Origin: Candidatus Poribacteria bacterium
GTDB taxonomy: Bacteria > Poribacteria > WGA-4E > WGA-3G
DNA: 64,000 nt
Assembly: GCA_009841255.1 (NCBI GenBank)
Contig: VXMD01000018.1
Location: 1 to 64,000 of the forward strand
Direction of reading: 5' to 3'
The position numbers and the translations under genes were made by a program. The number at the start of each line of letters is the position of its first letter. The stretch's first letter is position 1. The notes below the pieces were generated by a model that made no database searches, was not told the DNA's origin, and worked only from the letters and a program-made list of their open reading frames with translations. This document shows, piece after piece, positions 1-64,000 of the stretch.

Positions 1-240
1 ATAGATTCGCATAAATCTGACAATATGTCAACTTATTTACGGGCTTTACTATAATTATGCCACATCTCCGTTGCCTATACAACAAAAAAACCGGAGACCG
101 GGGATGTAAAGTTTTTGTTATTTCGGTAATAGCGATTTCATCCAGACCCGGTAAGTGCGGTTTCCTAACCTCACCGAGATTCTCTAAAAGATTGACGAAA
201 CGTTTTTTCAATTTCGGACAGTTTGCGCCATAGTCCGTTT
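1..240. other. gene-free left edge, 240 bp
   Basis: No credible coding sequence. The stretch lies downstream of the large minus-strand gene. On the minus strand a weak hairpin (CCGG-TCT-CCGG, bases 91-101) is followed by a run of seven T (84-90), a possible weak intrinsic terminator for that gene. A degenerate copy of the genome's GGTGCGGTTT-type palindrome is at about 150-172. Confidence 0.4.
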
Positions 241-3200
241 CTACTTCCGAATGAACATTTTTCGCGTTGACGTGAAATCTCTAGCAGACAAGGTATAGAA
301 ATAGACACCACTGGCAACTGACTCATCCACTTCATTCTTTCCATCCCAATACGCCGCACGGGTTCTGCTATGATACACTCCTGCAGGCTGATGCCCCAAT
401 GCTAATGTCCGAATCAATGCGCCATTTACGGCGTAGATGCGTAAGGTCACCTCCATAGGCTTTGATAACTGATAGGGTATCCATGTTTCTGGGTTGAATG
501 GATTCGGATAGTTCGCGAGCAGACGCGTCTCCGTGGGACGGATGGCTGTTAAAAGTGATTCGAAGAAGGCGATAGCGTGTTCGTATTTCAGCGATCCATC
601 GCTTTCAGCACGTAAGATGTCAAGCTGCATTGCAAGGCGTGTGGGATCCAAAGCGGTGCGTGTCTCTCCAAATGATGGCGCAGCGGCAGCCACTGGATCG
701 TCAAGCGCCTCAATGACAAGTAGCACGTCTGCTATGTTGACCGCGCCATCGGCATTGACATCAAAGCTCGGATTTGCTGGCGACTTTTCTCCAAGTGCTG
801 TTACGACCAAGAGCAGATCGCTTTTGTTCACTTTCTTATCCTGATTAACATCCTCAGCCCGATCGGGAGTCGCGGGGGGCGTAGCTATCTGCGCGGGGAT
901 AGTTGTGCCACCAAACACAAGTCCACTGGGATTCCCTAAGCCTGTGACGACTTCTTCGGAGTCGCCACCGTTCAAGTTTCGACGACTGATTTTACCGTCA
1001 GAACTTGTGATATAGAACTTCTGCCCTGCGGGATCCACGGCGATATCCGTTGGTGTATCCAAACCCGTGATGAAGTTGGGTTGGATCCCTGATCCGTCTA
1101 CGTTCATCCGGTGCCCTTCCTTCCATGGGTTCAGCCAGTAGAGTTTGCCATTCGTAGCATCAAGGGTAATATCAAGCGGAACGCTCGTTTGAAAATCCTT
1201 GACCAACTGGACGTTTATTCCATCGAGATTTGCAGATCGGATTCTACCGGTGTTCTGACTCGTTTTCTCTGTCCAGTAGAGTTTGTCGTTGGTGATGTCC
1301 ATAACGAGATTCATGGGTGTATCCAAACCTGTGATGAGATCGGGTTGAAACCCTGAACCGTCAACGTTAAGCCGCTGTACCTTCCCCCAAGCGTTCGTCA
1401 CATAGAGTTTTCCATTGACAGCGTCCAGTGCGAGGTCAAGTGGGACGCTTGTTAAGTCCTTGACGAACTGCACGTTTGTGCTATCAAGGTTTGCGCGTCG
1501 GATTCTACCGGTTCTGTCGCTGGTCTTTTCTGTCCAGTATAACTTCCCATCTACCATATCAACAGCCAGGCTGGTTGCTCCCTGGACACTCGGTACAAGA
1601 GTTTCCACTTTTGCACCGACGAGGCGGTGGAGTGTTCCTGTTTCTGCGTCTATCCAATACATCGGAGGGCGTTGGGACTGAGCAATTAGCGCTCGCGGTT
1701 GGGAAACATTGTCGCTTATATCCCTCTGTGCTGTCCGATTCGTTCCACTTATTGATGCACCAATCAGCGCTCGTCCTGTTTCCGCCTCAGCACGAAACAC
1801 TGCGATATTTCTGTCGTTCTGATCCTTGACTAAATAGATGCCACTGACGTGAGTATTAATTATTTCAGCATGTCTGAGCCCACGATTGGCAGGAATACGT
1901 TTTTTAAAGATTTCTGCTCCATCAGGAAGCACTTGATACACTAACACATCAATTTCAGCCAGATTCACGATGAGAACGTGAGTCCTATTTCCTCTGGTTT
2001 TGGACTTTATGAGTTGTGAAAGTTGATTTGGATTGTATGGATTTAAGTTTATCCACTCGTTCCCTCTATTAATGCTGGGATCCCTTAATTGTGCATAGGC
2101 TTCTTCCAATCTTTTCGGCCATTTAAAAGTAGGAGAATCTTGCGGATTGAATCCTCGAAGATGCGGAAGATGAGTCCGAGTGGCAACTGGAGTGTATCGC
2201 CACTTACGATCACCATAAATTTCTGTGAGCAACATTGCCAAGTTCGGATCATATCTTTTCAATTCCGTCCTTGTATTGCCACCATGAACCCTTCTGAAAC
2301 TGCTCCCGCCTTTAGGATCAATCCAAGCATTTGTACCTTCAGCCCAGTACTCGTCTCTATTTGAAGCAGCATAACTGCCTTGCCATAACCTTTTCTTCAT
2401 CGCTGCGTCATACGCGATCTTGAGACGGTCATCAAATTGTGGGGCAACTGTATTCAATCCCACATGGTGTACTGTATGGGCTAATCTGTGAATCAGTTGG
2501 TAACCGTTTGAAGCAGTATCACCCGGATAAGCAAGAAGGTTTTCTTCAGTACAACCTCCGCGCTTCCGCCGATCCCAGTAAAAAGCCGGACGAAGATGGC
2601 TGTGTTCAGGAATCTGGGTCGTCATTTCAGTATACCCTACCACAGTAAAATGGACTTTATTTTGTATCAGAGCATGTAGCAAATCCTGACGGTGCCCAAT
2701 CATCTTGTCGATGAGCCACGCCGCTTCCTTTAGGGCATACGGATTCACCTGCGCAGATGCTATGACCGGAAACCCTTCTACATCAATCCATTGCTGATAA
2801 AATGGATCGAGTTCAAAATAATCACGCACAACAGCAGGAAGTGGTGCAGGTTCAGGAATGTTCCCTCCCCTTACGGAATTCGCTTTCGGTAATTGTTGTA
2901 GATAGGTGTCAACATGTAAGATTCGGATATCCCCATCCTTACCAGTGTCTGTCATAGAAGTATGAATATCCCAAATTCGGAGTATCCCATCTTCAGCACC
3001 AACAACCAGAGAAGTCCCATCATGCGAAAAGTCAATAGGATGAATCCAATCGGTAGGTCCTGGCAACTGAACAACTTTTGTTCCGTCTCCAACCCACCAG
3101 AGACTTACGGACCCGTTACTTGTGCTGGCGATCATTTTTCCATCTGGAGAAAAAGCGATATCATAGTGTTCCGTATTTGGAATTGTGCGCAGCAACTCCC

Positions 3201-3894
3201 AATTGGAAGTATCCCATATTTTGAGATAACCATTCCATCCGGAACTCGCTAAATATCGGTTATCCGATGAAAATTCGACGGCTTTTATATTTTTGGGATT
3301 CGCGTTTAGGCTAACGACAACTTGTCTACTTTTAACATCCCACACTTTCACAGTACCGGGACCATCTCCGGAACCGTCTCCGGCAGCAAGGAGTTGACTG
3401 TCATGTGAGAAGGCTACTGTTCGGACATCCTGGCTGTGTTGAAGTGTCGCTATCTCCGTTTGATGACGTGAGTTCCATAGTTTTACGTGCCGACCACCAC
3501 CTGTGGCAAGAAGCTGCCCATCAGGAGAAAAAGCAATTGACTGGTATCTGTCCGTAAGGTTCCGAGTAGCGATGTTTTGCTGGCTTTGAACGTTCCACAA
3601 ACGGAGGGTTTTGTCGTTGCTTACGCTCGCAAGTAACTCGCCATTCGGAGAAAAAGTAATCGAATTGACTCGACTTGTATGCCCTACAAGCGTTCTCACG
3701 GTATCGTTCTGCAGATTCCAGAGTTTGATGATATTGCTCTCACCAGCACTCGCGACAAGTGATGCATTCACTGGAGAGAATTCCACGGTTCGCACGCCAC
3801 CGCTATGGTCAAGGAGCATTGGTTCTTGTGCGAAACTGATGAGTAAGAAATTTAATAAGAACGTTATGGTAAGAAATAAGCGTTTAAATCGCAT
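241..3894 (-). CDS. secreted WD40 / zincin-like / YWTD propeller / dockerin protein
   Basis: About 1217 aa. I start at the ATG at 3894, not at the longer frame, because it opens directly into a signal peptide (MRFKRLFLTITFLLNF...). Order of domains: WD40 beta-propeller (about 30-330, repeated SPDG...LWN units); a zincin-like segment with HRLAH near residue 468 and EYWAEG near 514; a linker; a YWTD-like propeller (about 740-965, KLYWTEK repeats); a type I dockerin pair (about 1010-1068, DVNQDKKVN and DVNADGAVN loops); and a C-terminal FlgD/T9SS-like sorting domain (about 1120-1217, YPNPFNPET, ending KMFIRK). Known for these families: propellers bind ligands, dockerins bind calcium/cohesin, and the C-terminal domain directs export or anchoring. 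The HExxH glutamate is arginine here, so catalysis is doubtful. Probably a cell-surface binding protein; substrate unknown. Confidence 0.85.
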   Translation of the reverse strand: MRFKRLFLTITFLLNFLLISFAQEPMLLDHSGGVRTVEFSPVNASLVASAGESNIIKLWNLQNDTVRTLVGHTSRVNSITFSPNGELLASVSNDKTLRLWNVQSQQNIATRNLTDRYQSIAFSPDGQLLATGGGRHVKLWNSRHQTEIATLQHSQDVRTVAFSHDSQLLAAGDGSGDGPGTVKVWDVKSRQVVVSLNANPKNIKAVEFSSDNRYLASSGWNGYLKIWDTSNWELLRTIPNTEHYDIAFSPDGKMIASTSNGSVSLWWVGDGTKVVQLPGPTDWIHPIDFSHDGTSLVVGAEDGILRIWDIHTSMTDTGKDGDIRILHVDTYLQQLPKANSVRGGNIPEPAPLPAVVRDYFELDPFYQQWIDVEGFPVIASAQVNPYALKEAAWLIDKMIGHRQDLLHALIQNKVHFTVVGYTEMTTQIPEHSHLRPAFYWDRRKRGGCTEENLLAYPGDTASNGYQLIHRLAHTVHHVGLNTVAPQFDDRLKIAYDAAMKKRLWQGSYAASNRDEYWAEGTNAWIDPKGGSSFRRVHGGNTRTELKRYDPNLAMLLTEIYGDRKWRYTPVATRTHLPHLRGFNPQDSPTFKWPKRLEEAYAQLRDPSINRGNEWINLNPYNPNQLSQLIKSKTRGNRTHVLIVNLAEIDVLVYQVLPDGAEIFKKRIPANRGLRHAEIINTHVSGIYLVKDQNDRNIAVFRAEAETGRALIGASISGTNRTAQRDISDNVSQPRALIAQSQRPPMYWIDAETGTLHRLVGAKVETLVPSVQGATSLAVDMVDGKLYWTEKTSDRTGRIRRANLDSTNVQFVKDLTSVPLDLALDAVNGKLYVTNAWGKVQRLNVDGSGFQPDLITGLDTPMNLVMDITNDKLYWTEKTSQNTGRIRSANLDGINVQLVKDFQTSVPLDITLDATNGKLYWLNPWKEGHRMNVDGSGIQPNFITGLDTPTDIAVDPAGQKFYITSSDGKISRRNLNGGDSEEVVTGLGNPSGLVFGGTTIPAQIATPPATPDRAEDVNQDKKVNKSDLLLVVTALGEKSPANPSFDVNADGAVNIADVLLVIEALDDPVAAAAPSFGETRTALDPTRLAMQLDILRAESDGSLKYEHAIAFFESLLTAIRPTETRLLANYPNPFNPETWIPYQLSKPMEVTLRIYAVNGALIRTLALGHQPAGVYHSRTRAAYWDGKNEVDESVASGVYFYTLSARDFTSTRKMFIRK

Positions 3895-4273
3895 AGAACC
3901 GTTTTCTTCCTTTGATATTTTAACGTAAGTTGCTATGGACAAGATTTTAGCGATGGGGGTTCTGGCATTTTTGTCCCGTAAACTGAGAACAGGCGAGGTT
4001 AGAAAACCTCGCCTGCTCGGAGATTGCTCCTACAGAAGAGATGTAAACTTACTTTTATAGTTCACCATAAATAGTCTCTCAGGTATAATAAGCCAATTTT
4101 TATTTGTCTTCAAATTAAAATATTGTAAATCCCTATATCTAACTAATGACAATTATTTATCCCACCTCCGCTGGCGAGGTTTCCCAGGGGAAATCCGCAG
4201 AAATACCCAAGCCACAAAAAGGGCAGCCACAAGGGCTGCCCCTACACGATGTTCATATATTTTGATAATGTCC
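3895..4273. other. repeat-bearing spacer between recD2 and the secreted protein gene
   Basis: No gene. It holds a perfect hairpin CAGGCGAGGTT-AGAA-AACCTCGCCTG at 3991-4016, a GGCGAGGTTT half-copy with the CCGCAGAAATACCCAAGC repeat at about 4170-4212, and the recD2 terminator candidate at 4216-4241. These short sequences recur in other spacers of the window. Confidence 0.6.
4216..4241 (-). terminator. candidate intrinsic terminator of recD2
   Basis: On the minus strand, 33 bases after the recD2 stop, GGGCAGCC-CTTGT-GGCTGCCC forms a perfect 8-bp stem followed by five T. The stem may also be one of the dispersed palindromes, so termination is inferred from shape only. Confidence 0.5.
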
Positions 4274-6664
4274 CTACCCGTTCCCTTGAAGGCGTTCAGC
4301 GAGGTAACTGTTGCGTTGCATGACTTGGTTGTTACGGATACAGATGCCAAGTGCCTGTTTGGTGCCGACTATTATGACACACTCCTTGGCACGGGTGATG
4401 CCGGTGTAGAGCAAATTCCGCTGTAACATGAGATAGTGTTGCGTGTGTAAAGGGATAACAACGGCGGGATACTCACTCCCCTGCGCTTTGTGGACAGTCG
4501 TGGCATACGCTAAGACGAGTTCTCCGAGGTCTGCGGTATCGTAAGTGACCTGCTTATCAGGGAATTGGATGTACACCTTTTTGTCGAGAGGCTCAATGGC
4601 GAGGACTCTGCCGATATCGCCGTTGAACACGTCGTAGTCGTAGTTGTTGCGGACTTGCATCACTTTATCCCCGACGCGGAAACCGCCTGCGGTTCGCGAT
4701 ACGGGCGAGGTCACCTCGCCCCTACGGGGTCCCTGTCTGTAATTCTGAACGCCGAATCTCGATTTTTCTAAGGGATGGGATACTGGGGAAACCACATATT
4801 CAGGATTCAACACCTCTTGGAGGCGTTTGTTGAAACTTTCAGTGCCAAGTATTCCACGCCGCATCGGGCATAGGAGTTGGATATCGTCTATCGGATGGTA
4901 ATCGTAGTGTTGCGGTAGCCGATCAGCAATGAGAGTGCATATCAATCCAACAATTGCTTCGGGATCCTCCTCCTCCATGAAGAAGAAGTTTCGATCCGTG
5001 TCGCCAGTGAGTTCTGGAAAATCGCCCTTGTTAATGCGATGGGCATTGGTGACGATCATACTCTCCTGTGCCTGGCGGAATATTTCGGTGAGTTGGATGA
5101 CGGGTATCTTATGGGAATCAATGAGTTCTCTGAGGACATTGCCCGCACCGACGGAGGGAAGTTGATCGGTGTCTCCGATGAGGATGACAGTCGTTGTGGG
5201 ACGGATTGCCTGCATCAAGCGGTTCATCAGGACGAGGTCTACCATAGAGGTTTCATCAACAATGACGACATCTGTGTTTAAAGGGTTCTGCCGATTTCGT
5301 TTAAATCCGTTGTTTTGCGGAGAGAATTCAAGGAGCCGATGGATGGTTTTGGCTTCGCGATCGGTTGTCTCACTGAGCCGTTTCGCTGCGCGTCCGGTGG
5401 GTGCTGTCAGGGTGATGCGTCTGCCTTCTGCTTCAAACAGACGAATCATGCCGACAACAGTCGTGGTTTTGCCGGTGCCGGGTCCGCCTGTAAGGATCAT
5501 GGCGGGTGTGGTCATAGCAGTATAAATCGCCTCACGCTGTTGTGTGGCGAAACGGATACGCATATCCGATTCCAACCGGATAAGCGCCTCGGTATAAGCT
5601 TCCTCGGCTTTTAACTGTCCGTGATTGAGGTGCTGTCCACGCCGAGATAGGAGTCTCAAAAACTGGTTTGCGACGCCGAGTTCGGCGTAGTAAAAAGGGG
5701 CAAGGTAGATAGCGGAATGGTTATCGGTTATCGGTTGTCGGTTGTCAGTGGAAAGCGGTTCTTGGTGTGTATCAGAAACCTCTGCCTGATTGCTAACCCC
5801 GTATATATCTTGTTCTTCACCCACATTTATCTGTTCGTCGGCAATCACTACATCTGTAAAACTGGGGTTAATAATTTCCTCTTTTTCGACGAGGGTGGAG
5901 ATCCCTTGCGTAATGGCGTCCGGCTCCTGCTCGAGCATGGTTTGGCACGCTTCAATCAGTTCGGCTCGGCGTTGGAAGACGTGCCCTTCATCTGCTTTCT
6001 GGCTGAGAACGTACTTAATTCCCGCTTGGACGCGTTGCGGGGCATCCTTATCCATGCCAAGTTTCTGTGCGATGGTGTCTGCGGTTACAAAGCCGATACC
6101 GTAAATATCGTCGGCGAGGCGATACGGATCTTCTGTGATGATCGGAATTGCATCGCTTTCATACGTCTTGTAAATCTTTGCGGCGTGTGCGGTGCTGACA
6201 TCGTGCGATTGTAGGAAGAGCATGACGTTTTTTATTTCGCGTTGTGCTTCCCACGCTTCTTTGATGATTTGTACGCGCTTCCGCCCGATACCGGGGACGC
6301 GTGCCAATTTTTCAGGCTCGTTTTCAATGACATCCATGGTATCCATACCGAACTTACGGACGATGAGCGTCGCCATTTTGGGTCCGATGCCTTTGATGAG
6401 ACCGGAGCCGAGATATTTTCTTAATCCGACGACGTTTGCGGGGAGGATGGTTTCATATTTCTCGATTTGGAACTGTCTGCCGTATCTGGGGTTATCTACC
6501 CATTGTCCCTGTAGGAGCAGGCTCTCTCCTGGGTTGATAGATGCCAGACTGCCGACAACAGTGATGAGTTCGGCATGGTCGCGCGCGGAGAGTCTTCCGA
6601 CTGTATAGCCGGTGTCAGGGCTTTCATAGACGATGCGTTCGAGTATCCCCTGTAATGTTTCCAT
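4274..6664 (-). CDS. recD2: RecD-like ATP-dependent DNA helicase (RecD2 type)
   Basis: 796 aa, longer than the 720-750 aa usual for RecD2. This superfamily 1B 5'-3' DNA helicase acts in DNA repair without RecBC. Visible: N-terminal OB-like part, helix-hairpin-helix segments (GSGLIKGIGPKMA, LARVPGIGRKR, about 95-150), Walker A GGPGTGKTT near residue 391, Walker B VVIVDETSMVD, and the C-terminal helicase motif TTVHKAQGSEY. Two stretches look foreign: residues about 303-316 (TDNRQPITDN) are translated from the degenerate CGGTTGTCAGT/CGGTTATC repeat, and residues about 644-657 (GPRRGEVTSPVSR) from a GGGCGAGGTCACCTCGCCC palindrome. Both keep the frame and lie between conserved motifs. No AAGG ribosome site is seen, but the start has the AAATTAAAAAATG context of the E1 repeat end. 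Confidence 0.95.
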   Translation of the reverse strand: METLQGILERIVYESPDTGYTVGRLSARDHAELITVVGSLASINPGESLLLQGQWVDNPRYGRQFQIEKYETILPANVVGLRKYLGSGLIKGIGPKMATLIVRKFGMDTMDVIENEPEKLARVPGIGRKRVQIIKEAWEAQREIKNVMLFLQSHDVSTAHAAKIYKTYESDAIPIITEDPYRLADDIYGIGFVTADTIAQKLGMDKDAPQRVQAGIKYVLSQKADEGHVFQRRAELIEACQTMLEQEPDAITQGISTLVEKEEIINPSFTDVVIADEQINVGEEQDIYGVSNQAEVSDTHQEPLSTDNRQPITDNHSAIYLAPFYYAELGVANQFLRLLSRRGQHLNHGQLKAEEAYTEALIRLESDMRIRFATQQREAIYTAMTTPAMILTGGPGTGKTTTVVGMIRLFEAEGRRITLTAPTGRAAKRLSETTDREAKTIHRLLEFSPQNNGFKRNRQNPLNTDVVIVDETSMVDLVLMNRLMQAIRPTTTVILIGDTDQLPSVGAGNVLRELIDSHKIPVIQLTEIFRQAQESMIVTNAHRINKGDFPELTGDTDRNFFFMEEEDPEAIVGLICTLIADRLPQHYDYHPIDDIQLLCPMRRGILGTESFNKRLQEVLNPEYVVSPVSHPLEKSRFGVQNYRQGPRRGEVTSPVSRTAGGFRVGDKVMQVRNNYDYDVFNGDIGRVLAIEPLDKKVYIQFPDKQVTYDTADLGELVLAYATTVHKAQGSEYPAVVIPLHTQHYLMLQRNLLYTGITRAKECVIIVGTKQALGICIRNNQVMQRNSYLAERLQGNG

Positions 6665-6960
6665 TTTTTAATTTCGCCGTAACGGGGACTGGCAGGACAC
6701 ATTGACATTGGACGGCAATTTCCAAAAATCCGTCTTTCGCTTTCGGAAACCATAGGCTACCGTCTCTGGCTAAGTTTTCAAGACCTCTAAACTACTTTAT
6801 TCACATAGCACCCCTACGGGGTGCAACTTCTTGAATGTCCGATTTCCTATAGACATAACACCCCTACGGGGTGTGAAGAGGTACCTTGCTTTGAAGAAAC
6901 GGACTTTAGAACATTTTATGGACTTTGCAACTTTCCTCCACTGAAGGTGCTGAATGAGAT
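6665..6960. repeat. two copies of an ACCCCTACGGGGT hairpin
   Basis: Two perfect short hairpins lie 50 bp apart: GCACCCC-TAC-GGGGTGC at 6808-6824 and ACACCCC-TAC-GGGGTGT at 6858-6874, each followed by a purine-rich stretch. The spacer separates threonine synthase from recD2, both on the minus strand. No T-run follows on the minus strand, so they look more like repeat units than terminators. Confidence 0.6.
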
Positions 6961-8193
6961 CTATTCAATTTCCGTCATCAGTTTCCGAAAAGCGTTGAGT
7001 TGCGGGGCAATGAGATGTGAGGTATCGGTTTTATTTTCAAGGGCTTCAACGGTTTTGAGTCCGTTACCCGTGATGGCAAGAACTGTAGGCTCATCAGGTT
7101 GAATGTGTCCACTCTCTACCAATTTTCTCGCGGCGGCGAGTGTGACTCCACCCGCGGTTTCCGTGAAGATACCCTCTGTGGAAGCGAGGAGCTTAATTGC
7201 GTCCACGATCTCAACATCGGTGGCGTGCTCGCCGACACCGCCGGAGTTCCGGACTGTGTCAACGGCATAGATACCGTCTGCAGGATTACCGATAGCAAGC
7301 GATTTAGCGATTGTGTTGGGTCTGACAGGTTTTACAAAATCGCTGTTTTCTTTGTATGTATTGACGATGGGTCCACACCCCTCGGCTTGGGCGACATGGA
7401 TTTTAGTGGTCGGTTTATCTATTAACCCCAAAATGTGGAATTCTTTTATAGCTTTGCCAATTTTTGTGATGAGAGAACCCCCAGCGGCGGGTGCGACGAT
7501 ATGTGCGGGTGCCTTCCAACCGAGTTGTTCGAGCAGTTCAAAGCAGAGAGTTTTCGAGCCTTCAGCGTAGAAAGGACGGATGTTGATGTTAACAAATGCC
7601 CACGGATAAATCCCGCCGATCTCACTACAGAGTCGGTTGACATCGTCATAAGTGCCTGTGATACCGACGACTGTTGGACCGTAAACGAGAGATGCGACGA
7701 CCTTGCTCACTTCGAGATCCGCGGGAATGAAGATGAAACAATTCAATTTTGCGATGGCGGCGTGGGCGGCAACGGCGTTGGCGAGGTTGCCGGTGGAGGC
7801 ACAAGAAACAGTGTCAAAATCGAATTCTTTTGCCTTGCTCAAGGCGACGGCTACGACCCGATCTTTGAAAGAAAAGGTCGGATGGCAGACAGTGTCATCT
7901 TTGATATAGAGTTCTTTGATCCCGAGGGCGTCTCCGAGATTTTTCGCTCGGACGAGCGGTGTAAATCCGGTGTTGGTGCCATCTGTCGGTTCCCCATCTA
8001 TCGGCAGGAGATCTGCATAACGCCACATGCTTTCAGGACCGTTTTCTATTGAATGCCTTGAAATAGATTTTTGTATCTCTTCATAGTTATAGTCTACTTC
8101 CAGGGGCCCGAAACAGAATTCGCAAACGTGAAGCGGTTCTTTTGGATATTTCTCACCACATTCACGGCATTTGAGCCCTAATACTTTTTCCAT
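6961..8193 (-). CDS. thrC: threonine synthase
   Basis: 410 aa, full length for the family. It converts O-phosphohomoserine to threonine with pyridoxal phosphate in the cytoplasm. Visible: an N-terminal zinc-ribbon-like segment with paired cysteines (CRECG ... CEFCFGP), the PLP lysine in SFKDR near residue 110, an ASTGNLA phosphate/substrate loop, and a glycine-rich PLP phosphate loop (AAGGS). The start ATG at 8193 lies 12 nt after the AAGG of an E1 repeat, which seems to be its ribosome binding site. No other threonine genes are nearby. The PLP type II fold is certain; threonine synthase rather than a related lyase is the best call because of the N-terminal ribbon and length. Confidence 0.9.
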   Translation of the reverse strand: MEKVLGLKCRECGEKYPKEPLHVCEFCFGPLEVDYNYEEIQKSISRHSIENGPESMWRYADLLPIDGEPTDGTNTGFTPLVRAKNLGDALGIKELYIKDDTVCHPTFSFKDRVVAVALSKAKEFDFDTVSCASTGNLANAVAAHAAIAKLNCFIFIPADLEVSKVVASLVYGPTVVGITGTYDDVNRLCSEIGGIYPWAFVNINIRPFYAEGSKTLCFELLEQLGWKAPAHIVAPAAGGSLITKIGKAIKEFHILGLIDKPTTKIHVAQAEGCGPIVNTYKENSDFVKPVRPNTIAKSLAIGNPADGIYAVDTVRNSGGVGEHATDVEIVDAIKLLASTEGIFTETAGGVTLAAARKLVESGHIQPDEPTVLAITGNGLKTVEALENKTDTSHLIAPQLNAFRKLMTEIE

Positions 8194-8285
8194 ATTTTTA
8201 AGTTTCCTTGCGGTTCGGCCAGACGAGTCTGAACCTTAGCGTGCCTTTGCGTACATCCGCCCTCCATTTCATTACGGGCTACAGG
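8194..8285 (-). repeat. E1 dispersed repeat, start-codon copy (thrC)
   Basis: Read on the minus strand, it runs from GTAGCCCGTAATGAAATGG through GGGCGGATGTACG to CCGAACCGCAAGGAAACTT and ends at AAAAAT before the thrC ATG. Both the GGAGGGCGGAT half and the ACCGAACCGCAAGG half match the other copies. Confidence 0.85.
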
Positions 8286-8532
8286 CCTCGCAAACGAGGT
8301 TTGTAACCCCGTTCTCTGATTACTGACTGCCGACCTTTATTCCTAATTTTCCTTGCGGTTCGGTCAGGCCGGTTAGAACTTTGACGAGCCTCACCGTAAT
8401 CCAGCCCGGCACGTTGTTTGGGCTTACGTTTTTGGTGCTATTAAGATCGTGTGCTCTCGACATTTCGTTCAGAACCAGAAAACGACGATTCCACCAATAA
8501 GAAGATCGTCGGGACACACCATCCTCAGAAGA
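8286..8532. repeat. second, degenerate E1 copy and short repeats
   Basis: No gene here. A GGTTTGTAACCCC palindrome is at about 8298-8312, a TGATTACTGACTGCCGAC stretch at 8320-8338, and a degenerate E1 copy (CCTTGCGGTTCGGTCAGG at 8350-8367, extending to about 8440). This second copy touches no start or stop codon. Confidence 0.6.
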
Positions 8533-9852
8533 TTAAATTGTCAGTTTAACGTTAAATTCGTTTTTTCCGGGTTGTAGTGTGAGACGAATAAAAAGCGAAT
8601 GTTCCCCGATCCACTTGACATCATCGACGTTGGACTCGGTTAATCGTAAACCTTCGTGGTCCCCCCAGACTACTATCCCATAAGGCATTGCCCTCGTTGA
8701 CTCTACCACAATAGTGATATGCAGTTGTGTCCGATGCCGCGTCGGTAAAAAGCCGGTTAGGACGGGTTTATTCGCCTCGGATTGTAACACCCGTTCGCCG
8801 ATATAGTTTTTGATTTCGACGGGCTCCATAACCCCCTCGACGAAGGTGAGTTGACATGCCGCGTCGTAATAATACATTTTTAACGTAGACTTCGGTTCCG
8901 CAGTTTCCTCTTGAATCTCTGGCCGCGCCTCTACAACGGCTGTTGGCTTGGTTCTCTGGCACTGTTTTATGTAATCGTCAACCATTTGAGAAAGGAGTCG
9001 CGGTTTTGTGTCTTGAACACTAACGACGTGTGCGAAGTATGCATCCAGTCGTTCCAATCCTTCTTGTCCGAGGTGGGCAACGGTCAGCGGGTCGATATGC
9101 TCCATATACCCAAGCCACTGACTCCACGCTACGCTTTCTACATAGACATCATAATGCTGTTGTGCTGTTCCGTTTAAGAGTGCTGCGCGGAGATTCTGTG
9201 CGTCTTCAGCAAGATGATCAGCAGTATGGTAGGGGATACCCACAATCTTCTCAAACGATTGCGGAAGATCTGCTTGCGCGATAACGGCATCAAGAGACGC
9301 TGAAGCCTCAAGGGGGTAAAAACATCCGAAACCTCCGCGGTCGACACCGTCAATTTCAGGAACATTAGACGCTGCCGCACCCACATTCTGCTGATTCCAG
9401 TGGTAACCCCAAAGTCCTTGGAACCCGGTCTGCTCAAGTGCCCGTAGGAGCGTATCATTCTTGAAGACTGCGCCTGCGACGTTAATTTCCGCCCAAGGCA
9501 GTGTCCGTGTGAGTTTTTCCCGTTCCCTGATTATGTGTTCCGGCAATTTCTCCCGCATGGTGACGAGATGTGATGCCATGGCTTCTGTACTGGCGCCTGG
9601 ATTTGCGTTTCTTTCAGCCTCCCAACTTGTTTCCCATATCGGTCTGATGTCAAGCATCAACAAAGGGGCGTCCGCGTTCTCTGTATGGAATGTTGTGAGC
9701 AACCTCGCGACGACTGGCGCAGACTTGGTATCGACTGCCCATGTTATGGGTATACCGTGTTTATGCGCAACTTTTGCTAACAGTCGAACACCTTCAAGTA
9801 GCCGCTCCCGGTCTTCTGCTATTGCTGTGCTCACCAATCCGTAACTCAGCAT
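8533..9852 (-). CDS. polysaccharide-deacetylase-like (NodB-fold) protein, function unknown
   Basis: 439 aa, no signal peptide. The first 280 residues look like a beta/alpha barrel of the polysaccharide deacetylase/GH57-like group: LLAKVAHKHGIPITWAVD near the N-terminus and GFQGLWGYHW near residue 150, with scattered Asp/His. The clear deacetylase metal triad is not obvious. The last 100 residues look like a beta-sandwich (QLHITIVVES..., VKWIGEHSLFIRLTL). The ATG follows the stop of the upstream aldolase gene by only 2 bp, so the two are one operon. I do not recognise a specific function; a sugar-processing enzyme that works with the aldolase is a guess. Confidence 0.7.
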   Translation of the reverse strand: MLSYGLVSTAIAEDRERLLEGVRLLAKVAHKHGIPITWAVDTKSAPVVARLLTTFHTENADAPLLMLDIRPIWETSWEAERNANPGASTEAMASHLVTMREKLPEHIIREREKLTRTLPWAEINVAGAVFKNDTLLRALEQTGFQGLWGYHWNQQNVGAAASNVPEIDGVDRGGFGCFYPLEASASLDAVIAQADLPQSFEKIVGIPYHTADHLAEDAQNLRAALLNGTAQQHYDVYVESVAWSQWLGYMEHIDPLTVAHLGQEGLERLDAYFAHVVSVQDTKPRLLSQMVDDYIKQCQRTKPTAVVEARPEIQEETAEPKSTLKMYYYDAACQLTFVEGVMEPVEIKNYIGERVLQSEANKPVLTGFLPTRHRTQLHITIVVESTRAMPYGIVVWGDHEGLRLTESNVDDVKWIGEHSLFIRLTLQPGKNEFNVKLTI

Positions 9853-9854
9853 TA

Positions 9855-10562
9855 CTATTCCAAAAAGACGGTAACGCCCATGTCGGCATACTTTTGGCGG
9901 GTGCTCGGGCTGCCGTTCCTAAAGCAAACAGCGGTTGTCGTGCCTTCCAAAGCTTTCGCGACGTATTCTACACAGGCATCCACGGTTTGGAGTGCGTGAT
10001 TCGGGTGGCTCTCAATGCTGAATGTCAGATCCGCAGGACCGAAGGAGAGGCAATCAACGCCCGATTTCGCGAGAGATCGCGCATGTGTGACGGCTTCTAT
10101 GGACTCAATCTGCATCCAGAGGATGCCGTTGGAATTCCACCAGTCGGCGTATTCAAGCCGTTCTTTACCTTCGGAATTCACTCGGGGGGCACCGCCCCAA
10201 CTCCGGAGGCCCTGTTGCGGGTAGTAGAAAGCCGCAACCGCTTCGTCTACGGTTTCGTCTAATTCGACCTGTGGCACCTCAATGCCTGAGGGACCCAAAT
10301 CCAGATAGTTGCCGATGAGATACGCGTTTCGGGTGTGCTTAATCCGAAAGTTGACGAAAATACCTAATTCATTCGCCATGTTACAGAAGGCGACGAGCCG
10401 ATCCTCGTTGTATGCAGAATGCTGGCTATCTATGGCGACAAAATCGTAGCCGCCCTCTTCGACTTTGGCGACGAGTGCATCGGCAGATGCTGCCATAGAG
10501 ACGTTAGCGCCATAGACGAGTTCTCCGTTATGGATCCGTTGTTTCAAATTTGCTGCTGACAT
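9855..10562 (-). CDS. HpcH/HpaI-family aldolase (2-dehydro-3-deoxy-sugar acid type)
   Basis: 235 aa, a little short of the usual 250-265. Family enzymes cleave 2-keto-3-deoxy acids to pyruvate and an aldehyde, using a divalent metal. Visible: the FVAIDSQHSAY strand (catalytic His region), PSGIEVPQV, metal-ligand glutamate in WMQIES near 147 and aspartate in FGPADL near 173. Start chosen at the ATG preceded by AAGGGG. Leads a two-gene operon with the deacetylase-like gene. Exact substrate unknown; garL/hpaI-like. Confidence 0.85.
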   Translation of the reverse strand: MSAANLKQRIHNGELVYGANVSMAASADALVAKVEEGGYDFVAIDSQHSAYNEDRLVAFCNMANELGIFVNFRIKHTRNAYLIGNYLDLGPSGIEVPQVELDETVDEAVAAFYYPQQGLRSWGGAPRVNSEGKERLEYADWWNSNGILWMQIESIEAVTHARSLAKSGVDCLSFGPADLTFSIESHPNHALQTVDACVEYVAKALEGTTTAVCFRNGSPSTRQKYADMGVTVFLE

Positions 10563-11254
10563 TGTTACCCCTTATTTTTTTAGCGCAACTTGGAAATCAA
10601 AATGTGCCGTTAAATACTGTCTGCGATGCGCGTAGGTTCAGTTTTACAATGCAAACGGCATAGCAGGTGCTATTCCGAAACTGAGGCAGGCACTTCAAGT
10701 CCCGCCCGAACCTCTATAATTATACCCTAAAAATCCTTTTCTGTCAACGGATTTGTGTTTTGTATAGAGCAATCAGCAATCGACAGTCAGCGGTCAGCAG
10801 TTGGCAGGTATTTATCACCTGAATAAGGATTAGCGGATCCTCAGAAGGAGAGGTAGTTTGGCATATCCAGTATATATTTTTAGGTTCCACTGATATTTCA
10901 GAGTATTCAGAGTACAATCCGAAAAGGGACAGATGATTAAAAGGGTTGTAAACCCTGATTACAACTGGGTTCTTGGCGGTTTTTGTAGGAAATGTTTTGC
11001 AGAGTTACTCTGAAAGTTAGTAGTCGGGAATCGGAGTTCCCTCCTACCAGATTCAGCAATCAGCGAGCCCTAAAAATGTTACACCAGTGTAACATTTGGG
11101 TATGCAGGGGTTGTGGGCGAGAACTCAGTGGCCGTAAGGGTTTATGGGCTCTTGTTTTCCGATTCCTCGTTAAGAAAAAAAGAATTTGGTGGCAAGTGTA
11201 ACATTTTATATCGCCCCTTTATTAACAAAATGTGAAATATAATGTTACTGTGCA
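10563..11254. other. 692-bp repeat-rich spacer with GTGTAACATT sites
   Basis: No convincing gene. It contains the degenerate CAGTCAGCGGTCAGCAGT repeat at about 10774-10806, an AGGGTTGTAAACCCT palindrome at about 10940-10955, a GGGAATCGGAGTTCCCTCC stretch at 11027-11046, and a perfect inverted repeat of GTGTAACATTT at 11074-11097 with further half-sites near 11189-11199 and 11242-11251. Confidence 0.6.
11074..11097. promoter_or_regulatory. perfect 24-bp palindrome, possible operator
   Basis: AAATGTTACAC-CA-GTGTAACATTT has 11-bp perfect arms. A direct half-site AGTGTAACATTTT recurs about 90 bp to the right and an inverted half AATGTTACTGTG about 50 bp beyond that. Spacing and symmetry suggest a repressor operator or a hairpin, but no gene start is close by. 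Confidence 0.4.
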
Positions 11255-11533
11255 TCACACTGATTCCATCACGAGGCGGACCTCACGTCCATCGAGTACG
11301 AGGAAAATATCGAATTCCAATTCGGATCCGAGTGTCTGTTTCATCGTCTCAATCGCCTCTCGAACAAGCGGCGTAATCTTCGAGGCGAACTCCAAGGGTG
11401 ATAGATCTGTTACAAAGTCTAATTCCATTTCCAATCTGCGTTCCATTCGGATAACCTCAACTTCGTTGTCCCGGTCATAGCATATCATCAGGGCAGATAC
11501 TTTCGGCGTGTGCCGAGGTGGAAGCCATATCAC
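11255..11533 (-). CDS. small hypothetical protein
   Basis: 92 aa at most, from a GTG at 11533; an ATG at 11488 would give 77 aa. The composition is protein-like: acidic amphipathic stretch ELDFVTDLSPLEF, a helix IETMKQTLGSELE and a closing strand FDIFLVLDGREVRLVME. I know no family. An antisense frame covers the same bases but has low-complexity Ser/Arg content typical of a shadow. Isolated between repeats, with no neighbour to suggest a role. Confidence 0.45.
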   Translation of the reverse strand: MIWLPPRHTPKVSALMICYDRDNEVEVIRMERRLEMELDFVTDLSPLEFASKITPLVREAIETMKQTLGSELEFDIFLVLDGREVRLVMESV

Positions 11534-11543
11534 TATAGGTTAT

Positions 11544-11747
11544 TATACCAAATCTGAAAGATACATTCGCATTTGAGAGATCTTGAAACTCAGACGCAGG
11601 CGAATGTAAGAGGCGCAATAATGCACGTCGCATGAATCAACGGTATTCATGCCTTAATGGCATGAACCGGGGCGAGTACGCCGCAGAATTGCGCTACTAC
11701 GAACCGGTTCTTCGTTAATGAGACGGGGTTATCCAGAAATGGTATTA
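11544..11747. mobile_element. MITE-like element, copy A
   Basis: About 204 bp, bounded by ATACCAAATCTG on the left and its near-inverse CAGAAATGGTAT on the right (terminal inverted repeat ATACCAnnTCTG). The interior is AAGAGGCGCAATAATGCACG, a GGTATTCATGCCTTAATGGCATGAACC hairpin and GGGGCGAGTACGCCGCAGAA. A second copy lies at 23793-24026. No open frame inside, so it would depend on a transposase elsewhere. Confidence 0.7.
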
Positions 11748-12057
11748 TATGTAGATTATTTTATCTATAGTATACTATATTTTCCGTCCAGAGTCAAATT
11801 TATTTTTATGGGTGAACGTTCCTTTTTTGTGAGAAAACCTATGGAATAGAATAACATACACCAGATGCAAAGTCAAGTGAAAAATGATGCAAAAGTCAGT
11901 CGGGAATTGGAGTTCCCTCCTACAGACGTCCTTGTTTAGATGGAGCGCGGGTTCTGGGAAAAGTCGCTCCTACAGACAGACCTTGAGAATTGACAGGTTC
12001 GGATTTTCGAGGTATGATGTTGCTGGATGAGAAGAAATTGTGATGATGGAGAATTAC
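11748..12057. other. AT-rich leader of the archease gene
   Basis: No gene. An AT-rich inverted stretch CTATAGTATACTATA at about 11765-11780 could hold a promoter, but I cannot place a -35 box with confidence. Two copies of a TCCCTCCTACAGAC/TCGCTCCTACAGAC repeat are at about 11913-11976. Confidence 0.4.
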
Positions 12058-12477
12058 ATGAAACCTTATGAATACCTTGAACATACAGCGGATATGGGAT
12101 TGTTGGTTAGGGGAAAAAGTCTGTCCGAACTTCTGAAAAACGCGGCACAGGGGCTCTTTGAAACGATAGCGGTTGTGGATACTGTCGATGAAACAGACTC
12201 GGTGGAGATCCGCCTCACGACTGAATCCGTGGAAGACCTTTTTGTGAGATGGCTGGACGAACTCATCTTTCAGCACGAAACAAAGGAGACGTTCTTTAAA
12301 CGTGCCGACATTCATCGGTGTAGTGAAACGGAGGTATCAGCGACGGTTTACGGTGAACCGGCAAATTTCGATAAACATGAGGTTTATACTGAAATTAAGA
12401 GTGTCACATATCATCAGTTGCAAGTCGTACGCAAGTGTGATGGTAGTTGGTTTGCTCAGGTGATTTTTGATCTGTGA
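12058..12477 (+). CDS. archease, RtcB-activating protein
   Basis: 139 aa. Archease helps the tRNA/RNA ligase RtcB turn over its guanylate step. Visible family marks: YEYLEHTADMGLLVRG at the N-terminus, SVEDLFVRWLDELIF in the middle, EIKSVTYHQL near 120 and a closing FDL. I choose the ATG at 12058 because GGAGA stands 6 nt before it, rather than the GTG at 12040. No rtcB is in the window. It converges with the membrane protein gene, 10 bp away. Confidence 0.9.
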   Translation: MKPYEYLEHTADMGLLVRGKSLSELLKNAAQGLFETIAVVDTVDETDSVEIRLTTESVEDLFVRWLDELIFQHETKETFFKRADIHRCSETEVSATVYGEPANFDKHEVYTEIKSVTYHQLQVVRKCDGSWFAQVIFDL

Positions 12478-12487
12478 TACGTCGTAT

Positions 12488-14413
12488 TTAGGGATAAAAT
12501 TGATACATCGTGGTGTTGAGCAGGATGTTTAGGAGGCTCCATGTGCTCCCCATGAGATAATCGCCGAGGACTAATCCTAAAAAGAAGGGGATTGCGCGCC
12601 GATAACTCTGGATACCGCCGTGTCGGAGGATCAGCCATTTTAATGTCAATGCAATCAGCAACGGAATCCAGAGATCAGACATCTCTTGGTTGCTCGCCAT
12701 TACATAACCGAGCGGATGCAGCGGTAGCCAGAAGAATTTGACTCGAAGATATGTCAGCACCATCATCACAGAAAATCCGATGCCCATGAATATTACGCCA
12801 AGCCAGTCTGTGCTGAGCGGATACGTAATCCAGTTCGTCAATCGTCCGAAGTATTCTCTCCCGTAGCCGAGTGCCCACGGTCCAAAGTAGCCTGAATCCG
12901 CACCGAATTTGTAATAGAAATGCAACTGCACCCAGAGCGCAAAAATCACCCCGAAAATAGTGGCGGCGATAACTGTCAAGAGCATTCGGCGTTGGTTAAT
13001 ATTGGCGAGTTCGGCGATTTTAAAAGCCTCCAACTGATGCGGCATCTGTTGCGGACGGTAATCTCGATTGAAAAAGCAGACGGAGAGCGCCGTTAAGTTC
13101 CGGGCACCGAGACGGTGTGTCCCCAAAATAGTGTTCAAGATGTATCGCGGTGCTTGCCAGTGGTAAGCGTGGACGAAAATGCCGGACTCGGCACGAATGC
13201 GTGTTGTGACCAGCGGTGTTATGAGGAACAGGACAGCGAAAGTGAGGGCGAGCCAGCCCGCCATGCCAGCCTTATAGAGGAGGAACGCAAACAACAAGAC
13301 GCCAAGTACAAATCCCCAGACAGCCACCCGATATGGCATGGGTTCGTCGTGCTGCTCAATGGATGGTTCTCGTCCGCGCGACGGTAGCGCGCTTTTCAAA
13401 ACGGCACTGAAATGTCGTTTACCCGTCCACCCGAAAAAGAAACAGAGCCCGATAAAAGCACCAATCGTCTGTTCGTTGAGATAGGGAAAGCGCGGAATGC
13501 TACTCCATCCAACCGCTTTTGCTAAAGCGACTTCGTTTCGATAGAGAAAATAGAAGAGGGTCGTCGAAAAGAGGACATCTAACGGCATGAGGAACATAAT
13601 GCCGATCGCAAACGGGTAAAAAGCGGTGATGATGGTGCCGTAGAGACTCAAAGGTGCTTCATGAAACGTGAAAAAACGGCGTGTCACGGGAATGTGCGGA
13701 ATCACGGGATAGAGATGACTCAACCCGTTGAAGAGACTGATGCCAGCAGCGATCGCGAAACCGATCCACATCCGCTTGTTTCGGAAGAAACCGGACGTGG
13801 GATTCGTCATTGCAAGCGGGAGTTGAATAACTGGAAAGGTGAGGCGTTCACGCTGCGCCCATTGTCGACGGAGGATCGTATTGAGGCAGAGAAAGATGAA
13901 CGCTATGACCGAAAACAGTAATAACCAAGCACCGATCACCGGCACCCAAACTCTCAAATGAAGGGGTCTATATAGGCTCGACTCACCAAGATAATAGCCG
14001 CGGAGGGCATCTCTATCCGAAACGGTAAGCCATTCCGGGAGATGGTGCCAAAAGAGGGTGCGCCACTCGTTCTCTTCGGTCGCAAACCAGAAGCTGTGTC
14101 CAAGGACAGAGAGGATCGCCTGAAAGACATCGCATCCCGCCAAGGATGTTGCGAAACTGAGTGTCACATACAAGAATAAGAGTTCGCCTTGTCCAAGTGC
14201 AAAATTGCTTCTTAGGAGGCGGATAACCCCGTTCATCAGCATCACTGCGGTAAGGATGAAGATGACATTGGACAGGGGGACTACCCACGTCGGAAAGGTA
14301 TAGCGCACGAGTTCCATCTGGATGAGGAAATAACAGTTAATCGGTGCGCTAATGACGAAGATGCATAGGGCGCGCCAGGTGAAGGCACGCTGCTGCTGGG
14401 GGGGAAAAGTCAA
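12488..14413 (-). CDS. multi-pass membrane protein, DUF6785/DUF6784-like
   Basis: 641 aa with about 14 hydrophobic segments spread over the whole length. The cytosolic loop RRQWAQRERLTFPVIQLPLAM near residue 185 and the LITPLVTTRIRAESG segment near 400 recall DUF6785/DUF6784 proteins of planctomycetes and related phyla (memory of the family, not a search). A transporter is likely, substrate unknown. The start is a TTG; no better ATG precedes the first membrane segment (ALCIFVISAPINCYF). Confidence 0.75.
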   Translation of the reverse strand: MTFPPQQQRAFTWRALCIFVISAPINCYFLIQMELVRYTFPTWVVPLSNVIFILTAVMLMNGVIRLLRSNFALGQGELLFLYVTLSFATSLAGCDVFQAILSVLGHSFWFATEENEWRTLFWHHLPEWLTVSDRDALRGYYLGESSLYRPLHLRVWVPVIGAWLLLFSVIAFIFLCLNTILRRQWAQRERLTFPVIQLPLAMTNPTSGFFRNKRMWIGFAIAAGISLFNGLSHLYPVIPHIPVTRRFFTFHEAPLSLYGTIITAFYPFAIGIMFLMPLDVLFSTTLFYFLYRNEVALAKAVGWSSIPRFPYLNEQTIGAFIGLCFFFGWTGKRHFSAVLKSALPSRGREPSIEQHDEPMPYRVAVWGFVLGVLLFAFLLYKAGMAGWLALTFAVLFLITPLVTTRIRAESGIFVHAYHWQAPRYILNTILGTHRLGARNLTALSVCFFNRDYRPQQMPHQLEAFKIAELANINQRRMLLTVIAATIFGVIFALWVQLHFYYKFGADSGYFGPWALGYGREYFGRLTNWITYPLSTDWLGVIFMGIGFSVMMVLTYLRVKFFWLPLHPLGYVMASNQEMSDLWIPLLIALTLKWLILRHGGIQSYRRAIPFFLGLVLGDYLMGSTWSLLNILLNTTMYQFYP

Positions 14414-14477
14414 TGTTAATCCGCCTGAGTGAAAAGCGTTAATCTCTTCTATCTGTCATGGAAACAGGAACGATTTG

Positions 14478-14744
14478 CTATAAGAAGGTTTTAACATCTT
14501 CAGGACTCGCTCCGACTGAGAGAGAAACGTGTCCCCATTCCTCGTTTGAAAGATGTTTTACTAATTCGTCCCAGATAAGGCTATGCCTCTCTTTCACCAA
14601 CTTTCCATCAAATTTCCTGCTAACAATGACAATATGGATCAGGTCATCAAAACCATCGGAAACATCGACCAGATCATTTTCGTCACAGAAGTATCCACTC
14701 TTGAGTTTATCGTAAATTTTCTGCTTTAACATTTTGCATGCCAT
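14478..14744 (-). CDS. BolA-like small protein
   Basis: 88 aa. The pattern HIVIVSRKFDGKLVKERHSLIWDEL matches the BolA/YrbA fold (H-x-VIVS-x2-F-x-GK-x2-V-x-RH), whose members bind glutaredoxin Fe-S clusters or nucleic acid. AAGGA stands 7 nt before the ATG. It follows the HEPN gene by 14 bp on the same strand and is probably cotranscribed. No glutaredoxin gene is near, so a role with the HEPN protein is an open possibility. Confidence 0.65.
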   Translation of the reverse strand: MACKMLKQKIYDKLKSGYFCDENDLVDVSDGFDDLIHIVIVSRKFDGKLVKERHSLIWDELVKHLSNEEWGHVSLSVGASPEDVKTFL

Positions 14745-14758
14745 GTATATATCCTTCG

Positions 14759-15199
14759 CTAGATGTTATTGCTTATCCAGAGCATGACTTCTTCAACAGC
14801 TTCAATGAAAAAAGTTGCAGCATCACCAGTTGTTTGGCGGGTGTAACGCCACTTTGGGGTCCAACGGTTGACTAAATTAAATAAGGACACCATATTTTGA
14901 TTTTGCCGTAGACGATTATAGCCAGGGGTCAGTTTAAATAGTTCCTCCAATTGATGGGTAAAAACTGTACTATGCCCAGACAGTATCGAACGCCGCTGGA
15001 GTTCTGCCTCTAACTCGCGCAAATTTTGGCATTCATAGATCTGCATTAATTTCGTTTTTAAGAGACATTCCACTGCGTAACCAGCAATATACATTGCACC
15101 CCGCCACCGAGAAGCTCTTAAAAGGACTCTCGCATCTTCCAAACGTTGGTGACTCGCACTGGCTTGGTCCCTTACACTATCATGCAAATCATGATTCAT
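14759..15199 (-). CDS. HEPN-domain protein
   Basis: 146 aa, all helical in appearance. HASQ...RLEDARVLLRASRWRGAMYIAGYAVECLLKTKL is the typical start of a HEPN domain (first helices, conserved Y-x-AGYA-x-E-LLK). HEPN proteins are often RNases in toxin-antitoxin or defence systems, usually paired with a MNT nucleotidyltransferase. The catalytic R-x4-6-H motif is not evident (only isolated His in FTHQLEELF), so it may be a non-nuclease form. Start at ATG 15199 with GAGG 8 nt upstream. The partner here is a BolA-like protein, not MNT. Confidence 0.7.
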   Translation of the reverse strand: MNHDLHDSVRDQASASHQRLEDARVLLRASRWRGAMYIAGYAVECLLKTKLMQIYECQNLRELEAELQRRSILSGHSTVFTHQLEELFKLTPGYNRLRQNQNMVSLFNLVNRWTPKWRYTRQTTGDAATFFIEAVEEVMLWISNNI

Positions 15200-15370
15200 C
15201 AACCAAACCTCATTACGAAGTATACCACATTTTTCAACTCTGTTTCAAGGGGCGCATAAACCTTCATAGAACCACTCAGTTGTCGGTTATCAGTCGTCAG
15301 TAAGCAGGGTTGTAAACCCCATCAGAAGAGAAAAAGAAAACCGTCCTTACCTTTCTGAAAGGATAAAGAC
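15200..15370. repeat. short repeats upstream of the HEPN gene
   Basis: Contains the degenerate TTGTCGGTTATCAGTCGTCAGT repeat at 15281-15302 directly followed by AGGGTTGTAAACCCC. No gene. Confidence 0.5.
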
Positions 15371-16642
15371 TTACCACTGCCCATGTATAGGGGTCTCGCG
15401 TGCTTTCTCGAAGAGGTCTGTCCATTCATCAGTACCGTCGTCAAAGGTTAACTCCAGACGTGCACCTTCCACCTGTGCCTCACCGTTGCCGGCATTGAAA
15501 TAACTCAAACCATCACCAGACATGTGGATGCAACTGCCATCGGGATAAACAGCCGTTTTGATGATGCGTGGGACAGGATGGATCGTGTAACCCTCAGCGT
15601 CTAATTTATCATCAGGCACGCGGAAGCGTTCAACTGCGTCTTCATCGACTTCAACGCCTAACCCAGGGGCATCGGGAATCTTGTGGCATCCGTCCGAGAC
15701 CTGTATCGGTTTTGTGAGCAGATGGTCGCTGTAGAGATTAATACAGGTGATTGCGGGCCATGTCGCATGTGTGAGTACACTTCCGAGATGTCCTGCCCAG
15801 GTCGTTGTCAAGCCGTTTCCGACGATTTGGAGCCAAAACGGCATATCTGCTGCCGCACTGAGTTGTCCTTCACGCATGACCTGCGATTTACCGCCACCAA
15901 TGACGAATCCAGTGCATACGTCCTCACGGACGCAGGTGGTATAAGGGGGTGATCCGAAGTGCATGGCGACCTGACCCCCAACGGTTTGGCGGATCTGTTT
16001 GTTTCCGTCAACATCGCTCTGCGGAATGGGGGTCTCAAACATCGCCACGTTTGGGTGTGAGGCGAGTTTTTGCAGGATCGGTATAGCGGTCTCTGCGTCG
16101 CGCCAAGAACCATTGGGATCGAGGTCGAGTTTGAAGTCTGCGGGTACGCCTTTTGCGACTGCGTCTACTTGTGCGGCGATATCCCACCACGGACGGGGTT
16201 TATTCTTGAAGCTGGTATAACCGTTTTCCACGGCATCTGCGGCTTCCGCTGCCCAGTTTTCAGGAGAAGAATCAATGCACCACCATGAAATCGGGACGGC
16301 CGCGCGACACTGGTTGTCAAGGAGTTGATAGACGGGTACCTCTAAAATTTTGCCGACGACATCGAAGAGTGCCATCTGTAAGCCTGCACCGAGTGAATCG
16401 TCATTCATGCGTTCGGCAGGACTTTGTCCAAGGACCCGTTCGACACTGGCGTCGCTGACCCGGGAATAGGTATAGTGAACGACGGTTTCACCCCAACCGA
16501 CATGCCCGGTATCCGTGGTAACCTTGCACAGCTCGAGGATCGACCAGTTGTAAACAGTGGAGACGCTCTGGGTGGTGATTTGTTGTTGGCGCGGGGTGAA
16601 GGGGACATCTACAAGCAGGCGTTCAACGTTCGTGACTTTCAT
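15371..16642 (-). CDS. enolase-superfamily sugar-acid dehydratase (mandelate racemase/MLE type)
   Basis: 423 aa. Cytoplasmic enzyme that abstracts the alpha proton of a sugar acid. Visible: capping domain, barrel with metal-ligand Asp in LDLDPNGSW near 185, Glu in MFETPIPQ near 215, and a third position reading AMHFGSPP where most members have Asp/Glu. WLQIVGNGL and LTHATWPA follow. A C-terminal extension of about 70 residues (KLDAEGYTIHP...ETPIHGQW) goes beyond the usual fold. Start at ATG 16642 with AGGAG 7 nt upstream. Substrate unknown. Confidence 0.8.
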   Translation of the reverse strand: MKVTNVERLLVDVPFTPRQQQITTQSVSTVYNWSILELCKVTTDTGHVGWGETVVHYTYSRVSDASVERVLGQSPAERMNDDSLGAGLQMALFDVVGKILEVPVYQLLDNQCRAAVPISWWCIDSSPENWAAEAADAVENGYTSFKNKPRPWWDIAAQVDAVAKGVPADFKLDLDPNGSWRDAETAIPILQKLASHPNVAMFETPIPQSDVDGNKQIRQTVGGQVAMHFGSPPYTTCVREDVCTGFVIGGGKSQVMREGQLSAAADMPFWLQIVGNGLTTTWAGHLGSVLTHATWPAITCINLYSDHLLTKPIQVSDGCHKIPDAPGLGVEVDEDAVERFRVPDDKLDAEGYTIHPVPRIIKTAVYPDGSCIHMSGDGLSYFNAGNGEAQVEGARLELTFDDGTDEWTDLFEKARETPIHGQW

Positions 16643-16759
16643 GGAAGGACTCCTAAGGTTCAATGGAAGGATGCGATGTATGGGTACCTTGGAATGTGTT
16701 TGCGAAAAGAAAAAAGGCGAGGGGATTTGAGTGAAGGTATCCCCCCGCGCGATACGCTA

Positions 16760-17587
16760 TTAATAAGAGGTTTTCACTGCACCCCAGCTAGTCGTGAGTT
16801 TGCCTTTGGCATCCACATCAAAACCGTTGGCGTTTGTGACGAGAATACTGTCGATTCTGCCCATTCCCCAACTTTCGTGCCAAACGCCCACGGACCCGGC
16901 ACTTTTGTTCGTGGCTTTGTCGGATTCAAGAATGGGAGCTCCGAGATCTTCGGAGGGTGCAAACAGATCGTCGACTTCATCAAGTTTCATGTACCAGATT
17001 TTAACGTTGCTGCCTTTGACTTCAACGCGCCCGAGATACGCGACAGCATTCGTCTGATCGAGTCCACCACCTAAGCCGTGTGGTTCACTGGCTATCTCTT
17101 TTCCACCATTCTCACAACCGCACTGGTCGAGACATTGTCCAGAAGGACAGCACCCGTCTTCTAGGCTCATGAAAAGGACAGACGCTGTCTCATTATAGCC
17201 CCAGACAGCAATATAGCCTTTATCGTCGCCTTTTCTTCGGAACTGCACACCGAAACTATCATCATCGCCAAAGGAAAAGACGACTTGGATGATACCGTCG
17301 GTAAAGTTGGTTAGTCCGGGTAGCGGTGTGTTCCCGGAGATGCCGCATCCTTCAGCGGTTTGCTTCATGGATTTTTTTCCACCGAGTTTGCCGCCTTCAA
17401 AATCATCCGCAGCCCAGATAGTGCCAGCATTTTCGGGTTTATATTTTTTGATGTCGTTCACACCGGCATCGGGTTTTGCGTCCTTGGAGCCGTCCTCAAA
17501 ATCGGCGTAAAACACAACTTGACCGCTGGCGTGAAATGAAACAAATAGGCTCAAAACGAGAATCAAAAGAAAAAAACGTGTTTTCAT
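16760..17587 (-). CDS. secreted Cys-rich lectin-like protein, copy 1
   Basis: 275 aa with a clear signal peptide (MKTRFFLLILVLSLFVSFHASG). The rest looks like a concanavalin-type beta-sandwich of the kind binding or trimming sugars (VVFYADFEDG opening, FSFGDDDSFGVQFRRKGD, VGVWHESWGMGRID). A Cys cluster DGCCPSGQCLDQCGCENGG near residue 145 could form disulfides or a calcium loop. It ends SWGAVKTSY. AGGAGG precedes the ATG. Paralogue of the next gene on the same strand; no catalytic residues recognised. Confidence 0.7.
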   Translation of the reverse strand: MKTRFFLLILVLSLFVSFHASGQVVFYADFEDGSKDAKPDAGVNDIKKYKPENAGTIWAADDFEGGKLGGKKSMKQTAEGCGISGNTPLPGLTNFTDGIIQVVFSFGDDDSFGVQFRRKGDDKGYIAVWGYNETASVLFMSLEDGCCPSGQCLDQCGCENGGKEIASEPHGLGGGLDQTNAVAYLGRVEVKGSNVKIWYMKLDEVDDLFAPSEDLGAPILESDKATNKSAGSVGVWHESWGMGRIDSILVTNANGFDVDAKGKLTTSWGAVKTSY

Positions 17588-17842
17588 GAGATGCCTCCTG
17601 TGTTCTCATAAAAGGTTATGTTGCCATTGAGCCGCGAGCAACAGCGCGGCGACGAGGCTTAGGGTATTGCTTAGATACCTCTATCAACAAAAGAGCCTCA
17701 TCATAAAATTCATAATGTAGTGTAGATGAGGCATAAAGACCTCACCCGACAAAGACGATAAGGCAGGGGAGGGGGTAAACAGACAACGCCCCCTCAACGC
17801 CAGTTGATTTTATGGTATTCGTCTATATGTGGAAAGGAAAGG

Positions 17843-18667
17843 CTAATAACTACTTTTAACGGCGCCCCACGTCGTGGAGAGTTTGGCGTGCGGATCAACC
17901 GCTGTGAGTTTACCTGGGCCGGTAACAAGGACGCTACCGACTCTTCCATTGCCCCAACTTTCGTGCCAGATACCGACAGTGCCGGGTCCCAAATCATCTG
18001 CGCCATCGTATTCAGCGACTGGATCGCCGAATTCACTGGAATCCGCAAAGAGGTCGGGGGCATCGTCAAGTTCTATATACCAGGCTTGGATAAGGCTGCC
18101 CGTGACTTCAACGCGTGCCAAATAGGCGACGCTGTTGTCTTGGGAGAGGTCTGCACCTAAGCCGTGATCGACACCGACGAGTTCATTTCCACCGTTTTCG
18201 CAGCTGCACTGGTCGAGACATTGTCCGGAAGGACAGCATCCGTCGGCGAGACTGCCGATGATAACTTGGGATGTTTCGTTATAGCCGAATGAGACGAGAT
18301 AGCCGCTGTCATCGCCGACGCGGCGTAACATGAATCCAACACTGTCATCATCTTGCCATGAAAAAACTGCCTGGATAATACCGTCGGAGAAGTCCGCAAC
18401 ACCGGGTAAAGGCGTGTCCCCGGAGATGCCGCAGCCTTCGGCACTTTGATGCAAGGCACCACTGCCATCAGGGAACTCATCTGACTCCACCCAAACGGTT
18501 CCAGCGTTTTCGGGCACCCAATTTGCTGGATCGTTGACGCTGACATCCGGGACTGCTTTAGAGCCGCTCACTTCAAAATCAGCATAGAAAATTATCTGTG
18601 CGCTCGCGTGGCTAATCAGCATGATTGAAAAAAGCGCGATGAGCATCAGAAGGTAGGTTCTTTTCAT
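17843..18667 (-). CDS. secreted Cys-rich lectin-like protein, copy 2
   Basis: 274 aa, same architecture as the gene at 16760-17587: signal peptide (MKRTYLLMLIALFSIMLISHASA), IIFYADFEV opening, the near-identical cluster DGCCPSGQCLDQCSCENGG and the ending TWGAVKSSY. By eye more than half of the residues agree, so this is a tandem duplication. AAAGGAG stands before the ATG. The two genes are 255 bp apart with repeats of no clear kind between. Surface sugar binding is an inference from the fold. Confidence 0.7.
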   Translation of the reverse strand: MKRTYLLMLIALFSIMLISHASAQIIFYADFEVSGSKAVPDVSVNDPANWVPENAGTVWVESDEFPDGSGALHQSAEGCGISGDTPLPGVADFSDGIIQAVFSWQDDDSVGFMLRRVGDDSGYLVSFGYNETSQVIIGSLADGCCPSGQCLDQCSCENGGNELVGVDHGLGADLSQDNSVAYLARVEVTGSLIQAWYIELDDAPDLFADSSEFGDPVAEYDGADDLGPGTVGIWHESWGNGRVGSVLVTGPGKLTAVDPHAKLSTTWGAVKSSY

Positions 18668-18951
18668 TTGTTACTCCTTTATTGATTAATCTTCCGCAAG
18701 TTAAGTCGTCTATCGCAAATTCGTTTTCGTCTTGCAAAGACAGATTGTCATAAATAGGACGATTTCTGAGGAAACCGTTGCCCAAAATATAGCAAAAATG
18801 CATATTTTTGTCAATAAAAAAGAAAAAAGTTGGAATTAACGTGAGTTCGGTGAAGATTTTTTGTACCGCATTAGGTAGGCTTTCAAGTGCGTCTGCCTAC
18901 CGAAATTGAAGGGTTAAGATTGGAAAGTATGGAATAGGAATGGGAAATTTA
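18668..18951. other. spacer of 284 bp, AT-rich
   Basis: Lies between the second secreted paralogue and the sigma factor fusion gene, both on the minus strand. AT-rich at 18785-18840; likely contains the promoter of the secreted protein gene. No repeat or structure recognised. Confidence 0.4.
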
Positions 18952-21879
18952 TCAATTGTCGCGCTGAAAACGGAATATGCCATTATGTTCTGTACCGACA
19001 TACAGTGTATTACCATCAACAGCAAGGGAGGTGGCCGTGTATGGCATTTCTGGAGCAATTTGCCGCCACGTGTCTGTCTGGGTACTTACTTGATAAACGC
19101 CGCTACCAGACACACCGTAAAGGGTTGCACCGTTAGGTGCAATCCAATCCACAAGGAACGCCTTTCCGTCAGTATCGGTGAGTGCCTGCCACACCGCGCC
19201 ATCGAGCGAACGCATGACTCCGATGTCCGTTGAGATGTAGACGGTTGAACCCGCAAAGACGATCTCCTCGAAGTATCCAAAGGGAAAAGCGAGGTTTTCG
19301 GTGATGTCGTTCCAAGTATCTCCACCATCCAGAGATCTGAAGAGGTTGCCTTCGCGTTTACCGGCATAGATGGTATCGCCGGAAGCGGCAAGTGTGAAAC
19401 CTTTCGAGTCAATGGGCGGGAGTTCTCCGTCATCTTCCAAACCGGTGTGGTGCCATGCCGTTTCACCGGGTCGCCACCTGAAAAGCTTCCGGCGGTGTTC
19501 CATAAAAACGGTCTCTCCGGCGAGGGTAAACCCGCCATTTGTTATGTCCTCTTTCGCGATCAGGGGTAAACTCTCGCGCCATAACTTCTCTGTCTCACGA
19601 ACCTTGACGTTTGTCTCCCTTGCTTCCCTGAGCCTTTTCTTCCATTCAATGTATAAGTTGTCTTGGTCGAAATCCGGGATGTCTTGAACGGGTACCAAGG
19701 CATTGCCTTTGACAGGTAGGTGAAAAAGTTGTGTTCGATTCCCCGCGATGCTACTTACATAAAGGGTTTCATCGATTGTGCCAATCCTGGGAATCAGAAG
19801 CTTACCGCCACCATACACGTTAACAGTCTCCCAAGATTCACCACCGTCCGATGATGTGGCAATCTTGCCGCCGGTAACGGCGTAGAGACGGTTTTTGCCT
19901 ACAATCAAGCTCTGGACGTCGGCACTTGCGAGTCCTGTCATAAAGGGGTGCCATGAGTGGCCGCCATCTGTTGAGCGAGTTACGCCGGCGAGTTCGGATT
20001 TGTAAAAATTATTTTCATCCAATGCGACAACAGGCAAGAAACCGCCAGTAAAAGCATGCTGTAGGTCGCGCCCTGGATCTGTCCATGTCTCGCCACGATC
20101 ATAAGAGCGTAACACCCCACCGGGTCCTATTACCATAAGTGTGTCGCCAACTGGAACAACCCTAACAGTGCCTATTAATTTAAATAGATATTTATCGGTG
20201 TTAGGCGTAATATCGTTCCATGAGTCCCCGAAGTCGGTTGAATAGAAAAGTGCGCAATGGGGAGTATCCGGTTGGCTTGAAATTGTTGTGACATAGAGTC
20301 TATCTTCGGTAACTGCCAAGGAATTGATGCCGTGTGGAGTGGGTAGGGTTACTTCTTCCCAGTCGCCGGTAAACCGGAAAAATCCGCGACTCGTTCCGAT
20401 AAAGAGAACATGGTTTGTTCCTGCAAAGAGAATATTGTCAACAGCAACAGCGTCGTGGATTCTAAAGTCAACAGTGTCTGCCGCCGGTGTAAGATGGGTT
20501 TGCAAACCTTCCCCAATAGGTACCCATTGCTTACCCCCATCCTCGGAACGAAATACCGCTGTTCTGAGAATGAGGTACAACGTCACATCAACATCTTGTG
20601 GACCCCGTTTTCGGGGTGCATCTGTGACGGCCAGGGCGACAGGGCGTCCCTTAGGACGCGCGCCGAGGACCTTCCACGTTTTACCCCTATCGGTTGAAGA
20701 TAAGAGATCATCGGATGTGAGGAGGTAGAGGATATCGCCGCGCTCCGCCATAATCGGATCAAACTGTCGACTTGGACCGGCGGCATTCATAAGTTTCCAT
20801 GTGTCTGCTTCCTCTGTAAGTCGGTAGAGCCCTGTTTTTGCAATAAGATAGAGCGTTCGGTCGGATGCGACAAAGAGTCCTGGTCTCGAAACGCCGCCGG
20901 GTCCCTTCGCCGGAACCCACTGCGGTTCTTCCGTCTTTGGCACCGTTGTTGTATCCGCTTGTGCGGCTGTCAATAGCCCGGTATCGACGCTTGGCACTCT
21001 GCCTTTGCCGCGTCCGTCAACATCGGTATTGCCAAACCGATTTTTGACATCCGGTTTCCGGTTGACGTCTAACACCACGGATGCATCGATGAGTTCAATT
21101 GTCATCTCAGATGTTGCGTTTACGTTATAGGGTTGCTGGAAACGGGATAACGTACGGGGACCGAATCCCATCATTAGGATCACCAGAAGCGTTGCAGAGA
21201 AAGAGAGGGTCCACGGCACCCACGGTTTACTCACGGAAGGTGTAGTGGGTTTGATACGGGTGATCTCCTGAATGACCTTTTCAGTTAGGGTTGGGAGGAG
21301 TTGGAAGATGCCTGGGACCTCGTGGAGCAGGTGTTCCTGCTTTTCTAACCGCTTGCGGGCACGGCGGAGTCGACTTCTAATCGTGTTCGGCGACACCCCC
21401 AAAAACGTGCTGATTTCCTCACTCGTCATCTCGGCGAGATAGTAAAGCGTTACGACAGTGCGTTCGCTCTCCGGAAGTTTTTGGAGCAGGCGTTTGACGA
21501 GTTCACGCTGGTGCTCAAGCGATACGTCCTCGTCACGCGCTGTCTCATACCGGTCATAGCACAATGCCTCTAACTCGGCTGTGGGCATCGCATCCAAGGA
21601 TGTTGTCGGTTGCCGCTTCTTTCGGAGCCACGTCATGCAGTGGCGTGTGGCGATGACATAGAGCCATCCGGGAAAATTCTCCGGAGGTTTTAGGGTCGAT
21701 AATTTTTTGTAAACCTTCAAGAAAACATCTTGTGTGATTTCCTCTGCGATGTGAAAATCCCCAATTTTCCGCCAGACAAGCGTGTGAACCCATCTCTGAT
21801 ATTTGTTCACGAGCGCGGTAAATGCGTTCTCGTCTCCCTCCAAAGTCCGTTGAATTAGGGCACTGTCATTCTCTTTCAT
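18952..21879 (-). CDS. ECF sigma factor fused to membrane helix and Asp-box beta-propeller
   Basis: 975 aa from the ATG at 21879 (GGAGG 7 nt upstream); the longer frame upstream is not needed. Residues about 5-75 are sigma-70 region 2 (AFTALVNKYQRWVH, AEEITQDVFLKVY) and about 120-180 region 4 with the helix-turn-helix (MTSEEISTFLGVSPNTIRSRLRRARKRL). A single hydrophobic helix follows at about 220-243 (WTLSFSATLLVILMMGFG). The C-terminal 650 residues hold at least seven Asp-box repeats of the form S-x-D-x-G-x-x-W (STDRGKTW, SEDGGKQW, STDFGDSW, SYDRGETW, STDGGHSW, SSDGGESW, SLDGGDTW), a BNR/sortilin-like propeller. Topology would put the sigma domain inside and the propeller outside, so a surface signal could act directly on a tethered sigma factor; this role is inferred. 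No separate anti-sigma gene is adjacent. Confidence 0.88.
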   Translation of the reverse strand: MKENDSALIQRTLEGDENAFTALVNKYQRWVHTLVWRKIGDFHIAEEITQDVFLKVYKKLSTLKPPENFPGWLYVIATRHCMTWLRKKRQPTTSLDAMPTAELEALCYDRYETARDEDVSLEHQRELVKRLLQKLPESERTVVTLYYLAEMTSEEISTFLGVSPNTIRSRLRRARKRLEKQEHLLHEVPGIFQLLPTLTEKVIQEITRIKPTTPSVSKPWVPWTLSFSATLLVILMMGFGPRTLSRFQQPYNVNATSEMTIELIDASVVLDVNRKPDVKNRFGNTDVDGRGKGRVPSVDTGLLTAAQADTTTVPKTEEPQWVPAKGPGGVSRPGLFVASDRTLYLIAKTGLYRLTEEADTWKLMNAAGPSRQFDPIMAERGDILYLLTSDDLLSSTDRGKTWKVLGARPKGRPVALAVTDAPRKRGPQDVDVTLYLILRTAVFRSEDGGKQWVPIGEGLQTHLTPAADTVDFRIHDAVAVDNILFAGTNHVLFIGTSRGFFRFTGDWEEVTLPTPHGINSLAVTEDRLYVTTISSQPDTPHCALFYSTDFGDSWNDITPNTDKYLFKLIGTVRVVPVGDTLMVIGPGGVLRSYDRGETWTDPGRDLQHAFTGGFLPVVALDENNFYKSELAGVTRSTDGGHSWHPFMTGLASADVQSLIVGKNRLYAVTGGKIATSSDGGESWETVNVYGGGKLLIPRIGTIDETLYVSSIAGNRTQLFHLPVKGNALVPVQDIPDFDQDNLYIEWKKRLREARETNVKVRETEKLWRESLPLIAKEDITNGGFTLAGETVFMEHRRKLFRWRPGETAWHHTGLEDDGELPPIDSKGFTLAASGDTIYAGKREGNLFRSLDGGDTWNDITENLAFPFGYFEEIVFAGSTVYISTDIGVMRSLDGAVWQALTDTDGKAFLVDWIAPNGATLYGVSGSGVYQVSTQTDTWRQIAPEMPYTATSLAVDGNTLYVGTEHNGIFRFQRDN

Positions 21880-22166
21880 CTGTCTCCCTCCAAAAGGAAA
21901 ATAAGGCTTCATGATACAGTAACGCCTATTGGAGACCGAAATGGTGCATAAAATGCAATTTTTACGATAAATGTTATCAATGGAGTAATGGGTGGACAGG
22001 CACAAGACCTAAGGAAATCCGCAGAAATGCCCAAGCAATACGCAGAAATACCCAAGCAAAAACACCTCAAGCAAAAACCCCCTACAAGGGTTTTTTGGGG
22101 ATAGAATCACTGAATAGCCTGATTAGACTTGACAGAAGGAAGCAGAAATGCTATGCTGCGGTAATA
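21880..22166. repeat. spacer with AGAAATACCCAAGCAAAAAC repeats
   Basis: At 22013-22080 the unit GCAGAAAT(G/A)CCCAAGCAA occurs two to three times, a family also seen at 4190-4210, 26200-26220, 27390-27410 and, inverted, at 42180-42225. No gene. The sigma factor promoter must lie at the left end of this stretch. Confidence 0.5.
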
Positions 22167-22715
22167 TTAGTTATTCCCGGCACCTTCGTCGATCCAATCG
22201 ATGAAAAGTTGGACTTGGTCAGCGTCCAATGGTGGACCACCGAGAGGCATGCCGCCGCCATCAATGCGTTTGACAACAAGACTTCCTTTACCGTCGCCGG
22301 CGACAAACCCGGGCCCAGTGTTTCCGCCTTTTTTGAAGGTATCGTATGTGGTGAGATCAAGCCCTCCGCCAACTGGGGCGGCGTGGCATCCTGGATTGGT
22401 ACAGCGTTCAGCGAGTATCGGCTGGATGTCATCCTTGAAGGAAGTTTTCGGCGCAACTGGAACAACAGGTTCTTCAACGATCGGCTGTTCAACCCCGCCC
22501 GCATCTGCTGGGGGAACCGGTGTTTGCGCTGTGGGTGGTGTTGGAGGCGGTGTGGGTTGGAGGACCTCCGTCATACCGGAGGTGTCTTCGGTGAGGTCGC
22601 CTTCGTCACCGCAACTGACAATGAAGATGGAAGTGAGAAAGACGCTAATAGCGAGGATGGGAATAGAAACGGAATGGACGTATCGTTTACGCGCATGTAT
22701 AAAAGATGAAGTCAT
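22167..22715 (-). CDS. lipoprotein with cytochrome-c-like heme domain
   Basis: 182 aa from the ATG at 22715; the longer frame is a run-through. The signal sequence SVSIPILAISVFLTSIFIVSC ends in a lipobox cysteine near residue 40, then a Pro/Thr-rich linker (TPPPTPPTAQTP) and a domain beginning DIQPILAERCTNPGCHAAP, as in planctomycete-type cytochrome domains. The heme motif is CxxxxCH (CTNPGCH), not CxxCH; this wider form is seen in related uncharacterised domains. A later Met (GGGMPLGGPPLD) could be the axial ligand. Likely a periplasm-facing, membrane-anchored electron carrier. Divergent from the dehydrogenase at 22846. Confidence 0.75.
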   Translation of the reverse strand: MTSSFIHARKRYVHSVSIPILAISVFLTSIFIVSCGDEGDLTEDTSGMTEVLQPTPPPTPPTAQTPVPPADAGGVEQPIVEEPVVPVAPKTSFKDDIQPILAERCTNPGCHAAPVGGGLDLTTYDTFKKGGNTGPGFVAGDGKGSLVVKRIDGGGMPLGGPPLDADQVQLFIDWIDEGAGNN

Positions 22716-22845
22716 CACAACAGGATTCTCCTTTTTTGAGAAATGTGTTTTTTGGTGTAGTTTGTACGTTAAAACTGGTTGTTGACTGTGCAGGAATCTC
22801 AGTAGGATTTTGTATATAGAGTACCACGATACCAAGGAGATGTCA

Positions 22846-23790
22846 ATGAAAATTTTGATTAACACCGATGTTACATCGGAACAGCAGCAGCAGATCGCAT
22901 CGGTCTCTGATGACCTTTCGCTTGTGCTTCCACAGAATTCAGAAGAATCACTGCGTGAAATTGTGGACACCGACATTGTGTTGGGTGGTTTCAATCGTTC
23001 GCTTTTTGAGAATGCGAAACAACTGAAATGGGTGCAAGTGCTTTCGGCTGGTGTTGATGGCTTGCTGTTCCCAGCGTTTGTTGAAAGCGATGTTATCCTG
23101 ACGAGCGCGAAAGGGTTTGTGGGTCCACATCTGGCAGATCAGGCGTGGGCTTTGCTTCTGGGTCTGCTTCGAGGTATCGGACGTTCGGTGCGTGAGCGGA
23201 CGTGGGAGAATCGGATGTCAATCCGCTTGGCGACGTGGGAATTGAGCGAACGAACGTTAGGGATTGTGGGACTCGGTGGCACGGGGATTGACGTTGCGCG
23301 TCGGGCACAAGGCTTCGATATGCGTGTCATCGCCGTGGATCCAGAGACGGTTGAGGCACCCTCGTTTGTTCATGAAGTCTGGAAGATGGATCGGTTTCAC
23401 GATCTCCTTGCGGCATCAGATGTCGTTGTTATCTGTGCTCCGTTGACGCCGGAGACGGACGGTATGTTCGATGATACGGCGTTTGAACAGATGAAATCGC
23501 ATGCGCTGCTTATTAACGTCACGCGTGGTAAGATTGTAGACGGACCGGCACTGCTCCGTGCACTCACATCAGGGAGTATCGGCGGTGCGGGGTTGGATGT
23601 TACGCCCGAAGAGCCGCTGCCGACGGATAGTCCGCTGTGGGATCTGCCGAACGTGATTATTACGCCACACGTTGCAGGTGGCTCACCGATCCGCTTAGAC
23701 CGGAGTGTTGGGCTTTTCTGTGATAATCTGGAACGGCTCCTCGTTGGAAAACCGCTCTTGAGTGTGATTGATAAGAAGAAAGGGTACTAA
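22846..23790 (+). CDS. D-isomer-specific 2-hydroxyacid dehydrogenase
   Basis: 314 aa. NAD(P)-dependent reduction of 2-keto acids. Visible: Rossmann motif GIVGLGGTGIDVARR near 140, catalytic Arg in NVTRGKIVD near 224, Glu in TPEEPLP near 253, and His in ITPHVAGG near 272. Start at the ATG 6 nt after AAGGAG, not at upstream alternatives. The cofactor-binding strand ends VIAVDPE, which favours NAD. Substrate unknown. The gene stands alone and is followed by a MITE-like element. Confidence 0.88.
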   Translation: MKILINTDVTSEQQQQIASVSDDLSLVLPQNSEESLREIVDTDIVLGGFNRSLFENAKQLKWVQVLSAGVDGLLFPAFVESDVILTSAKGFVGPHLADQAWALLLGLLRGIGRSVRERTWENRMSIRLATWELSERTLGIVGLGGTGIDVARRAQGFDMRVIAVDPETVEAPSFVHEVWKMDRFHDLLAASDVVVICAPLTPETDGMFDDTAFEQMKSHALLINVTRGKIVDGPALLRALTSGSIGGAGLDVTPEEPLPTDSPLWDLPNVIITPHVAGGSPIRLDRSVGLFCDNLERLLVGKPLLSVIDKKKGY

Positions 23791-23792
23791 TA

Positions 23793-24026
23793 CCAAATCT
23801 GAAAAATAAATTTGCATTTCAGAGATTTTGAAACTTAGTGGCGGTTTCCGCAGGTAAGAGGCGCAATAATGCACGTCGCATGAATCAACGGTATTCATGC
23901 CTTGAATCAACGGTATGAAGCCCGTATGGGCTTCCCCGGGCATGAACCGGGGCGAGTACGCCGCAGAATTGCGCCACTACGAACGGGTTTTTCGTTAATG
24001 AGAAAGGGCTATTCAGAAATGGTATA
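23793..24026. mobile_element. MITE-like element, copy B
   Basis: About 234 bp with the same ends as copy A (ATACCAAATCTG ... CAGAAATGGTAT) and the same interior (AAGAGGCGCAATAATGCACG, GGGGCGAGTACGCCGCAGAA). It is about 30 bp longer: between the two arms of the central hairpin it carries GAATCAACGGTATGAAGCCC plus a small GCCCGTATGGGC palindrome. No coding capacity. Confidence 0.7.
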
Positions 24027-24038
24027 AGATGCCAGGGT

Positions 24039-24076
24039 TACGGGCGAGTTCTGTGGAAACTCGCCCGTACGTTTTT
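24039..24076 (+). terminator. candidate intrinsic terminator
   Basis: TACGGGCGAGTT-CTGTGGA-AACTCGCCCGTA is a perfect 12-bp stem, followed by CGTTTTTC on the plus strand. It sits between the convergent dehydrogenase and oxidoreductase genes. The same GGGCGAG-type palindrome recurs elsewhere as a repeat, so termination is inferred. Confidence 0.5.
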
Positions 24077-24082
24077 CATATT

Positions 24083-25093
24083 TTAGCCTATATCGGCGAT
24101 TTTGACGAGCTGCTTCCCAATATTGCCGCCCTTTAGCATGCTAATGAACGCTGCGGGTGCGCTTTCAATGCCCCCTTCTTCAATCGTCTCACGGTATTTC
24201 AACTTGCCTTGCCTTAACCACTCTGACATCTCAACGAGTGCTTCCTCATGCTGATCGGCGTACTCAGAGACGAGGAAGCCTTCGATTCTTGCGCGCTTGG
24301 TAATCATATACCAGAGGAAACGCGGTCCCGTCTCTGGCTTCTCTAAGTTGTATTGTGAAATCTGTCCACAAATGACGACGCGTCCCTTGATCCTTAGATT
24401 GAGGAAAACGGCATCCGTGATAGCCCCACCGACGTTGTCAAAATAGACATCAATACCATCGGGCAGCAGCCTCTGGAGTTCCTCGTGATAATCGGTAACG
24501 GTTTTATAATTAAAAGCGTCATCAAAGCCGAGTTCATCAACGATGTAAGCGACTTTTTCATCGGTTCCGGCGGAACCGACAACCCGACATCCCTTGATTT
24601 TTGCGATCTGTCCGACGACGGAGCCGACGGCACCAGCGGCACCCGAGACAAAGACTGTCTCTCGTTTTTGAAGTGCGCCAACCTCAAGCAAGCCGAAGTA
24701 GGCTGTCAGACCGGGCATCCCGAGAATCCCGCCCCCCGTTGAGATGGGTGCGATTGTCGGATCAATCTTCCTTAAGCCATTGCCGGCAGTAACGCCGTAT
24801 TCCTGCCATCCGATACCGGCGTTGACGATATCACCTACTGCCACATTTGGATGTTTCGACTCAATCACCTGAGCGATCACGCTGCCGATCATAATCTCAT
24901 CAATTTCCACGTTGGCGGCGTATGATTTCGCGGCATTAATCCGTCCCCGCATATATGGATCCACCGAGAGGTAGATAGTTTTTACCAATACCTCGCCATC
25001 TTCAGGCGTTGGCATCGGCACCTCAACTAAGTTAAAGTCCGATTCCTTTGGGTAGCCTACGGGTCGAGCAGCGAGGGTAATTTGACGATTCAT
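24083..25093 (-). CDS. zinc-independent NADP oxidoreductase (CurA / prostaglandin-reductase-like MDR)
   Basis: 336 aa. Medium-chain reductases of this branch reduce alkenals/enones with NADPH and lack zinc. Visible: VDPYMRGRI near 45 (family hallmark), GMPGLTAYFGLL near 130, and the nucleotide loop SGAAGAVGSVVGQIAKIKG near 150, then YFDNVGG. I start at the ATG 8 nt after AAGGAG (25093). Single gene; the next gene upstream on the strand is a PhyH enzyme 60 bp away, possibly cotranscribed. Confidence 0.88.
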   Translation of the reverse strand: MNRQITLAARPVGYPKESDFNLVEVPMPTPEDGEVLVKTIYLSVDPYMRGRINAAKSYAANVEIDEIMIGSVIAQVIESKHPNVAVGDIVNAGIGWQEYGVTAGNGLRKIDPTIAPISTGGGILGMPGLTAYFGLLEVGALQKRETVFVSGAAGAVGSVVGQIAKIKGCRVVGSAGTDEKVAYIVDELGFDDAFNYKTVTDYHEELQRLLPDGIDVYFDNVGGAITDAVFLNLRIKGRVVICGQISQYNLEKPETGPRFLWYMITKRARIEGFLVSEYADQHEEALVEMSEWLRQGKLKYRETIEEGGIESAPAAFISMLKGGNIGKQLVKIADIG

Positions 25094-25152
25094 AAGCATG
25101 TCTCCTTTATTCGTTTTCAGTTATCAGTAAGATCGCGAGCGGGAGTTCGTTC

Positions 25153-25899
25153 CTACAGCGATGCGTTGGGATCGGATTTCCTATGATTAAATTGGACGGG
25201 ATCTTCGCCGTGAACGACGATGAGTTCGTGCTGCGGGGCGTCCCAGTCGAAAACTTTGACAATCGGTAGGATGACGCGGACGGCTAAACCGATACGTCGT
25301 TTATCAGAGCGATTTGCTTCCGAGTGATGCAAGGTGCGCTCATTAAAGAGGACAAATTCGCCGGGTTGCATCTCAAGATTGACGATCGTGGTGGTATCGA
25401 TGAATCCAAGATCCCCCATCTGATTGAACGCCATATCCGAGGTCGCTTTTACATGCGGCACGACTTTTCGGTGTGAACCGGGGACGATTTGGAGACAACT
25501 GTTTTCCAATGTTGCCGAATCGACAGCGATCCACGCCGAAATAATAATAGGCGGTTCAAGGGGCCAGTAGTTGAAGTCTTGATGCCACGGGATCTCCTTC
25601 GCACCGGGCTCCTTGATGAAAAAGTTCGTCCGCCAGAGGAGCAGATCGGGTCCGTAGAGGGATGCCATCCGTTTGATGATAGCCGGATGTGTGGCAAGAT
25701 CGTGAATTAATACGGCGTCAAGATGGCGGTTATGTTCCAATTGATTGTGATCTGGCGGTGGTGTCTCAAGGACTTTCTCGATGTCCGAATGCATGTTGAG
25801 CATCTCTTGAGAACTACAGAGTTTGTAAGGACCGAGGTAGCCCTGCTGCCAAAACTGTTCCCTTTCTTCGGCACTCAACGCATAATTTCCATTTTGCAT
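25153..25899 (-). CDS. phytanoyl-CoA dioxygenase family protein
   Basis: 248 aa. Fe(II)/2-oxoglutarate-dependent oxygenase fold. Iron ligands: His and Asp in PWHQDFNYW near 100-103 and His in TLHHSEANRS near 190; the 2-oxoglutarate arginine is in KRRIGLAVR. Start ATG lies 12 nt after the AAGG of an E1 repeat. First of four PhyH genes in the window; substrate unknown. No signal peptide. Confidence 0.88.
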   Translation of the reverse strand: MQNGNYALSAEEREQFWQQGYLGPYKLCSSQEMLNMHSDIEKVLETPPPDHNQLEHNRHLDAVLIHDLATHPAIIKRMASLYGPDLLLWRTNFFIKEPGAKEIPWHQDFNYWPLEPPIIISAWIAVDSATLENSCLQIVPGSHRKVVPHVKATSDMAFNQMGDLGFIDTTTIVNLEMQPGEFVLFNERTLHHSEANRSDKRRIGLAVRVILPIVKVFDWDAPQHELIVVHGEDPVQFNHRKSDPNASL

Positions 25900-26288
25900 T
25901 TTTTAATCTTTCCTTGCGGTTCGGTCAGGTAGGTTGGACAACTGAAGTGCCTTTCCGTAGATCTGCCTGCGTGTTTTTGCTTGGGTATTTCTGCGTATTG
26001 TTGCAGGCTACAATTTTGGTCTATAGTAAAATCACAATTCAGTTTACACTCTCTGACATGGCGAGGTTCGGAAACCTCGCCTACCAAGGGTGTTTCCGCT
26101 ATTGCTAGCGAGATGTCAAACCCACCAGCAAATTTTTAATGATTCCTTGCGGTTCGGTCAGGTAGGTTGAGCAATTGAAGTGCCGTTCCGTAGCCCTGCA
26201 GAAACACCCAAGCAAAAACCCTGTGCCTGCTTCGCAGTGAGAATACAGGCTACGAGTTTTGGTCTATAGTAAAATCCACAATTCAGTA
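25900..26288. repeat. two E1 copies in a row with a GGCGAGGTT palindrome between
   Basis: The first E1 (25900 to about 26010, minus-strand sense) abuts the PhyH start. The second (about 26142-26260) touches no gene start. Both continue into the same tail TTTTGGTCTATAGTAAAATC...CAATTCAG. Between them is the perfect hairpin GGCGAGGTT-CGGA-AACCTCGCC at 26060-26081. The second copy also carries the GAAACACCCAAGCAAAAACC unit. No gene in these 389 bp. Confidence 0.75.
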
Positions 26289-27326
26289 CTATTCCTGACA
26301 GACATGCACTTTAACTGCGCCGGAGGTCTTATCGGCAGACACTCGGAACGCTTCGACGATCTCTTCAAGCGGATAGGTGTGTGTCACCAATTTTGTCGCA
26401 TCCACCTTACCAGAGTCAATCAACTCAATTGCTGCTTCAAAGTCGGTCTCCATCCCACTATAACCGTAGCAGTTAGATCCTGTAACGAATGCTTCTGACC
26501 AGACGATCTTGGAAAGGTCCACTTCAAGCGGTTTGTAGTATCCTGCGACGAGGACAACGGCACCCTGTTTCCGAACGATATTCATAGCGGTGTCAAAGTT
26601 CTCTCCACCGCCTACGGTTTCAACCACTGCGTCAAAACCGATACCGTCTGTGACATCTTTGACATATTCTCGCACGTCGGTGTTGCTGACATTCACGACA
26701 TGATCTGCGCCAAGCGCTTTTGCGAGTTCCACTTGCTGCTCGTACTTGACGGTAATCAACGTCTCTTTCACACCGGCGGCGACCGCATCCGCTAAAGCGA
26801 ATTGTCCGATAGTCCCGCCGCCGATAATTGCGACCGTGTCTCTGGAATTGGCGCCTGTCCGGGCGATCGCACGATGAGAAACGGCGAGCGGTTCAACGAG
26901 GGCACCCTCCTCAAACGTCATGTCTTTCGGTAATTTAAACAACCCAGAATAGTGTGTCGAGGTGTATTCAGCGAATCCGCCGTGCATACTCGGAGAGATC
27001 CCGCCTCTGTTGAAGCAGAGATTATACTGTCCGGTCTCGCAATACTTACAGGTGCCGCAGTGTGAGAAACATTCCACGGCGACCTTGTCCCCGATGTCAA
27101 ACTTCGTTACGCCATCGCCGAGCGCCACGACGATGCCACATGTCTCATGCCCTGCGGCGTATTCGTGTGACTGTCCCCAATTTCCGAAATAACTATGTAG
27201 GTCGCTTCCACAGATACCAGTCTGCCTTGTGTCAACGAGTACAAAGCCGGGAGGCGGTTCGTCACGTTCGACCTCACGAATTTCAATTCCTTCAATACCT
27301 GTGTAGATAGCAGCTTTCATTTTCAT
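26289..27326 (-). CDS. zinc-dependent alcohol/polyol dehydrogenase (MDR)
   Basis: 345 aa. Catalytic zinc ligands: Cys in TGICGSDLH near 39 and the GHE motif near 63; structural zinc: CGTCKYCETGQYNLC near 94-108. The Rossmann loop VAIIGGGTIGQFAL is near 170. The pattern fits L-threonine/sorbitol dehydrogenase-like enzymes; substrate cannot be fixed. The ATG at 27326 is 12 nt after AAGG of a truncated E1-like end, the spacing seen in intact copies. Confidence 0.88.
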   Translation of the reverse strand: MKMKAAIYTGIEGIEIREVERDEPPPGFVLVDTRQTGICGSDLHSYFGNWGQSHEYAAGHETCGIVVALGDGVTKFDIGDKVAVECFSHCGTCKYCETGQYNLCFNRGGISPSMHGGFAEYTSTHYSGLFKLPKDMTFEEGALVEPLAVSHRAIARTGANSRDTVAIIGGGTIGQFALADAVAAGVKETLITVKYEQQVELAKALGADHVVNVSNTDVREYVKDVTDGIGFDAVVETVGGGENFDTAMNIVRKQGAVVLVAGYYKPLEVDLSKIVWSEAFVTGSNCYGYSGMETDFEAAIELIDSGKVDATKLVTHTYPLEEIVEAFRVSADKTSGAVKVHVCQE

Positions 27327-27440
27327 TTTTTAATCATTCCTTGCGGAGAAACGACGAGGCTGATGCTTTTCGGCTTTTCGCTCAAGGATTGAAGAAACAC
27401 CCAAGCAAAAACCCCGCCACTTCGTTACGGGCTACAGGTT
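27327..27440 (-). repeat. truncated or rearranged E1 copy
   Basis: The start-codon end (CCGCAAGGAATGATTAAAAA on the minus strand) and the far end (GTAGCCCGTAACGAAGTGGCG) are present, but the middle differs and carries GAAACACCCAAGCAAAAACC. Confidence 0.6.
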
Positions 27441-27566
27441 TTTACGATACCAAAAACCCGCGCTCCCCTCTATCTCGCGTAGGCAGTGGATACAGGGATG
27501 CGCAATCGAGATGCCCATTAATTAAAATGCTATCGGGGCCGAGGTGTCGGAACCTCTGACTACCCA

Positions 27567-29234
27567 TTATGGTAAATCTGAGTTAGCAGTGGATACAAAC
27601 ATTCCCAAAAGCGCACGTTTATCAGATTTTCCAACGCTCGTTTTCGGGATTTCATCAACAACGACAAATCGATCCGGGATCCAGAATTTCGGAAATTCTG
27701 GGATGAGATGTTGTCTGAGGGTGTCGGCGAGGTCCATATCGGTGTCCCTTCCCAGTAACGGGTGGGAACCCTGGTTAGAAACCGCACCGACCGGTGTGAG
27801 GACGACAACGGCGAGTGGACGTTCACCCCATTTTTCATCGGGTACGCCGATAACCGCCGCCTCAAGAACAGATGGGTGTTTTAAAAGTGAGGTTTCTAAG
27901 GCAACACTTGAAATAGACTCTCCGCCACTTCGGATGAGTGACTTGGCACGGTCGACAATCTGCATGTAACCCTCAACGTCAATCGTAGCAACATCTCCTG
28001 TGCGTAACCACCCATCGGTGGTGAAATGCTCTGTAGTCGGCTCAGTGTTGTAGTAACGACGCGCTGTCCACGGACTCCGCACTTGTAGTTCCCCAGCTGC
28101 TTCACCATTCCAAGGGAGTTTCGTGAAACCGTTAGGAGTTTCAGCAGCGAGGCGGAGTTCAACACCTGGTATCGGTCTCCCTTGCTTCGCTTTTATTTTC
28201 CATTTTTCAGCATCCGACAAATCTTGATGTGTCCTGCACAGTTTCGAGAACGTCCCCGTTGGTGACATCTCCGTCATCCCCCAGGCGTGGCAGACCTCAA
28301 CACCGAGATTCTTTTCGTATGCCTCAATGAGTGCAGGTGGCATCGCCTCACCGCCGACTATCAACCGTCGCAAGGTGGATACGTCTTGCCTCCTTTTCGA
28401 TAATTCGGGATACACCTTTGCCCAGATAGTCGGGACCCCTGCGGCAACGGTGACACCCGTCTCTGCAATGAGGTCTGCCAGACACACAGGTGTAGCACCG
28501 GGAAGCACTATATCCGCCCCAGCGAACATAGCGGCGTAGGGCAGTCCCCACGCCATCGCATGGAACATCGGGACGAGGGGCATGACGACATCGGCTTCTG
28601 TCAATCCGAAGACATCGGCTTGATTCACAGATAGTGTGTGAAGGAACATGGAACGATGGGTGTAGAGAACGCCTCTCGGTTCCCCTTGCGTCCCACTGGT
28701 GTAGCAAAGCCCCATTGCCCAGTTTTCGTCACGGATATCCCATGAATAGACCGGCTCGGCTCCAGAGAGCAACTGTTCATAAGCGACACCGAGAGGCGCG
28801 GGACCCGGATGAAAGTGGACAATTTGTTTACATCCAATCCGCGCTTGTAGTTCCTCAAACGGCTCGGCACATGCGCCATCTACAAAAATAATTTTATCTT
28901 CTGCCTCCCGCACGATCCGCGCCAATTGAACGGCAGTGAGACGAATATTGAGCGGATGTAGCACAGCCCCGATGCATGGAATCGCATAGTAGAGTTCGAG
29001 ATGTTGATAGGTATTGGAAGCATACGTCCCGACTCTGTCGCCCGGCTTTATCATACCCAATTGCGTGATGGCGTTCGCCAACCGTTTCACGCGCTCGTAT
29101 ACCGCAGTATAGGTGTAACTATGGAACGTCTGATCAGGTAGCAGTGTCGTAACCCGCTTACTGCCGTGTATACGGTGCGCATGTTCCAAAATCTGCGCGA
29201 GTGTCAATGGATAGTTCATCATCAAGCCGTGCAT
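27567..29234 (-). CDS. acyl-CoA ligase (AMP-forming, fatty-acid type)
   Basis: 555 aa. Activates a carboxylic acid to acyl-AMP and then acyl-CoA. Visible: P-loop YTSGTQGEPRGVLYTH near 180, VVMPLVPMFHAMAW near 225, AWGMTEMSP near 325, the hinge WLRTGDVATID near 410 and the C-terminal lysine in PKTSVGKSDK near 540. Start uncertain between 29234 and 29222, with no good ribosome site. No beta-oxidation genes are adjacent, though a 3-hydroxyacyl-CoA dehydrogenase is at 54.7 kb. Confidence 0.9.
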   Translation of the reverse strand: MHGLMMNYPLTLAQILEHAHRIHGSKRVTTLLPDQTFHSYTYTAVYERVKRLANAITQLGMIKPGDRVGTYASNTYQHLELYYAIPCIGAVLHPLNIRLTAVQLARIVREAEDKIIFVDGACAEPFEELQARIGCKQIVHFHPGPAPLGVAYEQLLSGAEPVYSWDIRDENWAMGLCYTSGTQGEPRGVLYTHRSMFLHTLSVNQADVFGLTEADVVMPLVPMFHAMAWGLPYAAMFAGADIVLPGATPVCLADLIAETGVTVAAGVPTIWAKVYPELSKRRQDVSTLRRLIVGGEAMPPALIEAYEKNLGVEVCHAWGMTEMSPTGTFSKLCRTHQDLSDAEKWKIKAKQGRPIPGVELRLAAETPNGFTKLPWNGEAAGELQVRSPWTARRYYNTEPTTEHFTTDGWLRTGDVATIDVEGYMQIVDRAKSLIRSGGESISSVALETSLLKHPSVLEAAVIGVPDEKWGERPLAVVVLTPVGAVSNQGSHPLLGRDTDMDLADTLRQHLIPEFPKFWIPDRFVVVDEIPKTSVGKSDKRALLGMFVSTANSDLP

Positions 29235-29629
29235 TTTTTTAACGATTAGGTTTTCGCTCCGTTTTTTCCGTTGTCAAAAACGGGTTTTCGATACATATCA
29301 AAGGGGCTCGTAACAATCAAACACTATACAGAAATTCTGACCATCCATGTCAAAAATTGTTACAGTTCGTATCCATTTTAGCATAAAATCAGAGTTTGTG
29401 GTAAAAAAACTGATACGCTACATTTTCTCAACTTTAATTTAATTTGCATTTTGCGACAAAACGACACACAATTATAGCAAAGCCCATAATTACCTATACA
29501 CATTAGAGTTTGCGAGGTTAAATGAAGATTAAGAATTTAATCGGGTAATTTTTACCAAGGTCCGGTGCGGTTAGGAAACCGCACCTACCGGGTCTGAAAG
29601 GATGATGAAAGGATAGAAGGAGAAAGTAA
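29235..29629. other. 395-bp divergent spacer with GGTGCGGTT palindrome
   Basis: Lies between the ligase and the TonB receptor, which are transcribed away from each other, so it should contain both promoters; I cannot assign boxes reliably. It holds the perfect hairpin GGTGCGGTT-AGGA-AACCGCACC at 29564-29585 and, before it, AATGAAGATTAAGAATTTAAT, which recurs at about 36344-36364. Confidence 0.5.
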
Positions 29630-32422
29630 ATGTTAATTTCAGATAATAAACGGTATGTCTGGTTCGTTGTCGCTATTTTATGCGGCATCTCAGCAGTGAT
29701 ACCGATGACTGCCAGTGCCGATACACTCAAGGTCGTCGTTCAAGACCAGAATGGAAACGCTATATCAGCAGCGAACGTACGCATTGGAAACCAAGAGCAA
29801 ACCACTGACGCATCCGGAGTTGCTACGTTTCGCGATGTGACAGGTGCGCAGCCGCTGACTGTAACAGCAATCGGATTTTCGAGCAAACGTATGAATACCA
29901 GTGCGGGACAAACTGAAGTGATCGTCAGGCTTGCTCCCATCCAAACGATTGAATCCGTTGTGGTCGTCGGGACCCGGAGTATCGGTAGGCGAGCGTTACA
30001 AGCCCCCGTTCCGATAGAAGTTGTTAACAGGGAACAACTCAGCCTTACGGGTCAATCTGAAACGGGTCGGGTCCTTCAGATGTTAGTCCCCTCCTTCAAC
30101 TTCTCAAGTTCAACCATCAGTGACGGCACAGATGCCCTACGTCCGGCAACACTGCGTGGCTTGGGACCTGACCAGACGCTTGTGCTTGTCAACGGTAAGC
30201 GTCGTCATAAAAGCGCGTTGCTGCATGTTAACACGTCGGTAGGGCGTGGGACGGCTGGAACGGATTTCAACGCGATTCCGTCCGCGGCGATAGAGCGGAT
30301 TGAAGTCCTCCGGGACGGCGCGGCGGCACAATACGGTTCCGACGCTATCGCTGGTGTGATTAACATCGTGCTAAAAGATAACGTTGACACAGGTGATGCC
30401 GATGTTTATTGGGGACAAACATACGAAGGCGATGGCGGCACATGGAACGGGAACGCCAATTACGGTATGAAAGTCGGTGACTCCGGTTTCCTCAATCTCA
30501 CGGCTGAATGGCGCGATAGAAACCGGACCAATCGTGCAGGTCTCACAGGTGAACGGCAGTATGACTGGATAGATGTTGACCCAGGCAGGCCCCCGGATAA
30601 GATGCTTGAAATCGAGAACGATGATGGGACTGTGACTGAGAAACCTGTCTGGCTCGATCGGCGTGAATATACCTTTGAGCGACAGAACTTCCGTATTGGG
30701 GATGCCGATTCTTCACAAAAAATTGGATTTTACAACTTCGGACTCCCACTCGCTGCGGGCTTGGAACTCTATTCCTTTGGCGGACACTCCTCACGTCAAA
30801 ACAACAGTGCGGGTTTTTATCGTAGAGCGAACCAAGCCGCGCGGACTGTGACCGAAATTTATCCCGACGGATTCCTGCCGGAAATCAATACCGATATTGG
30901 TGACACTTCTCTCGCTTTAGGTATGGCATGGACCCATGAGACGACCGATCTGAATGTGGACGCCAGTATCAATCACGGCTTGAATACTTTCAACTTTTTC
31001 ATTTCCAACTCTCTGAACGCCTCTTACGGTCCGAGTAGCCCGACCTCCGCGGATGCGGGTGGCTTTGAACTCTCTCAGACGGCGTTTAACTTAGATGTCA
31101 CCTATCCGCTGGACTATCAATCCTCACTGGTGAACCTTGCGGGTGGTGTTGAATTCCGCAGGGAAGGTTACGGCATACACGCCGGTGAACCGGTTTCCTG
31201 GATTAACGCGGGCCTCGGCGCAGACGGTGCCGCTGGCGGTATTCAGGTCTTTCCGGGCTTCCGTCCCGACAATGAAGTGGATGAGAGCCGGACGAATATC
31301 GCGGGCTATGCGGACTTTGAATCCTACTTAAGCGGGCAACCGGGAACAGGCTTGCTCGTCGGGGCAGCAGTCCGGGGTGAGCAGTATAGTGATTTCGGTG
31401 CCACTGTCACAGGAAAAGCGACGGCTCGCTACGATTTGACGAAACAGGTTGGGGTTCGCGCGGCGGGTAGCACAGGGTTCCGTGCGCCTTCACTTCAGCA
31501 ACTCTATTTCAATAACATTAGCACACAATTCAAAGTCGATGCAGACGATATTGACGGCGATGGAAACACCACTGAATTGGTAGCCCTCGAAGTCGGTACG
31601 TTCCGCAATGATAGCGATACCGCACGTGCGCTCGGTATCCCTGAACTGAAAGAGGAGACCGCCTTCAACGTCTCCGGGGGATTCGTGCTGAAACCGGTTG
31701 AGAACCTGTGGCTCACTATAGACGGATTTCTCATCCAAATCGATGATCGTATCGTTCTGAGTGGTAGTTTTAGTGCGGATAAAGTCGCGGGTTTAGCGGC
31801 AGCAGGCGCGAGCAGTGCGCAAGTGTTCACAAATGTCGCACAGACGCGCACCCAAGGTGTCGACATCGCCGCAGGCTATCTTCACGCTTTCAACAATGAA
31901 ACCCTTCTCAACTTGAAGGGTGCTTTGACATGGGCGGATACTGAAGTCATTGGAAACGTGGATGCCCCACAAATCCTCATCGGACTTGAGGATACGCTTT
32001 TCCCTTCACAAGAACGTTCGATGATTGAGGAGTGGCAACCGAACACCCGGATTAACCTCAGTGCAGATTACATCATCGGGGATCTTACGATCGGGGGTGC
32101 CTTGCGCTACTTCGGGAGTTACACGGTTCAAGAGGGAAGCGGTCCGGATCCTGCACGGCAGACTTATGGCGGAAAGTGGCTCACCGATGTTCAGAGCAAC
32201 TATCAACTCAATGAAGGGCTTTCATTGAGTATCGGTGTGAATAACCTGTTTAATCAGGTGCCTGATCTCAATGAAATTGGACAGTCGCGCGGCGGAAAAT
32301 TAGAGGATAGCACAGGACACGTCATTGTGGATTCGCCTGGGGTGTTTACGTATTCCAGGCGGTCGGCCCCGTTCGGTTTCAATGGTGGGCTTTACTATGC
32401 GAAACTCTGCTATCGTTTTTAA
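29630..32422 (+). CDS. TonB-dependent outer-membrane receptor
   Basis: 930 aa. Signal peptide (to about residue 31, ...MTASA), a carboxypeptidase-like regulatory domain (about 32-105, LKVVVQDQNGNAISAANV), plug domain with LRGLGPDQTLVLVNGKRR near 185 and IERIEVLRDGAAAQYGSDAIAGVINIV near 225, then the barrel, ending in the terminal aromatic F required for outer-membrane assembly. AAGGAG stands 8 nt before the ATG. Known role: energised uptake of siderophores, vitamins or oligomers; ligand unknown. The stop TAA lies inside the end of an E1 repeat. Confidence 0.92.
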   Translation: MLISDNKRYVWFVVAILCGISAVIPMTASADTLKVVVQDQNGNAISAANVRIGNQEQTTDASGVATFRDVTGAQPLTVTAIGFSSKRMNTSAGQTEVIVRLAPIQTIESVVVVGTRSIGRRALQAPVPIEVVNREQLSLTGQSETGRVLQMLVPSFNFSSSTISDGTDALRPATLRGLGPDQTLVLVNGKRRHKSALLHVNTSVGRGTAGTDFNAIPSAAIERIEVLRDGAAAQYGSDAIAGVINIVLKDNVDTGDADVYWGQTYEGDGGTWNGNANYGMKVGDSGFLNLTAEWRDRNRTNRAGLTGERQYDWIDVDPGRPPDKMLEIENDDGTVTEKPVWLDRREYTFERQNFRIGDADSSQKIGFYNFGLPLAAGLELYSFGGHSSRQNNSAGFYRRANQAARTVTEIYPDGFLPEINTDIGDTSLALGMAWTHETTDLNVDASINHGLNTFNFFISNSLNASYGPSSPTSADAGGFELSQTAFNLDVTYPLDYQSSLVNLAGGVEFRREGYGIHAGEPVSWINAGLGADGAAGGIQVFPGFRPDNEVDESRTNIAGYADFESYLSGQPGTGLLVGAAVRGEQYSDFGATVTGKATARYDLTKQVGVRAAGSTGFRAPSLQQLYFNNISTQFKVDADDIDGDGNTTELVALEVGTFRNDSDTARALGIPELKEETAFNVSGGFVLKPVENLWLTIDGFLIQIDDRIVLSGSFSADKVAGLAAAGASSAQVFTNVAQTRTQGVDIAAGYLHAFNNETLLNLKGALTWADTEVIGNVDAPQILIGLEDTLFPSQERSMIEEWQPNTRINLSADYIIGDLTIGGALRYFGSYTVQEGSGPDPARQTYGGKWLTDVQSNYQLNEGLSLSIGVNNLFNQVPDLNEIGQSRGGKLEDSTGHVIVDSPGVFTYSRRSAPFGFNGGLYYAKLCYRF

Positions 32423-32515
32423 TTTTACCTTGCGGTTCGGTCAAGTGGGTTGGGATCTATAACGTGCCTTCCCGTACATCCGTTCTCCATTTCATTACGA
32501 ACTACTTTTTAATTT
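32414..32515 (-). repeat. E1 copy on the stop codon of the TonB receptor
   Basis: TTTTTAATTTTACCTTGCGGTTCGG: the TonB receptor's last Phe codon and stop (TTT TAA) form the outermost bases of the repeat. The copy then runs through GTGCCTTCCCGTACATCCG to CATTACGAACTAC, opposite in sense to the gene. Confidence 0.8.
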
Positions 32516-32644
32516 TTTCTTTAAGGTACAAGCGTGGTTGAATGAAGTTTCAGAGCCTCTTTTATTTTTCTTGCATGTATTTGTAGAATTTGCTAAATTG
32601 GAGCGAGATTTGCACAGGACTTGAAATTCAAAGGAGACCATTGA

Positions 32645-33208
32645 ATGCATCGAAACCTCTTAATTTTTTGTACGATATTGCTTTTTATAGGTGCCATTAT
32701 CGCGCTGAGTATCAACTCTGTTGAGAGCCAGAGTGATAGGGTGCAGCGTGGAAAATATCTCGTAGACACGGTGGGTGCGTGTGGGCATTGCCATACACCC
32801 CGCGCCGGTGCTGAATACAATATGAATATGTACCTCGCTGGGCATCCAGCGAACGCGCCGTATCCACGCTATAACTTCAGCATGATGCAACAGGGCATCT
32901 TCATTCTTACCTCAACGCAAATGACAGCATTCTCGGGTCCGTTCGGAACGAGTTTCGCTTCAAACTTGACCCCTGACAATGAAACTGGGGTGGGCGAATG
33001 GACAGAGGACATGTTCATCCAAGCGATGCGTACTGGACTCCATCAAGGCGTGGCAGGCAATCGAAAGATTTTTCCGCCGATGCCGACGAAGCATTACGCT
33101 CAAATGAACGATGAAGATCTGAAGGCGATCTGGGCGTATCTACGGACGATCACGCCTGTCAGAAACGAAGTAAGCCCACCGTTGAATTCACGGGGTAGGC
33201 CGTACTAA
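32645..33208 (+). CDS. class I cytochrome c
   Basis: 187 aa with an N-terminal hydrophobic signal/anchor (LLIFCTILLFIGAIIALS). Heme motif CGHCH near residue 44, axial Met probably in KIFPPMP near 143, closing helix DLKAIWAYLRTI as in mono-heme cytochromes that serve PQQ or other dehydrogenases. AAAGGAG precedes the ATG. It follows the TonB receptor but with 220 bp and an E1 repeat between, so it probably has its own promoter. Confidence 0.88.
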   Translation: MHRNLLIFCTILLFIGAIIALSINSVESQSDRVQRGKYLVDTVGACGHCHTPRAGAEYNMNMYLAGHPANAPYPRYNFSMMQQGIFILTSTQMTAFSGPFGTSFASNLTPDNETGVGEWTEDMFIQAMRTGLHQGVAGNRKIFPPMPTKHYAQMNDEDLKAIWAYLRTITPVRNEVSPPLNSRGRPY

Positions 33209-33390
33209 GAATTAGACAGGACTTACACACAAAGCGAATATTAAGAGATGAGAGCAACGGCTGGAAGTGTGGAAGGTTGGAAGATGGGTGGGCATCCGTC
33301 CTTTCCTTTTTCCACCCTCCAAATTCCACAAACGAATGCATGGATCTTGCGTAAGCCCTCATTTATCAAAATTATTTGGAGACATTTTTT

Positions 33391-34452
33391 ATGGCAGCAA
33401 AAAATCCCGTCCGAATCGCCGTCGTCGGTATGGGTATCGGTAAACCCAATGGAATGGCGCTCGCCAGCAATCCGCGCGGCAACGTTGTCGCGCTCTGTGA
33501 CTTGCTTGAAGAGCGGATGAAAGACTTCGCCAAAGATCTACCGGGCGAGGTCAAATTCTATACAGATTACAAAGAGATGTGCAAAGCCAAAGACATCGAC
33601 GCAGTGTTCGTTGGTACACCGAACCAGTGGCACGTGCCGATAGCACAGGAAGCGGTGCGGAACGGCAAACACGTTATGGTGACGAAACCGCTCGCTGATT
33701 CTGAGGAAGCGGCGCAAACACTCGTCACGGAAGCGGAAGCCGCAGGCGTTGTCAATATGATGTCGCTCTCCACGCGGTTCGGAGATACCTGTCAACACCT
33801 CGCTACCCTCGCACGCGATGATTATTTCGGTGAACTCTACTATGCCCGTGCGCGCAGTGTGCGTCGTAACGGTATCCCGGCGTGGAATCTCGGCTTCATT
33901 AAAAAGGGGGGCGGTGCCTTCCGTGATATGGGTGTTCACGTGCTTGATGCCGCTTGGTGGATTCTTGGACTCCCGAAACCGATAGCGGTTTTGGGTGCCG
34001 CCGGCGCGAAATTCGGACCCCGGGGTCGCGGATATTGGAATCGCAGTCAACCGCCAAAGGAGACGTATGAACAGTACGAGGCGGACGACTACGCAGGTGG
34101 GTTCATTACGTTTGAGAACGGGCTCGGTTTACAGGTCGAAAGTTTCTGGGCATCACACCAGCCTGAGGAATTTCAGATAGAACTCTTCGGCACAGAAGCG
34201 GGCGCGACGATGAGTCCTTTGCGGCTCTATCGCACGGATGAATCTGGCACGTCTGAGGACATAAGTGTTAGTTTACCACCGGGTAAATATCAGAAATCGT
34301 GGGATGCGATCGCTGGCCACTTCATTGACTGTATCTTAGACGACGTAACCTGTCAAGCACCGCTCCGCCACGGATTGATCGTTCAGCAGATGATGGAAGG
34401 ACTGCTCAAAAGTGCCGAGACGGGACGTGAAGTTCATATTGAAGCTTTTTAA
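33391..34452 (+). CDS. Gfo/Idh/MocA oxidoreductase
   Basis: 353 aa. NAD(P)-binding N-terminus RIAVVGMGIGKPNG and the EKP-type signature as VMVTKPLADS near 98, then the alpha/beta substrate domain (RDMGVHVLDAAWW near 190). Start at ATG with GGAGA 9-10 nt upstream; the longer frame starts at TTG. Enzymes of this family oxidise or reduce sugars and cyclitols. It is first of a same-strand set with PhyH, a sugar isomerase and RraA that may form a catabolic group. Its stop lies in TTTTTAATTATTCGCAAGG. Confidence 0.88.
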   Translation: MAAKNPVRIAVVGMGIGKPNGMALASNPRGNVVALCDLLEERMKDFAKDLPGEVKFYTDYKEMCKAKDIDAVFVGTPNQWHVPIAQEAVRNGKHVMVTKPLADSEEAAQTLVTEAEAAGVVNMMSLSTRFGDTCQHLATLARDDYFGELYYARARSVRRNGIPAWNLGFIKKGGGAFRDMGVHVLDAAWWILGLPKPIAVLGAAGAKFGPRGRGYWNRSQPPKETYEQYEADDYAGGFITFENGLGLQVESFWASHQPEEFQIELFGTEAGATMSPLRLYRTDESGTSEDISVSLPPGKYQKSWDAIAGHFIDCILDDVTCQAPLRHGLIVQQMMEGLLKSAETGREVHIEAF

Positions 34453-34698
34453 TTATTCGCAAGGCGTTAAATGAAGTAATTTGTTTGTCGTCCGCTTTTC
34501 TCATACCCGCCTACGCCTGCTTCGCAGTGAGAATGCAGGCTACTATCTTTGGTTACAGGCGTCAAAGATGAAACCAAAAATCGTAGCTCGTAACGAAGTG
34601 GAGAGCGGATTTAAGGAAAACACATCACTGATTCAAATTCACGTCGTTTCTCCGCAAGGAAAGTTAAAATATTATTCGCAAGGCGTTAAATGAGGTAA
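34452..34698 (+). repeat. E1 copy flanked by 28-bp direct repeats
   Basis: ATTATTCGCAAGGCGTTAAATGA(A/G)GTAA stands at 34452-34479 and again at 34671-34698 (one mismatch). Between them is an E1 copy in plus sense (about 34582-34670, CGTAGCTCGTAACGAAGTGG to CTCCGCAAGGAAAGTTAAAAT) and a stretch GCCTGCTTCGCAGTGAGAAT that also occurs at 26225-26245. Confidence 0.8.
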
Positions 34699-34707
34699 AA
34701 TTAAAAA

Positions 34708-35442
34708 ATGACCCTCGACCTAACAACACTTCGCGACGATTTCTCAAGGGACGGTTTCGCTATCGCACGGAATCTGTTTGAACGCAGCGAAGTTCAACGT
34801 CTCAAATTAGAGTGTATCGACATTCTGGAAGCCGTTAAGGCGGAAACAGGTGCGGTCGCTGGACACGGTGTTTATGTCGGTTTAGCGGCGCGGAGTCCCG
34901 TCTTTCAAACTGCTGTGGGTGATGCACGGATCCTCGATATTTTAGAGGGCATCTTCGCGCCGGATATTGAGTTCCTCAGCGATAAGGTGGTCTTTAAGAG
35001 TGAGACGACGACCTTCGCCAGCCCTTGGCATCAAGATTGGTCCTATTGGCACGGTGCACACAAACTCTCAATCTGGGTCGCGCTTGACGATGCGACTGTG
35101 GAAAACGGGTGTCTCAAACTCTTCCCGGGTTCCCATAAATCTGCCATTGTCCATGACGGTGATGCCAGTGATGGTAACGGGTTTGGGAATCGACTCCAGG
35201 CGGGGGCAGTTGACGAAAGCCGTGCCGTTACGGCGGAGATTGAAGCAGGTGGGGCAGTCTTTTTCCACGACCTGACGCTTCACGCCAGTCATCCGAACAC
35301 ATCCGGCGAAGGACGTTGGGTTTGGATTCCGACGTATCGCGACGCAAACGCGGAGGACACTGATTATCCGTGGGCTGTTGCCGCGAAAGTCTTAAGGGGT
35401 GAGAAATTGAATGCACGTGAGGTCCCAGACCCACGTGTTTAA
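34708..35442 (+). CDS. phytanoyl-CoA dioxygenase family protein
   Basis: 244 aa. Iron ligands in SPWHQDWSYWHG near 110-112 and LTLHASHPN near 190; GRWVWIPTYR likely holds the 2-oxoglutarate arginine. GAGG stands about 12 nt before the ATG, supplied by the second of two 28-bp direct repeats. Followed after 20 bp by an isomerase, so cotranscribed. Substrate unknown. Confidence 0.88.
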   Translation: MTLDLTTLRDDFSRDGFAIARNLFERSEVQRLKLECIDILEAVKAETGAVAGHGVYVGLAARSPVFQTAVGDARILDILEGIFAPDIEFLSDKVVFKSETTTFASPWHQDWSYWHGAHKLSIWVALDDATVENGCLKLFPGSHKSAIVHDGDASDGNGFGNRLQAGAVDESRAVTAEIEAGGAVFFHDLTLHASHPNTSGEGRWVWIPTYRDANAEDTDYPWAVAAKVLRGEKLNAREVPDPRV

Positions 35443-35462
35443 CCACAAGGAAAATTAGAAAT

Positions 35463-36317
35463 ATGTTTAAAAATTTGAGTACCGGTGCAATCGGCATCCA
35501 GGCAAATATGACAGAAGGTTTAGCATTAGCAAAAAATTCTGGCTTTGGAGGCCTTGATCTGAATATTGACGAAGCCAGCCAACTCGCACAGGAACACTCC
35601 GTTCAACACGTCAAAGACCTCTGGTCAGAGGCGGGTATCGCTATGGGCGGATGGGGATTCGGTGTGAATTGGCGGGGTCCGGAGGCTGACTACTATGCGG
35701 GTTTAGCGCAGCTGCCCGAACGCGCAGCACTCGCTGCTGAACTCGGTTGCTATCGGTCGACCACCGTTGTGGGACCTGCCTCTAACGACCTGACGTTTCA
35801 GGAAAACTGGGATTTTTCTGTCAAACGGCTCCGTCCCATCGCTGAGATTCTTAAAGATCACGGACATGCAGTCGGGCTTGAGTTCATTGGACCGGCAACG
35901 AGTCGGGCAGGTTCTAAGTACCTCTTCGCCTATTCGATGGATGCGATGTTAGGACTCGCTGCCGCGGTCGGCACAGGGAACGTTGGACTGCTGTTTGATA
36001 CATGGCACTGGTACACCTGTCGTTCGACGGCTGACGATGTTCGCAAACTCTCTGTGTCGGATGTCGTTTACGTTCACATCAACGATGCACCTGCCGGCAT
36101 TGATCCGTACGATCAGATCGACAATATCAGGTGTCTTCCCGCCGAGACGGGAGTCATTCCGCTCACCGAACTCATGCACATCCTGACAGATATCGGTTAT
36201 GAGGGACCCGTGACACCGGAACCGTTCAGCCAAAAGGTGAACGAGATGGAACCGGCAGATGCGGCGAAAGCGACTGCGGAATCGCTGGATCAGGTGTGGG
36301 AAAACGCGGGGCTATAA
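35463..36317 (+). CDS. sugar phosphate isomerase/epimerase (xylose-isomerase-like TIM barrel)
   Basis: 284 aa. Metal site residues of the family: Glu in VGLEFIGP near 140, Asp/His in LLFDTWHWY near 178, His in YVHINDAP near 203, Glu in VTPEPFS near 258. Start ATG follows CCACAAGGAAAATTAGAAAT, a remnant of the E1 end. Likely converts a keto-sugar or inosose; substrate unknown. Linked with PhyH before and RraA after. Confidence 0.88.
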   Translation: MFKNLSTGAIGIQANMTEGLALAKNSGFGGLDLNIDEASQLAQEHSVQHVKDLWSEAGIAMGGWGFGVNWRGPEADYYAGLAQLPERAALAAELGCYRSTTVVGPASNDLTFQENWDFSVKRLRPIAEILKDHGHAVGLEFIGPATSRAGSKYLFAYSMDAMLGLAAAVGTGNVGLLFDTWHWYTCRSTADDVRKLSVSDVVYVHINDAPAGIDPYDQIDNIRCLPAETGVIPLTELMHILTDIGYEGPVTPEPFSQKVNEMEPADAAKATAESLDQVWENAGL

Positions 36318-36428
36318 GTGTTCTGTCTACCATAGGCGCGCTGCATGAAGATTCAGAATTTAATTCGGTCATGTGGTGCGCCTATTGTCTGAATCGGGAT
36401 TTTCAGGATTCAAGGAGTGTGACTTAAC

Positions 36429-37250
36429 GTGCAACTTATCGACAAAGAGAGCATCCTCGCGATGACGCACTTATGGGAGGGCGACCGGTTCCCTGACGGA
36501 CGCCCTCGCGTCCCGGACGATATCCTTCAACGGATGAAGGCGATTAGTATCGAGCAGGCGTGGGGTGTCCTACAGGGTAACGACTATAAGTTTCAATTTG
36601 CTGGCGATTGGATGAACCTCCATCCGGATCGGGTCCTTGTCGGTAGGGCGGTAACGTGCGCCTTTGTGCCGATCCGTCCTGATTTCAACGACGCTATCTC
36701 CACGCAAGGCGAAAAAGAGGGACGCGTCGGCGGTCAAAACTCGTGGGTGATTGATACGCTCGTCCGCGATGATGTCATCGTTGTCGACCTCTTCGGTAAA
36801 GTGAAGGACGGGACTTTTGCCGGGGACAATCTCGGCAACTCCATCTATGCGAAGACGGGGACAGGCATGGTTATTGACGGTGGCATCCGGGATTTGGACG
36901 GTATCTACGAATTACCCGATTTTGCGACGTTCGTGCGCGGTGTGGATCCGACGGGCATTGCGAATGTCACACTTACGGGTATCAACATCCCGATCCGCAT
37001 TGCGGAGGCGACGGTTTTACCGGGAGATGTGGTTTTAGGGAGGCGTGGCGGGGTCATTTTTATTCCGCCGCACTTCGCGCAACAGGTGGTTGAGCAGGGC
37101 GAGGAGGTGGCACTCCGAGATCGGTTTGGGCATCAACGTCTCCGTGAAGGTGTATACACGCCGGGTGAAATCGACCGGAAATGGTCGGAAGAGATCGAGG
37201 CAGACTTTGCGAAATGGCGAACGAACCAAGAGACTGCCAAGACCTCGTAA
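36429..37250 (+). CDS. RraA-family protein (aldolase / RNase E inhibitor-like)
   Basis: 273 aa, longer than RraA (about 160). Core motifs GDNLGNSIYAKTGTGMVIDGGIRD near 140-160 and PGDVVLGRRGGVIFIPP near 200, which in HMG/CHA aldolases bind metal and pyruvate. GTG start with AAGGAG about 11 nt upstream. Sugar-acid context favours an aldolase or decarboxylase over RNase E control. The last 50 codons are duplicated about 880 bp downstream. Confidence 0.82.
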   Translation: MQLIDKESILAMTHLWEGDRFPDGRPRVPDDILQRMKAISIEQAWGVLQGNDYKFQFAGDWMNLHPDRVLVGRAVTCAFVPIRPDFNDAISTQGEKEGRVGGQNSWVIDTLVRDDVIVVDLFGKVKDGTFAGDNLGNSIYAKTGTGMVIDGGIRDLDGIYELPDFATFVRGVDPTGIANVTLTGINIPIRIAEATVLPGDVVLGRRGGVIFIPPHFAQQVVEQGEEVALRDRFGHQRLREGVYTPGEIDRKWSEEIEADFAKWRTNQETAKTS

Positions 37251-37306
37251 AATGTGTTAAAATATTTGGAGATTTAGAAAACAAAATAACAAGGAGGTCC
37301 CCAAAT

Positions 37307-37525
37307 ATGAAACCCGAGCAAGTGATAAACCAAGATCCTGAGATTCACGGGGGAACGCCCGTATTTACGGGAACACGGGTGCCTGTAAAAGCACTCATTG
37401 ATCATCTAAAAGCTGGCGAGAGTCTTGACTATTTTCTCCAAGGATTCCCTTCAGTTTCTCGCGAACAGGCGATCGCTTTTTTAGAATTCGCCTTGACCCA
37501 AATCACTCGATCACACCTGCGATAA
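37307..37525 (+). CDS. DUF433 antitoxin-like protein
   Basis: 72 aa. INQDPEIHGGTPVFTGTRVPVKALIDHLKAGESLDYFLQGFPSVSREQ is the DUF433 winged-helix pattern, the usual partner of DUF5615. AAGGAGG stands 9 nt before the ATG. The toxin-like gene starts 52 bp downstream on the same strand. DNA binding and autoregulation are known for related modules, inferred here. Confidence 0.85.
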   Translation: MKPEQVINQDPEIHGGTPVFTGTRVPVKALIDHLKAGESLDYFLQGFPSVSREQAIAFLEFALTQITRSHLR

Positions 37526-37577
37526 GAAAGGATTAGGTCGTGTTGTGCTCCGCCCAGGAGTGGAGATTCAAGATAAC

Positions 37578-37904
37578 ATGCATGTTCTACTTGATGAGAA
37601 CTTAGACTGGCGAGTGATACGATATTTTGATCCTGATTTTCAAGTTACGACGGTTTCTCGGCAAGGGTGGAAAGGCAAGCGAAATGGTGAACTCCTCGAG
37701 CAAGCCGCGGCAGTGTTTGATGCACTTGTAACAATGGACAAAGGCATCGAACATCAACAGAACCTCCGCAAATACGAGATTGGTGTCATTCTCATTTCTG
37801 CAAGAAGCAATCGGCTTGCGGACGTTCAACCCGCTATGTTGAGAGTCAATGAAGCATTAAGAGAAGTTGAATCCGGACAGATCATCCACGTAACAGTCAT
37901 GTAA
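37578..37904 (+). CDS. DUF5615 PIN-like toxin-like protein
   Basis: 108 aa. MHVLLDENLDWRV opens with the acidic pair of PIN-like folds (DEN), followed by GELLEQAAAVFDALVTMDKGIEHQQN, the second acidic centre, and ends with RVNEALRE...IHVTVM. These are the DUF5615 marks. Start at ATG 37578; GGAGA is 12 nt upstream. A predicted RNase partner of the DUF433 protein. Confidence 0.85.
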   Translation: MHVLLDENLDWRVIRYFDPDFQVTTVSRQGWKGKRNGELLEQAAAVFDALVTMDKGIEHQQNLRKYEIGVILISARSNRLADVQPAMLRVNEALREVESGQIIHVTVM

Positions 37905-37964
37905 TGTCCCCAAACCTGCCTGATAGACACCAACAGCGAAAGCAGTACATTGATCCACTCTTCA

Positions 37965-38119
37965 CAGCAGGTTGTTGAGCAGGGCGAGGAGGTGGCGCTC
38001 CGCGATCCGTTCGGGCAGCAACGCCTCCGCGAAGGGGTGTACACGCCGGGTGAAATAGACCGGAAATGGTCGGAGGAGATCGAGGCAGACTTTGTGAAGT
38101 GGCGTGAGGATCAGGAATA
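37965..38119 (+). pseudogene. 3' fragment of an rraA-family gene
   Basis: Encodes QQVVEQGEEVALRDPFGQQRLREG...DRKWSEEIEADFVKW and stops at TAA 38118-38120, matching the last 50 codons of the intact gene at about 37080-37235 with scattered changes, mostly synonymous or conservative. No start or upstream half. It marks the right flank of the DUF433/DUF5615 module. Confidence 0.85.
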
Positions 38120-38152
38120 ATGACTCTGCCAAGCCGACCTAATGACGAATCT

Positions 38153-38181
38153 TTGCCTTTCTGCCACATCTATGATATACT
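38153..38181 (+). promoter_or_regulatory. sigma-70-type promoter for the Phd/PIN pair
   Basis: TTGCCT at 38153-38158, a 17-bp spacer and TATACT at 38176-38181, about 50 bp upstream of the antitoxin ATG. Near-consensus boxes; no direct evidence of use. Confidence 0.5.
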
Positions 38182-38232
38182 TTAGAAATATGCTTACACC
38201 TCGGACCCTGACGAGAACAATCGGAGGAAACA

Positions 38233-38532
38233 ATGCCTAAAGAAATTTCGATAACGGAATTACGGGGGAAGCTTGGGGAATTGCTTGACGCGGTACACCA
38301 TAACGGAGATAGACTCATCGTCAAACGTGCCAATAAGCCACTCGCTGCTATTGTTCCAATTGAGACCTACGAAAAAATGCTCCAACAACGGGAAAAAGCT
38401 TTTTCCGTCTTGGAGAGAATATGGAAAAAAGTGCCAGCGGTGAGCGAAGAAGAAGCACAAGCGGATATTGAACAGGCAATGATTGAGGGACGCGCGGCGA
38501 AAGTCCAGAAAAGGAATAAGTTATCTCCCTGA
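38233..38532 (+). CDS. Phd/YefM-family antitoxin
   Basis: 99 aa. KEISITELRGKLGELLDAVHHNGDRLIVKRANKPLAAIVPIETYE is the Phd/YefM DNA-binding fold; the C-terminal half (VSEEEAQADIEQAMIEGR) would wrap the toxin. GGAGG is 6-7 nt before the ATG. The stop TGA overlaps the ATG of the PIN gene by one base, standard for such pairs. The toxin gene next to it is broken. Confidence 0.88.
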   Translation: MPKEISITELRGKLGELLDAVHHNGDRLIVKRANKPLAAIVPIETYEKMLQQREKAFSVLERIWKKVPAVSEEEAQADIEQAMIEGRAAKVQKRNKLSP

Positions 38533-38969
38533 TGCGTGTTGTACTGGATACAAACCAGCATATTAGCGCGATCATCCGACCCAAAGGGCACCCAGCTCAA
38601 ATCGTGAGGCTCTGGCAGAACGGTCTGATTGAACTCGCAATATCGCCTTCAATATTGGAAGAGTTCGAGATAGTTGTTCATCGCCCACGTATTCAATAAA
38701 AACACAACCTATCTGATGCCGATATCACTGAATACCTTGAGGTGCTCAAAAAGTTTACAGTTTTAGTCTCCGGAACAACGATTGTTGATGCTGTCCCCGA
38801 GGATCCGGACGATAACATTATCATTGCCTGTGCTATAGAGGCGGAAGCTGATGTTATTGTTACCGGCGATCGACATTTGCTTTCGCTTGGTTCATATCAC
38901 CAGATTCCAATTGTCACAGCAGTAAATTTTCTGAATAACTATGTTCGATCCTACGGCAGAACTAAATAA
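38532..38969 (+). pseudogene. PIN-domain toxin gene with an in-frame stop
   Basis: Opens MRVVLDTNQHISAI with the first PIN aspartate and reads to codon 55 (HRPRIQ). Codon 56 is TAA at 38697-38699, after which the same frame continues with no shift: KHNLSDADI, then the acidic centres EDPDDNIIIACA and VTGDRHLLSL, to residue 145. All catalytic acids except the first lie after the stop, so the toxin should be inactive unless the stop is read through or is an assembly error. It overlaps the antitoxin stop by one base. Confidence 0.85.
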
Positions 38970-38979
38970 CCCTGAAAAT

Positions 38980-39008
38980 TTGACTTTTTTGGATGTATAT
39001 GGTATACT
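38980..39008 (+). promoter_or_regulatory. sigma-70-type promoter for the cysteine cluster
   Basis: TTGACT at 38980-38985, 17-bp spacer, TATACT at 39003-39008. Close to consensus and followed by about 70 bp of leader before the cysteine synthase ATG. No riboswitch recognised in the leader. Confidence 0.6.
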
Positions 39009-39086
39009 TTAAAGTGAAATTTTTTAGGCAGTTACACTGAAAATAAGGTTCTGGAAGCGGTGTCCTGCCTGACTATCTGCCTGAAA

Positions 39087-40037
39087 ATGAGAATCGCCAA
39101 AAATCTGACAGACCTCATCGGGAATACGCCAACGATCCGTCTGAATGCCCTGCCCGGTAAGGACGATGCGGCTATTTTTGCGAAATTGGAGGCTTACAAT
39201 CCCGGTGGCAGTATTAAGGACCGGATTAGCTACGCGATGGTCGTTGATGCGGAAGAACGCGGTATCCTTAGAAAAGGAGATACCATCGTTGAGCCTACGG
39301 CGGGTAACACAGGTTTAGGACTCTCCATCGTTGGAATTGCGAGAGGGTATCCTGTCACTTTGACAATGCCCGAAAACGTCAGTCGTGAGAAATATGAACT
39401 CCTTTCTGCCTTCGGTGCGAAGATCGTGCTAACACCGGAACACGGTGGTATGGCAAGTGCTATCTGGGAGGCAGAAGAGATTATCAGACGGCACTCCCGG
39501 CACTATATGCCGAACCAGTTCACAAATCCTGCGAACCCGGAGATCCATCGGCGCACGACTGCGGTCGAAATTCTCAAAGCGATCGGTAGCGATATTGATT
39601 TTATCGTTATCGGGGTTGGAACAGGTGGAACACTGACAGGCGTTGGGGAAGTGTTGAAGACAGAGTGTCCCAATGTGAAAGTTGTTGCGGTGGAACCGCG
39701 GGTCTCAGCTGTGCTTTCCGGGGGTCCCCCGAATCCGACGCGAATTGATGGTCTCGGTGCAGGCATGATTCCTGAAGTGCTGAACGTAGATGTCATTGAT
39801 GAAGTGATCACAGTTTCGGAAGAAGAAGCGTATCAAACGATGAAATCAATTTCAACGAGCGAGGGTTTGTTAGTCGGTATGTCGTCGGGCGCGAATGTTT
39901 ACGCGGCTTTACAGGTCGCAAAAGACCAAGGACCGGATAAAACTGTCGTGACGATTCTCCCTGACACAGGGGAACGTTATTTCAGTTTGAGTCGTTACTT
40001 TGAAATCGAATCGGACCTCATGGCGGCACTTCCTTAA
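39087..40037 (+). CDS. PLP-dependent cysteine synthase (CysK/CysM type)
   Basis: 316 aa. Visible: PLP lysine in NPGGSIKDRI near 40, TAGNTG substrate loop near 70, GTGGTLTG phosphate loop near 175 and the C-terminal SSGAN serine near 262. It makes cysteine from O-acetylserine or O-phosphoserine. Start at ATG 39087 (protein MRIAKNLTDLIGNTP), not the longer frame. Because a sulfur carrier and JAMM protease lie downstream, CysM-type use of carrier thiocarboxylate (as in the Mycobacterium CysO route) is an attractive inference, not shown by sequence alone. Confidence 0.92.
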   Translation: MRIAKNLTDLIGNTPTIRLNALPGKDDAAIFAKLEAYNPGGSIKDRISYAMVVDAEERGILRKGDTIVEPTAGNTGLGLSIVGIARGYPVTLTMPENVSREKYELLSAFGAKIVLTPEHGGMASAIWEAEEIIRRHSRHYMPNQFTNPANPEIHRRTTAVEILKAIGSDIDFIVIGVGTGGTLTGVGEVLKTECPNVKVVAVEPRVSAVLSGGPPNPTRIDGLGAGMIPEVLNVDVIDEVITVSEEEAYQTMKSISTSEGLLVGMSSGANVYAALQVAKDQGPDKTVVTILPDTGERYFSLSRYFEIESDLMAALP

Positions 40038-40168
40038 GCTGTTACAACTTTGGGAAAACCTAATAATAGTTCGGAGTCGAGCGATTTATCGCATATCAAA
40101 AACGGGCAATGAATTGCCCTACTACAAACCGAAGCAGATATTATTAGCTTCGTGTGTCCTAAAGGGTA
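40038..40168. other. spacer with GGGCAATGAATTGCCC hairpin
   Basis: GGGCAAT-GA-ATTGCCC at 40104-40119, perfect 7-bp stem, followed by a C/T- and A-rich stretch with no T-run. Between cysteine synthase and APS reductase. Confidence 0.4.
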
Positions 40169-40948
40169 TTGGCAATTATTGAAAAGCCAATTGACGAAGA
40201 ATTGAACTATTCAGTAGATCATGCTCTCTGTCAAGAAATTGCCTTGACGGAGACTCCTCAAGAAATTCTTTTCTCTCTGTTTAAGCGGTTCAAAGAGCGT
40301 GCTGCAATTGTCACGAGTGGACAACTTTCGGGCATGGTGCTGCTTCATCTGGCGGCAGAAAACCAATTGCCGTTTCGGGTCTGTACACTTGATACGCTTC
40401 GACTCTTCCCTGAGACGTATACCTTCCTTGAACAGGTGGAAGCGCGTTACGGTATCCAGATTGAACAGATTCAGCCTGACCCGCAAGAAGTACATCAGAT
40501 GGTGACAGAGCATGGCGAATACCTGTTTTTTGACAGCAAAGCGAAGCAGGAATACTGTTGTAACATCCGAAAAGTTCGTCCGATGCAACGACTCTTGGAG
40601 ACTTTAGATGTTTGGATAACCGGCTTACGGCACGACCAATCGGACGCAAGACAACACCTTCAAAAGGCAGAAATCATATCCTCAACGACACATCCGGTGC
40701 TTAAAGTGAATCCACTTATTCAGTGGACAACTGATGAAGTCTGGCAGTTTGTCCGTGAGAACGAAATTCCTGTGAATCCGTTGCTTGAAGCGGATGCCGA
40801 TGGGCACTCTTATGAATCGCTTGGATGTATTATTTGCACAACACCGATAAAGCCGGGAGAATCGAAACGAGCAGGACGGTGGCGTTGGCAGAACGCGCCC
40901 TCTACAGAAGAAAATACCAAAGAGTGTGGATTGCATTACTCGATTTAA
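40169..40948 (+). CDS. cysH: assimilatory APS/PAPS reductase with [4Fe-4S] motif
   Basis: 259 aa. Reduces adenylyl-sulfate to sulfite. Visible: P-loop-like TSGQLSGMVLLH near 50, the tandem EYCCNIRKVRP near 129, the second pair LGCIICTTPIK near 220, GRWRWQ, and the catalytic C-terminal ECGLH. The CC and CxxC pairs are the iron-sulfur ligands of APS reductases, absent from E. coli-type PAPS reductase. The start is odd: the first frame codon is TTG only 2 nt after AAAGGG, while ATT at 40175 is 8 nt from it. Confidence 0.9.
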   Translation: MAIIEKPIDEELNYSVDHALCQEIALTETPQEILFSLFKRFKERAAIVTSGQLSGMVLLHLAAENQLPFRVCTLDTLRLFPETYTFLEQVEARYGIQIEQIQPDPQEVHQMVTEHGEYLFFDSKAKQEYCCNIRKVRPMQRLLETLDVWITGLRHDQSDARQHLQKAEIISSTTHPVLKVNPLIQWTTDEVWQFVRENEIPVNPLLEADADGHSYESLGCIICTTPIKPGESKRAGRWRWQNAPSTEENTKECGLHYSI

Positions 40949-41030
40949 GAGTTTTCAGTTTTCAGTTATCAGTTGCCAGTTAAGAGGTGTTTGTAAAAGG
41001 AAGCGTGTCTCTTAAAATAGTCGCAAAACC

Positions 41031-41148
41031 CGTAGCTCGTATTGTCCCGCAAGCCCACACGCGGCTTGCGCATGGAGAACGGATATAAGGGACGCACGTC
41101 AAAGGTCCAAACACACGTTATTCCTCCGCAAGGCAAAATTAAAAAAAG
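41031..41148 (+). repeat. E1 copy before the sulfur-carrier gene
   Basis: Plus-sense copy from CGTAGCTCGT to CTCCGCAAGGCAAAATTAAAA, with an extra 20-30 bp GC-rich insert (GCAAGCCCACACGCGGCTTGC, a hairpin) near 41047-41067. The gene start lies 15 bp beyond, with its own AAGGAG. Confidence 0.7.
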
Positions 41149-41163
41149 GAGAAAATATATTTT

Positions 41164-41445
41164 ATGGCTGTGACAGTTCGTATTCCAACCCCGCTGAGAC
41201 GCTTGACACAAAACTTGGCGGAGGTTGAAGCAGAAGGTGCCAATATTGAAGGCATCATTGATAACCTTGAAGTAAACTATCCGGGGATGAAAGAACGTCT
41301 GTGTGATGAAGGCGGAAACATCCGTCGGTTTGTAAATATCTATCTCAACGATGAAGACATCCGCTTCCTCGATGGAAAATCGACCTCTGTCGAAGATGAT
41401 GCCGAAATCTCAATTATTCCCGCGATCGCTGGCGGACTTTTTTAG
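41164..41445 (+). CDS. ThiS/MoaD-like sulfur carrier ending GGLF (CysO-like)
   Basis: 93 aa, ubiquitin-like fold: TVRIPTPLRRLTQNLAEVEAEGANI, a long middle helix, RFVNIYLNDEDIRFLDG and the tail EISIIPAIAGGLF. CysO/ThiS/MoaD carriers work through a C-terminal Gly-Gly that becomes a thiocarboxylate. Here two residues (LF) follow the Gly-Gly, so a protease must trim them; a JAMM protease gene follows 135 bp on. AAAGGAG precedes the ATG. Together with the cysteine synthase and APS reductase this suggests protein-bound sulfide for cysteine synthesis. Confidence 0.85.
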   Translation: MAVTVRIPTPLRRLTQNLAEVEAEGANIEGIIDNLEVNYPGMKERLCDEGGNIRRFVNIYLNDEDIRFLDGKSTSVEDDAEISIIPAIAGGLF

Positions 41446-41580
41446 CGATTACTGAGGAATGGTTGTCAGTTATCGGTTGTCGGTTGTCAGTTAAACACAC
41501 TTGTGGCAGTAACTGAAAATATACCCGCTACAAGAAATACTACCGAAAACTGTTAACCGATAACCGTTAACCCATAACTG

Positions 41581-42042
41581 ATGACTGTAAAACCAGAAAC
41601 CCTTAGCGAGATTTGTGAGCACGCAAAATCGGAGTTTCCCGATGAATGCTGTGGTGCTATTTTAAGCGATGACACACAAGAATCCGTCATGAGGTGCCGG
41701 AACATACAAAATGAACTGCATCAAGAGGATCCCGACACATATCCGCGCGATGCCCGCACAGCGTACGTCATACATCCTGATGATTTAATCGCCATTCACA
41801 AAGAGGCTGACACACAGCACCGGCAGATTAAGGCGTTCTACCACTCACACCCGAATCACGAGGCGTACTTCTCCGAAAAAGACAAAGCAGACGCAACCGT
41901 ATGGGGTGAACCCGCCTACCCGGGTGCCACATATCTGGTTATCTCCGTTTACGACACAGAAATACGTGCGGTGAAAGCTTTTGCATGGGATGAAACAGCG
42001 GAAGACTTTACTGAGATTGACGGTCCGCTTGAAGCAACCTAA
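41581..42042 (+). CDS. JAMM/Mov34-family metalloprotease (Mec-like)
   Basis: 153 aa. The complete JAMM zinc motif is visible: Glu22 (FPDECCG) and HSHPNHEAYFSEKD near 86-99 (HxHP...S..D). Known members remove C-terminal residues or cysteine from sulfur carriers (Mec in Mycobacterium, HcyD in Wolinella) or cut ubiquitin-like tags. The likely substrate is the GGLF carrier next door. The ATG lies at the very end of a degenerate AACCGTTAACCCATAACTG repeat; no ribosome site is obvious. Confidence 0.88.
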   Translation: MTVKPETLSEICEHAKSEFPDECCGAILSDDTQESVMRCRNIQNELHQEDPDTYPRDARTAYVIHPDDLIAIHKEADTQHRQIKAFYHSHPNHEAYFSEKDKADATVWGEPAYPGATYLVISVYDTEIRAVKAFAWDETAEDFTEIDGPLEAT

Positions 42043-42092
42043 TACGGAGGAAAGGGTCGTCGGTTATCAGTTAACAGTTATCGGTTACAAGA

Positions 42093-42181
42093 GGGTGTTT
42101 TTGCGAACGCTGAAATCCAATGCGAAGAAAGTCTTTGCTTGGGGTGTTTTTGCGAACGCTGAAATCCAATGCGAAGAAAGT
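42093..42181. repeat. 40-bp exact direct repeat, period 49
   Basis: GGGTGTTTTTGCGAACGCTG...GAAGAAAGT occurs at 42093-42132 and again at 42142-42181 without mismatch; the 9-bp joint is CTTTGCTTG. It runs on into TCTGCGTATTGCTTGGGTGT, the inverse of the CCCAAGCAA repeat seen at 22020. Flanked on the left by a GTTATCAGTTAACAGTTATC stretch. Confidence 0.8.
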
Positions 42182-42277
42182 ATTTCTGCGTATTGCTTGG
42201 GTGTTTCTGCGGATTTCCCTTGTTAAACGAAAACTTCTTAACTGAAGACTGAAAACCAAAGACCGAAAACCACTCAA

Positions 42278-44617
42278 ATGCGAGACCTTTTGGTGCGGCT
42301 TGCAAACAAAAGTCAGCAATTTATGTCGGACGTACGCGTTGTCAAAGCCTCTACCTTCCGACCCTACATTGGACTCATCACTTTTTCTGCCACTTCCCTC
42401 GCACTCGCCATAGGGATAACCCTCAGCAGACTCCTTGTTTTTCAATATCACTCGAATTCCGGTGTTGTCGGCTGGCTCAGTGTGAATGCGTATCCGAAAC
42501 AACAGGAATACTTTTTCTATCTGTTAGCACTGCTGGGTATCCCAGCAACAATCTATCTCTACTGGCTTGCGTGGTGTGTCTATTCGCGTTGGTGTGCAGA
42601 GCGAACCGCCCAACCGATACAGCGTGTCCTGAAAGCAAACGCGTTCGCATCCATTCCGTTGTGGTTCTGTTGGCTACAGGTCTATGCTATCGGTCAGAGC
42701 ATATTAACGGGCTTACTCCTACCGATCACTCTATCCATTCTGCTTAAATTGGTATTGCTGTCCCAGCGGTACTTCCCTACGCTGTGGAATTCAGATGTTT
42801 TTGATAACACAGACGAACTCGCAAACTCCACCTACAGAAACACCCCAAACGCAGCCCGAAACGAAGTGGAGGGCGGATCTACGGAAAAAGACTTGAAATC
42901 TCCACCCGCGCTGAACGAACCGCAAGGTATAATTAAAAAGCGTGGTGGACTTGAATACATTCTCCTTCCGATTTTCATCTATCTTCTTACCTATTCCGGA
43001 GACATCCATGGCAAAATAGATTTATTCCACGAGGGGGAACGGCTCGCCCCTCTCAATGAAATGCTGCATGGCGCGGTGCCGTTCCGGGATATCTATATCC
43101 AGCATGGACTCTTCCAAAACGCTTATTTGGCATGGTTTGGAAGCCAACTCTTTGAACCGACCCTGTTTGGTTTGCGTTCAATGGAGGAGATATTGAACCC
43201 ACTCGGCTATGTTGCGCTCTACGTGCTCGGTTTGCAAATCTTCCGAAGTAGGTTCTTGATCGCCTTTATCTGCGTGATTATTGCCTCTGGAACGGAATTT
43301 TGGGTATCTGCGCGGCATAGCCTCGGCTTAATAAGTTTCGCCTTCGTAGCGAACTCTCTTACGCACATCCAAAGGACTCGCCCGAACAAGGTCCCCACAT
43401 TTGTATGGAAATTGCTCCTCGCTGGGCTTACCACGAGTTTGGCGTTCTGGTATAGTACTGAAATCGGGCTCTACACGCTGGGTGCTATCGGATTGTTTTT
43501 GGTTATATATGTGTTCCAAGGCGGCTTTCAAACAGAGGGTGAAAGCAGGCAAAGCCCACAAGAAAAAAATAGGAGAGAATACCTATTACCCTTAATCAGT
43601 TATAGTTGCGGGGTGCTGTTCGGTTTTCTCTCGGTAGGTCTCTATTTTCTATGGCACGGTGCCTTAGACGATGTCATTTGGAACACCTATATCCAGTGTC
43701 GCTATCAGCTCGCAACGTGGGGACTCGCCTTTCCATCTCTATCCGAAACACTTACACTGTTGTCAATGAACGGATGGCGTGTTTTCGTCTTAAGTGATGG
43801 TTTTCGATGGTATCTGCCAATTTGCATCTTTCTGACTGCAGCGGCGTACCTGACATATCGGTGCTTATGTGGAACTGTATCGGCACCGAACACGATGAAA
43901 TTTCTGCTCCTTTTGCTCGGTGGCATCGCATTCTTCCGAACTGCATTGGGACGTTCAGATGATGGACATCTGATTTACGGGGCGACCTTTTTATGGCTGC
44001 TCTGTCTATTTCCATTAGAAGGTGGCATTCTCAAAATGCTCCGTACGTGTCTATCATTTTTCAGGGGTAACGGACCTTGGCGGCAGGCATTGAAAGCAGC
44101 GTGGGTACTGATCCCGACAGTCATATTCTGCTGGTATGTTGCGGAAATCCACCAACCGTTAGAGGGTTTTGGTAAGAAATGGCAAAGGTTGCGTCAGAAT
44201 CCGTTCAAACAACGCGTTGTAACGCAGGAATTAGCGCGCGCAGGAAAGGTAAACATTCCGAACGATCAAGCTGAACAGGTTCAAAAGGTGGTCGCTTATA
44301 TTCAGGAAAACACAGCAGCGAATGAAAAGATTTTCGATTTTACGAGTCAGGGTGCTTACTATTTTTTCGCAAACCGACTGAGCGTTACCCGATTCCATCA
44401 GGCTTCATACGCATCGACACCGGAAATGCAGCAGGAGGTTATCTCGGCACTTGAACGGGACAAAACACGTTTAGTCATCTTTAAAACGGGAGGATGGTTT
44501 GATGCAGTTGACGATATCCCGGTCGAGGAACGGCATCCGCTGATTGCGGCATATTTGCAGGCGAACTATGAACTCGCGGTGGACATTAATGAAACGGAGA
44601 TTTTATTGCGGAAATAA
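42278..44617 (+). CDS. GT-C-like multi-pass membrane protein with an in-frame E1 insertion
   Basis: 779 aa with about 11 membrane segments and a soluble C-terminal part (about 640-779). The loop HGKIDLFHEGERLAPLNEMLHGAVPFRDIYIQHG near 245-280 is the acidic/HEG luminal loop typical of GT-C (ArnT/PMT-like) glycosyltransferases; ARHSLGLI follows. Lipid-linked sugar transfer outside the membrane is inferred. Residues 192-222 (AARNEVEGGSTEKD...EPQGIIKKR) are the translation of a full-length E1 repeat at 42851-42940 lying between two membrane segments; the frame stays open. The ATG at 42278 directly follows an AACTGAAGACTGAAAACC repeat. Confidence 0.8.
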   Translation: MRDLLVRLANKSQQFMSDVRVVKASTFRPYIGLITFSATSLALAIGITLSRLLVFQYHSNSGVVGWLSVNAYPKQQEYFFYLLALLGIPATIYLYWLAWCVYSRWCAERTAQPIQRVLKANAFASIPLWFCWLQVYAIGQSILTGLLLPITLSILLKLVLLSQRYFPTLWNSDVFDNTDELANSTYRNTPNAARNEVEGGSTEKDLKSPPALNEPQGIIKKRGGLEYILLPIFIYLLTYSGDIHGKIDLFHEGERLAPLNEMLHGAVPFRDIYIQHGLFQNAYLAWFGSQLFEPTLFGLRSMEEILNPLGYVALYVLGLQIFRSRFLIAFICVIIASGTEFWVSARHSLGLISFAFVANSLTHIQRTRPNKVPTFVWKLLLAGLTTSLAFWYSTEIGLYTLGAIGLFLVIYVFQGGFQTEGESRQSPQEKNRREYLLPLISYSCGVLFGFLSVGLYFLWHGALDDVIWNTYIQCRYQLATWGLAFPSLSETLTLLSMNGWRVFVLSDGFRWYLPICIFLTAAAYLTYRCLCGTVSAPNTMKFLLLLLGGIAFFRTALGRSDDGHLIYGATFLWLLCLFPLEGGILKMLRTCLSFFRGNGPWRQALKAAWVLIPTVIFCWYVAEIHQPLEGFGKKWQRLRQNPFKQRVVTQELARAGKVNIPNDQAEQVQKVVAYIQENTAANEKIFDFTSQGAYYFFANRLSVTRFHQASYASTPEMQQEVISALERDKTRLVIFKTGGWFDAVDDIPVEERHPLIAAYLQANYELAVDINETEILLRK
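42851..42940 (+). repeat. E1 repeat inside a coding sequence
   Basis: GCAGCCCGAAACGAAGTGG, GGGCGGATCTACGG, then CTGAACGAACCGCAAGGTAT and AATTAAAAAG: all blocks of the intergenic E1 consensus in order, in the same sense as the host gene and in the frame that reads EVEGGSTE...EPQG. Confidence 0.9.
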
Positions 44618-44644
44618 CCAGGACAGGCATTCTGAGAGGGGACC

Positions 44645-44665
44645 GGTGCGGTTACGAACCGCACC
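44645..44665. repeat. GGTGCGGTT-ACG-AACCGCACC palindrome between convergent genes
   Basis: Perfect 9-bp arms, same family as the palindrome at 29564-29585, both followed by TACC. It sits between the ends of two convergent genes, where it could act as a two-way terminator, but there are no T-runs. Confidence 0.6.
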
Positions 44666-44722
44666 TACCAGAATTGGGGAAAGCAATGTTACTTGATTCA
44701 ATTCTTAATCTTCATTAGAAAG

Positions 44723-45787
44723 CTACTTCTGCTGTTCAACGAAGATTCGGTAGATGTCCTCAAAAAGCCTGACATCTGTGAGTGTATCTTCAGCGGAAGA
44801 GCGGAAGGGTTCATCGCTGCGGAGGTTCGCCAGAAAGTATTCCGCTTCTCTGTGATATGCCCAGGTCCAACTCGGTCTCGGAATCGGACGGGCGATTTCC
44901 TGTTCTTCCCCAGCACGATAGATCTCGACCTCTGCAGGCGTGTTTTTCAAGAGTAACGGCGGTGCCCATGTGTGAACCCAGCCGTTCTCAAAATAGATTT
45001 GGCTATGCTCATCCCAGCGGTAGTGGGAGACATGTCCAGTTTCTAACGTCACACGGATGCCGTCCATATCGAAGATAACAACACCAGAATATCCGTTCGG
45101 ATCCAAATCAACGACTTTGACGCTTACTTTGTCGCCAGCATCAAGGAACCAGCGCATTAAATTGATATTGTGCGTGTACTGTTGTAAATATCCTAAATAG
45201 GAACCACGCCACTGTTCGGGTATCCATTCTGGGGTTTTGACGGGTGCGCTCGGTTTCGTCTCTGTTGTTCCATCCATGTGGGCATCGAGATTACACACCC
45301 AATCCCCACCGAATCCGTGGTTCCTTGCATACGTTAAGCGTCCGAGTTCGTTCGTTTCTCGGAACTGCGCGACCCGTGTTTTGACGATCTCGTTTCCGGC
45401 ATCGTAGCGTTTCATGTAGCCGACCATCAACTTTTTGCCCGACTTTTGTGACGCTGCCACAATCGCCTCGGCTTGTTCGACGGAAACAGCCATCGGTTTC
45501 TCCATGAAGACGTGCTTACCTGCCAAAAGGAGATCTTTCGCGATTTCACCTTGCAATGCGAAATCAGCAGACACGGCGACTGCTTCGATATCGGCGTTTT
45601 GTGCGAGTTCATCGTGGTCCCGATAGAGATGGGGAATCCCGAAACGGGTTTGGACTTTTTTACCGAGTTCGGTACGCACCTCTGCGAGTCCGATAAGTTC
45701 ACAGTCCGGGATGCTTGTAAAATTCGGGATGTGGACCTTCTGTGCCATGAACCCACAACCAATATAACCCAGTCGAATTTTTTCCAT
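44723..45787 (-). CDS. Gfo/Idh/MocA oxidoreductase
   Basis: 354 aa. N-terminal Rossmann fold RLGYIGCGFMAQKVHIP, EKP motif in VFMEKPMAVS near 95, KRYDAGNEIVK near 125 and the sheet domain. The ATG follows an E1 end (CCGCAAGGAAAATTAAAGGT). No same-strand neighbour within 200 bp upstream. Substrate unknown. Confidence 0.9.
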   Translation of the reverse strand: MEKIRLGYIGCGFMAQKVHIPNFTSIPDCELIGLAEVRTELGKKVQTRFGIPHLYRDHDELAQNADIEAVAVSADFALQGEIAKDLLLAGKHVFMEKPMAVSVEQAEAIVAASQKSGKKLMVGYMKRYDAGNEIVKTRVAQFRETNELGRLTYARNHGFGGDWVCNLDAHMDGTTETKPSAPVKTPEWIPEQWRGSYLGYLQQYTHNINLMRWFLDAGDKVSVKVVDLDPNGYSGVVIFDMDGIRVTLETGHVSHYRWDEHSQIYFENGWVHTWAPPLLLKNTPAEVEIYRAGEEQEIARPIPRPSWTWAYHREAEYFLANLRSDEPFRSSAEDTLTDVRLFEDIYRIFVEQQK

Positions 45788-46050
45788 ACCTTTAATTTTC
45801 CTTGCGGTTCGGTTAGCAACATTGAATGGCTAACGTTTTTCTCCGTATATCCGCCTGCGTGTTTTTGCAATGTAATACAAGGAATGGATTTAGTCTAACC
45901 CCAGACTAAATCCGGTATTTCTGCGTATTGTTGCAGGCTACTGTTTCAGTCTAACATGATTCCTAATCAGAAACTTACACATCATGGAATAGAATGCTGG
46001 CCAATCGGTTCGGATTTCTAATGTTCCTTGCGGTTCAGTCACGCTGATTT
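45788..46050 (-). repeat. E1 copy at a start codon plus an E1 fragment
   Basis: The main copy (45788 to about 45955) abuts the oxidoreductase start; its middle holds an inverted GGATTTAGTCTAACCCCAGACTAAATCC hairpin at about 45886-45913, an insertion not seen in other copies. A shorter fragment (TTCCTTGCGGTTCAGTCACG) is at 46023-46042, downstream of the HEAT gene. Confidence 0.75.
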
Positions 46051-46060
46051 CCGATAGTTA

Positions 46061-46495
46061 TTAAGACGTGTGGCGCGATTCTATTTGTTCAACGGCGGTT
46101 TTAGCTCCTTCCCGTACGAGTGCGGAGGCATCATCTCGGGCGAGTTGCTTCAATTTCCCGAGGCTGAGGCTCGCCTCGAGTTTACCGAGGGCGACTGCGA
46201 CGAAATAGCGGACATCGGCATCTTCGTCGTCCAATGCTTCTAAGAGTGCGTTTGCATCCGTTAGTGCGGCGAGGTGTCGGTCGGCATCGCCGATATTAAT
46301 CAACGCTTGCGCGGCGAGTCGCCGCGAATGGATGTCTCCGTGAAGGAGAGAAGTGAGCAATTCGTCGTTCCCCGTAGGAATGACCGTGAGGTTATCCCAG
46401 TCACAATCCAAACAGAACCATGAATTGCCATCCAATCGCCGGAGATTCACATTTCCACACGAGGGGCATGCCCCAAATTCCTGTTGCTGACTCAT
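46061..46495 (-). CDS. zinc-ribbon HEAT-repeat protein
   Basis: 144 aa from the ATG 6 nt after AAGGA at 46495. Residues 10-32 carry CPSCG and CLDCDW, a zinc ribbon; residues about 45-140 are three to four HEAT-like helices (SRRLAAQALINIGDAD, VRYFVAVALGKLE, LVREGAKTAVEQIE). Such repeats bind proteins. A start at 46549 overlapping the upstream gene is possible. Follows the hypothetical gene on the same strand. Function unknown. Confidence 0.65.
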   Translation of the reverse strand: MSQQQEFGACPSCGNVNLRRLDGNSWFCLDCDWDNLTVIPTGNDELLTSLLHGDIHSRRLAAQALINIGDADRHLAALTDANALLEALDDEDADVRYFVAVALGKLEASLSLGKLKQLARDDASALVREGAKTAVEQIESRHTS

Positions 46496-46544
46496 ATCCA
46501 TTCCTTGGTTACGGCACACGATATGTGCCCACTCGGTTTCCAGT

Positions 46545-46931
46545 TCACACATTTTCTTCGACCATTGGATTTCCTTCGAGTTCGGGCAGGTCGCGCCAGA
46601 TTTCGGGCCCCTCGGGCTTGAAATTAATAGTCGCAATGAACTGCATCCCGTGATAGAAGTTGATTTTGAATTTGCCACCGCCGAAATTTTTCCTGAGATA
46701 TTCCAATGGGGCTTCAATCAACAGACCCATTTCGTCTGCATGATAGAAGGCGAGCGGTTTAAACCGCACTGTATTGCCTACCGGTTCTTGGACGAGTAAC
46801 TGTGCCGACGTCGCGGGAAAAAGCACTTGAAAGGCTTGCCAAAGGTCGGAAACAGTCGGCTCCAACTTCCCGATGCGTTTTTTAAAGTCGTTCTCAAGGT
46901 ATTCTGAGAAGGTATTGAAAACCCATTCCAT
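46545..46931 (-). CDS. hypothetical protein
   Basis: 128 aa, no family recognised, no signal or membrane segment. It has balanced composition and secondary-structure-like alternation (MEWVFNTFSEYLENDFKKRIG, LAFYHADEMGLLIEAP, KFKINFYHGMQFIATINF). The ATG follows a TGACAACTGATAACTGAAAA repeat without a clear ribosome site. Probably cotranscribed with the HEAT gene. Confidence 0.6.
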   Translation of the reverse strand: MEWVFNTFSEYLENDFKKRIGKLEPTVSDLWQAFQVLFPATSAQLLVQEPVGNTVRFKPLAFYHADEMGLLIEAPLEYLRKNFGGGKFKINFYHGMQFIATINFKPEGPEIWRDLPELEGNPMVEENV

Positions 46932-47174
46932 AATAGTTGCCAGTTTTCAGTTATCAGTTGTCAGAGGAATAGCTGTCGGCTTTCTTACTTCTTATAAGTA
47001 ACATGTCACTTCCGGGGCATCATCCAAGTGATAGTGATTCGTTACAAACCAATCTCTTAACCGATAACTCTCGCTGCGAGGCAAATCAACAACTGATAAC
47101 CATTAGAGCGGTGCCTTTAAGAAGTCCTTCCAATCAAAATTGGGCAGAGGAAACTCCTCTGTGGCTTCGCATTG
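46932..47174. repeat. spacer with AACTGATAACTGA-type repeats
   Basis: CAGTTTTCAGTTATCAGTTGTCAG at about 46938-46963 and, on the opposite strand, AACCGATAACTC...CAACTGATAACC at about 47060-47100. No gene. Confidence 0.6.
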
Positions 47175-47588
47175 TCAAAATGTCGCCGCTTTCTCGAAAA
47201 ACTCAATATCCACACGCTCAACACCGGCTTGTCGTGCATTTTCAGCGACACGCTGGACAACCATCTCACGAACAAACGGGATTGGTATCCGCTTGACCCG
47301 GTGCTCGACTTCCTCTGTACAAGGCATTGTCGTGTTGTCAAGATAGGGTCCGTCCTGAAGTGCAACTTCAGCGGGGTGGTCGCAGGTTTCTGGCACGAGT
47401 TGTTGCAGTCGCATTGAGACGTAATTCGTCACCCACTGTCTGAACTCTTCCGTTTTCTCGGTATCAACGTTACTGACATTGGAACGGTGTTCCAACTTTT
47501 CGTTGATACTGACGAGCAGGCTTTCCAGACGTGTCAAGCGTTCTTCTACATCCGTAAGCCTCTCATGTGCATCTATTTGTTTGTTCAT
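47175..47588 (-). CDS. coiled-coil protein with C-terminal PCP_red-like domain
   Basis: 137 aa. Residues 5-35 form a coiled coil (RLTDVEERLTRLESLL). The last 50 residues (EEVEHRVKRIPIPFVREMVVQRVAENARQAGVERVDIEFFEKA) match the PCP_red pattern, the small C-terminal domain of light-independent protochlorophyllide reductase subunit B also found alone. AGGGAG is 5 nt before the ATG. Last gene of a four-gene operon; the first gene also ends in a PCP_red domain. Role unknown. Confidence 0.75.
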   Translation of the reverse strand: MNKQIDAHERLTDVEERLTRLESLLVSINEKLEHRSNVSNVDTEKTEEFRQWVTNYVSMRLQQLVPETCDHPAEVALQDGPYLDNTTMPCTEEVEHRVKRIPIPFVREMVVQRVAENARQAGVERVDIEFFEKAATF

Positions 47589-47597
47589 CTTATCTCC

Positions 47598-48317
47598 CTA
47601 AATAACCCAATATTTCCAGAGGTCTTCCGGAATTTCGTATTTAATCTCCTCCCGTTTTTGATGGGAGTAGCGTGCGAAGATCCCAAAACGCGGAACATCT
47701 TTGATATTCGCTGACCCGGTATGGCAGAGAAATGCATGCCACAACACAACATCACCCGCAGCACCAGCAAACTCGCGGGGTCCCTCCGGTGATAAATCCG
47801 AGAGCACATGCCATCCCCAATCCTCAATATCGTAGAAACTGCCGTCGATCTGTTCCGGATATTGCAAGAAGTACTTGTGCGTTGAATGGTGGCTCTGGGG
47901 CCAAAAGACGAAGGCACCGCCGCCGGGTTCGACATCATAGAGGTAGGTTGTTGCGCCCAGCATAAAAGGGCTCCAGCCACCGGGACCGTATGCGTCAATG
48001 TGCCCGCTACCGGGCATTGTCCACTCCTCTTCAGGATTGGGCCATTTGACGAGCGGTGAACCACCGCCTCCTGTAAATTGCCCACCACCGAGCTGCTCGG
48101 TAATCTCTTGCATCGCAGGCAACTGTCCGAACAACGGCGAGAAACTGAAGTTCTGCACCACGTAATCGTTGGGCCACGTCTCCGGGGTCTCCAAGCTGGA
48201 ATCAAAATGATTCCATATCTGCGTCCGCCATCCGTCGACTATCTCAGGATCGATTAAATTTTTAAGGATAAGGTATCCGTGTTCCTGAAAAAATGCTATC
48301 TGTTCTGCTGTAAGCAT
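47598..48317 (-). CDS. phytanoyl-CoA dioxygenase family protein, tandem copy 2
   Basis: 239 aa. MLTAEQIAFFQEHGYLILKNL is the usual PhyH opening; iron ligands in GHIDAYG near 125 and LWHAFLCHTGS near 205; FGIFARYSHQ has the 2-oxoglutarate arginine. GAGGG is 7 nt before the ATG at 48317. By eye about 80-85 % identical to the upstream gene at 48363-49088. 9 bp separate it from the PCP_red gene downstream. Confidence 0.9.
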   Translation of the reverse strand: MLTAEQIAFFQEHGYLILKNLIDPEIVDGWRTQIWNHFDSSLETPETWPNDYVVQNFSFSPLFGQLPAMQEITEQLGGGQFTGGGGSPLVKWPNPEEEWTMPGSGHIDAYGPGGWSPFMLGATTYLYDVEPGGGAFVFWPQSHHSTHKYFLQYPEQIDGSFYDIEDWGWHVLSDLSPEGPREFAGAAGDVVLWHAFLCHTGSANIKDVPRFGIFARYSHQKREEIKYEIPEDLWKYWVI

Positions 48318-48362
48318 CTGGGTTCCCTCTATCAGCAACAGGCTGATGGCTGATAACCATTT

Positions 48363-49088
48363 TTAAATTGCCCAATATTTCCAGAGATCCTCTGGAATTT
48401 CGTATTTAATCTCCTCCAGTCTTTCATGCGCATACCGTGCAAAGAGGCCGAAACGGGGAATATCTTTTACATTTGCTGACCCGGTGTGGCAGAGAAAGGC
48501 GTGCCATAACACGACATCACCCGCCGCACCGATAAACTCGCGAGGTCCCTCCGGCGATAAATCTGAGAGTACATGCCAATTCCACCCCTCAATATCGTAG
48601 AAACTGCCGTCAATCTGTTCCGGATATTGCAAGAAGTACTTGTGCGTTGAATGGTGGCTTTGGGGCCAAAAGATGAAAGCACCGCCTTTGGGTTCAGCGT
48701 CATAAAGATAGGTTGTTGCCCCCAGCATAAAGGGACTCCAGCCAGCAACGGCACCATAGGCATCGATGTGTCCGTCCTTGGGCAGTGCCCATTCTTCTTC
48801 AGGATTGGGCCATTTGATAATCGGTGAGCCGCCACCGCCTGTAAAAAATTGTCCGCCCCCCAGTTGGTCGGCAATCTCTTGCATCACAGGCAGATGCCCA
48901 AATAACGGCGAGAAGGTGAAACCTGGAATCTCATAGTCGTTGGGCCACGTCTCTGGTGTTTCAAAACTGGAATTAAAATGATTCCATACCTGGGTCCGCC
49001 ATCCGTCAATTATCTCGGGATCAATTAGATTCTTAAGGATAAGGTATCCGTGTTCCTGAAAAAATGTTATCTGTTCCGGTGTGAGCAT
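48363..49088 (-). CDS. phytanoyl-CoA dioxygenase family protein, tandem copy 1
   Basis: 241 aa, GGAG 7-8 nt before the ATG at 49088, which lies 10 bp after the radical SAM stop. Iron ligands GHIDAYG and LWHAFLCHTGS, 2-oxoglutarate arginine in FGLFARYAHE. Glycine-rich insert FFTGGGGSPIIKWPNPEEEW. Compared with copy 2 the middle has one or two extra residues (GAVAGW). Two near-identical oxygenases in one operon suggest two successive oxidations or recent gene doubling. Confidence 0.9.
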   Translation of the reverse strand: MLTPEQITFFQEHGYLILKNLIDPEIIDGWRTQVWNHFNSSFETPETWPNDYEIPGFTFSPLFGHLPVMQEIADQLGGGQFFTGGGGSPIIKWPNPEEEWALPKDGHIDAYGAVAGWSPFMLGATTYLYDAEPKGGAFIFWPQSHHSTHKYFLQYPEQIDGSFYDIEGWNWHVLSDLSPEGPREFIGAAGDVVLWHAFLCHTGSANVKDIPRFGLFARYAHERLEEIKYEIPEDLWKYWAI

Positions 49089-49098
49089 TCGATTCTCC

Positions 49099-50403
49099 TC
49101 AACGTTTCGGTCTGAAGGATGGGATGCCGGTTTTATCAAACCGTTTCTTGACGGCTTGCATCAGTTCAGGGGTAACTTCGCGATGCCCGTGTTCGCGTGC
49201 GTATTTTTCAACGCTTTTGACGACCATTCCACGCGCAAACGATGGCACACGCTTCAACCTTTTTTCTGCTGCTGGCGTCCACTGTAAATCGTAATCGGTT
49301 TCCGTTGCGAAAGCAATCTTTTTTTCTATTTGAACAGGGGGTGTACCATATTGTCCGGGCTGATACTCGCATGAGGCATCCTCAGCGAGATAGTTGCCAG
49401 TCGTGGCATAGGCACGCGCTCTGCAACCGCCGCACACCTCTCTGAATTCACACGCGCCGCATTTCCCTTCAAGCAAATCTCGATTCCGTAAGTTTTGGAA
49501 GGTCTCCGATTCGTTCCAAAGTTTAACAAAACTTTCCTCTTTGAGGTTACCGACGCTAACAGGTAGATAGGGACAGGGGGTCAGTTCGCCTTCAGGTGTG
49601 ATACGGCAGTAGTAAATTCCACATGGACAGGTGCCGCTGGGATAGCCCTGAAGAAACGCAGAATCGGATTGTTGTTCATAGATGACGCGTTTGTAATGCG
49701 GTGCGCACTTCGCGGCGATGAGCATTTTTCCAGCATACGCCGCTTGTAGCTCGAAAAACGTTTCAAACGCTTTTTCGTATTGCGCAGGTGTAATGTCCAT
49801 TACCGTCTTCCCTCTCCCGGTTCGGACGAGGAAGTAGAGATTTAGCACCTTCGCACCGAGTTGATAGGCGTACTCCACGATTTCTGGAATTTCATCGTAA
49901 TTCCACTGGGTCACGGAGGTCTGAACGAGGAAATCGAGTTGTGCGCGTTTGAGTGCCTCTACGCCGTTCATCGTCGCCTTCCACGCGCCCTCCATACCTC
50001 GGAACCGATCGTGGTTTGTCGGCTGGATAGAGTCAAGACTAATGCCTGCCCCCGTAACACCGTGCTGCTGCATTTTCTCGACGATTTCGTCGGTGAGCAA
50101 GACACCGTTTGTGCCCATTACAACAAGAAATCCGGTATCGGAGGCATACTTCGATATCTTCAAGATATCTGGACGTAATAGGGGTTCACCACCGGTAAGA
50201 ATAAGGAGGATGTGCGGGTTGATTTCGGCTATCTCATCAATGACACGAAAACATTGTGATTGGCTCAATTCCGTATCCTTGTGATAACCTTGTGGGAACT
50301 CGTTTGTGTCTACAAATCCGGCGGGAAGGTAGCAATGCGTGCACTTTAGATTACACAATCGGGTGATATTCCATGAAACTGCTTGGACTTTCGTATCTGT
50401 CAT
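49099..50403 (-). CDS. radical SAM/SPASM protein with C-terminal PCP_red-like domain
   Basis: 434 aa. Cys17, Cys21, Cys24 (CNLKCTHC) bind the radical SAM cluster; ILTGGEPLLRPD is the GGE motif. The SPASM part has CPYLPVSVGN, CGACEFREVCGGCRARAY and a late Cys (DASCEYQPG). The pattern is that of the heme-related or peptide-modifying branch (NirJ/AhbD/PqqE-like). The last 60 residues (WTPAAEKRLKRVPSFARGMVVKSVEKYAREHG) form a PCP_red domain. The ATG at 50403 is 13 nt after AAGG of an E1 repeat. First gene of the operon with two PhyH oxygenases and a second PCP_red protein. Substrate could be a tetrapyrrole or a peptide; undecided. Confidence 0.9.
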   Translation of the reverse strand: MTDTKVQAVSWNITRLCNLKCTHCYLPAGFVDTNEFPQGYHKDTELSQSQCFRVIDEIAEINPHILLILTGGEPLLRPDILKISKYASDTGFLVVMGTNGVLLTDEIVEKMQQHGVTGAGISLDSIQPTNHDRFRGMEGAWKATMNGVEALKRAQLDFLVQTSVTQWNYDEIPEIVEYAYQLGAKVLNLYFLVRTGRGKTVMDITPAQYEKAFETFFELQAAYAGKMLIAAKCAPHYKRVIYEQQSDSAFLQGYPSGTCPCGIYYCRITPEGELTPCPYLPVSVGNLKEESFVKLWNESETFQNLRNRDLLEGKCGACEFREVCGGCRARAYATTGNYLAEDASCEYQPGQYGTPPVQIEKKIAFATETDYDLQWTPAAEKRLKRVPSFARGMVVKSVEKYAREHGHREVTPELMQAVKKRFDKTGIPSFRPKR

Positions 50404-50510
50404 GTTTTTAATTATACCTTGCGGTTCGATCAGATGCATTGAATAACCAACGATTATCTCCGTAGATCCGCCCTCCGCTACGCTTACGGGCTACAGTTTC
50501 GTTAAACCTG
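50404..50510 (-). repeat. E1 copy at the radical SAM start
   Basis: Minus sense: GTAGCCCGTAAGCGTAGCGG, GGGCGGATCTACGG, then ATCGAACCGCAAGGTATAAT and TAAAAAC before the ATG. Its EPQG frame runs into the gene in frame, so a short N-terminal extension (MHLIEPQGIIKN) is formally possible. Confidence 0.85.
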
Positions 50511-50563
50511 GACAAACTAAAGATAAAGCGGTTTGTAGTGCAAGGATTTACAATGTTTTGAAA

Positions 50564-51046
50564 TTAGTTTTTCAACAGCAGTGCGAGTGCGAAAACAATT
50601 AAGCCTGCTACCAGCATCAAATTTTTCCAGATGTTGATATAAGGGCTTTGATTAGACTGTACATCTTCATCGGGCGAAGCGACTTCGAGGCGCCGTCGAT
50701 AGAGCGAACTGTACAATCCCCAAAAGAGTGCCATTACGCCGAACGCCGCAAGTTTCGCGACAAAGATTAACATATAGGTTCTGAAGTTACCGTCACTATT
50801 CCCTGCGAAAAAGCCGTTATTCCATGCAACGATAAAAAACACCATCGCGCCCGTTGTCAGGAGAACATGAATCATCAATCGGATCAAGCCCCGAAAACGA
50901 TTGTGAATTGCTAACAGGTTTTGCGGCGGTAAGCTGCGCTGTAGCATCGGCATCGCGATGAAAGTAGTAAAGATAACACCCCCGAACCAGACGATCGCCG
51001 CTATCAGATGGACACCGCGGATGAAAAGTTCTACGCTCTCCCGCAT
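50564..51046 (-). CDS. CopD-like membrane protein
   Basis: 160 aa with four membrane helices. GVHLIAAIVWFGGVIFTTFIAMP near 10-32 is the CopD/YcnJ-type opening with His and Trp that recurs in copper- and heme-related membrane proteins. A second pair of helices ends LMLVAGLIVFALALLL. Start ATG 51046 with GGGAAAGA. Might act with the radical SAM operon 160 bp away, but an E1 repeat and a gap separate them. Confidence 0.75.
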   Translation of the reverse strand: MRESVELFIRGVHLIAAIVWFGGVIFTTFIAMPMLQRSLPPQNLLAIHNRFRGLIRLMIHVLLTTGAMVFFIVAWNNGFFAGNSDGNFRTYMLIFVAKLAAFGVMALFWGLYSSLYRRRLEVASPDEDVQSNQSPYINIWKNLMLVAGLIVFALALLLKN

Positions 51047-51176
51047 TCTTTCCCAGAATCCCTATTTTTCTGTAAATAATACCACATTTTGTGTCCAAAG
51101 TCAAATTTGTCTTTACGCTATACATACGATTCGAAGTCGAAGCAAACCGTGGATAGCGAGGTGCTACGATAACGAG

Positions 51177-52046
51177 TCACGGTTTCAAATTGACGAAAAT
51201 CAGTGCAATTACTGCGAGTAGCGCACCGATGAGAGGGACGCGCCCCAACCGTTCATGGAGGAATACCATACCAACGAACATCGTGAACAACACACCGCCT
51301 GAACTCGACATTGGAAAAGCAATCAACGCACTCACCTTGTCCAGCGCGATGAGAAGTGCCCAACTTCCGGCGACATTACATATGCCTATGAGCACACCGT
51401 AGAAGACCTCCCACCAATTCGGCCACGTTTTCTGATAGAGGCATATCCCCAAGTAAATAACCGTGGCGACACCGAACAGCAGACTCATATAGAGCGATTT
51501 TTCATCAATAGGACACATTTCGTTGAAGGCTTTCATGGTGAGCCGTGAAATCCCGGTAATCAGTAGAATCGTGAGCGCAACAGCGAATCCTAAACCTTGC
51601 GGCGTTTCCGGTCTGTCAGGTGTAAATCTATAGGTCGGTTCTTTTTCGCGCTGGCTGAGAAGCGGAATTGCCACAAACGTTAAGAGAAGTCCTACGGTTT
51701 GCCAGAGATTGGGAATCTCTTTCCAGAACAGCATCGATACTACAATCGGGACCACGATCGATAGCCTAACGAGCGCCGCCGTGACGACAATTCCGCTGAG
51801 TCGAATCCCAAGCGTAAATAACTCAAACCCGGCAGCGTATGTCACACCGTTTGATATACCTAATACGAAGGTTAACTTTGAGAACTCGAAATCCTGTTCC
51901 TGTGACAGGACCCAGATGCTGATAAAGGAAGCAACGAGGTAGTTGACAAAGCCGATCGGATTTAAGCGTTGTTGATTATCTTTGGCATGCTTGAGAAAGA
52001 GTCCGAAACCGGAAAGTAAGACGATGTTGAGTGCGAGGAAAAGCAT
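51177..52046 (-). CDS. EamA/DMT-type transporter
   Basis: 289 aa, ten membrane helices in two similar halves (SFISIWVLS..., then TFVAIPLLS; SAL-IAFPMSSSGGVLFTMFVGMVFLHERLG near the end, the EamA closing motif). I start at ATG 52046, 10 nt after AAGG of an E1 repeat; the frame of the repeat is open and in phase upstream (EGGSTGRH...LTEPQGKIK), so the repeat-coded extension cannot be excluded. Exporter of metabolites, substrate unknown. Confidence 0.88.
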   Translation of the reverse strand: MLFLALNIVLLSGFGLFLKHAKDNQQRLNPIGFVNYLVASFISIWVLSQEQDFEFSKLTFVLGISNGVTYAAGFELFTLGIRLSGIVVTAALVRLSIVVPIVVSMLFWKEIPNLWQTVGLLLTFVAIPLLSQREKEPTYRFTPDRPETPQGLGFAVALTILLITGISRLTMKAFNEMCPIDEKSLYMSLLFGVATVIYLGICLYQKTWPNWWEVFYGVLIGICNVAGSWALLIALDKVSALIAFPMSSSGGVLFTMFVGMVFLHERLGRVPLIGALLAVIALIFVNLKP

Positions 52047-52200
52047 TTTAATTTTACCTTGCGGTTCGGTCAAGTGAATTTGGAAAATGGCGTGTCTTCC
52101 CGTAGAGCCGCCCTCCACTACGTTACGGGCTTACTACTTGGTTTTATTTCTAATGCTGTAATCGATTTCAATTTTTACCTTGCGGGACCGATTGTTTGCA
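52047..52200 (-). repeat. E1 copy plus E1 end-fragment
   Basis: The full copy (52047 to about 52135, AACGTAGTGGAGGGCGGCTC on the minus strand) abuts the transporter start. A second end alone (TTTTTACCTTGCGGGACCG) stands at 52172-52190 near the end of the Gfo gene. Confidence 0.8.
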
Positions 52201-53175
52201 TTACTTCATCGGCAGGGCGACTTTGGTTCCCGCTTTCGCAGATTGATAGGTTGCTAAAACGACTTCTACGGCATGTTTTCCACCCCTACCGTCAATCATC
52301 GGCGTTTTATCCTCTCGAACACAGTCGACAAAATGGGTGAGCTCGCCGACGACCCCGTGCGGTCCCTCACGGTCTGGAACGATTTCTTCCCAATCGCCAC
52401 CGCGTTTCTTGAGATAGGCAAGATCGGCTGCCATATCTAAACGGAGCGAGCCTTCGGAGCCGTCAATGATGGTTTCGTTGGTGCCGCGTGCGCCGAGGAA
52501 CCCGCCCCATCGCAGAATCCCCACTGCTCCGGAATCGTAGCGGATGAGGGAGACGGTGTAATCTTCCCAATCGTCATGCCCAGAAAAACTGCCGACTTCG
52601 GCAGCAACAGTGAGTGCAGTGCCACCGAACCAATTAATCAGATCGGATTTGTGGATGCCGTTTTCCAAAAGTCCGCCGACCGTGCCGTACCAACTTTCGG
52701 GCCGATTGCGCGGGGCATTATAGGGACCCGTGTAATCGGTTTCAATATAGGTAATGTCTCCGATATCACCGGCATCGATCATCTGTCTACCGAGTTCATG
52801 GACCGGATAGAAGCGTAGGACCTGCCCTACCATCAGATGCGTTCCTGCTTTATCGGATGCCGCGATCATCGTGTCTGCATCCGCGAGGGTCAATGAGAGC
52901 GGTTTTTCGCAGAAAGCGTGGACTCCTGCCTCAGCGGCATCAACGACAACCTGTGTATGTGCGATCGGCGGTGTTGCGACGACGATAGCGTCCACAACAT
53001 CAAACAATTCGTGATAGTCTTGGAAGGCGCGAATCTGATGCTGTTGGGCGACGGCTTCTGCGGCGTCCAAGCGGAGATCCGCGACACCGACAAATTCACA
53101 ATTTTCAACATTCGGGAGCGAGTTGCAATGGGCGTTTCCCATGCCCCCGACTCCGACTACACCTATGCGAACCAT
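52201..53175 (-). CDS. Gfo/Idh/MocA oxidoreductase
   Basis: 324 aa. MVRIGVVGVGGMGNAHCNS, EKP motif as FCEKPLSLTLAD near 92, GGLLENGIHKSDLINWF near 168. GGAGG lies 7 nt before the ATG, inside the end of the L,D-transpeptidase gene, whose stop is 2 bp upstream. Last gene of a five-gene overlapping operon. Substrate unknown. Confidence 0.9.
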   Translation of the reverse strand: MVRIGVVGVGGMGNAHCNSLPNVENCEFVGVADLRLDAAEAVAQQHQIRAFQDYHELFDVVDAIVVATPPIAHTQVVVDAAEAGVHAFCEKPLSLTLADADTMIAASDKAGTHLMVGQVLRFYPVHELGRQMIDAGDIGDITYIETDYTGPYNAPRNRPESWYGTVGGLLENGIHKSDLINWFGGTALTVAAEVGSFSGHDDWEDYTVSLIRYDSGAVGILRWGGFLGARGTNETIIDGSEGSLRLDMAADLAYLKKRGGDWEEIVPDREGPHGVVGELTHFVDCVREDKTPMIDGRGGKHAVEVVLATYQSAKAGTKVALPMK

Positions 53176-53177
53176 CT

Positions 53178-53957
53178 TTATCCCTCCTCTGAAGAATCCG
53201 AGAACTGATATATGCCATCCCGATTTATTGATATTGTTGGTAATTTCCGGTACCGTTCAAACCAATTATACCCGATTTTCAGATTTTCCCAAAAGTTTAT
53301 CAGGGTATCGTTATTTGGAAAAGTGTTTTGTAAGCGTGCCACTGCTCGATCGTCCAATTTTGTTGGGAAAATATGCACTGGAATCTTGGTTTGTCCGTTT
53401 GATTTTGCTTGCACTGCCAACCAATAGACTTCCTTAATATACTCATCAGTGATTGGAACACACCCGATAGTGGCACATCCGCCGTGTATAAATATATCGC
53501 CGCCGAGTTCGCCTTTTCTACCCAGAATTTTATCCGCTGGGTTGGGATAATTAATCCCGAGCGATAGATAAAAGTTACTTTCGGGGTTAAATCTGTCAAT
53601 ATGATAGAAACCTTCTGGGATTTGTAAATCGCCTTCGCGCCTTTTGGGTCCCAAATTTCCTGACGTGCGGCAAATAGGATAGGATTTCACAAGTTTGAAA
53701 ACGGCATTGGAAACCGTTGGCAATGCCCAGACTTCCAAGATTTTCTCCTGTTTGAAGACTCGGATAAAAAGTTTCTGTGGTGGATAGGGAATCCCTTGAT
53801 TAGCAAATAGGTTGCGCAGTGGACCCGCTTTTTGTGCCAACGCTGTCCGGACGCGAGGATATCTCTGCTGTTTGTCCCTGAAACTTTGTGGCTCCATTGA
53901 TTGGCAAGAAAAGGTCATCATTGCAATACTGAGGGCGGCGATAAAGTGTAGGTTCAT
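53178..53957 (-). CDS. L,D-transpeptidase (YkuD) protein
   Basis: 259 aa. N-terminal signal ending in MMTFSCQS, a probable lipobox. The catalytic motif FIHGGCATIGCVPITD near 150-165 has the His and the nucleophilic Cys of YkuD enzymes, which cross-link peptidoglycan or attach lipoproteins. PKRREGDLQIPEGFYHID precedes it as usual. Its ATG overlaps the stop of the TVP38 gene (ATGA). Confidence 0.88.
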   Translation of the reverse strand: MNLHFIAALSIAMMTFSCQSMEPQSFRDKQQRYPRVRTALAQKAGPLRNLFANQGIPYPPQKLFIRVFKQEKILEVWALPTVSNAVFKLVKSYPICRTSGNLGPKRREGDLQIPEGFYHIDRFNPESNFYLSLGINYPNPADKILGRKGELGGDIFIHGGCATIGCVPITDEYIKEVYWLAVQAKSNGQTKIPVHIFPTKLDDRAVARLQNTFPNNDTLINFWENLKIGYNWFERYRKLPTISINRDGIYQFSDSSEEG

Positions 53958-54658
53958 AAAACCTTCCTACTCTGTTTCACAAGCCATATTATAAGCGAAA
54001 CCGCTATGACAATCCCAAAGGTCCAAAACAGAATTTTGATACTCCCCGTCACGCGATCACCGAGGTAGGAATAAAGGAGCGTCGCTGGAAGTTGTCCGAT
54101 CCCGGTGGCAACTGCAAACCATAAAAATCGCATGCCGGTGAGTCCAGCCCCATAACTGATAACATCAAAAGAGATGACTGGCACCAAACGTGCGATGAGC
54201 ACGGCATGTTTGCCATACCGTTGAAAAAACTGGTCAGACGTGTTGATAGCGGATTCACTTAACACCTTAACGACGATCGGGCGTCCGAGGACACGTGCAA
54301 TAAAAAAACAGAGGGCAGCTCCGAGCATCGCACTGCTCCAGGACAACGCTGCCCCCCACCAAACTCCGAACAGTAAACCGTTTGCGAAGGTAATCAAAAA
54401 CGCGGGCAAAGGTGCAATCACGCTCTGAAAGATCATGAGTATCGCTGATACAACAGGGGCGAGTGCACCATAACTGGCGATGTACGCTCGCGCCGTCTCA
54501 AGACTCTGAAAAGCCGCGGTGAGTTCAAGAAGATATTCCCAAACTTGTCTATGGTAGATACCGCCAACCACGAACCCAATCGGCACCACAAGCAATAATA
54601 TAATAACACGCTTTTTGTGGACAGAAATCGAGCGGAATCTATCTATTACCTTACACAT
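53954..54658 (-). CDS. TVP38/TMEM64 (DedA-like) membrane protein
   Basis: 234 aa, about six hydrophobic segments. FANGLLFGVWWGAALSWSSAMLGAALCFFIARVLGR near 90-125 and RLVPVISFDVISYGAGLTGM near 160-180 are the SNARE-associated/VTT domain marks, linked to lipid scrambling and membrane homeostasis. Overlaps the preceding gene by 8 bp and the next by 4 bp. Confidence 0.88.
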   Translation of the reverse strand: MCKVIDRFRSISVHKKRVIILLLVVPIGFVVGGIYHRQVWEYLLELTAAFQSLETARAYIASYGALAPVVSAILMIFQSVIAPLPAFLITFANGLLFGVWWGAALSWSSAMLGAALCFFIARVLGRPIVVKVLSESAINTSDQFFQRYGKHAVLIARLVPVISFDVISYGAGLTGMRFLWFAVATGIGQLPATLLYSYLGDRVTGSIKILFWTFGIVIAVSLIIWLVKQSRKVL

Positions 54659-55589
54659 CTTTTGCTTGCTGTATCAAAGCACGATTCATTCGTTCCCGAA
54701 GCTGCTGTATCTTCTCATCCGTCCAACTGTAGAAGCCTTCCTTAGATTTTACGCCGAGTTTCCCGGATTCAACCATCTGCCGGAGGAGCGGATTCATGTC
54801 AGATGAACTGTTCAGATCCTTGTAGAGTTCTTCAAAAGCGGCAAGGACGAGGTCCCATCCTGCGAGTTCAAAGACTTCAAAGGGACCGGCGACGCTGAGT
54901 CTTCGTCCAAAACTGTTGCGTACGACGAGATCCACGGTCTCTGCGCTGGCAATGCCTTGCTCCACAATAGCGAACGCCTCTCGGATCAAAGCGGCTTGCA
55001 GTCGCGGTCCAACGAAACCGAGTGCCTCTTTCTCAATAATTGCGGGTGTTTTACCGATCGCTGTTAAGAGTTCAAAGGTTATCTCAACCGTTTCATCAGA
55101 TGTATCGGGACTCCGAATCAGTTCGACGAGTGGAATCAGATAAGGCGGATTAAAATAGTGGGTATTGAGTATCTGATCCTTGCGCGTGGCGTTTACACCG
55201 ATTTGGCTCGGCATTAATGCTGTCGTATTGCTTGCCAAAATTGTGTGTGGTGGACACATTGTGTCTAATTTACCGAATATCTGCTGTTTGAGTGCCAAAT
55301 TCTCCGTAACGGCTTCCACGACAAAGTCGGCATCTTCCGCGACTGTTTCAAGCTCCGTAGAGGTCTGAATCCGCTGTAGGGTTTCGGGAATACCGTCCTC
55401 TTGGATAATGGCATTTGAAGCGAGTAGATTTAGATTTTGCTCAATTTGGGTGCGTGCGGTTTCGAGTTGCTCGTTGGTGACATCGTGCAGACGGACACGG
55501 TATCCTGCGCTTGCAAACTCCTGCGCGATGCCGTGTCCCATCAGTCCTGCACCGATAACTGCAATTTGTGCGATTGCATCAATGGTCAT
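54651..55589 (-). CDS. 3-hydroxyacyl-CoA dehydrogenase
   Basis: 312 aa. NAD-binding IAVIGAGLMGHGIAQEFA near 8-25, FVVEAVTENLALKQQ near 88, catalytic His in THYFNPPYLIPLVE near 140, NSFGRRLSVAGPFE near 230. Oxidises 3-hydroxyacyl-CoA (butyryl-CoA type size). The gene starts inside the last 11 bp of rsmI with AAGGAG 4-5 nt ahead. Partner beta-oxidation genes are not adjacent. Confidence 0.9.
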   Translation of the reverse strand: MTIDAIAQIAVIGAGLMGHGIAQEFASAGYRVRLHDVTNEQLETARTQIEQNLNLLASNAIIQEDGIPETLQRIQTSTELETVAEDADFVVEAVTENLALKQQIFGKLDTMCPPHTILASNTTALMPSQIGVNATRKDQILNTHYFNPPYLIPLVELIRSPDTSDETVEITFELLTAIGKTPAIIEKEALGFVGPRLQAALIREAFAIVEQGIASAETVDLVVRNSFGRRLSVAGPFEVFELAGWDLVLAAFEELYKDLNSSSDMNPLLRQMVESGKLGVKSKEGFYSWTDEKIQQLRERMNRALIQQAKDV

Positions 55590-56277
55590 TTTTTCTCCTT
55601 ACGCCGGCAATAACAATAGTGAATTCCCCTCGCGGCTCGGTATTTCGGAATTTCTCTAACGCTTCACTCACGCTTCCACGAAAGACCTCTTCAAACCGTT
55701 TTGTCAACTCGCGTGCGATGACGATGTTCCGATCACCCATCACTTCAAGAACATCTTCAAGGAAACGTCGAAGTCGATGTGGGGATTCAAAGAGAATTAA
55801 CGTCCTTTCTTCATCAGCGAGTACACCCAATTGGCGCTTTCTTTTTCCAGATTTTGGAGAGAGGAATCCCTCAAAAACAAAGTTATGTAGAGGTAGCCCG
55901 GAGATGGATGCCGCTGTGACGACCGCCGAGGCTCCCGGAATAGGAACGATCGGGATTTCTGCGTCGATGCACCCGCGTAAGAGTGGATACCCCGGATCGG
56001 AGATGATCGGCGTGCCAGCATCTGAAACGATTGCAATCGTTTCTCCCGTCTTCAAGCGTTCGATTAGCTTGTCTCCCTTCGTCTGTTGGTTACCCTCAAA
56101 GTAACTCGTGAGCGGTGTTTGAATGTTGTAATGTGTTAGCAGACGACGGGTTTGACGGGTATCCTCAGCGGCGATGAGGTCGACCTCTTTGAGGATACGG
56201 AGGGCGCGCAAGGTAATGTCTTCTAAATTTCCAATGGGTGTGCTAACGAGGTAAAGGGTGCCGAGTGGCGTGTTCAT
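55579..56277 (-). CDS. rsmI: 16S rRNA (cytidine(1402)-2'-O)-methyltransferase
   Basis: 232 aa, shorter than the usual 280-290 because the small C-terminal domain is missing. TLYLVSTPIGNLEDITLRAL, AAEDTRQTRRLL, VSDAGTPIISDPG, PGASAVVTAASISGLP and FESPHRL are all in place, so the SAM-binding core is complete. First gene of the operon running to 52201. Start has no strong ribosome site. Confidence 0.93.
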   Translation of the reverse strand: MNTPLGTLYLVSTPIGNLEDITLRALRILKEVDLIAAEDTRQTRRLLTHYNIQTPLTSYFEGNQQTKGDKLIERLKTGETIAIVSDAGTPIISDPGYPLLRGCIDAEIPIVPIPGASAVVTAASISGLPLHNFVFEGFLSPKSGKRKRQLGVLADEERTLILFESPHRLRRFLEDVLEVMGDRNIVIARELTKRFEEVFRGSVSEALEKFRNTEPRGEFTIVIAGVRRKNDH

Positions 56278-56336
56278 TTTATGAGTCGATTACCATTCCC
56301 TTGCGATATTGTGTTTTGCATGCTAAATTAGCCAGA

Positions 56337-57170
56337 ATGAAAACTATCTACACTACGCTATGTCTTCTCTGGCTGATAGTTCCAGTATGTGCGGAAACAC
56401 CCACCGACAAAAGACCCTTTGAATCGGCGCGCCCCCTGTATGTCGGCGCGCGGGCATTAGGGATGGGCAACGCCTTCACTGCTGTCGCTGACGATGCCAG
56501 TGCAGGTTTTTGGAACCCAGCTGGACTCATTCAGTGGCAGGGTGTGAAACTTTTTGCAGTCAATAAGTTCCATGACCGAAGTGATTACCGATTTGACCCG
56601 AAAGGTATCGGCTATAGCTACCGCGGCTATAGCCTATTTTGGGGGAACAAAATCGCCCTCGGCGTCGACAGTGGCGTTCCCGATTTCAATTACTACGGCA
56701 TCGCGCGTCAATTCGGTCCATACTTTGCCGCGGGATTGAGTCTCAAGTTTAAACGACGCCATCCGTCCGAGATCTATCAATTCTTCGGCTACGAGACGGC
56801 GTACGATCTCGGATTGCTTTTTAAACCACGTCCAAATCTCAAGTTCGGATGCCTCGCGCAGAACCTCAAGGGGTATGGTATTCAATGGCTGACACTCGGT
56901 CTCTCTTATCGTTATGCGAAGCATTGGTTGCGAAGCGCGCCCTGCGAATTTTCAATCGACGTCGCGCTTCCTACTGAAGGTAGAACACCAGAATTATACA
57001 TCGGTGCGGAGTGGCACCCTTTCCGGATACTTCCTATTCGTCTCGGCATCTCAAATGGTTCACTCACAGGTGGAATTGGGATTGCGTGGAAAGGGATTCA
57101 CATCAATTACGCCCGAATTTTCGAGAAGCCCTCCGCTTCGGATTTCGTTGCGTTAGCTATAAGTTTTTAA
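56337..57170 (+). CDS. outer-membrane beta-barrel protein (PorV/UPF0164-like)
   Basis: 277 aa. Signal peptide (MKTIYTTLCLLWLIVPVCA) chosen as the start although a longer frame exists. ARPLYVGARALGMGNAFTAVADDASAGFWNPAGL near 30-60 is the PorV/FadL-like opening; the rest alternates as barrel strands and ends in Phe, the assembly signal. Divergent from rsmI with 59 bp between. The TAA stop is in the TTTTTAATTTTACC end of an E1 repeat. Could support export of the YPNPFNPET-type protein at 0.2 kb, as PorV does for type IX secretion (inference). Confidence 0.8.
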   Translation: MKTIYTTLCLLWLIVPVCAETPTDKRPFESARPLYVGARALGMGNAFTAVADDASAGFWNPAGLIQWQGVKLFAVNKFHDRSDYRFDPKGIGYSYRGYSLFWGNKIALGVDSGVPDFNYYGIARQFGPYFAAGLSLKFKRRHPSEIYQFFGYETAYDLGLLFKPRPNLKFGCLAQNLKGYGIQWLTLGLSYRYAKHWLRSAPCEFSIDVALPTEGRTPELYIGAEWHPFRILPIRLGISNGSLTGGIGIAWKGIHINYARIFEKPSASDFVALAISF

Positions 57171-57318
57171 TTTTACCTTGCGGAGTGATTGCCGGGGTTT
57201 GGTGTTTAACGTGCCTCCCTCTTGAGTCGCCTGCGCCGATGTTGCAGGCTACCTTTTTTGATTTAACGAAAACCTCTTTATTGGCAACTGACTGCTAATT
57301 ACCTTGCGGTGTCGATAA
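57165..57318 (-). repeat. E1 copy on a stop codon plus an end-fragment
   Basis: TTTTTAATTTTACCTTGCGGAGTG at 57165-57188 includes the barrel gene's stop. It continues to GCCTGCGCCGATGTTGCAGGCTACC at about 57230-57253, the variant tail also seen at 62180-62205. A second end (AATTACCTTGCGGTGTCG) is at 57297-57314 next to the protease stop. Confidence 0.75.
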
Positions 57319-58749
57319 CTATTCGTCCCCTATCTCCTCCCAATCCAATACCTCTTGATTCCATTCAAACTGTTGCAAGGGTCCAAATTTGAGGTTGACT
57401 GTCAAACTTTTCGGGGTCGGCGAACTGTCGAACAGATTGAAATCCCGAACGACAACGTAGGTGTGCTGTCCATCGGTAATCGTCTTGCACGCTTCAATGA
57501 AGTCGTCGAGGTTATGGATCTGTTTTCCGTTTACATCAAGAATCACAACTTTAGAGTTTCCGTTCCGCTCCTGTAAACCGACCCGTGAGAAACTGCTGCC
57601 AGCAGCGGCGTGCGGTAAATAGACGCCGTCGGCTTCTAAGAAGAGTATCCGTCGGAGTTGTGGCGTAATATCGTGAAAGACAGCACCGCCAAACCGAACA
57701 AACCGCTGCACCTTCTTCGCTTCCAAGTCTTCTACGGGGACATCCAGTTTCAGGTTTTCGCCGTTCCGATAGATATCCAAGGTGACACTTTCTCCGACGT
57801 TCCGGTTCAGGATCGCATCAAAGGTATAGAGGTCATCCCTGATCAGTTCATTATCTATACGATAGATAATATCGGATGCGCGGAGGATGGTTTCCCCCGT
57901 TGTGCGTGGGACCATGGATTCAACCTGAATCACCTTGGGTGTTCCTGCTTTGGAGGGACCTATTTCTTTCCGTAAAGCAGTTGGGAAATTGAAGTGTTTG
58001 ATGGCTTCCCCAATAGAGATAAGCTCTAAATCAACACCGATCTCGCCGCGCTGGATCGATATCTTGTTACGAATTAATTCAAGTGCATCGTAGAGGTAAT
58101 CGATCGGCAGTTCAAAACTGGAAGTATCCGTACCGCGTGCGTGAATAGCGATGACCTCGCCTTTGGTATTCCACACGGGACTTCCGCTTGAGCCACCCGT
58201 CCTGTCAAACGTGGTATGAATATAACTGGAGTGCCGATCGCCTTTGTTGACGTTGAGGTTCGTAATTCTTCCGAATTTGATCGTATATTCCTCTTTCTCG
58301 TTGTTACCGATGAGCAGAAGTTCATCGCCGAGGGCAAGTTCTCCCCATTCACCGAGTTCAACGGCTTGCAGCTCAAAATCGACTTCGGCGGGATCAATTT
58401 GGTAAAACCCGAAGTCGTGTGTCGGATCGTAGTAAAGGATACGCGCTTCGGTAAAGCTACCATCGTGAAAGTTGATTTTGACATAGGCGGGGCTGCTACC
58501 GGTAACATGGCGGTTCGTAGCGATAATACCATGTTCCGCATCCACAACGAAACCGGTGGCGAAATTCGTGCCTTTCACCTCTGTTTCAAAGACGACCTCC
58601 GAAGAGGTTTCGACATTTACGACCATGGGTTTGTAGGCGGCGACCTGTTCCGTCCAATCGTGTTGGGCATTGGCATTGATAACCAAGATTAAGAGTGAAA
58701 AAATGGTTAAGACTGCGTTGCTTGTCTGAATTTTAAAGAGTCGTTTCAT
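57319..58749 (-). CDS. HtrA/DegP-like serine protease with PDZ domains
   Basis: 476 aa from the ATG at 58749 (AAGGGG 4-5 nt upstream). Signal peptide (...LLILVINANA). Trypsin-like triad: His in TNRHVTGSS near 80, Asp in PTHDFGFYQ near 115, Ser in TGGSSGSPVW near 190. Two PDZ-like regions follow (SMVPRTTGETILRASDIIYRID near 285; GNSKVVILDVNGKQIHNLDDF near 410). Periplasmic or surface quality control is the known family role. Total length is usual for DegP. The TGGSSGSP form of the GNSGGP motif is a minor variant. Confidence 0.88.
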   Translation of the reverse strand: MKRLFKIQTSNAVLTIFSLLILVINANAQHDWTEQVAAYKPMVVNVETSSEVVFETEVKGTNFATGFVVDAEHGIIATNRHVTGSSPAYVKINFHDGSFTEARILYYDPTHDFGFYQIDPAEVDFELQAVELGEWGELALGDELLLIGNNEKEEYTIKFGRITNLNVNKGDRHSSYIHTTFDRTGGSSGSPVWNTKGEVIAIHARGTDTSSFELPIDYLYDALELIRNKISIQRGEIGVDLELISIGEAIKHFNFPTALRKEIGPSKAGTPKVIQVESMVPRTTGETILRASDIIYRIDNELIRDDLYTFDAILNRNVGESVTLDIYRNGENLKLDVPVEDLEAKKVQRFVRFGGAVFHDITPQLRRILFLEADGVYLPHAAAGSSFSRVGLQERNGNSKVVILDVNGKQIHNLDDFIEACKTITDGQHTYVVVRDFNLFDSSPTPKSLTVNLKFGPLQQFEWNQEVLDWEEIGDE

Positions 58750-59020
58750 AAAATCCCCTTTTTCATTGGGAGTCCTTTGAATTTCTAAGAGTCTAACACA
58801 GCAGTTTAAGGATGTCAAATCATTTTTGACTGGTGATTTATGTGATTCACCATGATTAGGACCCGTGATTTACCATGATTCCGTGATGCGTTGTCTGGTC
58901 TTGACACAGTATTTTTAACATGGTATTATTGTTCACATGCTTTTTAATTTATTGCTCCTGTGGGCTAAAGCAACGCCCAAGCAACACCCACCTCACCGAA
59001 CCGCAAGGAAACATTAAAAT
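58750..59020. repeat. spacer with GTGATTnACCATGATT repeats and a shortened E1
   Basis: GTGATTCACCATGATTA and GTGATTTACCATGATTC occur about 31 bp apart at 58840-58885. A shortened E1 end in plus sense (about 58960-59020, CACCTCACCGAACCGCAAGG) abuts the acetamidase start. Confidence 0.6.
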
Positions 59021-59950
59021 ATGGCGACACATCACTTTGAACCGACGGTCTATTACACAGCAATCGGCGCGCACGAACCGGTGCTTCATATTGAGAGTGG
59101 TGATACCGTTTTCACAACAACTGTGGATAATGCGGGCTACGATGCCAACGATACGCAAGTAACCGAACGCGGCAACCCACAGACGGGTCCCTTTTACATC
59201 GAATCGGCAGAGCCGGGAGATACGTTAGCAGTTCATTTCGATCGGATCGTCCCGAATCGTTTAATCGGACGGACGGCTATGACTGTTGCGGCTAATGTCC
59301 TTGATCCCGACTATGTCGCATCCGAGATGCCGGAAGGTGGTCGAGGGCTCGCAGAATGGCATGTGGATGTAGAGAAGTGGACGACGACGCTAACGACGCC
59401 AGAGACACAGTTGGGTAAGCTCACGCTGCCGCTTGAACCGATGGTGGGGTGTTTCGGTGTTGCACCGCCCCGAGGACAAGCGATCTCGACGGCGACCTCT
59501 TCCACACACGGCGGAAACATGGATTATCGGGGTTTTCAGGAGGGTGTTACCGTCTACTTTCCGGTTTTCGTCCCCGGTGGGCTTTTTCATCTTGGTGATG
59601 GACACGCCGTGCAAGGGGACGGTGAAATCGTCGGGACCGGCATTGAAATCTCTTTCGATGTGCAGTTTACAGTCGAAGTGCTTAAGGGGAAAAGCATCAA
59701 CTGGCCCCGTGCCGAAAACAGCGATTACATTCTGGCAGCAGGAAACGCGCGTCCGTTGGATCAAGCGGTGCAACATGCAACGACGGAACTGCTCCGATGG
59801 TTGGATGAACTCGGTTTGGAGAAACGCGCCGCACATACCTTGTTAGGTCAAGCAGTCGAATACGATATGGGTAACGTCTTTGATCCAGCGTATACAATGG
59901 TCTGTAAAATCAAGAAGTCGATCCTGCGAGACATCGGCGTTTGGGAATAA
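59021..59950 (+). CDS. acetamidase/formamidase family protein
   Basis: 309 aa. Hydrolyses short amides to the acid and ammonia. Visible: RGNPQTGPFYIESAEPGDTLAVHF near 55-75, VGCFGVAPPRGQAIST near 150, STHGGNMDYRG near 165 (metal/active site), and GGLFHLGDGHAVQGDGE near 195. The ATG is 12 nt after AAGG of a shortened E1. No transporter for amides next to it. Confidence 0.9.
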   Translation: MATHHFEPTVYYTAIGAHEPVLHIESGDTVFTTTVDNAGYDANDTQVTERGNPQTGPFYIESAEPGDTLAVHFDRIVPNRLIGRTAMTVAANVLDPDYVASEMPEGGRGLAEWHVDVEKWTTTLTTPETQLGKLTLPLEPMVGCFGVAPPRGQAISTATSSTHGGNMDYRGFQEGVTVYFPVFVPGGLFHLGDGHAVQGDGEIVGTGIEISFDVQFTVEVLKGKSINWPRAENSDYILAAGNARPLDQAVQHATTELLRWLDELGLEKRAAHTLLGQAVEYDMGNVFDPAYTMVCKIKKSILRDIGVWE

Positions 59951-60029
59951 ATTGCTTCCAGTTTTGGAGAAAACACGAAAAAGTTTTTCATACTTTCTGA
60001 CTGCTGACTACCAATAACTGATAGCCATT

Positions 60030-60857
60030 TTAGGATTTATTCATATTTAACTCTGCCATGGAGCGGAGATTCAATAGCGGTGTCATGACACCACCGGCGG
60101 CGGGGAGGACGACTCCGGTATCGTAGAGTTTCATTGCGGAAATGGTGGCGTGCGCGACATCTTCAGGTGCACCGGCGCGGACCATAAAGATATAGCCTTT
60201 CTCCGCCGCTTCCTCATAATCGGGGATACGGACGCGTGAGAGGTCGGTATCAATCACACCCGCGGCGATACCGTTCACCTTAATGCCGTGTCCCGCCAAG
60301 CGTCCAGCAAAGGCGCGCATGCTCATCTCTAACCCAGCTTTTGAAATACAGTAGGCTGTACGGTTATCGGATGCCATGATATCGGAAATTGAGAGCGTAT
60401 AGATAATACACCCGCGAATCTCGTTTGCTACCATATAATTCGCGACGCGTTGGGTCAAAAAGTGGGTTGCCTTGAGATTGGTGTTGACGATCAGGTCGAA
60501 CTGTTCGGGTGTTTCCTCAAGAATGTCAGCGATACGGGTGATGCCGGCGTTGTTGATGAGGATATCTACCTTCCCGAAGGCATTGTGTGCGGTATCGAGT
60601 AATTTTTCGTGGGCATCGAGGTCGCTGATGTCGGCTTGGATAATCACCGCTTTTCTGCCGAGTGCTTCCACTTCCTGTTGGACGGATTCGGCGGCATCTC
60701 GATTCTGGTTGTAGTTGATAAGTACGTCGGCACCTTGGCGCGCTAATTCAATGGCGATTGCGCGTCCGATACCGCGGCTGGAACCTGTAACGATTGCGGA
60801 TTTGTCGGTGAATGAAACGTCTGTTGCGAAGAACCCGAGATTTTTATCCGTTGGCAT
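60030..60857 (-). CDS. short-chain dehydrogenase/reductase
   Basis: 275 aa. Cofactor loop TGSSRGIGRAIA near 22-33, NNAGITR near 105, catalytic Tyr/Lys in YCISKAG near 172-178. NADPH preference suggested by the SSRG loop. The ATG is 12 nt after AAGG of an E1 repeat. It follows the peptide permease genes on the same strand but with a 100-bp repeat between. Substrate unknown. Confidence 0.9.
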   Translation of the reverse strand: MPTDKNLGFFATDVSFTDKSAIVTGSSRGIGRAIAIELARQGADVLINYNQNRDAAESVQQEVEALGRKAVIIQADISDLDAHEKLLDTAHNAFGKVDILINNAGITRIADILEETPEQFDLIVNTNLKATHFLTQRVANYMVANEIRGCIIYTLSISDIMASDNRTAYCISKAGLEMSMRAFAGRLAGHGIKVNGIAAGVIDTDLSRVRIPDYEEAAEKGYIFMVRAGAPEDVAHATISAMKLYDTGVVLPAAGGVMTPLLNLRSMAELNMNKS

Positions 60858-60950
60858 CTTTTAATTTTTCCTTGCGGTTCAGTCAGGTTAGTTGGATGAA
60901 TGAAGTGCCTTTGCGTATATCCGCCCTCCATTACATTACGGGCTACGGGT
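60858..60950 (-). repeat. E1 copy at the SDR start
   Basis: Minus sense: GTAGCCCGTAATGTAATGGA, GGGCGGATATACGC, CTGACTGAACCGCAAGGAAA, ATTAAAAG then the SDR ATG. One of the best conserved copies. Confidence 0.9.
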
Positions 60951-60962
60951 TTTGAGGCTATC

Positions 60963-62066
60963 TTAATCTGAATATGGATCTGCGGCGTCGCGGAGAGCAT
61001 CTCCTAAGAAGTTAAAGGCAATGACGACAACAAGAACTGGCACCGCTGGGAAAATGAGCCACGGATAATGGAGTAGAACGGTGACACGCTGTGCCTCCTC
61101 CAGTAGGACCCCCCAACTCGTCATGGGTGGACGAATTCCCAAACCCAAAAAACTGAGTGCGGTTTCTCCCAAAATCATGCCCGGGATGGCGAGTGTGGCG
61201 ATAACGATGATATGGCTGTAACATCCGGGTAGCAAGTGCCTCGTGATGATGTGCCAATGTCCGGCGCCTGCGGCACGCGCTGCCATCACGAAATCGCTTT
61301 CCCGATATGCCAAGACCTTTCCACGCACCTGTCGCGCTAATCCGCCCCACCGGATAATTGACAAAATAATGGTGATGCCGAAGTATATCTGTATGCTCGA
61401 CCAGCCGGGGGGCAGTGCGGCACCGAGTGCCATCCATAACGGGATGTCTGGAAATGCTGAAAGGATCTCAATAACGCGTTGGATGAGATTGTCTACCCAC
61501 CCGCCCCAATATCCAGAGATAGTGCCGAGAATAGAACCGAGAATGATGCTCAAAAAGACACCGACCAAGCCGAGTGTCATTGAGACGCGCGCGCCGTACA
61601 TGATACGCGAAAGTAGGTCGCGTCCCATCCGATCAGTGCCTAACAGGAACATGGGACCCGCGGAACTGAAGAAATGCATTCTGCCGTCCGCATCCTTGAA
61701 AAAGAATTTAGCAGGGTGACGTTGCGACAAGTCTTTGGTGAACTCCAATTCAAGGCTTTCTGGATTGCGGACGGATTTTAAGCCGTGAACATAGAACCCG
61801 TTTTCGACCGAGAAATAGAGGCGTTGGGGCGGAACGTGGCGCAGTCGCATGTTGATTTCGTTATAGTGGTAAGGCGCAAAAAAGTCAGCCCCACCAGCGA
61901 GAATATAGAAGAGCAGCAAGAGTACACCCGCAATAACACCCATTCGATTTTTGCGGAACCGTCGCCATATCAACTGGCGATAACTCAGTTGCCCTATCTC
62001 GGCGGCATCTTTAACTTCTTCCGCAGTTTCGATTACCTGATCATCCATGCTTGGTATCTCATTCAT
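60963..62066 (-). CDS. peptide/nickel-type ABC transporter permease (DppC/OppC)
   Basis: 367 aa, longer than the usual 300 because of a periplasmic insert of about 80 residues between helices 1 and 2 (about 75-150, SVENGFYVHGLKSVRN...KDADGRMHFF). LLGTDRMGRDLLSRIMYGARVSM and the EAA loop ESDFVMAARAAGAGHWHIITRHLLPG near 255 are typical. Start uncertain, no ribosome site; 62066 kept. Works with the permease and binding protein at its right. Confidence 0.9.
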   Translation of the reverse strand: MNEIPSMDDQVIETAEEVKDAAEIGQLSYRQLIWRRFRKNRMGVIAGVLLLLFYILAGGADFFAPYHYNEINMRLRHVPPQRLYFSVENGFYVHGLKSVRNPESLELEFTKDLSQRHPAKFFFKDADGRMHFFSSAGPMFLLGTDRMGRDLLSRIMYGARVSMTLGLVGVFLSIILGSILGTISGYWGGWVDNLIQRVIEILSAFPDIPLWMALGAALPPGWSSIQIYFGITIILSIIRWGGLARQVRGKVLAYRESDFVMAARAAGAGHWHIITRHLLPGCYSHIIVIATLAIPGMILGETALSFLGLGIRPPMTSWGVLLEEAQRVTVLLHYPWLIFPAVPVLVVVIAFNFLGDALRDAADPYSD

Positions 62067-62269
62067 AATAAATCTATAGAAAAAAAATTAGACCTCAGGT
62101 CACCGACAACATCGGCGCAGGCGAGGCACAGCGTCTTTGCGAATGCCACACGCGCATTCGCCAGTCTATGCTACAAAAAGTAGCCTGCAACATCGGCGCA
62201 GGCGGCTCGAACACGAAAACTGTCAAATCACAAACCACATGACTTCTCCGCAAGGAAAGTTTAAAAATA
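62067..62269 (+). repeat. E1 variant next to the OppB stop and ACATCGGCGCAGGCG repeats
   Basis: Plus-sense E1 variant at about 62180-62263 (GTAGCCTGCAACATCGGCGC to CTCCGCAAGGAAAGTTTAAAAAT), lying just past the stop of the minus-strand permease. ACATCGGCGCAGGCG also stands at about 62108-62122. Confidence 0.65.
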
Positions 62270-63256
62270 TTATTCATAGCGAATCCTCGGATCTACCCAA
62301 GCGAGGGCTATATCTGCGATCAGATTGCCGATAACCAAAAGGAGACTCAGCATCATAATTAACGTCCCTGCAAGATAGATGTCCTCGTTCAACAAACTGC
62401 GTAAGAGAATCGGTCCGACTGTTGGTAACCCCAAGACGATTGAGACAATCGCTGAACCGGAGAGAATGCCGGGTAGACTCATCCCCAAAATACTGATGAG
62501 CGGGTTGATCGCAATTCGTACCGCATGCTTACTCACCACCACGATCTCTTTAAGCCCTTTTGCTCTCGCCGTTTGGACAAAAGGTTGTCCCAGAACATCA
62601 AGGAGGTTGCCACGCATGATCCGCATCAAACTTGCGGTTCCATTGATTCCGACGACAATGACAGGGATCCAGAGGTGCTTGAAAAGGTCGTTCAGTTTGC
62701 CCCAAGTCCACGGCGCGCCTTCATAGTAAGCCGAGAACAGTCCAAACAAGGGAACGCCAAAGATGTCAAAGGCGAATACCATCAACGAGAGTGCTAAGAG
62801 GAACGCCGGTATTGACATCCCGACAAAACTGAGGAAGGTAAGAAAGTGATCCGACCATTTGTATTGATGCGTTGCGGAATAGACACCGAGCGGGATAGCG
62901 ATAACATAGGTGAAGATGAGCGATCCGACAGAGATAATCAGGGTGAAGGCGATTCTATCCCATATCAGTTCGTGGACTTCCCGTTTATACTCAAACGACT
63001 CGCCGAAATTGCCACGCACAAATCCACCGATCCAGATAAAGTAGCGTTTCCAGAGTGGTTCGTTCAAACCGTAGCGTGCCCGTAATTCCTCAACGTGCGC
63101 CAGTGAACTGCTATCGCCGAACTCCTCCTCTAACCGCTGAATTTCGCGATCGAGGTAATCACCTTGCGGGAGCTGGATGATGATAAAAGAGATAACGGAA
63201 ATCGCCATGAGTGTCGGAATTGCGATCAAACATCGGCGAATGATATAAGTAATTAT
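62270..63256 (-). CDS. peptide/nickel-type ABC transporter permease (DppB/OppB), unusual start
   Basis: About 328 aa. ITYIIRRCLIAIPTLMAISVISFII is the typical DppB N-terminus; the EAA loop QTARAKGLKEIVVVSKHAVR is near 235 and LLRSLLNEDI near 290. The only in-frame start codon of ordinary type is a TTG at 63322 inside the binding-protein gene. The conserved N-terminus is instead preceded by AGGAG, 8 nt and then ATA (63256), with ATT next. I give 63256 as the best initiation point. Overlap-free operon with the binding protein upstream. Confidence 0.88.
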   Translation of the reverse strand: MITYIIRRCLIAIPTLMAISVISFIIIQLPQGDYLDREIQRLEEEFGDSSSLAHVEELRARYGLNEPLWKRYFIWIGGFVRGNFGESFEYKREVHELIWDRIAFTLIISVGSLIFTYVIAIPLGVYSATHQYKWSDHFLTFLSFVGMSIPAFLLALSLMVFAFDIFGVPLFGLFSAYYEGAPWTWGKLNDLFKHLWIPVIVVGINGTASLMRIMRGNLLDVLGQPFVQTARAKGLKEIVVVSKHAVRIAINPLISILGMSLPGILSGSAIVSIVLGLPTVGPILLRSLLNEDIYLAGTLIMMLSLLLVIGNLIADIALAWVDPRIRYE

Positions 63257-63269
63257 GGGTGTGTCTCCT

Positions 63270-64000
63270 TTATTCCTTAGATATCCAACACTGTTCGGGA
63301 TAACTGGTCGCGGGGGTGACAATTGCCCACGGACCCAAAATCCCGTCGTTAGGGACGTTGTGAAAATGGTTCGCCACGACTAAGAGCGATGGCGAACGTG
63401 CTGCGGAACCGAGATGGAAGGGTCCCTCGTCGATGTGAATCCTGACCGCATCCCGGACGTATTGATGCCGCTGTTTTTCATCGGGTTCCTTCTTAATTTC
63501 GTCGTATAAGTCAAGCAACTTTTTTAGCGGTCCGGTGGCGGGTTCACCCTTTTCACCGCCGGTTTCATACCATTTCCCTACTTTTGGGTGCCAGTATTTG
63601 GGGAGCGTCGGAAACACCCAATCGGGATATGTGAAGAGATCCATCTCCGCCTCACCGTGCATACTGATTGTGAATTTACCGAGCGTGCGCCGCAAACTTA
63701 ACTCAGCACCCGGCGGCGTATAGAGTAGGGTTTTCAAACCGAGTTGCTCCCACCCTTCCTGAATAATTAATCCGATGTCATTCTCTTGACTGTTCAGATT
63801 AGAACTCGGAACGTCCATGAGTATCTCAATCTGTTCACCATCTGGACGGAGTCTATAACCGTCCTCATCGCGTGCTGTGAGTCCCATTTCATCAAGAAGT
63901 CGGTTTCCCGCCGCAATATCAAAGTCTGCATCGGCGCGTTTCCATTCTTCAAAGAGAGTCTGTCCGTCTTCATCGGCGAAGTGCCATCCTTCTTGACTGA
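63270..64000 (-). CDS. extracellular solute-binding protein, family 5 (partial, cut by the window edge)
   Basis: C-terminal 243 codons; the frame is open to base 64000 and the N-terminus lies outside. FDIAAGNRLLDEMGLTARDEDGYRLRPDG followed by LIIQEGWEQLGLKTLLYTPPGAEL is the SBP_bac_5 pattern of peptide/nickel binding proteins. It feeds the DppB and DppC permeases downstream on the strand. No ATPase genes are in view. The stop overlaps the AGGAG ribosome site of the next gene. Confidence 0.9.
   Translation of the reverse strand, partial: SQEGWHFADEDGQTLFEEWKRADADFDIAAGNRLLDEMGLTARDEDGYRLRPDGEQIEILMDVPSSNLNSQENDIGLIIQEGWEQLGLKTLLYTPPGAELSLRRTLGKFTISMHGEAEMDLFTYPDWVFPTLPKYWHPKVGKWYETGGEKGEPATGPLKKLLDLYDEIKKEPDEKQRHQYVRDAVRIHIDEGPFHLGSAARSPSLLVVANHFHNVPNDGILGPWAIVTPATSYPEQCWISKE

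Follow-up and report, generated by a model that had tools for sequence, protein, structure and literature searches.

A 779-residue open reading frame in a 64,000-nucleotide stretch of a Candidatus Poribacteria genome (hereafter the window) runs through a full-length copy of a short repeat, E1, raising the question of whether the repeat is translated as part of a membrane protein and, if so, whether E1 is an element selected for residence inside genes. An earlier note, made from the sequence of the window, had proposed both.

The E1 repeat and its copy in a glycosyltransferase-like gene

The 3' block of E1, CCGCAAGGNANNNTTAAA, occurs 679 times genome-wide when at most one mismatch is allowed, versus 4 times for the reversed control, which excludes chance; a profile HMM made from E1 copies, whose model spans to position 94, finds 217 copies or fragments in the 1.62 Mb of Poribacteria genome searched. 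By sequence comparison, E1 is a genuine dispersed repeat of about 94 nt that has been amplified in one clade. It is laid out as a GTAG-tagged 5' hairpin (T, A and G of the tag each conserved at 90% or more), a variable middle and a 3' tail, CCGCAAGG-N5-TTAAAA. The four-pair stem of this hairpin, hairpin 1, has compensatory changes at 3/4 pairs among 66 copies and a folding energy with a mean z of about -1.3, and the element as a whole folds with a mean z of about -0.1, i.e. close to zero; beyond hairpin 1, the rest of E1 has no comparable energy or covariation support. A conserved second hairpin was rejected, since neither energy nor clear covariation backs one, and Rfam gave no match at gathering score in the 64-kb window. 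Other short repeats (GGGGTTTTTGCTTGGGTGTTTCTTCAG; AAATTATGCCTTAAATGGCATAATTTGTCTTTGCTTTACATTT) are found nested within the loop of hairpin 1 in some copies (Table 1), and the window also carries tandem GGTTATCGGTTGTCAGT-type repeats between genes (5714-5749, 41456-41491, 42050-42085 and 46930-46965).

The copy within the gene matches the HMM at 42848-42939 (62 bits, model positions 3-94) and encodes residues about 191-222, NAARNEVEGGSTEKDLKSPPALNEPQGIIKK; both the frame and the block within it are as the earlier note described them. Many Poribacteria have a homologue that aligns with residues 1-190 and 222-779 without a break in the reading frame, and one from Lentisphaerae aligns with residues 40-771. 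After E1 the frame continues KKRGGLEYILLP with no in-frame start codon directly downstream; an internal start at this place was rejected, the GTG and TTG found there being out of frame. Because the N-terminal part is conserved in the phylum and no in-frame start follows E1 directly, we predict that the block must be translated, within one real gene.

Although no Pfam family matches the 779-residue host protein, an AlphaFold model built from 34 sequences (mean pLDDT 83) retrieves AglB (E 1e-5) and ArnT (E 8e-4) in Foldseek, with low TM-scores of 0.32-0.49; by this structural match to solved GT-C enzymes, the modelled fold is GT-C. The pLDDT falls below 50 at residues 165-214, between helices at 142-165 and 216-238, which places most of E1 in a predicted disordered loop and agrees with the earlier proposal that the block lies between membrane segments.

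Table 1. Coordinates of E1 copies and related features (window positions unless a locus is named)
Feature	Position	Strand	Remark
GT-C-fold membrane glycosyltransferase-like gene, 779 aa, host of in-frame E1	42278..44617	+	
E1, full length, read in frame (PQG frame)	42846..42939	+	HMM, pLDDT
Hairpin 1 of in-gene E1 (GCCC...GGGC)	42854..42875	+	only stem covarying across E1 copies
3' tail CCGCAAGGTATAATTAAAAA of in-gene E1, read P-Q-G-I-I-K-K	42920..42939	+	elsewhere likely ribosome-binding site
E1 ending directly before ATG at 60857	60858..60951	-	HMM
E1 directly before ATG at 52046	52045..52138	-	HMM
E1 directly before ATG at 50403	50405..50499	-	HMM
E1 directly before ATG at 45787, nested sequence in place of its 5' part	45788..45868	-	
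E1 directly before ATG at 25899, hairpin 1 holding a nested insertion	25900..26016	-	
E1 with nested insertion, directly before ATG at 27326	27327..27441	-	
E1 directly before ATG at 8193	8194..8287	-	
E1, no start codon adjoining	32416..32510	-	
E1 upstream of gene at 34708	34578..34671	+	
E1 subtype with hairpin GCCTGC/GCAGGC, away from starts	57164..57257	-	
E1 with nested repeats in hairpin 1 loop	25900-26016; 27327-27441; L046 17147; L047 2701; L063 7133		
RAYT-like Y1 gene and its REP	L126 1357-1803		GTAGGTTGGGTTGAACG
RAYT-like Y1 gene and its REP	L123 1423-1902		GTAGGAGGGAACTCCGATTCCCGAC
RAYT-like Y1 gene and its REP	L124 1423-1695		GTAGGAGCGAGCTGYGCTCGCG
E1-like second leader	L135, L138, L140		before ATGGAAAAAATTCG or ATGGAAAACATTCG; tandem copies in 2/3 loci

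The GT-C slot in relatives and insertions in other genes

Among 48 aligned sequences, only six species of one nine-species clade have E1-derived residues at the GT-C slot, as subtype A in G000, G074, G053 and G061 and as subtype B in G066 and G083; unrelated linkers fill the slot in G077, G050 and G060, as well as in the remainder of the genus and in the outgroups. The earlier note had expected homologues from outside the lineage to lack a block of about 30 residues, and the other Poribacteria and the Lentisphaerae homologues indeed lack it. Judged by comparison with these relatives, E1 is a late addition to the GT-C gene. The nine genomes form one clade with 98/99 support and hold 98-462 exact E1 tails each, against 0-88 elsewhere in the genus and 0-3 outside it. 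The two subtypes are distributed discordantly with the gene tree (the orthologous slot lies in L072-L076), and the tree is compatible with one hit or several at the slot; an insertion in the T2SSE gene that is common to G000 and G060 likewise conflicts with the tree. This discordance at both sites suggests exchange between species.

A count of E1 copies inside genes and of the frame used, proposed in the earlier note as a check, gave seven genes in the 1.62 Mb, all seven in sense orientation and five of them in one frame. The T2SSE ATPase carries an in-frame E1 of 31 residues in G000 and G060 only, while G074, G053 and G066 show a clean empty site, the two flanks there being joined directly; this sole clean empty site is compatible with GAAAA on both sides, an ambiguous sign of a target-site duplication. 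RNase J has an in-frame E1 between its RMMBL and RNase_J_C domains, NAD kinase has three in tandem between its two domains (the first reduced to its 3' part), and a PMT_2 protein has one in a frame other than PQG; together with the GT-C and T2SSE genes these make up the secure cases. Less certain are the N-terminus of an epimerase, where the start codon could lie within E1, and L183, a GT2 plus carotenoid-synthesis protein that is possibly a fusion. The sole antisense genic match falls in a doubtful 72-residue ORF. In 305 kb from relatives, 11 of 21 full-length copies adjoin an ATG and no antisense genic copy was seen.

Start codons and reading frames

Most E1 copies stand elsewhere. With gene starts taken from a simple home-made gene caller, 128 of the 217 matches lie at gene starts and 60 end exactly at the called start codon; an ATG follows within one base in 64 of 134 full-length copies, and an E1 stands at the start of 86 of the 912 genes that begin with ATG. 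AAGG is found 12 nt upstream of the E1-adjacent ATG in 67/83 cases; in 77/83 this ATG is not in the PQG frame, and in 76/83 its own register meets a stop inside E1. Start-site leader is the main context of E1, one that is absent from the earlier proposal, and coding insertion is a minor one; on this pattern E1 likely acts mainly as a dispersed ribosome-binding-site element, with the tail as its putative functional part. At the same place, orthologous genes in relatives have another E1 copy, an older tail or just a Shine-Dalgarno sequence (the copy at 27327..27441, for example, is missing from G074, G083 and G075), indicating that E1 turns over quickly and that its tail can replace the native site. 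Insertion between a native Shine-Dalgarno sequence and its ATG was rejected, since a Shine-Dalgarno-like 4-mer is present in the left flank of 20% of ATG-adjacent copies versus 21% of other copies; the value at normal starts is 55%. Three related species have a further leader family that resembles E1 (GCAGCTTGTAGCCGAAGGCGAAAAGCGG...GTTAGGGCAAAATTAAAAA) and, like it, runs up to the ATG.

In a stronger version, E1 would be a mobile cassette carrying a ribosome-binding site that goes in exactly at start codons, at a fixed 12-nt spacing, and that has taken over translation initiation in about a tenth of the genes; insertions in coding sequence would be off-target events of the same machinery. We consider this tentative idea rather doubtful.

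Among 78 non-genic full-length copies, the sense frames are open in 37% (s0, the PQG frame), 15% (s1) and 6% (s2), and the antisense frames in 46%, 8% and 28%. The PQG frame is thus closed in 63%, which does not sustain the earlier idea that E1 is under selection for a harmless open frame. The note had listed four intergenic copies in which this frame stays open; this holds before 60857 and 45787, but the copies before 52046 and 50403 have stops near their 5' end. The sense peptides are hydrophilic (GRAVY -0.7 to -1.3) and the antisense ones are not (+0.1 to +0.6). A random open E1 frame would be sense with a probability of 0.42, and the observed 7/7 genes have P = 0.002; for the secure cases, a small number, 5/5 are sense (P = 0.013) and 4/5 share one frame. 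The sense bias and the hydrophilic sense peptides fit a survival filter acting on the encoded peptide, and such a filter explains the genic data; a preference for one orientation at insertion could also leave only sense copies in genes. Intergenic copies away from starts have no orientation bias (36 same, 41 opposite or none).

Competing explanations and known repeat systems

We place at roughly 85% the probability that E1 is a clade-amplified repeat that serves as a start-site leader and occasionally inserts in frame into genes, the translated copy in the GT-C loop included. Under this reading, in which we infer the mobility mechanism of E1, the ribosome-binding role of its tail and the neutrality of its peptide, E1 would spread and usually settle between genes, and its tail would act as a ribosome-binding site when it stands directly before an ATG. 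Occasionally it would land within a gene, to survive there only if the frame is kept, the site is a linker or loop and the peptide is hydrophilic and tolerable; the survivors would in practice be those on the sense strand, mostly in the ...TEPQGKIKK frame. The copy at 42846-42939 is one such survivor: in a single clade of Candidatus Poribacteria it was added to a GT-C-type glycosyltransferase, in the predicted disordered loop between two helices, and we predict that it is translated.

That E1 is instead a protein-invading element in the sense of the Rickettsia palindromic elements (RPE), itself selected to keep a harmless open frame for life in genes, we judge improbable. In-frame sense insertions do recur, with four of five secure cases in one frame, and the PQG frame is open in 48% versus 23% of shuffles, but conserved motifs could have left the consensus open as a side effect, the frame is closed in most non-genic full-length copies (63%), and few of the 217 matches are genic; moreover, constraint is greatest on the tail and on the 12 nt that separate it from the ATG, in a register that stops inside E1 close. 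A very improbable history is one in which two genes, the downstream one with E1 as its leader, were later joined into one: leading a start site is the normal role of E1, and the two parts of L183 are separate open frames in several relatives, yet the flanks of E1 in the GT-C, T2SSE, RNase J and NAD kinase genes form one protein in relatives. For the GT-C gene, which is one protein in outgroups too and has no start codon right after E1, fusion of two genes at E1 is refuted by the outgroup architecture. An assembly or frame error, by which the GT-C gene would really be broken or split at E1, is hardly credible even for a draft metagenome-assembled genome, since six separately assembled species have in-frame E1-derived sequence at the slot, with length differences in multiples of three and intact flanks.

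The preferred reading, a start-site leader that occasionally inserts into genes, would extend protein-invading repeats to a sponge-associated phylum and to core enzymes (RNase J, NAD kinase and a type II/IV secretion ATPase), with one repeat family in two very different contexts, positioning the ribosome as a leader and filling protein linkers as translated sequence. If the tail does serve as a ribosome-binding site, a burst of repeats would have rewired translation initiation across a genome.

ERIC, RUP, BOX and Correia-type elements are small transcribed intergenic repeats, and E1 is like them in being small and intergenic; to our knowledge none of them is described as stopping exactly at the start codon and providing the ribosome-binding site, and the open-licence literature on repeats and start sites yielded no such repeat. 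As for mobilisation, no E1-linked transposase and no RAYT gene flanked by E1 was found in the genome, and mobilisation by RAYT was rejected because E1 is not enriched at 36 Y1 loci (0.018 per kb versus 0.134 per kb for the genome). Three RAYT-like Y1 transposase genes that we inspected carry other REPs, not E1, each with its own GTAG-type REP (Table 1).

In GTAG-tagged REPs, a hairpin that shows compensatory changes comes after the GTAG; they are present in many copies, occasionally within genes (PMC3733652). E1 is like these RAYT-associated repeats in its GTAG tag adjoining a covarying palindromic stem, its many copies and its presence in some genes; it differs in its length (94 nt versus 20-40 bp), in its ribosome-binding-site-like tail and in its position, upstream and abutting the ATG, whereas REPs are predominantly downstream of genes. 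RPEs are short dispersed repeats that lie in frame in unrelated protein genes and add tens of residues (PMC3733652); intragenic REP and RPE copies add about 20-30 residues and are possibly harmless in linkers or loops (PMC3733652). Compared by description, E1 is unlike RPEs in that it belongs to a different phylum, stands mainly before start codons with its ribosome-binding-site-like tail and is not palindromic as a whole, hairpin 1 alone being supported. The parallel with RPEs that the earlier note drew does apply to the genic copies: like RPEs, E1 inserts in frame into protein-coding genes, and the inserted block is missing from their orthologues.
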